The position numbers and the translations under genes are program-made. The notes under the pieces are model-generated. The model had not been told where the DNA came from, ran no database searches, and saw only the letters and a program-made list of their open reading frames with translations. From a virus, in IMG/VR virus record IMGVR_UViG_3300031521_000307, positions 1 through 27,339 of that record: a stretch of DNA of 27,339 nucleotides, one strand, 5' to 3'. Positions 1 through 27,339 of this stretch are shown one piece after another (position 1 is the first letter of the stretch; each line of letters opens with the position of its first letter).

Positions 1-98
1 CTCTGTGAGAAATTCAATACTCAAGCCAGGGGCATCGTTTGTGATGACAGCATCGCATGCCACTCCCCGTCCCGGTCCCTGCACTAATGGAGACTGTG

Positions 99-617
99 AT
101 GGAATACACACTGGATGAATTCATCGCGACAGTCGCTGACACGATGGGCGTACTGATCAAGCTCGAGGGCATGATCGAGTCAGGGTGGGCTATGGCCCGC
201 TTCGATATGTCGTTTCAGGAGTTTCTCAAAACTGATCGGCAGATGCCTATTGCGAATGCTCTTTTGAAAAAGGCTGAGGAAAAGCCCAAAGAGCAATGCG
301 CTGCTGAAGTGGAGAAGATTCAAAACACTATCTTGCGGCGATATCTCGCATCCCATCGAGTGCTTCAACCTGATCCGGAACTCCCCAAGAGAAACTGCAA
401 TTTGCTCTACTATGCACTCATGGGCGATACTCCTGAGGAAAGCAAGGCGGTGCATTATGCAGGAGATGTGTCTGATCGGTCTATCCCAGCCCAGAGCATC
501 TTCAAGTTGGTTCCTCCGGATGCAGTTCTTTGTTGGATCTACAAGGTGCGAGAAGACGGATCGTATGAGAGGATCTATTTTCCACCCTCGTCACTGACTG
601 CCTTGGGCGTTCAGTGA
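99..617 (+). CDS. Hypothetical protein, 172 aa
   Basis: I do not recognise this protein. The reading frame is open from an ATG at 57, but the ATG at 99 is the better start: it has GGAG at 89-92 with a 6-base spacer, while the ATGs at 57 and 87 have no good ribosome binding site. From 99 the product starts MEYTLDEF and is soluble-looking, with a helical N-terminal half and a charged stretch (KKAEEKPKEQ) near residues 70-80. The C-terminal part (about 130-172) looks beta-rich and ends with aromatic residues. No signal peptide or membrane segment is visible. It is followed after 22 bases by a 58-aa gene on the same strand and is probably co-transcribed with it. Function unknown. Confidence 0.7.
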   Translation: MEYTLDEFIATVADTMGVLIKLEGMIESGWAMARFDMSFQEFLKTDRQMPIANALLKKAEEKPKEQCAAEVEKIQNTILRRYLASHRVLQPDPELPKRNCNLLYYALMGDTPEESKAVHYAGDVSDRSIPAQSIFKLVPPDAVLCWIYKVREDGSYERIYFPPSSLTALGVQ

Positions 618-639
618 GACACTGATTCAGGAGAGTGTA

Positions 640-816
640 ATGCCATCAAAGTCGGAGAAGCAACACCGGCTCATGGAAGCGGCTGCTCACAATAAGGAAT
701 TTGCTGACAAAGTCGGCATTGACCAAAAGACCGCTCGTGAGTTCCTTGAAGCTGATAAGCGCCGGGATGAAGAACTGTCCCACAAGCACAGCAAAAAGAA
801 ATCCAAGAAGAAGTAA
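640..816 (+). CDS. Small basic conserved phage protein, 58 aa
   Basis: This short gene starts at ATG 640 with GGAG at 630-633 and stops with TAA at 814-816. The product begins MPSKSEKQHRLMEAAAHNKE, continues with a VGIDQKTAREFLEADK segment, and ends in a lysine tail (KKKSKKK). From memory this matches a family of very small phage proteins that begin MPSKS.KQH.FMEA.AHN and carry an F..KVG(V/I)....EF..AD core; their function is unknown to me. The lysine tail suggests nucleic-acid or virion DNA contact, which is inference. A strong hairpin lies directly downstream (819-854), so this is likely the last gene of its transcript. Confidence 0.75.
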   Translation: MPSKSEKQHRLMEAAAHNKEFADKVGIDQKTAREFLEADKRRDEELSHKHSKKKSKKK

Positions 817-818
817 CC

Positions 819-854
819 TATCCTACCTAATGCATTCCTGCATTAGGTAGGATA
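819..854 (+). terminator. Perfect 16-bp hairpin, probable 3' end
   Basis: The arms 819-834 and 839-854 are perfect inverted repeats around a TTCC tetraloop, 2 bases after the stop of the 58-aa gene. There is no following U-run, so a classical rho-independent terminator is not certain; an RNA-stabilising or processing hairpin is an alternative. Confidence 0.6.
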
Positions 855-1004
855 TATGCTGTGCTCAAAGAAATCTCAAACCTACATTACTTATTTGAGT
901 TGTGTTAAGCGCATAACTCATTCTTGTTGAAGCCATGCAATCGAGCATGTAACTTCGCGTCATTAACAGTCTAGGTTATTAGGACCAGACAGAGAGGTAG
1001 TAAA
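855..1004. other. Intergenic region, possible operator-like repeat
   Basis: About 150 bases without a convincing gene. It holds an imperfect inverted repeat at 896-920 (TGAGTTGTG and CATAACTCA arms, one mismatch). A promoter for the gene at 1005 is expected here after the hairpin at 819-854, but I see no -35/-10 pair good enough to call. Confidence 0.35.
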
Positions 1005-1418
1005 ATGAAAGAAGAACTTTTGAGGACCACGTCCAAGGGCCTGGAAGGCACGTATGAAAATTGTGAGGATCATGCCCAGTGCTTGATTCCCATGATTGAC
1101 GAACTCGTTGAGGTCGTCCGTACACGTGCTCAGTTCATGCTTTGGCGACAGGGTAATAATGTCCACATCCTGAAGTCCAAGAACGGCAACCAGTACGTCC
1201 TGCGTGGCTTCACGGCGGGTTCTCCCAAGGAATACGTTGGGATCAGCCTGGCCTTGCGTATCAAGCGCGGTGATGAACGTCTCCTCATGACCGCTCGTCA
1301 CGATCATCACAAGAGTCTCTTTCGCATGGCTCGTTTCCTGATTCAGACGAGTCTCTGCGAGAGTCTCGATGTGTCCAGTCAAACCGGTCACTGCACAAGT
1401 TCTCCCGACGAAGATTGA
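1005..1418 (+). CDS. Hypothetical protein, 137 aa
   Basis: I do not recognise this protein. The ATG at 1005 is preceded by an AGAGAGG-type ribosome binding site (about 990-997). The N-terminal 45 residues are helical (MKEELLRTTSKGLEGTYENC...), followed by a probable beta segment around residues 50-75, then a basic helix containing ARHDHHKSLFRMARFL, and a Ser/Thr-rich acidic tail (TSSPDED). Soluble. It stands alone: an intergenic region lies before it and a hairpin (1440-1472) after it. A large open frame on the opposite strand here is a shadow, because this strand has the ribosome binding site and matches the direction of its neighbours. Confidence 0.7.
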   Translation: MKEELLRTTSKGLEGTYENCEDHAQCLIPMIDELVEVVRTRAQFMLWRQGNNVHILKSKNGNQYVLRGFTAGSPKEYVGISLALRIKRGDERLLMTARHDHHKSLFRMARFLIQTSLCESLDVSSQTGHCTSSPDED

Positions 1419-1439
1419 CAAGCTTTGCAGTAAAAAATA

Positions 1440-1472
1440 ACTGCTACCCAGTATCCCATGCAGAGTAGCAGT
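1440..1472 (+). terminator. Hairpin downstream of the 137-aa gene
   Basis: The arms 1440-1447 (ACTGCTAC) and 1465-1472 (GTAGCAGT) pair perfectly around a 17-base loop, 21 bases after the stop at 1418. A weak T-run follows (1478-1481). It is probably a 3' end for the gene at 1005. Confidence 0.45.
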
Positions 1473-1519
1473 ACCCATTTTCACACACATACCTACATGT
1501 AACGAAAGGAAACTCAGCC

Positions 1520-2008
1520 ATGGCTGAAAAAGAAACCAAACCCCTCGACGCCGAAATCATCAAGAACGCCGAAACAATCCAGACTGCTCTGGCCAAGCTC
1601 GAAATCCCCGCCGGTGCCACGACCGCTGAGCTGAAGCTCGACGCCAAGCCGTTCTATGAATTCGTCGCACCCTTCGGCATCACCGAAGAGTCCGAAGCTG
1701 CCCGCCGCGATGCCTTCTCCAAGTTCTACGCCGCTGCCGGCTACGCCACCGGCCTTGTTGGCAACAACGCCTTCGTCGCCAACAAGGACCTCAAGCAAGT
1801 CGACACGACCATCTCGGTCGGCGGTCGTGACCACGTCGAATTCGGCTATCGCCGCAGCGCCATGGTTCCGAACGGCAATGAACAAGTCGAACGCTTCGGT
1901 GTGCTGACCGGCAAGGTCGTCATCTCGGGCACCAGCTCGAAGGCCGCGAACATCGTCGCCGTCAAGACCGCCCTGTCGACCGCCGCGCGCGAACGCTTCG
2001 GCAAGTAA
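1520..2008 (+). CDS. Abundant-type protein of unknown function, 162 aa
   Basis: I do not recognise the fold. The gene is notable for how it is written: codons are dominated by GCC, CTC, ATC, GTC and AAG, as in the sheath, tube and tubulin-like genes of this window and unlike its direct neighbours. It has a strong ribosome binding site, CGAAAGGAAAC at 1503-1513, identical to the one in front of the tubulin-like gene. The product is soluble and Ala-rich, with an N-terminal helix (residues 10-27), a central segment with glycines (ATGLVGNNAF), a beta-type region (TISVGGRDHVEFGYR) and a C-terminal helix ending ARERFGK. It is flanked by hairpins on both sides, so it is probably a single-gene transcript. 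A high-copy virion or DNA-associated protein is inferred from codon use only. Confidence 0.8.
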   Translation: MAEKETKPLDAEIIKNAETIQTALAKLEIPAGATTAELKLDAKPFYEFVAPFGITEESEAARRDAFSKFYAAAGYATGLVGNNAFVANKDLKQVDTTISVGGRDHVEFGYRRSAMVPNGNEQVERFGVLTGKVVISGTSSKAANIVAVKTALSTAARERFGK

Positions 2009-2029
2009 TACCTCGTCTCCGGCTAGAAA

Positions 2030-2091
2030 CACCAGCTCCCTCGACTTCGGTCAGGGAGCTGGTGCTATAGTTTGAGATACTCTTTTTTTTT
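2030..2091 (+). terminator. Strong hairpin with TTCG loop and delayed T-run
   Basis: The arms around 2030-2041 and 2053-2064 pair perfectly (CACCAGCTCCCT / AGGGAGCTGGTG). The interior GAC-TTCG-GTC extends the stem with one bulged base and a TTCG tetraloop. A run of nine T follows at 2082-2091, but 17 bases after the stem, farther than in a classical terminator. Probable terminator of the 162-aa gene. Confidence 0.6.
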
Positions 2092-2103
2092 CTGGACACT
2101 ACC

Positions 2104-3330
2104 ATGGATAAACTAGTTAGGGACGTTTTTGATGACGTCTGTTCTGATTTGGATATCAATCAGAACTTTCTGAAGCGCCTGAACGCTTATCAGGTAGGCT
2201 TCGTAAGTAAGAATGAAGAACACGCATCATTCTTCGGCGGGCATGTGCTGGGAGTACAGCGCGTGCGCTTCACTCCCACTGACAACAATCGTTGGTTCGA
2301 TGAGATCCTTCAGGCAGATGAGGTTGAGCTCAAAGAACGTATTGATGAAGTGCCGGGTATCAATCCCGAGTACAACGTCTCCAGCGATGCATTCAACCTC
2401 TCGTGTTTTTGGTTGGCACACGCCATCTGGAATTCACACAAGCTCTCTGACAAGCAAAAAGACGCCGGCATGATTGATGTGATGCTCGTGCTCAACTACC
2501 GGTACATCACCAGTCGTATTGTTAGGCACTTCATCTATCCTGCTGAAGAGAGTGTGGCTGAGGCTACCTATGTATCCTTGTCCAACAAGTTCGCCATCAA
2601 ACAGTATGGCACTTGGTATAACGTGCTCTACAACCGTGCTTGTGACATCACCAGTCGGGAAGGTAAGAAGTTCTCCGTCATTTCCAAGATGAATGATGAC
2701 AAGGAACTCGTGGGTGTGGTCAATGATTCCCAGGGTCGTATCCGTGACATGGTCAAGAACATCTATACGGTATTCCGAGATGTTCACAGAAGCGGCGTGA
2801 AGATCACATCTTCGTCTGACTTAGTGGAGTTCGATGGCAGCTCTGTGCTCAAGGATCGTGTCAAGGGCCTGGCCAACTACAAGCAGTACATCTTCTCTGT
2901 TCTGGGGGATCAGGCTTCTTTTGTCAAGGATGAGTTGGTAGCAACGATCGAGAACATCGTTCATACCATGCCTCCTAAGCTCTTCAGAGAGACTTTGATC
3001 TGGGTGAGTGAGGAGTACTCCAAGCAGAAGAACTCGCAGCTTGTGACTGCATTTGTCGACGAGACGCTCACGCACAGTTTTGCATATCTGTCTGACCATG
3101 TGTCTCTGGTTCGCAACTCTGTCAAGCTCCCTGGATTGCTCTCTCAGATCAAGGGCGTCTACACATCTTCCCGTTCCACAGAAGAAGTGTTGTTTGCTAT
3201 TCGTAGTCAGGCTGAGACGATTGTTACCATGGCCACGGGTAACAAGAACAAGAACACTATCGCGTCTGTGCGTACGGGTCTGATGCTCTATGTGGTGGCT
3301 CGCACATATACCAAGAGCCATTACGGGTAA
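2104..3330 (+). CDS. Conserved-looking hypothetical protein, 408 aa
   Basis: I do not recognise this protein. It starts at ATG 2104 just after the T-run at 2082-2091; no strong ribosome binding site is visible (GGACACTACC precedes the ATG). It is mainly alpha-helical. The N-terminal 90 residues are acidic (DVFDDVCSDLDIN). A central region with many aromatic residues (SCFWLAHAIWNSHKL; YGTWYNVLYNRACD) spans about residues 110-190. The C-terminal half is helical and basic, ending in a segment about 370-408 (ATGNKNKNTIASVRTGLMLY...). No signal peptide or clear membrane span is visible. Its length and position suggest a virion or replication accessory role, but nothing in the sequence decides this. 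Confidence 0.8.
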   Translation: MDKLVRDVFDDVCSDLDINQNFLKRLNAYQVGFVSKNEEHASFFGGHVLGVQRVRFTPTDNNRWFDEILQADEVELKERIDEVPGINPEYNVSSDAFNLSCFWLAHAIWNSHKLSDKQKDAGMIDVMLVLNYRYITSRIVRHFIYPAEESVAEATYVSLSNKFAIKQYGTWYNVLYNRACDITSREGKKFSVISKMNDDKELVGVVNDSQGRIRDMVKNIYTVFRDVHRSGVKITSSSDLVEFDGSSVLKDRVKGLANYKQYIFSVLGDQASFVKDELVATIENIVHTMPPKLFRETLIWVSEEYSKQKNSQLVTAFVDETLTHSFAYLSDHVSLVRNSVKLPGLLSQIKGVYTSSRSTEEVLFAIRSQAETIVTMATGNKNKNTIASVRTGLMLYVVARTYTKSHYG

Positions 3331-3397
3331 GCTGTGATGTGGTTTTGATCAGTCACATATTACAATTATGAGACGAGTCAAAAATTTGCTGTATAGT

Positions 3398-3508
3398 ATG
3401 AGAGAAATCATTCAAGAGAGATTCCCCACCTACCTCTCCAGATACGGATCTGACTGCTTGAAAGAATTGACCTCGACAAAATTGGAAGAACCGAGAGATT
3501 ATCTTTGA
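3398..3508 (+). CDS. Possible small protein, 36 aa
   Basis: A short frame from ATG 3398 to TGA 3506-3508 encodes a product beginning MREIIQERFPTYLSRYGSD. A second tiny frame (16 codons, ATG 3508) overlaps its stop in a TGATG arrangement and ends inside the hairpin at 3546-3573. The amphipathic helical character and the lack of other genes over this stretch make it plausible. No clear Shine-Dalgarno sequence precedes it, so it could be chance or a leader peptide. Confidence 0.3.
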   Translation: MREIIQERFPTYLSRYGSDCLKELTSTKLEEPRDYL

Positions 3509-3545
3509 TGATCTCCACATTCAACCGTCGTCTTTTGTTGGCACT

Positions 3546-3573
3546 CCTCCACAGGTAGAAATGCCTGTGGAGG
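3546..3573 (+). terminator. 10-bp hairpin upstream of the 105-aa gene
   Basis: The arms 3546-3555 (CCTCCACAGG) and 3564-3573 (CCTGTGGAGG) are perfect complements around an 8-base loop. No U-run follows. It lies 28 bases before the ATG at 3601, so it could end the upstream transcript or act in the 5' leader of the next gene. Confidence 0.4.
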
Positions 3574-3600
3574 TTATGCCGGTATATAGGAAAATGCATC

Positions 3601-3918
3601 ATGAGTGTGCGATTCAGGTTTCCAGAACTGTGGATCAAAAGCCGTATCGACAGAGCCAGATTTGCCAGCTCTTTGATGGCATTTCTCTCAACCAAAAAAC
3701 TTTACTCAGCAGTCACATCCATTGAGGTGCACAAAACCTACCTCAAGGCAAGATTGAATGACAAGACTGAAGTCACGCTCAGGGTTAATGCGTCGCCACT
3801 GACCCGAGAGCCGGACAAGATGATTGTCTACAATCCGTTCTTTGACAAGCGCAGCGAGATTACCGTACCCAAAGAGGAGACGGTCTCGATTAGCGAGCAT
3901 TTCAGAATTTTGCAGTGA
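3601..3918 (+). CDS. Hypothetical protein, 105 aa
   Basis: I do not recognise this protein. The ATG at 3601 is preceded by AGGAAAA (about 3588-3594). The product is basic: the first ~30 residues are rich in Arg and aromatic residues (MSVRFRFPELWIKSRIDRAR), and the rest looks like a small beta-rich domain (about 40-100) with alternating hydrophobics (VEVHK-type strands, then KMIVYNPFFDKRSEITV). It is soluble. It is followed by a 79-base gap before the next gene, which contains an AAGGAGG sequence (3955-3961) not placed at any obvious start. Confidence 0.6.
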   Translation: MSVRFRFPELWIKSRIDRARFASSLMAFLSTKKLYSAVTSIEVHKTYLKARLNDKTEVTLRVNASPLTREPDKMIVYNPFFDKRSEITVPKEETVSISEHFRILQ

Positions 3919-3997
3919 AACCCCTTCGGTCAACTAGTATGTCTCAACGTGAACAAGGAGGATAGAGACACCAGACCTAACGAATGTGGAGATCATC

Positions 3998-4456
3998 ATG
4001 ATCATCGATTTGAACGAGGATACAATCCGCGCTCTCAATGCGGCAGTGGTACGTAATGCTTACAAAGTTGATAAGTTCAAAAGGGACTACGCTGAAATCA
4101 AGCGCAGGCTCTTTTCCCTGCCGGATAAAGCAAGATCTGATGCTGATCTTGATGTGCTTCTTGCCAGCAAGCAAATGATCGCTCTCCTGGATCATCTCTT
4201 CTTCATGGGAGATGAATACAGGAACATCATCAGTACTCCCGAGTCTGTTCTCACCGAAGTGGACGACGATGACTTCTATACCGTCTACTGGAAGAACGGT
4301 ACTCGCAAGGTGGTACATGGTCCTAGCGTGGAGATTGCCTATACCAGGGCAGGCTACACCGCCAAGGATGCCATGAGTATTGAATGGGTAGATAAGGGCG
4401 TGACGAACACTCATGCCTTTGACGTTAAGAAGCGTGCTTGGGTAGTCAAGAAGTAA
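3998..4456 (+). CDS. Hypothetical protein, 152 aa
   Basis: I do not recognise this protein. The frame is open from a GTG at 3986, but the ATG at 3998 has GGAG at 3988-3991 with a 6-base spacer, so I place the start there (product begins MIIDLNEDTIRALNAAV). The N-terminal two-thirds are helical and charged. The C-terminal third reads like a compact beta domain with the segment DDDFYTVYWKNGTRKVV, a pattern like small SH3-type or WGR-like modules; that is only a resemblance. It is the last gene of the plus-strand block and is followed by a strong hairpin with a T-run at the convergent junction. Confidence 0.7.
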   Translation: MIIDLNEDTIRALNAAVVRNAYKVDKFKRDYAEIKRRLFSLPDKARSDADLDVLLASKQMIALLDHLFFMGDEYRNIISTPESVLTEVDDDDFYTVYWKNGTRKVVHGPSVEIAYTRAGYTAKDAMSIEWVDKGVTNTHAFDVKKRAWVVKK

Positions 4457-4476
4457 CCCAGTTCAATTATGCGTAG

Positions 4477-4522
4477 CATACCAGAGAGGGGAATCCCCTC
4501 TCTGGTATGTCTATTTTTTTTT
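4477..4522 (+). terminator. 15-bp hairpin plus T-run at convergent junction
   Basis: The arms 4477-4491 and 4495-4509 pair perfectly around an AAT loop, followed by a run of nine or more T from 4514. It lies between the stop of the 152-aa gene (4456) and the stop of the minus-strand 217-aa gene (4527). The T-run serves plus-strand transcripts; the hairpin could also stop minus-strand transcripts. Confidence 0.75.
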
Positions 4523-4526
4523 GCTC

Positions 4527-5180
4527 TTATTCACCAGAAGCAATGTTTCGAGCATAGGTGTAAGCACTGAGCAAACTGATCTCCTGGCCATTGATTACGT
4601 CATATTGAATACAACTGAAATCAATCGTCGTTCGCAACTTGAGTTCATCAATGTAAAATCTGATGGAGCCAGCAGGAGATGAGCCTTTCTTTCTACTCAC
4701 AGTGAAATGAATGGGTGCAGCGCCATCAATAGCTTGTGTCGAGGGCTCCACACTTATTCCATCACCCATTACTTCAGTGCGAACTGTGTAGCTCTTTGCT
4801 TTGTAACCAGGAAATGAAACCACTACATCTTGAACAGTGTCTTGCAAGAGATTAAAGGTCCCTGGCTGCGCTGTAAACTGTCCGAGGTAGGCGTACGCCT
4901 CCATCTCTCGGATAATCGTTTTAACGAGCAATTTGAAGCCTTTGGGAACGTTTATGTTCTCCTTCTTTCTCTCATCGAATGCATAGACCATGAGAGTTTC
5001 GGAATCTTCATCGATTATGTGCCGAAGATTGGCAGGTGCTACTTGATAGCGCACCTCCGTTCTCCTCTCAGATCGATTCCGAAAACCCAGGGTAACAATC
5101 GAATCATTCTGTTGAGGCTCAAATACACAGAACGTCTGGTCAAGAGGCAGTTTGTGAATCTTAACCCTCAAGCCTGCCAT
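4527..5180 (-). CDS. Beta-rich protein downstream of terminase, 217 aa
   Basis: This gene starts 17 bases after the TerL stop and has an AAAGGAG ribosome binding site 6 bases before its ATG, so it is translated from the same message as TerL. The product has a beta-rich N-terminal region (residues 1-85), an aromatic/alanine helix near 90-100 (EMEAYAYLGQF), and a C-terminal half of alternating hydrophobic residues (SYTVRTEVMGDGISVEP, then APIHFTVSRKKGSS and SIRFYIDEL). That pattern resembles an immunoglobulin-like beta sandwich. A virion surface or head-completion role is inferred from its place after TerL. I cannot name the family. It is the last gene of the minus-strand block. Confidence 0.75.
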   Translation of the reverse strand: MAGLRVKIHKLPLDQTFCVFEPQQNDSIVTLGFRNRSERRTEVRYQVAPANLRHIIDEDSETLMVYAFDERKKENINVPKGFKLLVKTIIREMEAYAYLGQFTAQPGTFNLLQDTVQDVVVSFPGYKAKSYTVRTEVMGDGISVEPSTQAIDGAAPIHFTVSRKKGSSPAGSIRFYIDELKLRTTIDFSCIQYDVINGQEISLLSAYTYARNIASGE

Positions 5181-5197
5181 TGCATCACTCCTTTCAT

Positions 5198-7333
5198 CTA
5201 TCTTTGCAGACGTCGCCTGAACTTGGAATTCTTGCGGGCTTCTCTGGTCTGTCTCAAGATATCGTCGATTGAATAGACATCGTCATTCCTCAGGACAATA
5301 CGCCTGTCAAGAAGCATGAGTTCGTGTTCCAGTTTCATGACAATCACTTCGTCGCTCGTATTGATTAGTTCGTCGTATATTTCTTCAATGCGCCGACGAA
5401 TGTGAATCTGTTCCATAGCTTTGTTTCTCTCACCATAATCCATATCCTGGGTGATGACCAAAGAGCTATAGAAGATACGAGAGTCAATGTCGTAATACGC
5501 CATGCCACGGGCCGATGTCATGAACCAGTGGGTGAGTAGCCACCCGATGATCATATCGTCGTGAGCGCCATCCTCGTGGTCAACACGGCCATTCTTCATG
5601 GTGAGGGTATTGACCTGACCAATCAGCACACGATCCTTGACCAACGCACCACAACGGTTAGTAGCCATACGCAGGCACTTACCATAGAGCTCACTGCGTG
5701 CATTGATACCAGAACTACTGGTGGCGAAACCAAACTCCTTCTTGTACCTGACATAGACGTTAACATCACGCCTATTCATGGGGCGACTGATCTCGAGGAA
5801 CTGCTCATGCCTCTCTTCAGACTCATGCACGAGACGGTTATAGATCCTCTTGAAAGGATCAATCCCCTTCTCAGGCAAGAAGAGCAGCAGATAGTCGATG
5901 ATGGTGATGGCACTTGAGCGACGCTCAGGGATCATGAAGAGCCGTGGGTAAGTCTCCAACAGATGCACAAACCACTGAGCCACCTTGATGAGGTTCGTCT
6001 CATTGATCGTAGCACCTCCCAAAGTACCGCCTGTAGAAGCATCTGTAAAGACCAGTCCGATATCATCCCCGCCTCCAGCATCGGAGGTGTCAATGCCTAC
6101 CAACACTGTGCCTTCATTGAGCTTACGCATGACTTCATGCTCTTCTTTGTACCATCTCACAACGTACGGGTACTTGTCGAAGAACTGAGTGAAGACTACT
6201 TCCTCAATACTCTTATTAATGCGATCGAGGACTTCTTGAGAAAGCGGATGCGATTCATTACCTGACGTCCACCTATTAAGGTAGTCGCGCTCAGCATCCT
6301 CACCTTCAGACAATGCTTCACGAATGCGCTGGCGCAGCCAGTCGTCACTCTTACCGAGCATGCGGTGGTTGAATACAGCAGCTATTCGGTAGTCTCCACG
6401 CTTGGTCATGGCGCAGATAGTTTCTCTGAGCTTTTCGATGTTCTCAATGTCAAAGAACTTTTCAGTCCAGACTGCCGATTCCATCAACAGCTTGTAGAAA
6501 TACCTGCCATCAGGGTCATCTCGCTTACCGGCCGTGGTTGTGAAGATCACGCCATGTGGAGCATCGAGTTCCCGTGCCCGTTCCATAGCTGCACCTGTAG
6601 ATGCCAGAGCAGCAGGAAGTGCTGTTTCCAGGTTTACTTGGAATGGGCCTTCGTCGATCAAGAAGATGGGGGATGTGAGACCACGACCCATGTTCAGTGC
6701 GCGTTTCTTGGATGCTTGAGGAACGTGAGTACTGAATGTGTTGCCGAGCTGATCAACAGTGATTTCTTCACCATTGTTCGCATCTGCCTTTGTCATCGTA
6801 ATGAGATAACTAGGCAACTCAGCAATGATGTCCTTGATACGCTGGATGTTCTTACGTCTGAGGTTGTCATCCTTCGTCATCAAGTTGATGTGAGTCTTCA
6901 CACCCATGATGTTCAAAAGGACAGCCATCAATCCATCAGCACCAAAGCTCTTCCCCGTCTGACGAGGCTGGATAAGAATGATCTGTGCGTGGACAAAGAA
7001 ACTCCACCAGAGCGCAATGATGCCTCGGTTAGCCACAACAGGAACGCCGTCTGCTCCCGACAAAGGAGCAGCGCGTAAAAGTTCTCTCAAGCAGTACCAC
7101 GGATTTTCTTTTGCTTCCAGAGCGATCATCGCCATCTGTTCAGCAGTCAGATCTGGATCGAATGGGTCGACACCCTGAAGGTTTGGGTTGTGAAGCGCTA
7201 GGATAAATGCGTGATTCTTAATTCCCATCAATCGATACACAGATGCCAGCCTGACAAAGGACTGGTTCTTTGTTTGTGTATCAGCAATTGCGAAGGAGTG
7301 CTTAGTCCAGTCAGAACCGAACAGGATCGCCAT
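5198..7333 (-). CDS. terL: Terminase large subunit (TerL), 711 aa
   Basis: TerL packages phage DNA into the head: an N-terminal ATPase drives translocation and a C-terminal RNase H-like nuclease cuts the concatemer. Visible ATPase motifs are Walker A QPRQTGKS (122-129), Walker B IFLIDEG (223-229, D227 and catalytic E228) and coupling motif TTTAG (265-269). The nuclease acidic residues are in GIDTSDAGGGDD (D415), IPERRSS (E470) and GAHDDMIIG (D592/D593). At 711 aa it is longer than the usual 450-620 aa: about 120 charged residues follow the nuclease, including a helical region (ERNKAMEQIHIRRRIEEIYD) and an Arg-rich tail. Start: ATG 7333 with AAGGGAAG upstream. The downstream 217-aa gene is 17 bases away. 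No small terminase was identified. Confidence 0.95.
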   Translation of the reverse strand: MAILFGSDWTKHSFAIADTQTKNQSFVRLASVYRLMGIKNHAFILALHNPNLQGVDPFDPDLTAEQMAMIALEAKENPWYCLRELLRAAPLSGADGVPVVANRGIIALWWSFFVHAQIILIQPRQTGKSFGADGLMAVLLNIMGVKTHINLMTKDDNLRRKNIQRIKDIIAELPSYLITMTKADANNGEEITVDQLGNTFSTHVPQASKKRALNMGRGLTSPIFLIDEGPFQVNLETALPAALASTGAAMERARELDAPHGVIFTTTAGKRDDPDGRYFYKLLMESAVWTEKFFDIENIEKLRETICAMTKRGDYRIAAVFNHRMLGKSDDWLRQRIREALSEGEDAERDYLNRWTSGNESHPLSQEVLDRINKSIEEVVFTQFFDKYPYVVRWYKEEHEVMRKLNEGTVLVGIDTSDAGGGDDIGLVFTDASTGGTLGGATINETNLIKVAQWFVHLLETYPRLFMIPERRSSAITIIDYLLLFLPEKGIDPFKRIYNRLVHESEERHEQFLEISRPMNRRDVNVYVRYKKEFGFATSSSGINARSELYGKCLRMATNRCGALVKDRVLIGQVNTLTMKNGRVDHEDGAHDDMIIGWLLTHWFMTSARGMAYYDIDSRIFYSSLVITQDMDYGERNKAMEQIHIRRRIEEIYDELINTSDEVIVMKLEHELMLLDRRIVLRNDDVYSIDDILRQTREARKNSKFRRRLQR

Positions 7334-7349
7334 GATAATCTTCCCTTGA

Positions 7350-7883
7350 TCAGAGCCTCTTCACCATATCGTAATAGGTGACTTTCTCGAGCTCTTTAAA
7401 ACCTGAATGTTCATAGAGACGAAGCGCAGTCTTGTTATCAGCATACACGGACAGTATCACTACCATGATGCCTTTAGATGCACCCCATTTTTCAGCAACT
7501 GTCATCAAGGCAGTTGCAAACCCTTTTCCATTGAATTCTTTCAGCACCAGCAGCTTACTGATGTAAACAGACATGCCTGTGACTGGATCGTTCTGTATCT
7601 GAGCACAGACAGCACCGACAATGCTGCCTTTATGCTCCAGAACAATGTAGATCGCATCTTCAGCTGTGAAGCTTTCGATGTTGCGAATCTCATTCTCAAT
7701 TGTGACATAGGAAGCAGACTTGAACTCCTTGGCTCCTTTATTCCGGAACTCAGCAAGGTGATTAGCCATGTCTCTTGTAGCATGTGTGAGAGTGAACCCT
7801 TCAGGCAGAGTTTTGCTTTGTGTTCTGAGGATCACTTCAAGACTGAATTTCTCAACTTTGAGCAGTGTGGTAAAGTTCTTCAT
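7350..7883 (-). CDS. GNAT-family N-acetyltransferase, 177 aa
   Basis: GNAT enzymes move an acetyl group from acetyl-CoA to an amine on a protein or small molecule. The evidence is the acetyl-CoA loop at residues 117-123 (FNGKGFA, the family Q/R-x-x-G-x-G/A motif with Asn in the first place), a preceding beta strand (YISKLLVL), and the late motif with N150 and Y157 (NKTALRLYEHSGF). About 30 extra residues precede the core. It starts at ATG 7883 with AAGGA upstream and ends 16 bases before the TerL start, inside a packaging/virion block. Its substrate cannot be read from the sequence; acetylation of a host or virion protein is possible. It is preceded on its strand by the hairpin 7912-7945. Confidence 0.9.
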   Translation of the reverse strand: MKNFTTLLKVEKFSLEVILRTQSKTLPEGFTLTHATRDMANHLAEFRNKGAKEFKSASYVTIENEIRNIESFTAEDAIYIVLEHKGSIVGAVCAQIQNDPVTGMSVYISKLLVLKEFNGKGFATALMTVAEKWGASKGIMVVILSVYADNKTALRLYEHSGFKELEKVTYYDMVKRL

Positions 7884-7911
7884 TTTGTTATATCCTTAAT
7901 GCGGATAATAC

Positions 7912-7945
7912 AGCATCCATCCAATCAAAGGATTGGATGGATGCT
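7912..7945 (-). terminator. 15-bp hairpin between the 559-aa gene and the GNAT gene
   Basis: The arms 7912-7926 and 7931-7945 are perfect complements around a 4-base loop (AAAG on the plus strand). It lies just after the minus-strand stop at 7960. No U-run follows in the minus direction (GTATTATCC), so it may attenuate or process the message rather than fully terminate it. Confidence 0.55.
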
Positions 7946-7959
7946 TTGACGCAAGTAGA

Positions 7960-9639
7960 TCAGTTCTGAATAGCCGGCACGCCAGCGATAGCCAGGTGCA
8001 AGTCATTCGTGCTCGTACGTTTGAAGAACTCGATGAAGACAGAAGCCCCGTTATAGAGATCCACACCAGCATCAATGACGGAGTTCCAGTTATCGATGGA
8101 GTACTCGATTCTGTTGCTACCAATGATGACGGCGAAGAAGTTCGGAGTCGGTGCCACTGCTTCAGTTTGCAGGTTGATCTGAGGACGAGCATATGTATAA
8201 AGACGAGTCAACCACTCATCCTTACTACTCATCCCCATGGACAGATCCAGTTTCTTCAGGTTCTCATTGATGAACTTGAAGGTCATGGCGTTGTTCTCAC
8301 CGAACACAGGCTTCTGATTCGGATCGAACGTCACTGTCCACTTGGTGCCAGACTCGGTTGGCGGTTTGAACAGAGCAATACCGACGGTCTGCACGTGCTT
8401 GTAAGCCGTGTAGCTATTGTCGACATCGCGCAGATTCAAAGAGACCACGAGGTTTTGCATCGAACCGTAGGCAGTGGGGATGAACGGGTTGCTGGTATCT
8501 TCCACTCGCACAAACGGAGTGACACGCTGAGCCTTCGAGCGTTCCATGTTGAAGAGGAACCACTCGAGCCTGTAAGCATTCGTCGTAGCATCCCAATACG
8601 GGAAGCCGTAGAGCTTGCAGGTATAGGCACCATTCCACTTGACCACCTGAGCCTTGAAGACACGCGTGATGAACTTATCATCCGTTACACGGTTAGCCTC
8701 ATAGCACACCTCGTCGGACGAGAGACTGTACTTGAGCGTGACTTCAAACTGTTCGCCTGCCTGAGTCGATACAAAGGTATCGAAACCAAAGGCTTCGAAC
8801 TTCGTACCGTCCACAGGAATCTCTGCTGTGGTGCCGTCACTGTATGCGACTACGCCAATGAGGTTCATACTCACCAGAGGCACATTGAGCGGATAGTTGA
8901 TCAGGTCATCATCAGACGTACTCATGAAGGGGCTCTTCATGGAGATACCGGTGATGTACTTGACAGAACGATCCGTGGTCGAGATGAATGCCGTGTTCTT
9001 GACCAGCATCTCCTGCATTCGAACCACGTGACCAGCATCCGAGTAGGCCACCACGTAGACGATCTCATTGTCCGACAGATCAGCCTTGGTGGAGCAGGTA
9101 GGCACAGCCTTGATCGAGATGTTGCCTGTCTCTTTTACCACCTCCAGAGGAACAGTCGTGCTGATGAGCGTGTTCGATGCATCGTAGACTGCACTGATCA
9201 CATTCACTTCAGACAGGTCAGTGCCCCGGAAGATCTTGACGAACTTGGCATCGGTGCCCGGAACCGTATAACGACGATCCACAGACAAGTTGTAGGGGAT
9301 GGTGCTCTTATCGCAGAATACACGATAGGTACCACGCCCTGTCCCCATCGACACACCCAGGATCAGATCGATCTCATCTTCTTCACCCGTGAAGAGTGAG
9401 AGGTTGAGCTGTTCCAGAATGGAAACGAAAGTGGTGGCATTGATCGACTTGACTTTGTATGCGATCATGTTGTCAGTATCGAATACCCAGTCATTGACTT
9501 TGGGCACATACCGCTTACTGCCTTGTTTACCCATGTAGATCTCTTTCAGAGCCCACTGGGTCCATCGGCCATTGGGATTGTAGAGAGGAACAATACCATC
9601 CTCTCCACTAACTCCTGGCACTGGAATGAATTCAGCCAT
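7960..9639 (-). CDS. Large virion-type protein with Ig-like repeats, 559 aa
   Basis: I infer a virion protein (head-neck, baseplate or surface fibre) from size, composition and neighbours; the exact family is not recognised. It starts at ATG 9639 with AGGACATGAGAA upstream. The product is beta-rich throughout. The segments VVAYSDAGHVVRM (196-208) and VVAYSDGTTAEIPVDG (263-278) repeat the same VVAYSD strand, and VISAVYDASNTLISTTV (147-163) looks like a third copy; this resembles bacterial Ig-like modules, which often contain Y-S-D-G-T turns. The N-terminal part has WTQWALKEIYMG (26-37), and the C-terminal 150 residues carry NNAMTFKFINENL and an aromatic-rich end. It is separated from the 854-aa gene by a hairpin and from the GNAT gene by another. 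A long plus-strand open frame lies opposite but is a shadow. Confidence 0.85.
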   Translation of the reverse strand: MAEFIPVPGVSGEDGIVPLYNPNGRWTQWALKEIYMGKQGSKRYVPKVNDWVFDTDNMIAYKVKSINATTFVSILEQLNLSLFTGEEDEIDLILGVSMGTGRGTYRVFCDKSTIPYNLSVDRRYTVPGTDAKFVKIFRGTDLSEVNVISAVYDASNTLISTTVPLEVVKETGNISIKAVPTCSTKADLSDNEIVYVVAYSDAGHVVRMQEMLVKNTAFISTTDRSVKYITGISMKSPFMSTSDDDLINYPLNVPLVSMNLIGVVAYSDGTTAEIPVDGTKFEAFGFDTFVSTQAGEQFEVTLKYSLSSDEVCYEANRVTDDKFITRVFKAQVVKWNGAYTCKLYGFPYWDATTNAYRLEWFLFNMERSKAQRVTPFVRVEDTSNPFIPTAYGSMQNLVVSLNLRDVDNSYTAYKHVQTVGIALFKPPTESGTKWTVTFDPNQKPVFGENNAMTFKFINENLKKLDLSMGMSSKDEWLTRLYTYARPQINLQTEAVAPTPNFFAVIIGSNRIEYSIDNWNSVIDAGVDLYNGASVFIEFFKRTSTNDLHLAIAGVPAIQN

Positions 9640-9667
9640 TTCTCATGTCCTGTTCAATTACGGAAGT

Positions 9668-9693
9668 GAGTCTGGGTATTGCTACCCAGACTC
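9668..9693 (-). terminator. 11-bp hairpin between the 854-aa and 559-aa genes
   Basis: The arms GAGTCTGGGTA (9668-9678) and TACCCAGACTC (9683-9693) pair perfectly around a TTGC loop, 13 bases after the minus-strand stop at 9706. No U-run follows in the minus direction. Partial terminator or RNA-stability element. Confidence 0.5.
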
Positions 9694-9705
9694 GTTTGTC
9701 TTCAA

Positions 9706-12270
9706 TTACGCCGCGCTGGAGACTGTGACGAAATCAGAGAGAATGACGCGATCCTTCAGATACACCCTGATAGCGTTTGCCACAATGGTATATTGATAGA
9801 TGTCCAGATCGATTACCGTCTCGAGGTTATGAGGGTGCACATAGACAAAGTTCGAGTCCTGGGCATTCTCATCGCTCACTGGATCAAAATCCAGCAAGTA
9901 CAAGTACGGAGCACAGATCTGTGCCAGCAAATCGTCGGTGTAGCGCTGACGAATAGTGGCTTTGGCAATCTCTTCACTCTTCAGATCATAGATCAGGCGA
10001 CAGCAGAACGGACTGAAAACAAAGTACCGTTCCGTAATGGGAGAAGGATTCTCCGGTTTGACTTCAGGCAGCTTCTTCGTGAGGTACGCACTCACTGATG
10101 CATTGGTCTCATCAGCAGTCTTCTTGAGCGCATAAGTATCCGAGACTGTCAGTCCTCGGGTAGGCACCACGACATCCCGGATGAAGTACGGCTTACCCTC
10201 GAGCGCAGAACCCACAGACACATTCGAACTGTTCTCGAAGTACTGGAGTTCATTCTTGGCGTAGAAGCAACCATTGACTACCACGTGCTGCACTTGGTCA
10301 TCTCTCAAGTCAAACCTATTGTTCCTCGACAGCAGACCATACTGAACGAATCCAGTGTCATCATCGACGGTGTGTGAGAAGTCCGGATTACAGAACCCCT
10401 TACAACGAACATCGAAATGCTGTTTGGTATTGAGAGGATCAATCAAGAATGCCTTGTTGGTCACGACTACCTTCGGGAATACCAAGAAGTAATCGAGGTT
10501 CTCAGCGAGTTGCTTGCCGTTCATCCAGATCTCGAGCTCTCCGGATGGCACCTGCATATCAACACTGGTGTCTACTCCATTGATACTCTTGACCTGCTGG
10601 AGGTTGAACTCGATCGGGCCATTGAAAGCCAGCCTGTCGAATGAGTAGAAGAGTACATTCATGTCGCTACGAACCATCGGCACGAATTTGCTCTTATCCA
10701 CACCCCAAACAGAGGTTCCATTGACGATGGTGTATTGAGCACCACCCGTCACATCCGTCCACTTACCCGTCGAGATTTCTTGCAGGTAATAACGATAGGA
10801 CAGAGTGGAATCCGCAGTGAAGCTATCGTCGTAGATCTCATGGAAACCCTTGGACAACGTACCTGCCAACAGCTCTACCAAGAAAGCTGAGCTATTTGTA
10901 CAGATGTAGACATTATTGAGCAGATGCTGGTAGGCACCGATCAAGGCACCGTTAGAATCATACTCAAAGCCTACAGCTCGTTGTTGCAGTGCGTAAGGCA
11001 CATCCGCGACTTGCTGAGAGCTCTTGGTGTAGACAGCCTGAGGTGTTTCTCCAAGCATCTTCGAGATGGCGTTGTAGCCAAACATCGATTCCACTAGAGA
11101 CACCGTCAGCTCTTGGGTAGTGCTTCCCATGACTGCCGGATAGCCAGCCTGCTCCAGATTGGGGGCTTGCCACACACTGACGTCAGAGTCTATTCCTACC
11201 AGACTCCGAACAATGTCACTATCCCTCAACTTGTAGAGCTCGTGGATCTTGCTCGCTTCATATACCAGAGACCGATCATATCCGGACTTCCTGATGTAGA
11301 TACGTGCAGTCATGTCCAGGATGTTCGAGTTCGAATCGATCACCTTACCCAGAGTGAGCACATTGTTCACCAGCAGTGAGTAGTCTCGATGTGTCGCCAT
11401 CCGGACAGCATCAGGACGATTCAGGTGGTAGTAGACTCCCTTGAATCTACCGGCAGCATCTGCTTGATAGATGTAGTGAGAGTTGTCATCGAAGTACCGA
11501 ATGACTTTCTCTTCACCCGCAATGATCGGAGGATGGAAGAGGTACTTGCGCTCCTTATCCATCTCACTCACGAATGTTTGCAGCTCAGAGATAGGTACAT
11601 CAACCACATGATCAATAGAACTATCATAGATCAGCTCTACCACGTCGCCTACCTTAGCAGTGAAGGGATCGATACCTGATGTCAGATATCCGTTCACATA
11701 GGTGAGCACTGCTCCTTCCATGGCTCTGTACTTAGCCGCCATGTGCTGCATCGCCAGTAACTCATCCATCGTCGTGGGTGTATCCCCAGCCACATAGATG
11801 ATGTCATTGGTCGCACTTCCACGAACCGAATTAAAATACGCATTCGAGTAGAAGTGGATAAACAAATCCTCCTTACCAAACCGCGCCGGCACCAATTGAA
11901 GATGTGGCACTGCAATGATCAGATCCCTGTCTTCGGTCTTTCTGTAATAGCACCGATGAAGAGGCATTCTGATACCGGATGAATTGTAGATCTCAACGAT
12001 CAACTTCTCAGCATTACACGCATCGCTGAACAACACCCATTCTTCGGACTTGGGTAGCAAGTTCAGTGCTGAGAAGTAAATCTGTCCAATCTGAAAGACA
12101 TGGAAGATTTCCGATGTGGGAAGATCAACATTTCTCCACATCACACGGACATAGTTCCTGGTGCCTTCCGCCGGTGAGATCCTCGCAGGTTTGAATATCA
12201 CCTGCTTATCTTGATCAGGCGTGCACCAAACTTTGCGCACGGCCTGATCAACCAGGTAGTTCTCGGCCAT
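9706..12270 (-). CDS. Large virion structural protein, 854 aa
   Basis: The largest protein in the window. It has no motif I can name but has the look of a tail or baseplate component: beta-rich, many Tyr/Phe/Asn, few cysteines, no signal peptide or membrane span. It begins MAENYLVDQAVRKVW. Visible segments include a helical stretch near residues 168-187 (TMDELLAMQHMAAKYRAMEG), a Tyr-rich central part (SLSYRYYLQEISTGKWTDV) and a beta-rich C-terminus (VVVNGCFYAKNELQYF). Its ATG overlaps the stop of the upstream 323-aa gene by one base (TAATG), so the two are translationally coupled and probably work together. The following 559-aa gene shares its beta-rich style. Virion role is inferred from size, style and the TerL/sheath surroundings. 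Confidence 0.85.
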   Translation of the reverse strand: MAENYLVDQAVRKVWCTPDQDKQVIFKPARISPAEGTRNYVRVMWRNVDLPTSEIFHVFQIGQIYFSALNLLPKSEEWVLFSDACNAEKLIVEIYNSSGIRMPLHRCYYRKTEDRDLIIAVPHLQLVPARFGKEDLFIHFYSNAYFNSVRGSATNDIIYVAGDTPTTMDELLAMQHMAAKYRAMEGAVLTYVNGYLTSGIDPFTAKVGDVVELIYDSSIDHVVDVPISELQTFVSEMDKERKYLFHPPIIAGEEKVIRYFDDNSHYIYQADAAGRFKGVYYHLNRPDAVRMATHRDYSLLVNNVLTLGKVIDSNSNILDMTARIYIRKSGYDRSLVYEASKIHELYKLRDSDIVRSLVGIDSDVSVWQAPNLEQAGYPAVMGSTTQELTVSLVESMFGYNAISKMLGETPQAVYTKSSQQVADVPYALQQRAVGFEYDSNGALIGAYQHLLNNVYICTNSSAFLVELLAGTLSKGFHEIYDDSFTADSTLSYRYYLQEISTGKWTDVTGGAQYTIVNGTSVWGVDKSKFVPMVRSDMNVLFYSFDRLAFNGPIEFNLQQVKSINGVDTSVDMQVPSGELEIWMNGKQLAENLDYFLVFPKVVVTNKAFLIDPLNTKQHFDVRCKGFCNPDFSHTVDDDTGFVQYGLLSRNNRFDLRDDQVQHVVVNGCFYAKNELQYFENSSNVSVGSALEGKPYFIRDVVVPTRGLTVSDTYALKKTADETNASVSAYLTKKLPEVKPENPSPITERYFVFSPFCCRLIYDLKSEEIAKATIRQRYTDDLLAQICAPYLYLLDFDPVSDENAQDSNFVYVHPHNLETVIDLDIYQYTIVANAIRVYLKDRVILSDFVTVSSAA

Positions 12271-13241
12271 TAGTGAGCCCCAAATGACATCACAAGAATA
12301 TTGTGAAAGGCCTTCACAAACTGATCCACGTCAGCAGTCTTCTTGTGCTGGAGCAGTTTCTGAATGAAAGTGTTCTTGTAGCTGCGATCGGTACAGGCTG
12401 CACGCAGGTAAGCGAGCCAGGTAGGAGGATGCTCCAGCGCAACAGCCATGGCTTCCAGGCTGTTACCATACCAGCTATGTCCAATCACTTCATAGAGCAC
12501 ACCCTTGTTCAAACCGGTCAGACGCACGTTATTGAGTACGTCTTTGATACACTGGCAGAACTGATCCACATTGTCGATCTGATTCACATTCTGGAGAATC
12601 GAAACCACAACATCGGCTGCCACATTGATGGAACGAGCAATCCCACCAGCGAGCTTGTATTTCTCATGCTCTCCAATCACTCCTTCTTTGACAAAAAGGC
12701 AATGATAGAAGAACGCAGACAGAACAGCGAGCTTCATCTGTTCAGCCGGGTCGAGTGAGAAGCGGTTGCGCAGCGACTGACTGATCCAGTCAGCATACAC
12801 TGCAATGGGTAGCTTCGAGATGGTGAGCAGATGTTGGGGTTCGTTATTGACCCAGTAATAGGTCAGCACCGCTTCTGAACCATGCAGCATGTATTCGCTC
12901 ATGTTGGAGATGCGTTTGATCATCTCCCACGAACCATCTTTGGGTTGGCGAGTGTATGCGCGCAGATCGACAATGATGGAGACGTGATCCGTCCTGTCAT
13001 TGTTTTTTTCGATAGCCGACAAAGGACGCTCGATAGGAAAACTGAAAGCCGGAACCATCATCACACTGTCTTCAGCGACAATAGCGAGAGGGCCATCAAT
13101 CGAATACCTGATATCCAGTTCAGGAATCTCAAGACGTCCGACGTAGCTGCGAGCAATAATTTCTTCGATACCATGACGAATCTTCGTCAGAACATAGTCT
13201 TTGCATGCCGTCGTGTCATAGGCCGTACGAAAGATACTCAT
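12270..13241 (-). CDS. Probable virion-associated protein, 323 aa
   Basis: The frame is open up to 13376, but the start is best placed at ATG 13241 (product MSIFRTAYDTTACKD), which has AAGGAAA about 10 bases upstream; the upstream codons read as non-coding. The protein has an N-terminal beta-type region (residues 30-100, including LEIPELDIRYSIDGPLAIV) and a long helical C-terminal part (about 150-323) with several histidines. No membrane span or enzyme motif is visible. Its stop overlaps the start of the 854-aa gene (TAATG). It is the first gene of the minus-strand block and its promoter should lie in 13242-13449, the divergent region shared with the sheath gene. Function unknown; tail or neck assembly is inferred from context. 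Confidence 0.8.
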   Translation of the reverse strand: MSIFRTAYDTTACKDYVLTKIRHGIEEIIARSYVGRLEIPELDIRYSIDGPLAIVAEDSVMMVPAFSFPIERPLSAIEKNNDRTDHVSIIVDLRAYTRQPKDGSWEMIKRISNMSEYMLHGSEAVLTYYWVNNEPQHLLTISKLPIAVYADWISQSLRNRFSLDPAEQMKLAVLSAFFYHCLFVKEGVIGEHEKYKLAGGIARSINVAADVVVSILQNVNQIDNVDQFCQCIKDVLNNVRLTGLNKGVLYEVIGHSWYGNSLEAMAVALEHPPTWLAYLRAACTDRSYKNTFIQKLLQHKKTADVDQFVKAFHNILVMSFGAH

Positions 13242-13449
13242 TTTTCTTGTTTCCTTACGGGAAGTTCGGGATAATAAATATGAGTTCAATATTAAAATAC
13301 TTGATGCTGGGAGCTCTTGTATTGAATGCACTTTGAACTTCTCAGTCACATCGCTCAAAAACAGCAAGCACTTCAAGGAACCGGGGTGGATCTTGTGTAA
13401 ACCATAAGATTCTGCTCTATCAACACTTTATTTTCGCCTGGAGCATTCC
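13242..13449. promoter_or_regulatory. Divergent intergenic region between virion blocks
   Basis: About 208 bases separate the minus-strand 323-aa gene from the plus-strand sheath gene, so promoters for both directions are expected here. It has an AT-rich core around 13271-13303 (ATAATAAATATGAG..., ATATTAAAATAC) that includes AATAAATA, similar to but not the same as the T4 late promoter TATAAATA. I see no convincing -35/-10 pair and no gene. Confidence 0.4.
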
Positions 13450-15687
13450 ATGTCAGCATTGATGAAAAATGCGGCGCCGATGACGATCCAGTTGGGCATG
13501 AAGGATGACAGCACCACCGCGGCGAGTGTCGCCGCGGAAGCTATCCCTTCCCACCTTGCAAAAGTCTTTCTTTTTGCGAAGCGAGGCCCCACTACGGATC
13601 AGCTGGTCAGCGGCAATTCTCGCACCACGATGTATGGCAGTGATTCTTTCGATCTCCGGAAGAAGTACGCCACACACCAAACCGTTCTCTCGAACAAGCT
13701 CAATGATCAGGCCAACCCCCAGATCATTCGTCGCCTGAAGCCGCAGGATGCCGGTCCTCGTCCGAGCATCCGCATCTACCTGGATCTGCTCAAGACCAAC
13801 CTCACCGAATACCGGCGCGGTTCCGACGGCAAGTACATGCTCGACACCGATGGCAATCGGATCAAGACCGGCGGCACCATCCCCGGCTATCGCGGCAAGT
13901 GGATTGCCAAGGCCATCCCGGTCGAAGGTGGCGTTGAAGAGGTGGTTTACTCTTCGACCTATGACTGGGCGACGTCGGAAGACGGTGATGCCTATGTCAA
14001 GCGCGCTTTCGATGGCAACACCATGATAGTGGTGACGTCACGCAATCTGGAAATCGGTCTGGGTGTGCAGCAAGAAGGCACGATGATTGACACAGCTGCC
14101 AATGGCGCTGCTGGTGCTCAATCCATCATGTACCCGATGTTCGACATCGCAGTTCCGTTCTTCGGTCAAGATGGTAACAATGTTGGTCTGCGTATGTATG
14201 CGCCGACCGATGATTCCCAGATGCCGATCAACAAGAACCTGCTGACCAAGGACAAGATCTATCCGCTGGTGGCACAACTCCTGTACAAGGACGATATCAA
14301 CCAGACCTCGACGATCACTTCGACCATTGCTGGCGATCAGTATGTCGATGTGGCTCTGAAGCCCGGTGCTATGGACTCCACCTATGAAGCTGAACGCTAC
14401 ATTGGCGACATCCTGCTCCCGGCCTACCAGTCGCTCGATGACATCACCACGACTCCGGTCTACGGTCCGTTCGGCCAGATCCACGTCTATGAGGACAACC
14501 TCGCTGAAGTGATCAATCTGCTTTATGCAGAAGAAGTCAAGCATGTTGGCGATGATTACACCGACTTCGATGAAACCGCTGATGAAGAATGGCGTTTCAA
14601 CATCCTGTCGGCCGTCACTTCTGCCAACCAGCCGTACCACGCATTCGAACTGAATTACTCGGATGTTGACGCGTTCCGGTTCAGTGAGTCGGCCACCATC
14701 TATGCCCAAGGCGGCTCGGATGGCACGATGGACGATGCAATGCTCAACAAGCTGGTCACGAGCCATATCGCGGTCTATGCTGATGAGCTCTCCGAGTTCA
14801 CGGACTCGGCTCTGCACCCGGAATGCATCATCTACGACACGGGCTTCCAGCTCGATACGAAGAAGGCTCTGGCTCAGTTCATCTCGGTTCGCAAGAACAC
14901 GTTCATCTTCCTGGCGACTCATGCTGTTGGTGAGAAGCTCTCAGAAGCGAATGAGTACTCGCGATCTGTGGCTCTCAATGCCTATCTGAAGAACTATCCG
15001 GAATCGGTCTACTGGGGTACGAAGGCCGTTCGTGGCCTGATCATGGGCCGCTCTGGCAACCTGCTGAGCAGCAACTGGCGTGGTCGTCTGCCTGTTGCCG
15101 TCGAGATCGCCTCCAAGGCTGCGGAATGCATGGGTGCTGCTGATGGCATCTGGAAGGAAGCGAGTTTCTTCGATCGCTATCCGAACTCCATGATCACGAT
15201 GTTCAAGAACTTGAACGTTGAGTTCATCGGTGCTGCTACCCGCAACCGCGACTGGGAAATCGGCATGAACTGGGTGGGTGCTTTCGATCGCCGGCAGTTC
15301 TTCATCCCGGCTCTGAAGACCATCTACGGTGGCGACAGCCTCTCGGATACGTCGGTGCTCAACAGCTTCCTCACAGTCATGCTGTGCTGCGAGCTGAACA
15401 AGATCGGCGAACGCATCTGGCGTGAGTTCTCTGGCTCCACTACCCTGACCGATGACCAGTTCATCGATGCTGTCAATGCCCGCTACAAGGAACTGATCAA
15501 GGACCGCTTCACGAACGTCTACACGATCATTCCGAATGCGTACATCAGCACCGATCAGAAGTCGAAGGGATATGTTTGGACCCTGCAGGTCAAGCTGGGT
15601 GCGCCGAACATGAAGACTGTGGAAGAGCTGTATCTGGATGTGTACCGCAAGGACACACTCGATGCCGCTTCTTCGACGACGGCCTAA
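13450..15687 (+). CDS. Contractile tail sheath protein, 745 aa
   Basis: The sheath forms the contracting outer layer of the myovirus tail. The identification rests on the C-terminal region, which matches the conserved sheath domain: an N-R-D-W...NWVGAFDRRQFFIP segment near 598-620, RIWREFSG near 652-660 followed by TTLTDDQF, and a terminal beta segment (VWTLQVKLGAPNMKTVEELY). The variable middle part (about 120-500) would be the exposed insertion domains. Length is near that of other jumbo-phage sheaths. The N-terminus has MTIQLGMKDDSTT and then a beta-rich strand region. It has a GGAG ribosome binding site (13440-13443) and highly biased codons (ATC, CTC, GGC, CGT), as expected for a major structural protein. 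The tube gene follows after 81 bases. Confidence 0.92.
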   Translation: MSALMKNAAPMTIQLGMKDDSTTAASVAAEAIPSHLAKVFLFAKRGPTTDQLVSGNSRTTMYGSDSFDLRKKYATHQTVLSNKLNDQANPQIIRRLKPQDAGPRPSIRIYLDLLKTNLTEYRRGSDGKYMLDTDGNRIKTGGTIPGYRGKWIAKAIPVEGGVEEVVYSSTYDWATSEDGDAYVKRAFDGNTMIVVTSRNLEIGLGVQQEGTMIDTAANGAAGAQSIMYPMFDIAVPFFGQDGNNVGLRMYAPTDDSQMPINKNLLTKDKIYPLVAQLLYKDDINQTSTITSTIAGDQYVDVALKPGAMDSTYEAERYIGDILLPAYQSLDDITTTPVYGPFGQIHVYEDNLAEVINLLYAEEVKHVGDDYTDFDETADEEWRFNILSAVTSANQPYHAFELNYSDVDAFRFSESATIYAQGGSDGTMDDAMLNKLVTSHIAVYADELSEFTDSALHPECIIYDTGFQLDTKKALAQFISVRKNTFIFLATHAVGEKLSEANEYSRSVALNAYLKNYPESVYWGTKAVRGLIMGRSGNLLSSNWRGRLPVAVEIASKAAECMGAADGIWKEASFFDRYPNSMITMFKNLNVEFIGAATRNRDWEIGMNWVGAFDRRQFFIPALKTIYGGDSLSDTSVLNSFLTVMLCCELNKIGERIWREFSGSTTLTDDQFIDAVNARYKELIKDRFTNVYTIIPNAYISTDQKSKGYVWTLQVKLGAPNMKTVEELYLDVYRKDTLDAASSTTA

Positions 15688-15710
15688 TCCACCGACTTCG
15701 TCATCTCTCC

Positions 15711-15740
15711 TAGGGGAGGGGTAGAGATATTCCTCCCCTA
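15711..15740 (+). terminator. Hairpin between sheath and tube genes
   Basis: The arms TAGGGGAGG (15711-15719) and CCTCCCCTA (15732-15740) pair around a 12-base loop, and GTCAT/ATGAC (15700-15704, 15741-15745) can extend it after a gap. No U-run follows. It could adjust sheath versus tube message levels. Confidence 0.4.
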
Positions 15741-15768
15741 ATGACTTCTGACATTAAAGGAAAAGCAC

Positions 15769-16635
15769 ATGTCACGTCAAACTGACACGTTGCTGGGTGC
15801 TAGCAACGCATATGCGCAGGGCGCACAGAACACCATGCTCAACCTGGGAACAGGTGGTCAGCTGGGTTATGTGAGTGACCTGTCGCAACTGCTCAGCGCT
15901 CAGCTTCACATCCGCAGCAACCTCATCGCTGTTGTGATCGAAGGCCCGAAGGGCTTCTCGTATCTGCCCAATAGCTCGTACTACTACGCCGCTCTTCGTG
16001 AACTCGTTGAACGGCAGGCTCTTACCATCGACGGCCTGGCTCAGGGTCTTGAAGTCCAGACTGTGGAAACTCCTATCGGCGCCGCTGGCGAAATGATGGA
16101 GCACCCGGTCAAGACTACTCGTGCCCGTTCCCAGGTCACGATGCGCTGGCCTGAACGCTATGGCAAGCCGGTCTTCCGTTTCCTGTCGAGTTACATCCGT
16201 AACTTGATCCTGGACCCGGATACCAACTTCGCAGCCATCGGCACTCTGTCCAACAAGCCCACCGACATGCTCATGGACATGTTCGGCTGCACTATCGCCT
16301 TCTTCGAACCTGATCCCACCCACACCAAGGTGGTTCAGTCGTGGCTCGGAACTGGCATGTGGCCGAAGGTTACCGGTGATGCAGTGGGTCGTCGTGAAAT
16401 CACGGCTGCTTCCGAAGAAACGACCTACGACGTGCAATGGGCTGGTGTTTACCAGGTCGGCGTCGGTGTGGATCAGTTCTGCCAGAAGCTGCTCGACGCC
16501 ATGAACATCGTCAATGCCAACCCGAACAACCGCGCCGCATTCATCGACGCGATCAGCTCGGACATCACCGCCGCATCCTCGTCTGGCTACTCGGCCGGTA
16601 TCGACACGATGCGTAACAAGGCTGTTTCCGTTTAA
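15769..16635 (+). CDS. Tail tube protein, 288 aa
   Basis: The tube protein forms the inner channel of the contractile tail and sits under the sheath. Evidence: position right after the sheath gene, strong AAAGGAAAA ribosome binding site, highly biased codons, and a T4 gp19-like central region (MRWPERYGKPVFRFLSSYIR from about 125, then a LSNKPTDMLMDMFGC segment near 163-178). A long beta segment with TKVVQSWLGTGMWPKVTGDA and TTYDVQWAGVYQVGVGVDQF (about 185-245) fits the beta-barrel of tube subunits. The N-terminus is Ala/Gln-rich and the last 35 residues are Ala/Ser-rich. It is followed by a terminator-like structure. About three times the mass of a minimal tube domain is not seen, so it is a single-domain tube with extensions. 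Confidence 0.88.
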   Translation: MSRQTDTLLGASNAYAQGAQNTMLNLGTGGQLGYVSDLSQLLSAQLHIRSNLIAVVIEGPKGFSYLPNSSYYYAALRELVERQALTIDGLAQGLEVQTVETPIGAAGEMMEHPVKTTRARSQVTMRWPERYGKPVFRFLSSYIRNLILDPDTNFAAIGTLSNKPTDMLMDMFGCTIAFFEPDPTHTKVVQSWLGTGMWPKVTGDAVGRREITAASEETTYDVQWAGVYQVGVGVDQFCQKLLDAMNIVNANPNNRAAFIDAISSDITAASSSGYSAGIDTMRNKAVSV

Positions 16636-16675
16636 CGCAGCACCTCAGTTCCTTTCTGCCTCATGTGTGGCTTCC

Positions 16676-16730
16676 GGACCCTGCATTAAAGCTTATTCCC
16701 TTGAGCTTTTTTGTAGGGTCCATCTTTTTT
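16676..16730 (+). terminator. Nested hairpin with T-run after the tail tube gene
   Basis: An outer stem GGACCCT (16676-16682) / AGGGTCC (16715-16721) encloses an inner stem AAAGCT (16688-16693) / AGCTTT (16704-16709). T-runs follow the inner stem (16707-16712) and the outer stem (16725-16730), giving two possible release points after the tube gene. Confidence 0.7.
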
Positions 16731-16764
16731 ATTATGCCGCACTTCTTTATTCAAAGGCAAGCAA

Positions 16765-17076
16765 ATGCTTTATATTGCAAACTCATTTGATGTAGTCTTT
16801 CGTGGAATGCAGAGCAATCATGCCAAATTCGAAAGCACGGTACTGATCAACCCACTCGATGGTATTGGTGCATCCCGTGAAATGAAAGTGGTGGTGAAAG
16901 CTCGCAAAGATATCAAGAAGCTCTCCCGCATCACAGCGATTGATCTCTTTCCTTATGTGGATGAGAAGCTGGTCAAGAATGGTGCTATTTCATTCGGACG
17001 TAATGACACAGTGTTGGTTTATGACGAGGATGCATCCAGTGATGGGAAGTGGTATCTCTTTCACAGGAGTGTCTAA
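16765..17076 (+). CDS. Hypothetical protein, 103 aa
   Basis: I do not recognise this protein. It starts at ATG 16765 with AAAGGCAAG upstream. The product is a small beta-rich, basic protein (MLYIANSFDVVFRGMQSNHA, then MKVVVKARKDIKKLSRI near 48-64) and ends with KWYLFHRSV. The even spacing of hydrophobic residues suggests one compact domain. It lies between the tail tube terminator and a 180-aa gene on the same strand with a 36-base gap. A tail assembly role is guessed from position only. Confidence 0.65.
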   Translation: MLYIANSFDVVFRGMQSNHAKFESTVLINPLDGIGASREMKVVVKARKDIKKLSRITAIDLFPYVDEKLVKNGAISFGRNDTVLVYDEDASSDGKWYLFHRSV

Positions 17077-17112
17077 TTCCTATGAGCCAACCATTCATAA
17101 CGAGGTATTCGA

Positions 17113-17655
17113 ATGACTCGTAATTTTCGTGGTCTGGTAGCAGCCGAAGAGGATAAGAGCGACGACATCAAGCTCGAAGGACCTCTCTCGAATGTTTACT
17201 TCCAGGCACTCAACTCGGTCTACAATAAGGATGATCCCAATCCTGACCACATCAACATCACTCTGAGCAATCACGCTGAAGGTAATGCTACCGATGTGCG
17301 GGCAGCTACCGAAACCCAGCAGGTTGATGCGACTATTGCCAATCGCGCTCTACAAGCACTGATCAGTAAGAAAGTGACCTATGCAGCCCCGCCTGCTGGC
17401 ACCACTCTCTATGGTGCATCGGCCTGTGACATCAACGACGGCGATATCGTTGAGGTGGTCAAGAAGTCTGGTGAGAAGCACAACTTCGTGTTGGTGATTG
17501 ACTACTCCGATCCCAATGAAGAAGATCCCACCAAGGAAATCGACATCAATGACCAGTCTGAACTCTCCGCTGTTCTGGAGAGCATGGCTGTTCGAATGAA
17601 CATTCCCGTATTTCGGAATTTGCAATCGGCACTCGAATCCTTCTCGAAGAAGTAA
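17113..17655 (+). CDS. Hypothetical acidic protein, 180 aa
   Basis: I do not recognise this protein. ATG 17113 has a CGAGG-type ribosome binding site. It is acidic, with a low-complexity Asp/Glu/Lys start (AAEEDKSDDIKLE), a central part (60-85) with ATETQQVDATIANRALQALI that looks helical, and a C-terminal beta region with DIVEVVKKSGEKHNFVLVIDY followed by a helix (ELSAVLESMAVRMN). It is soluble. It ends the plus-strand tail block, and a 17-bp hairpin separates it from the convergent minus-strand gene. Possible tail-assembly or chaperone role because it follows the tube gene, where tail chaperones are often found; no frameshift signal was seen. Confidence 0.7.
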   Translation: MTRNFRGLVAAEEDKSDDIKLEGPLSNVYFQALNSVYNKDDPNPDHINITLSNHAEGNATDVRAATETQQVDATIANRALQALISKKVTYAAPPAGTTLYGASACDINDGDIVEVVKKSGEKHNFVLVIDYSDPNEEDPTKEIDINDQSELSAVLESMAVRMNIPVFRNLQSALESFSKK

Positions 17656-17663
17656 TACGGCAT

Positions 17664-17702
17664 ATCCATACAGTAGAGGCTCAATGCCTCTACTGTATGG
17701 AT
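17664..17702 (+). terminator. 17-bp hairpin at convergent junction
   Basis: The arms 17664-17680 and 17686-17702 are perfect complements around a TCAAT loop, followed by TTCTTTCC (U-rich). It lies between stops at 17655 (plus) and 17711 (minus) and probably serves both directions. Confidence 0.7.
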
Positions 17703-17710
17703 TTCTTTCC

Positions 17711-18517
17711 TTAACGGAATGTGCCGGTCTTGAACTTGATGAAACGAGTGAGCTTCTCGCGGTCGTTGAGGAAGAAGACCTTTGCCATGGTAGTGTCTCG
17801 ATACTCCTCGTATTGCTGTTCAGCTTCTTCGTACTTGTCAACGATGTCTTTGAAAACACCGAGGGACTGACCACCTACCAGCTCATTCATGTCAATGCGC
17901 ATCTTCAGTGTATTGTAGATGTACGACTGCACAGCGAGCAAGATCAGTTTGGACAGGTACTTGTAACTGCGAGGTTGTAGATTGGACAGGTTCTCATCAT
18001 TGGCAAGCTGGCAGCGCAGGAAGATATTGGCTGGCAACAGAATGCTGTCTCTGACCATCACGGTATTTTCAGCAATAAGCTGGACGTTGGCTGTGGATGT
18101 GACCGGAATTGTCCCCATTGCATCAACCATCGCCTGAGCACCACGAAGCATCACTGAGTTGTTGCCACTAGCAGCAGCACCGTAACTCGTGGCGTATGTG
18201 GGATCATTGAATGTGATGTTGTTTACACTGATGATGGATCGGCCTTGTGTGAGAGACTTGGGGATGTAGTAGACCTGGGTATAGTCATTGACACGCTCAG
18301 TATCAACACCATAGAGCGGGACATAAGCTTCCACCCCACCGATCAGATTGGCGTCCACAAGAATCCTGGGGACGACTACTGTATCGTAGATTGCTTTATC
18401 CAAGCTGGTATTTTTTATCCACCAGTCACCTGTTATGCTCAGAAACGCTGCTTCCAGAATTTGTCTGGGAATCTTGAAACGAACGATGTCGTCAAGAGCT
18501 TTCGAGATAGGGTTCAT
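17711..18517 (-). CDS. Hypothetical virion-type protein, 268 aa
   Basis: I do not recognise this protein. It starts at ATG 18517 with GGAGTAGCGATT upstream. It has an N-terminal helical part (MNPISKALDDIVRFKIPRQI), then a region rich in Val/Ile/Asn strands (DTVVVPRILVDANLIGGVEA near 46-65 and VISVNNITFNDP-type turns), and a C-terminal helical region (180-268) with Gln/Glu (YEEAEQQYEEYRDTT) that could form a short coiled coil. It is the only minus-strand gene between two plus-strand blocks, sharing a convergent terminator with the tail block and a divergent region with the dCTP deaminase gene. A virion or assembly role is inferred from the neighbours, with low certainty. Confidence 0.75.
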   Translation of the reverse strand: MNPISKALDDIVRFKIPRQILEAAFLSITGDWWIKNTSLDKAIYDTVVVPRILVDANLIGGVEAYVPLYGVDTERVNDYTQVYYIPKSLTQGRSIISVNNITFNDPTYATSYGAAASGNNSVMLRGAQAMVDAMGTIPVTSTANVQLIAENTVMVRDSILLPANIFLRCQLANDENLSNLQPRSYKYLSKLILLAVQSYIYNTLKMRIDMNELVGGQSLGVFKDIVDKYEEAEQQYEEYRDTTMAKVFFLNDREKLTRFIKFKTGTFR

Positions 18518-18614
18518 AATCGCTACTCCAAATTTTTTCAGGCACTCATTACATTAACGAGCCTGTTTTAGTATCAGATGATTTCGCAATTCTTATCCGT
18601 ATACAGGAGAACTT
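18518..18614. promoter_or_regulatory. Divergent intergenic region, promoters expected
   Basis: About 97 bases between two divergent starts (18517 minus, 18615 plus), rich in AT, with an imperfect hairpin around 18539-18565 (CAGGC...GCCTG). Promoters for both genes must be here or nearby, but no consensus -35/-10 is clear. Confidence 0.35.
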
Positions 18615-19418
18615 ATGTCTATCATGTCTGATCGCTGGATTCGTAACCAGTGTATCACTCCCACTCACAAGGTGAAATCACCTACCGGCGGTATTGAGTA
18701 CCTCGGTCACAAGATCTCTGATGTGGAAAAGCATCAGATCAGTGTCCAGGAGATGCTCTCAGCAGGTGGTGATGCCTCATTCTTCAATGAGGAAGTTGCT
18801 GTTCCTCCCACTGGCCAGCTCTCCGATGTCTCGATGACTGCTGCCGAGATGGGTATCGACGTCTATACGAAGCTCACCGAAGAAGAGCTCGCAAACTGGA
18901 AGCCGATGATCGAGCCGTTTGTGCCGGGCCAAGTTCGTGAAGAGAATGGGAAGAAGATCCTCTCTTACGGCACTTCATCATTCGGCTATGATGTCCGCCT
19001 CCAGCCCAAGTTCAAGATCTTCACCAACATCAACAACTCCCTGATTGACCCGCTCAACGTCAGTGATGATTGTTACGTGGATTTCGAGGGTGATTCAGTC
19101 ATCATTCCTCCGAACTCCTACGCACTGGCCCCTACGGTGGAGTACTTTCGCATCCCCAACGACGTCATGGTGGTATGTGTCGGTAAGAGCACCATGGCAA
19201 GGCTTGCTGGATTGGTGAATGTCACTCCTATCGAACCGGGCTTCGAAGGCCAGGTGATGATCGAGATTGCCAATGGCAGCCCACTGCCTCTGAAGGTCTA
19301 TGCCAACCAAGGCATCGCTCAGTTCATGTTCTTCAAGGGCAATGAGCCATCTGAAAACCCGTACGACAAGTCTCGCAAGTACTTCGGTCAGACCGGCATC
19401 ACTACGGCGAGGTTGTGA
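18615..19418 (+). CDS. dcd: dCTP deaminase with ~80-residue N-terminal insertion, 267 aa
   Basis: dCTP deaminase converts dCTP to dUTP, feeding dTTP synthesis for phage DNA. The core from residue ~97 matches the ~188-residue proteobacterial family: [57 protein letters not shown] (catalytic-site S192 and R196), [19 protein letters not shown] (catalytic Glu E217) and the C-terminal YFGQTG (Q259). The first ten residues, [10 protein letters not shown], also match the bacterial N-terminus. Residues ~11-96 therefore form an insertion that replaces about 7 residues of the usual protein; it is soluble and helical ([19 protein letters not shown]). Start ATG 18615 has AGGAG (18605-18609). The next gene starts inside the stop codon (TGATG), indicating translational coupling. 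Confidence 0.93.
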
Positions 19419-19834
19419 TGGAAGGATACACGCTGGTCATCTTTATCGTCGGTGTAGCTGTGACTGTCTCGATCCATTTCTGGAGCCTGTATAAGGAACA
19501 GGACAAAAGAATTTTGGCTCTTGGAAAAGCCATCGTAAAACACGGTGATAATCAAATTCGGAGCAATGGTCAAAAAGAAGCATTGCTTCAGGATTTTAGT
19601 CGAGGAGTTCGTATATTGGAGGAAAAGTTTACTGTGCTCGCCGAGATGAACTCCGGTATAGCTACCAACAGCAAAGCGCTCTCCACCTATGTGAGCAAGC
19701 TTGCTAAGGGAACTCGCAATGGCTTGATCAACGCTGAGCGCCGACATGCGATTTTGAGCACCCGGATCAGACGTGTTGAGCGGCGCAGGTACTCACTGAG
19801 AAAAGCATCGCACCTCGACAAGCATCTGTACTAA
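19418..19834 (+). CDS. Membrane-anchored coiled-coil protein, 138 aa
   Basis: Not a recognised family. The ATG at 19418 overlaps the stop of the dCTP deaminase gene (TGATG) with GAGG upstream at 19410-19413; a GTG at 19415 adds one residue. Residues about 4-22 form one hydrophobic helix (TLVIFIVGVAVTVSIHFWS), followed by a long helical, charged region (about 25-105) and a strongly basic tail (RIRRVERRRYSLRKAS). This one-helix-plus-coiled-coil layout is like an inner-membrane spanin or a membrane-tethered scaffold, with the basic tail likely facing nucleic acid or lipid heads. A spanin role is a guess: no outer-membrane partner gene was found next to it. It is followed by a terminator-like hairpin. 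Confidence 0.7.
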   Translation: MEGYTLVIFIVGVAVTVSIHFWSLYKEQDKRILALGKAIVKHGDNQIRSNGQKEALLQDFSRGVRILEEKFTVLAEMNSGIATNSKALSTYVSKLAKGTRNGLINAERRHAILSTRIRRVERRRYSLRKASHLDKHLY

Positions 19835-19849
19835 ACACTTTTTGTCATC

Positions 19850-19881
19850 TGAGTCCGGGCAATAAAAATACTACGGACTCA
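19850..19881 (+). terminator. Hairpin between the coiled-coil gene and the tubulin-like gene
   Basis: The arms TGAGTCCG (19850-19857) and CGGACTCA (19874-19881) pair around a 16-base loop and are followed by TTTCTTTT. It ends the preceding operon and separates it from the tubulin-like gene. Confidence 0.6.
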
Positions 19882-19910
19882 TTTCTTTTGAATTACTCCC
19901 AACTAAGTTT

Positions 19911-19921
19911 CGAAAGGAAAC
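19911..19921 (+). promoter_or_regulatory. Strong ribosome binding site shared with the 162-aa gene
   Basis: CGAAAGGAAAC at 19911-19921 sits directly before ATG 19925. The identical 11-mer occurs at 1503-1513 before the 162-aa abundant-type gene. Both genes also share strong codon bias, so this looks like a signal for high translation. Confidence 0.6.
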
Positions 19922-19924
19922 ACG

Positions 19925-20944
19925 ATGGAACAGCAAGAAACCAGCACGATCACCCTCCCCGAAAAAGGCCGCGTCATGATCTACGCCTGCGGTGGCGCTG
20001 GTGTTTCGATCGGTCAGAACTGCCTCATGAAGTACGTCGGCCAGGCCGCTGATGCCTTCGCCAATGTGTCGATGAGCTTCATCGACACGAGCTACTCGAA
20101 CTTCAAGTCCGATACTCCGCGCTCGTCCTGCTACGTCATCGAAGGCGTTGACGGTTCCGGTGGTCTGCGTGCGGCCAATGCTCCGGAAATCCAGCGCCGC
20201 ACCAAGGACATCCTGCAACGCCTGCGTCCGCTCGACTTCAACATCGTGCTCTCCAGCGGTGGTGGCGGTTCGGGTTCGGTCATCGCTCCGGCCCTCACGG
20301 AAGAACTCCTGAAGCGCAAGCTCCCCACTGTTGTTCTGCTTGTCGGCGGCACCGATACCTATCAGCGCGCCGAAAACACGCTCAAGACGCTCAAGAGCTA
20401 CGAAATGGTCGCCCGCAACAACGACATGCCGGTCTGCCTGTACTACCAGGAAAACTCGGAAGTAACCCCGATCAAGATCGTGAACCAGAACATCACCACG
20501 GTCATCTCCTTCCTGGCCGCTGTGTTCTCTCGTCGCAATCGTCGTCTGGACCTGGCCGACATCACTAACTGGCTGAACTTTCCGACGGTGACCTCGCACG
20601 GCCCTCAGCTCGCTGCGCTGGACTTCCATACCAACGAGATCAATGAAGGCGTCAGCGACATCATCAGCGTTCTCACGATCGCTGAAGACGAGTCTTTCGA
20701 AGCCCTGCCGTTCAAGTGCGAAAGCCACTACATCGGCTACATCGAAAAGGCTCCGGTCACGATGTCGGCTACGCTGCCGCTGCACTGCGTCATCCGCACC
20801 AACAGCTTCAAGCAGATCGCCGGCCGGCTCAACAGCATGGTCGAAGAACTGCGTGAAACCCGCGATGCGCGTGTCACGTCGGCATTCGGCATCATTGCCG
20901 GTGACGACATCGAGAGCTCCGGCGGCAGTTCCCTGGTGCTGTAA
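19925..20944 (+). CDS. Tubulin/FtsZ-superfamily GTPase, 339 aa
   Basis: Proteins of this superfamily bind GTP and polymerise into filaments. Seen here: a T1-type loop ACGGAGVSIGQN (21-32), a T3-like segment GSGGLRAANAPEI (77-89), the signature T4 loop GGGGSGSVIAP (112-122, the family G-G-G-T/S-G-T/S-G motif), a T5-like LVGGTDTYQRAEN (139-151), and a T7 catalytic loop LDLADITN (208-215) with D209 and D212, matching the N-x-D-x-x-D pattern of FtsZ, although the family Asn is not kept. The length, ~340 aa, fits FtsZ/TubZ/PhuZ. Codons are strongly biased and the ribosome binding site is very good, so high copy number is expected. PhuZ builds a spindle that positions the replicating phage in some jumbo phages; a similar filament role, or interference with host FtsZ, is inferred. 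Confidence 0.9.
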   Translation: MEQQETSTITLPEKGRVMIYACGGAGVSIGQNCLMKYVGQAADAFANVSMSFIDTSYSNFKSDTPRSSCYVIEGVDGSGGLRAANAPEIQRRTKDILQRLRPLDFNIVLSSGGGGSGSVIAPALTEELLKRKLPTVVLLVGGTDTYQRAENTLKTLKSYEMVARNNDMPVCLYYQENSEVTPIKIVNQNITTVISFLAAVFSRRNRRLDLADITNWLNFPTVTSHGPQLAALDFHTNEINEGVSDIISVLTIAEDESFEALPFKCESHYIGYIEKAPVTMSATLPLHCVIRTNSFKQIAGRLNSMVEELRETRDARVTSAFGIIAGDDIESSGGSSLVL

Positions 20945-20976
20945 GAAGCACAAGTAAGCGAAGTATTTTCTGACGC

Positions 20977-21009
20977 TATCACGCTATCCTGTAGAAGGAT
21001 AGCGTGATA
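20977..21009 (+). terminator. 14-bp hairpin after the tubulin-like gene
   Basis: The arms 20977-20990 and 20996-21009 are perfect complements around a GTAGA loop. No U-run follows (TGCGCTGGG). It may stabilise the abundant tubulin-like mRNA or separate it from the downstream cassette. Confidence 0.55.
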
Positions 21010-21025
21010 TGCGCTGGGAGCTTAT

Positions 21026-21427
21026 ATGAGTGAGAAAGTACAACAATGTCTTTTGATCCAGAACATCGATCAATTGAATGTAATGCTGCTCCCCATCATT
21101 ACGGATCTGTATAACGACCCGATGTGTGAACAGCTAGGCTTGCAAGTATCTATTCAGGACTTCATTTGGTGGTTGTGCTGCCGCCACATCGAGGACTGCA
21201 TGTTGCTGCAAGTGCAAAATTTCAACTACAGGAGCAAGAACCACGAAGATCTCTATTACGAGCTCCTCAAGCGTTGTCCGAATCTGCATGTACTCTTCAC
21301 ACAATTCATCAGGTCACCGCAGATCTTCCAGGACAATGAAGTAAACGTATTTCTGAATGGGACTAACATCCACATCAGCTATTACGCGGCTCGGTCTACG
21401 CCGGCGTTTGAATCACAGGCACGATAA
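21026..21427 (+). CDS. Hypothetical protein of the 21-23 kb cassette, 133 aa
   Basis: I do not recognise this protein. ATG 21026 has GGGAG 6 bases upstream. It is small and helical, rich in hydrophobics and cysteines (DFIWWLCCRHIEDCMLLQ near 45-62). No membrane span is clear because charged residues interrupt the hydrophobic parts. The C-terminus has a beta-type segment (DNEVNVFLNGTNIHISYYA). It is the first of five closely packed genes; the next starts 3 bases after its stop. Codon use is ordinary, not biased like the upstream GTPase. Function unknown. Confidence 0.65.
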   Translation: MSEKVQQCLLIQNIDQLNVMLLPIITDLYNDPMCEQLGLQVSIQDFIWWLCCRHIEDCMLLQVQNFNYRSKNHEDLYYELLKRCPNLHVLFTQFIRSPQIFQDNEVNVFLNGTNIHISYYAARSTPAFESQAR

Positions 21428-21429
21428 AA

Positions 21430-22110
21430 ATGAGAAGACTCGTCATACCACTAGACCAATTCGCACATGGCCTGGAAAAAGATTTGGAGTTGTGCCTGAA
21501 GCCTTACCAGCGTGGTGTCTACCGGGTTGGTAAAGAATCGCCGATCCTCACGATGCCCGAAGACAATGAAGGGAAGGTCACTGCTTTCTCACTCATTCAA
21601 AATGGCAGCCGTTTGATCAAGCGGCCGGTGATGAGCTATAAGGACATCGCTGGCGAGGTAGTCGATTGCAAGGGAGGGACTTTGATTCCCAGGATCATCA
21701 CGGCAAACCGTGAGCGATTCTTATCCCTCACGCCCACTATTCCCGCACATTCGAGAAGCATTCTTCTGGCGTCGGTATCCGGTTTCATTACCGGCATTTC
21801 CGAGTTCGACAATGTGAACTCTGACCAGTATTTGATCAGGGCATACCAGGAGTTCATTACTCAAGGTTACTTGGAGTACGTTGACTTCTACGACATCGTT
21901 AAGGAGCATGACTGTGAACTCATCAATCAGGTTCGCGAGTTTACAGGAACCAGAACCTGGACCGTTTTTGAGCCGAAGCGAAAGGGAGAGAACCTCTTTA
22001 TCGAGGACCTTGGAGACTACCGCATCATCGAGTGGGAGATGCGAAACGGTGGGCAGGAGCACGAATCTAAAGGTGGGTCGCTCCATCATCTGCTTACGGG
22101 ATGTAGCTGA
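21430..22110 (+). CDS. Hypothetical protein of the 21-23 kb cassette, 226 aa
   Basis: I do not recognise this protein. It starts 3 bases after the previous stop (TAAAAATG) with only a weak ribosome binding site (ACAGGCACG), so translation is probably coupled. It begins MRRLVIPLDQFAHGLEKDLE and shows a mixed alpha/beta pattern: IPAHSRSILLASVSGFITGI near 105-124, and a C-terminal strand region EFTGTRTWTVFEPKRKGENLF near 170-190. No catalytic signature is visible. Its 3' end overlaps the next gene. Function unknown; membership in a co-translated cassette is the main clue. Confidence 0.65.
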   Translation: MRRLVIPLDQFAHGLEKDLELCLKPYQRGVYRVGKESPILTMPEDNEGKVTAFSLIQNGSRLIKRPVMSYKDIAGEVVDCKGGTLIPRIITANRERFLSLTPTIPAHSRSILLASVSGFITGISEFDNVNSDQYLIRAYQEFITQGYLEYVDFYDIVKEHDCELINQVREFTGTRTWTVFEPKRKGENLFIEDLGDYRIIEWEMRNGGQEHESKGGSLHHLLTGCS

Positions 22111-22474
22111 GTGGTTTAAGCTCACTCTGGCAGAATACGGGGTATCTACCTTCAGACTCAATGTCTATGAGTACCTTGGGTATTTCGTCAAGGAGCTTCT
22201 TGACAGCACCGAAAGCGGACAGATTGAAAAGAGTTCGTGTCGGACCACATTGCTGAGACTGGGACTTGATATCTCAACCGTAGCATGGATTGAACATCGG
22301 ATGTATCTGGAGCTTATTGAACGCCTTGATGGGGTCTTTGAGAAAATCGAAGATCTGAGAATTAAAGGCGCTCTCTATTCCTACAGCTACGATGTGGTTG
22401 GTAGGAACTATGATCTGGTGTTCAACATAACGGAGGATTGTGAGTGTACACAAGAGAAAAAGTGCGTGATCTGA
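22049..22474 (+). CDS. Hypothetical protein of the cassette, GTG start, ~141 aa
   Basis: The frame is open far upstream, but it is coding only after the previous gene ends, judged by the lack of overlap in sense. Two GTG starts are possible: 22049 with GGGAG 10 bases upstream, and 22073 with AGGAG 13 bases upstream; no ATG is available until 22301. I list 22049. The product contains DVAEWFKLTLAEYGVSTF, a helical core (SSCRTTLLRLGLDI) and a C-terminal part GALYSYSYDVVGRNYDLV that looks like two beta strands. It overlaps the 226-aa gene (62 bases) and the following gene (31 bases). I do not recognise the family. Confidence 0.5.
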   Translation: MGRSTNLKVGRSIICLRDVAEWFKLTLAEYGVSTFRLNVYEYLGYFVKELLDSTESGQIEKSSCRTTLLRLGLDISTVAWIEHRMYLELIERLDGVFEKIEDLRIKGALYSYSYDVVGRNYDLVFNITEDCECTQEKKCVI

Positions 22475-22869
22475 CCATTCCCGCATTTGTATTACCCACA
22501 GCTGAGTTGATAAGTGAGTTCTCCAATTACAAAGCTCTCTTTTTCTTCTATCGGCGCGGTATCACTGATTTGGTCGATGCATCAATCGACAGATGGTTGA
22601 AGATTTCCAAGGATTATCAGCCGGCCAACTATTACGAGTACGATGATCTGCTCCAGATAGCACTTCATGATCTAGATGCATACTCCTTTCGGTTCATGAA
22701 GGGTAGGACGATATCACCTAACTCGGTCGATGTGTTGGAGATAGCAATTGAAGACATCGATGCTGCTGTTGGAAAGATGCTGGCAAAGTCGATGCCTCCG
22801 TGTGAATATGTTGTCCGTCACAGAAAGTGGTGCGACGATGTTCTCACTCTGACACTGGTATTGCCATGA
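22444..22869 (+). CDS. Hypothetical protein of the cassette, GTG start, 141 aa
   Basis: The start is GTG 22444, supported by an excellent CGGAGG (22431-22436) at 7-base spacing, which lies inside the 3' end of the previous gene. The product (VYTREKVRDLTIPAFVLP...) has a helical middle (FFFYRRGITDLVDASIDRWL) and a C-terminal helix (VLEIAIEDIDAAVGKMLAKS) followed by strands (CEYVVRHRKWCDDVLTLTLV). No motif is recognised. Its C-terminal layout (helix, then two strands with an R-x-x-x-D turn) resembles the end of the previous gene's product. The next gene overlaps its stop by 4 bases. Confidence 0.65.
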   Translation: MYTREKVRDLTIPAFVLPTAELISEFSNYKALFFFYRRGITDLVDASIDRWLKISKDYQPANYYEYDDLLQIALHDLDAYSFRFMKGRTISPNSVDVLEIAIEDIDAAVGKMLAKSMPPCEYVVRHRKWCDDVLTLTLVLP

Positions 22870-23270
22870 TGAAATTTCCGGCATTCCTGACGCTGGATCT
22901 GGCTGATGCATTGAGGCCTTTGAGGGATCTTCAAATAGTGAGAGATCCTGTGCTCACTGAAGATGAGGTCGAGGAAATAATTATCAAGCTCATGAATGCT
23001 ATGAGCGTTGAGGATGATGTCATGTATGCGTTTGCAGCATTCGCATACGACGTCGAGTTTCAGTACTTCGGTCCTCGGTATCAGACATCCAAAAGCCGAG
23101 ACTACATACAGCAGAGGCTGCAGGACTGCGCTCAACTGGTCTTCAGGCAATTGAGGGAGTTGGGTTGCTACGTCGGCGGCATGTTCCCCTACAGATGCGT
23201 CAAAACGAAATACATGTCCAGCGTTACGCTCGAGCGTGAAGTTGACCAAGCATTTCGTTTTGCCATTTAA
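22866..23270 (+). CDS. Hypothetical protein of the cassette, 134 aa
   Basis: The frame is open from 22827, but the start is placed at ATG 22866, which overlaps the previous stop as ATGA (22866-22869); ATG 22869 is equally possible. The product (MMKFPAFLTLDLADALRPLR) is helical with an acidic stretch TEDEVEEIIIKLMNAMSVED near 31-50 and a C-terminal region with QLRELGCYVGGMFPYRC followed by MSSVTLEREVD. I do not recognise it. It is the last gene of the five-gene cassette, ending 3 bases before the terminator at 23274-23300. Confidence 0.65.
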   Translation: MMKFPAFLTLDLADALRPLRDLQIVRDPVLTEDEVEEIIIKLMNAMSVEDDVMYAFAAFAYDVEFQYFGPRYQTSKSRDYIQQRLQDCAQLVFRQLRELGCYVGGMFPYRCVKTKYMSSVTLEREVDQAFRFAI

Positions 23271-23273
23271 TTC

Positions 23274-23300
23274 AAGAGGTGTAACCCACCTCTTTTTTTT
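23274..23300 (+). terminator. Classical rho-independent terminator
   Basis: The arms AAGAGGTG (23274-23281) and CACCTCTT (23287-23294) enclose a 5-base loop and run directly into a stretch of eight T (23293-23300). It lies 3 bases after the stop of the last cassette gene. It is the best-formed terminator in the window. Confidence 0.85.
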
Positions 23301-23315
23301 ATTTCGGAGTGTTAA

Positions 23316-23723
23316 ATGTCGACATCGATCGTCATGTCTGTTCTGAATTCGTATTCGTTCGATCTCTATCCGGCATCGCTCTATGGCAATCAGCAAGCTG
23401 CCAAGCTCCTGGGCATCACTGATTACTCTTCGGCTCAAGCCGCGGGCTTTGATGTGGCTGCAAACCACGCCAAGGCATATCCGTACCTGCCGTCTGGTAC
23501 GCCTGATGACCCGTCGCAGTACCGATACTTCACATTCCTGACCCAGTCTGGTTCCAAGGTCATCATCCCTGAACCCTGGATCAAGGATAGCACTATCGTT
23601 CAGGTTGAGTCTGTGACGATCGTGGCTACCATCCCCGGTATCACCAGTGACAAGCTCGGTGCTGTGCTGGCAGCACTTGTGCAAGCCGGCTTTACCACTG
23701 CATCAGTCGCGATCAAGGTGTAA
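23316..23723 (+). CDS. Small beta-rich protein preceding the polymerase, 135 aa
   Basis: ATG 23316 has CGGAG at 7-base spacing just after the terminator. The product begins MSTSIVMSVLNSYSFDLYPA and contains DVAANHAKAYPYLPSGTPDD (about 48-67), a YRYFTFLTQSGSKVIIPEPW region and a C-terminal ATIPGITSDKLGAVLAALV helix (105-123). The H-A-x-x-Y-P-x-L-P-x-G-T pattern followed by a W-I strand resembles, from memory, a widespread group of small phage proteins of SH3-like type with unknown role. Codon use is somewhat biased, as in structural genes. It ends 3 bases before the polymerase ATG, so the two are co-translated. A DNA- or protein-binding accessory role is possible. Confidence 0.7.
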   Translation: MSTSIVMSVLNSYSFDLYPASLYGNQQAAKLLGITDYSSAQAAGFDVAANHAKAYPYLPSGTPDDPSQYRYFTFLTQSGSKVIIPEPWIKDSTIVQVESVTIVATIPGITSDKLGAVLAALVQAGFTTASVAIKV

Positions 23724-23726
23724 CAG

Positions 23727-25865
23727 ATGACTGCAGCGAATCCATTTGTTCTGGAGGCAGACGCATATCGACGCGATTTGGATGTCGTCAAGCATTACGT
23801 CGATGATGCCGCCATGTACTTATCGGTCATGACTGGCAAAGACTACGGGCAGTGCGCAGCCTTTGTCAAGAAAACGGTAAGGCCTGGTGGCGCATTGGGT
23901 ATGGTTGACCCAATAGTCAGATGCACGGATCGTCCCAACTTCGAAGATCGGTTTGAGGTTGAGATTCCTTTGACTCAGTATCTTCGCGATGCCATCAAGG
24001 ATGCAGACATCGTTGCACCCACTCTGACGACGTATGTCAATCCTGGGAAGAAGCAATCTCTTCACGTTGACTTCATCGACAAGAATGTGAAGCGCCGGTC
24101 TCGTGCTAAGAAAGAGATGTTCGAAGCCGAGATGGACCAAGATGTAATCAAGGCCACATACAAGAAGAATGAGCAGACCTTTGCGAAGATCTTCAACAAT
24201 GCACTGAGCGGTGCGTATGTGAGTAATTCGACTCCTGTCTATAACAAGACAGCTCACAGCACTCTGACGTCCACATGCCGGTGCACATCCGGGTATGGCA
24301 ATGCGAACAATGAAAAGATGCTCTCAGGTAATCGCCATTACTGGTCTCCTGACATCGTTCGCAATAATGTCATCTCCATCATCAATCATACCGACTATGA
24401 GAAGTTCTCGGCAGTGATGAGTAAGTACGACCTGCATTACCCCAGCGTGGATGATGCGATGGCAGTTATCACCCGTGGCTCCAACCACTACTGGAGATTG
24501 CCTAAGGAAATCGAACGTATCCGCATTCTGATCTCCAAGTTGACCCCTCTTCAAAGAGCAGCTTTTGTCTATACCGGGGATCTTTATAGCCTGACGCTCT
24601 ACAATGATGGTCTGATGCGTGGATTCATTACCAAGTTGTCCACACTGGTGGATGTTCAACACCCTGACCCCAATTCTATCTTCAAGAACATCAATGAAGA
24701 CTACCGCATTTTGGCAGTTCAGATATGTGAGAGCTTGACCCGCGGTATCAAGTGGTCGAAGATGGAAAAGGAACATCCCGATGTTTATGCGATTGTTGCA
24801 TCGACTATGGAAAACTCCTACAAGACTGTGTTGGAATATGGTGATCTGATCAGTGCGCTGCTAACCTCTAGCAACGTACCGGCATCGTTAGGATGGTTCC
24901 CTACCAGTGTGCGTTATGCAGCCGTGACATCTGACACTGACTCCACTATCTTCACAGTGCAGGATTGGGTGAAGTGGTATTTCGGTAAGATCTGTTTCGG
25001 TTCCAAGGCCAACGCTGTCGCAGCAACAATGATCTTCGTTGCATCTCAGGCGATTGTTCACTTGCTGGCAATGATGAGTTCGAACATTGGTGTGGAAAAG
25101 AAGCGCCTGCACCAGATCGCCATGAAGAACGAATTCAAGTTCGACGTCTTTGTGACGACACAGGTGGCCAAGCACTACTATGCTCTGATCAGTTGTCGGG
25201 AAGGTAACGTCTATACTGACTTCAAAGAAGAAATCAAGGGTGTTCACTTGAAGTCTTCCAATGCTCCTCCGGCAATCAATGCCAAGGCCAAGGAGCTGAT
25301 GATCGGAACAATGAAGAAGATTATCAGCGGTGAGGATCTGTACCTGTCTCAGATTCTGACTGAGATTGCTGATGAAGAACGTGTGATTCTGAAATCTTTG
25401 AGAAGTGGTTCTCTGGAGTACTTCCGAGGAGCACAGATCAAAGGTCCTGACTCATACACACTTGATCCTGAACGTTCTCCCTACATGCATTACACCTTCT
25501 GGAATGAAGTGTTTGGTCCCAAGCATGGGGAAGCACCTCCTCCGCCTTATGCGGCAATTAAGGTCAATACAAGCATGGAGAACAAGACACAAGTCAATGC
25601 ATGGCTCAACAGCATTGAAGATCAGGAACTCAAAGAGCGCATGGCTGCATGGTTGGAAAAACGCAATGGGCGGATGCTCAAGACGTTTTATCTACCCATG
25701 AACATTGTTGACTCCAAGGGTATCCCTGATGAAATCTTCCGGATCATCAATGTGAGGAAGATTGTGGCGGACTGCTCTAAGGTTTTTACTTTGATTCTTG
25801 AATCATTTGGAGTGTTCTCATCTCCAGCAGGAAAGCACATCAAACTGTACTCGGATTATTACTAA
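23727..25865 (+). CDS. Family-B DNA polymerase, C-terminal catalytic part, 712 aa
   Basis: Family-B polymerases copy DNA using three palm motifs: A (D-x-x-SLYP), B (K-x3-N-S-x-Y-G) and C (Y-x-D-T-D-S). Here motif C is TSDTDST with DTDS at 403-406, and motif B is KIFNNALSGA at 154-163, preceded by the usual basic helix (VKRRSRAKK, 121-129). I cannot find motif A or the exonuclease motifs, and only ~120 residues precede the motif B helix, so this looks like one half of a split polymerase whose N-terminal part is encoded elsewhere. About 240 residues separate motifs B and C, more than usual, with conserved-looking TAHSTLTSTCRCTSGYGNA (175-193). Thumb-like helices follow. Start ATG 23727 with AAGGTG upstream, 3 bases after the previous stop. 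Confidence 0.8.
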   Translation: MTAANPFVLEADAYRRDLDVVKHYVDDAAMYLSVMTGKDYGQCAAFVKKTVRPGGALGMVDPIVRCTDRPNFEDRFEVEIPLTQYLRDAIKDADIVAPTLTTYVNPGKKQSLHVDFIDKNVKRRSRAKKEMFEAEMDQDVIKATYKKNEQTFAKIFNNALSGAYVSNSTPVYNKTAHSTLTSTCRCTSGYGNANNEKMLSGNRHYWSPDIVRNNVISIINHTDYEKFSAVMSKYDLHYPSVDDAMAVITRGSNHYWRLPKEIERIRILISKLTPLQRAAFVYTGDLYSLTLYNDGLMRGFITKLSTLVDVQHPDPNSIFKNINEDYRILAVQICESLTRGIKWSKMEKEHPDVYAIVASTMENSYKTVLEYGDLISALLTSSNVPASLGWFPTSVRYAAVTSDTDSTIFTVQDWVKWYFGKICFGSKANAVAATMIFVASQAIVHLLAMMSSNIGVEKKRLHQIAMKNEFKFDVFVTTQVAKHYYALISCREGNVYTDFKEEIKGVHLKSSNAPPAINAKAKELMIGTMKKIISGEDLYLSQILTEIADEERVILKSLRSGSLEYFRGAQIKGPDSYTLDPERSPYMHYTFWNEVFGPKHGEAPPPPYAAIKVNTSMENKTQVNAWLNSIEDQELKERMAAWLEKRNGRMLKTFYLPMNIVDSKGIPDEIFRIINVRKIVADCSKVFTLILESFGVFSSPAGKHIKLYSDYY

Positions 25866-25926
25866 TCCGCCTCTACTACCTCTAGGCTGGCGCCTAGAGG
25901 TAGTAGAGGATCAGTTTGCCGGATTA
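25863..25926. terminator. 18-bp hairpin inside a larger inverted repeat at convergent ends
   Basis: An inner perfect stem of 18 bp (25870-25887 and 25892-25909) has a 4-base TGGC loop. An outer repeat, TAATCCG (25863-25869) and CGGATTA (25920-25926), overlaps the stop codons of both convergent genes. Probable two-way terminator. Confidence 0.7.
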
Positions 25927-27339
25927 GCTCATGGTTAGCTTGGGAAGTGAACTGAATTCATTAATGAGCTTGTGGGTAACCTTCATCGAATCACGCAGGT
26001 CATCGATGAGCTTCTTCGCTGCATCCATATCCGTGGACTTGATGAATTCCTCGGGATGAAGAAGAGCAATCTTGCAAAGCTCATGGTACGTCTGAAGGAA
26101 AGAAGAAACTTCCTCCACATACACGTTGTAAGCATAGACGTAAACGCTAAGCTCCTTACTGATGTACTGGACAGCGATCATGGGTTCAGTCAGATTCAAT
26201 CCCCTGACAGTGGGTCTGACAGTGTGCATGCCATCCTCGCTCTCATTCGTGACAAACTCTTCATATGCCTGTTGGTAGGTTTTGAGAGTACTCACGAGCT
26301 TGAGCAGGGGCTTCACGTGCTTTTCCATGGCGATGAAGGAAGACTGGATGTCAGCTATGCGGAACTGACGCAAGAACCTTGCGGGAGCCGATACAACGCC
26401 ACCAGGACCCCTCAGAATGAAATTTCTGACGTCGTCCTGAGATGACACAGGACCACGCTTGAGATCTGCATTCATCTTGGAGTCTTTTATTAGCATGTCG
26501 ATGTCAGCAAGAACTCCCTTGAGAGTTTGACCATCGTGCAGATTCAGAACCCTGGCTGTTTCTCTGTGTAGTTCCGCAACCTCTGCATCAAGGTTCTTGT
26601 ATTCCCGCAGATCAGCATCTGCCTTTTTGAGGAACTTGATCCAGTAATCGAAATATGCAACGAGTTTCTGAACGTCGCCTGTTGCGGGCACGATACCGGT
26701 TTTCTGAGACTCCTTGAAATAGAGCGAATAGTAAATGTCTTTACCGAGAAGGATTTCTCCAATGACTGTACGACTGGCATGTGCGGCAGTGATACAGTTT
26801 GTCCTCTTCATGCTCGTGGGTGACCTGGAGGCAATGCTCAGAGCCAGAGTTTCAATGCGCTTGAGCACATCGCCCTGAACACCTTCATCAGCGGGATGAT
26901 TGCTCAGCGGAGTAGCCATCTGACCCAGAGTCTGAAAGTCTTTGGCTTGAGGATCGATCTTCTCGACCACGCGCTCAATTGCTTGTTCAGGTTTGACGAT
27001 GTGTCCGTCATCATCAACATTCTTGATATCGATAGTGTTGCCACCAGACCCGCTACCGCTTGAACTACCCGTCGTGAAGAACTTGTAGATCTTCATGATG
27101 GTGGCAATCACTGCCAGTACAGCAGTAGCAATCAAAGCAATGATGCCCTTACTGAGTTCCTCCAGGGCTGCTCTGTGCTTCTGAGCCGCAGGAGCCGAAC
27201 TGAAAAACGTATCCATCGTCTTGCCATTTGGGCAAAAGGATTCCACAGCAGCCACACCATCCATCGTCACCGATCTCTCAGCCTCGAGTTTACCCAGCAG
27301 GCTATACATTGCTTCTGCACGAGCAACCATGGCTTCCAA
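25924..27339 (-). CDS. Large membrane-helix protein, 5' incomplete, at least 471 aa
   Basis: The frame is open to the window edge, so its start lies outside; an ATG at residue 4 or 11 cannot be excluded. About 65 residues in from the edge is one hydrophobic helix (GIIALIATAVLAVIATIMKI), followed by an unusual Gly/Ser linker (TTGSSSGSGSGGNT). The remaining ~370 residues are helical and charged, with coiled-coil character (LREYKNLDAEVAELHRETAR near 240-260) and a C-terminal helix bundle ending KLTMS. No catalytic motif is seen. Large helical proteins of this type in jumbo phages are often internal virion or membrane-associated proteins; this is inference. It is convergent with the polymerase gene and shares its terminator. 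Confidence 0.75.
   Translation of the reverse strand: MEAMVARAEAMYSLLGKLEAERSVTMDGVAAVESFCPNGKTMDTFFSSAPAAQKHRAALEELSKGIIALIATAVLAVIATIMKIYKFFTTGSSSGSGSGGNTIDIKNVDDDGHIVKPEQAIERVVEKIDPQAKDFQTLGQMATPLSNHPADEGVQGDVLKRIETLALSIASRSPTSMKRTNCITAAHASRTVIGEILLGKDIYYSLYFKESQKTGIVPATGDVQKLVAYFDYWIKFLKKADADLREYKNLDAEVAELHRETARVLNLHDGQTLKGVLADIDMLIKDSKMNADLKRGPVSSQDDVRNFILRGPGGVVSAPARFLRQFRIADIQSSFIAMEKHVKPLLKLVSTLKTYQQAYEEFVTNESEDGMHTVRPTVRGLNLTEPMIAVQYISKELSVYVYAYNVYVEEVSSFLQTYHELCKIALLHPEEFIKSTDMDAAKKLIDDLRDSMKVTHKLINEFSSLPKLTMS

Follow-up and report, generated by a model that had tools for sequence, protein, structure and literature searches.

The gene at positions 19925-20944 (+) of the window, by which we mean the entire 27,339 nucleotide stretch analysed here, a fragmentary IMG/VR virus record, encodes a phage tubulin. 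It is very probably the phuZ gene of a nucleus-forming, phiKZ-like phage (Chimalliviridae), whose host is most likely a member of the Burkholderiales. The protein is a divergent addition to a well-known family in an ordinary genomic setting, and not a new type of system. The open reading frame has an ATG start and is uninterrupted and intact. In brief, the 339 aa product consists of a tubulin GTPase domain and an activation domain, followed by a C-terminal helix at approximately residues 294-315 and a flexible tail ending in SSLVL.

The protein matches the PHROG family phrog_4733, 'tubulin PhuZ', with an E-value of 4.4e-82, and the Pfam phage tubulin C-terminal domain PF22334 above the cut-off. 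A sequence search against the PDB gave five solved PhuZ chains as the only strong matches (E 6e-27 to 7e-23). Relatives of the tubulin were found in 180 phage records, many of them annotated as PhuZ. The best identity to any relative is only about 40%. An alignment-based scan of viral contigs gave 121 relatives, of which 80 were retained. A peptide-pattern scan of viral contigs, using the single protein, gave no relatives.

All loops needed for catalysis are present. These are T1, CGGAGVSIG (residues 22-30), the T3 region, IDTSYSN/GVDGSGG, T4, SGGGGSGSVIAP (residues 111-122), and T7, LDLADITNW (residues 208-216), which carries D209 and D212. In the alignment they match the loops of phiKZ and 201phi2-1 PhuZ column for column; D209 and D212 correspond to D187 and D190 of 201phi2-1 PhuZ, and D212 to D198 of RAY PhuZ. 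Alanine mutants at D190 (201phi2-1) and D198 (RAY) are reported to be deficient in hydrolysis, and their filaments to be static (PMC4244570, PMC10299810). The description given in the first-pass annotation, a tubulin/FtsZ-like GTPase with intact loops, is thus confirmed by the tubulin fold and the full loop set, and the sequence supports a polymerising-type tubulin GTPase. That annotation had also judged the T7 loop and the T4 context to be closer to FtsZ/TubZ, which does not hold, as both are of the PhuZ type and both structure and phylogeny place the protein in PhuZ. T7 differs by one residue from the LDLMDITNW of phiKZ PhuZ; the GGGSGS of T4 is also found in 201phi2-1 PhuZ, whereas E. coli FtsZ has GGGTGT. 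The C-terminus comprises the helix at 294-315 and the tail AGDDIESSGGSSLVL, which ends in L-V-L as in most members of its clade. Of the acidic residues in the phiKZ/201phi2-1 knuckle, D303 and D305 are replaced by I324 and G326, and D306 is retained as D327 (alignment).

An AlphaFold2 model built from 43 sequences (pLDDT 91.1, pTM 0.89) replaced a single-sequence model with a pLDDT of 39. Comparison of this model with solved structures, a check proposed earlier, gave a tubulin fold closest to PhuZ. Ranks 1-5 in the PDB are all PhuZ, from Goslar, phiKZ and 201phi2-1, with TM-scores of 0.74-0.82 by query and 0.83-0.89 by target, and the top match is Goslar PhuZ (PDB 9pm9, E 9.7e-29). Later matches by target TM-score are c-st TubZ (0.67-0.69), CetZ (about 0.58) and FtsZ (mostly 0.57-0.66). 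By query, c-st TubZ, CetZ, Bacillus TubZ and FtsZ score 0.52-0.63, at identities of 10-18%. We considered that the protein could be a partition tubulin of the TubZ type, as in the TubZRC systems of plasmids and phages, and segregate the phage genome. TubZ belongs to the same superfamily, and by structure c-st TubZ ranks directly after PhuZ, but its TM-score by query is 0.61-0.63 against the 0.74-0.82 of PhuZ. Moreover, no relative was found among 72,556 plasmids, where the sole match was to an aldolase gene (E 9), and no TubR-like partner was recognised among the neighbouring genes, which are the phiKZ-like set. We therefore consider a partition role very improbable.

A maximum-likelihood tree was calculated from 63 sequences, including four bacterial and archaeal FtsZ-type proteins; TubZ was compared by structure only. 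The protein falls within PhuZ, separated from the FtsZ-type proteins by a split with 100/100 support. Within PhuZ it belongs to a clade of 14 members that includes the PhuZ of Burkholderia phages FLC9 and SURPRISE13 (support 97/95). The first-pass annotation had made novelty depend on a position outside the known PhuZ clade, and with this placement the claim is refuted. The same split bears on the reading that the tubulin is an FtsZ-like protein interfering with cell division of the host. The T4 and T7 motifs are common to FtsZ in their general form; identity to E. coli FtsZ is, however, only 13%, the 100/100 branch lies between the two, and the tail with its L-V-L end resembles that of PhuZ and not the C-terminal peptide of E. 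coli FtsZ. An FtsZ-like role is, in our view, extremely unlikely. Nothing was found that points to poisoning of host division, an idea raised at the outset and dropped for want of supporting evidence.

Comparing the genes of the window with those of annotated phages, using tblastn, we found the same gene set in nearly the same order. On the minus strand, the gene for the terminase large subunit (5198-7333), 53% identical to that of Burkholderia phage FLC9, is followed by three genes homologous to phiKZ gp26, gp27 and gp28, with the order kept (7960-13376). The tail sheath and tail tube genes (13450-16635, +) correspond to gp29 and gp30. The DUF7484/phrog_3179 gene (17711-18517, -) has homologues in phiKZ gp42 and 201phi2-1 gp73. 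A divergent family B DNA polymerase, homologous to phiKZ gp50, is encoded downstream of phuZ (23727-25865, +), as in phiKZ. The remaining phiKZ counterparts are gp32 (phrog_2921), gp39 (PhuZ) and gp49 (phrog_3235). Homologues of gp26-gp30, DUF7484, PhuZ, phrog_3235 and the DNA polymerase are common to the window, phiKZ, FLC9, LucasX and SURPRISE13. The terminase is likewise common to the window, FLC9, LucasX and SURPRISE13, the terminase region of phiKZ lying outside the comparison. A GNAT-type acetyltransferase gene (7350-7883, -) adjoins the terminase gene, and N-acetyltransferase genes are also found near the terminase in SURPRISE13.

In FLC9, LucasX, SURPRISE13, Eowyn, Goslar, RAY and Proteus phage 10, the gene immediately upstream of phuZ is of equal length and lies on the minus strand, and wherever tested it is a DUF7484 homologue. 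In phiKZ (gp42) and 201phi2-1 (gp73) the homologue is instead located downstream of phuZ. In the window, the DUF7484-phuZ pair is split by a dCTP deaminase-like gene (18615-19418, +) and one small gene, together occupying 18615-19834 (+). We did not find this insertion in any of the relatives examined.

The nuclear shell gene, chmA, is located roughly 1.5-8.5 kb beyond the polymerase in phiKZ, 201phi2-1 and LucasX. The window ends 1.5 kb past the polymerase and does not contain chmA. It should be noted that this absence carries no information, because the fragment stops before the place where chmA is expected. A 471 aa ORF (25924-27339, -) that runs to the end of the window has the position and strand of phiKZ gp52; it matched no PHROG family, and tblastn gave no match in the phiKZ region. 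The chmA family was found in all 43 of the records tested that carry a related tubulin and in none of 14 control genomes, and the conserved phiKZ-like gene blocks of Chimalliviridae are present in the window. The view that the tubulin lies outside the typical PhuZ setting is thus contradicted by both the gene order and the related records. A PhuZ-family tubulin could in principle serve another purpose in a phage that forms no nucleus, a reading in line with the lack of chmA within the window. Against this stand the 43 related records that all have chmA, and a gene order that is that of chmA-bearing phages, up to the point where chmA would be expected; we regard such a phage as a highly improbable source of the gene.

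Relatives in bacterial assemblies are mainly from Burkholderiales, namely Caballeronia, two Paraburkholderia and Rhodoferax, an indication of the host group. A contig labelled as a Clostridia bacterium MAG from sheep colon gave a distant PhuZ-like match at positions 10001-10495 (32% over residues 53-219), outside the hosts of the other relatives.

The phuZ leader (19906-19924, +) contains the ribosome binding site AAAGGA. At -8.7 kcal/mol it ranks joint third among 25 leaders, so that it is a good site, although placing it among the two strongest, as was done earlier, was a slight overstatement. The codon usage of phuZ is strongly of the structural type, as first described, with a CAI of 0.806 (reference sheath and tube) and a GC3 of 0.78, joint highest among 27 genes. 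A codon bias near that of sheath and tube is also found for PhuZ in FLC9, LucasX, SURPRISE13 and phiKZ. This fits an abundant cytoskeletal protein. The earlier suggestion of a cytoskeletal role in positioning phage DNA or capsids, at a copy number that is probably high, is supported. A 162 aa gene at 1520-2008 (+) has a codon bias like that of phuZ (CAI 0.807, GC3 0.78), shares its leader motif, CGAAAGGAAAC, and is probably highly expressed; tblastn gave no relative of it in the phage collection, and its PHROG matches are weak and to families of unknown function. A 360 aa open frame lies antisense to phuZ (19871-20953, -); we attribute it, like other antisense ORFs, to the codon bias of phuZ.

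In the phages studied, PhuZ filaments move the phage nucleus to the cell centre and/or rotate it, and they also deliver capsids (PMC10299810, PMC12908238; functions also covered in PMC4244570). By analogy with these proteins, we suggest that each PhuZ monomer would bind GTP between its loops T1-T4 and that the monomers would assemble head to tail, with D209 and D212 in the T7 loop of one subunit completing the active site around the GTP bound by the following subunit. Filaments made dynamic by hydrolysis may, in the infected cell, position the proteinaceous phage nucleus, rotate it, or both, and carry capsids to the surface of the nucleus, where DNA is packaged. Details may differ, since the best identity is only about 40%. 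PhuZ is dispensable and missing from about a third of nucleus-forming phages (PMC10299810, PMC12908238).

The salt bridges R217:D305 and E225:R290 are reported to be essential for self-assembly of 201phi2-1 PhuZ (PMC10299810). Among the tabulated proteins the full set occurs only in phiKZ and 201phi2-1; in the alignment these pairs are missing from PhuZ of the window and from nearly every member of its clade. At R217 the alignment of the window protein is uncertain, with a gap in one version and E238 in the other. RAY PhuZ also lacks these salt bridges, yet forms filaments, which in situ appear to be five-stranded tubes (PMC10299810). Because contacts reported as essential in 201phi2-1 are missing, it is conceivable, though we lean against it, that this clade, made up of Burkholderia phages and metagenomic contigs, has a strand number or lateral packing unlike the three-stranded Pseudomonas form. 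PhuZ filaments already vary between three-stranded, five-stranded, spindle and vortex forms, and the clade could help to reveal which residues determine them. The protein also extends the known range of phage tubulins by a divergent PhuZ, with a conserved gene order around phuZ in a little-studied phage group that has several members linked to Burkholderiales.

Compared with known systems, PhuZ of FLC9 and SURPRISE13 shares with the window the supported clade, the order of the flanking genes, and the loop and tail type. They are 30-35% identical to the protein described here, whose N-terminus is longer, with about 14 residues ahead of the first strand; the dCTP deaminase-like gene and the small gene before phuZ also set the window apart from these two phages. 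PhuZ of phiKZ (gp39) and 201phi2-1 (gp59; PDB 3zbq/3zbp/3r4v/3rb8) are alike in fold, T4 and T7 loops, C-terminal helix with tail, and flanking genes, but are 24-30% identical and have the R217:D305 and E225:R290 pairs, which are not kept in the window. The nearest structure, PhuZ of Escherichia phage Goslar (9pm9), is 28% identical and builds a vortex, not a bipolar spindle (PMC12908238). TubZ, CetZ and FtsZ share the tubulin superfamily fold and the GTP-site loops, but differ in their lower structural similarity, their 10-18% identity and their gene context.
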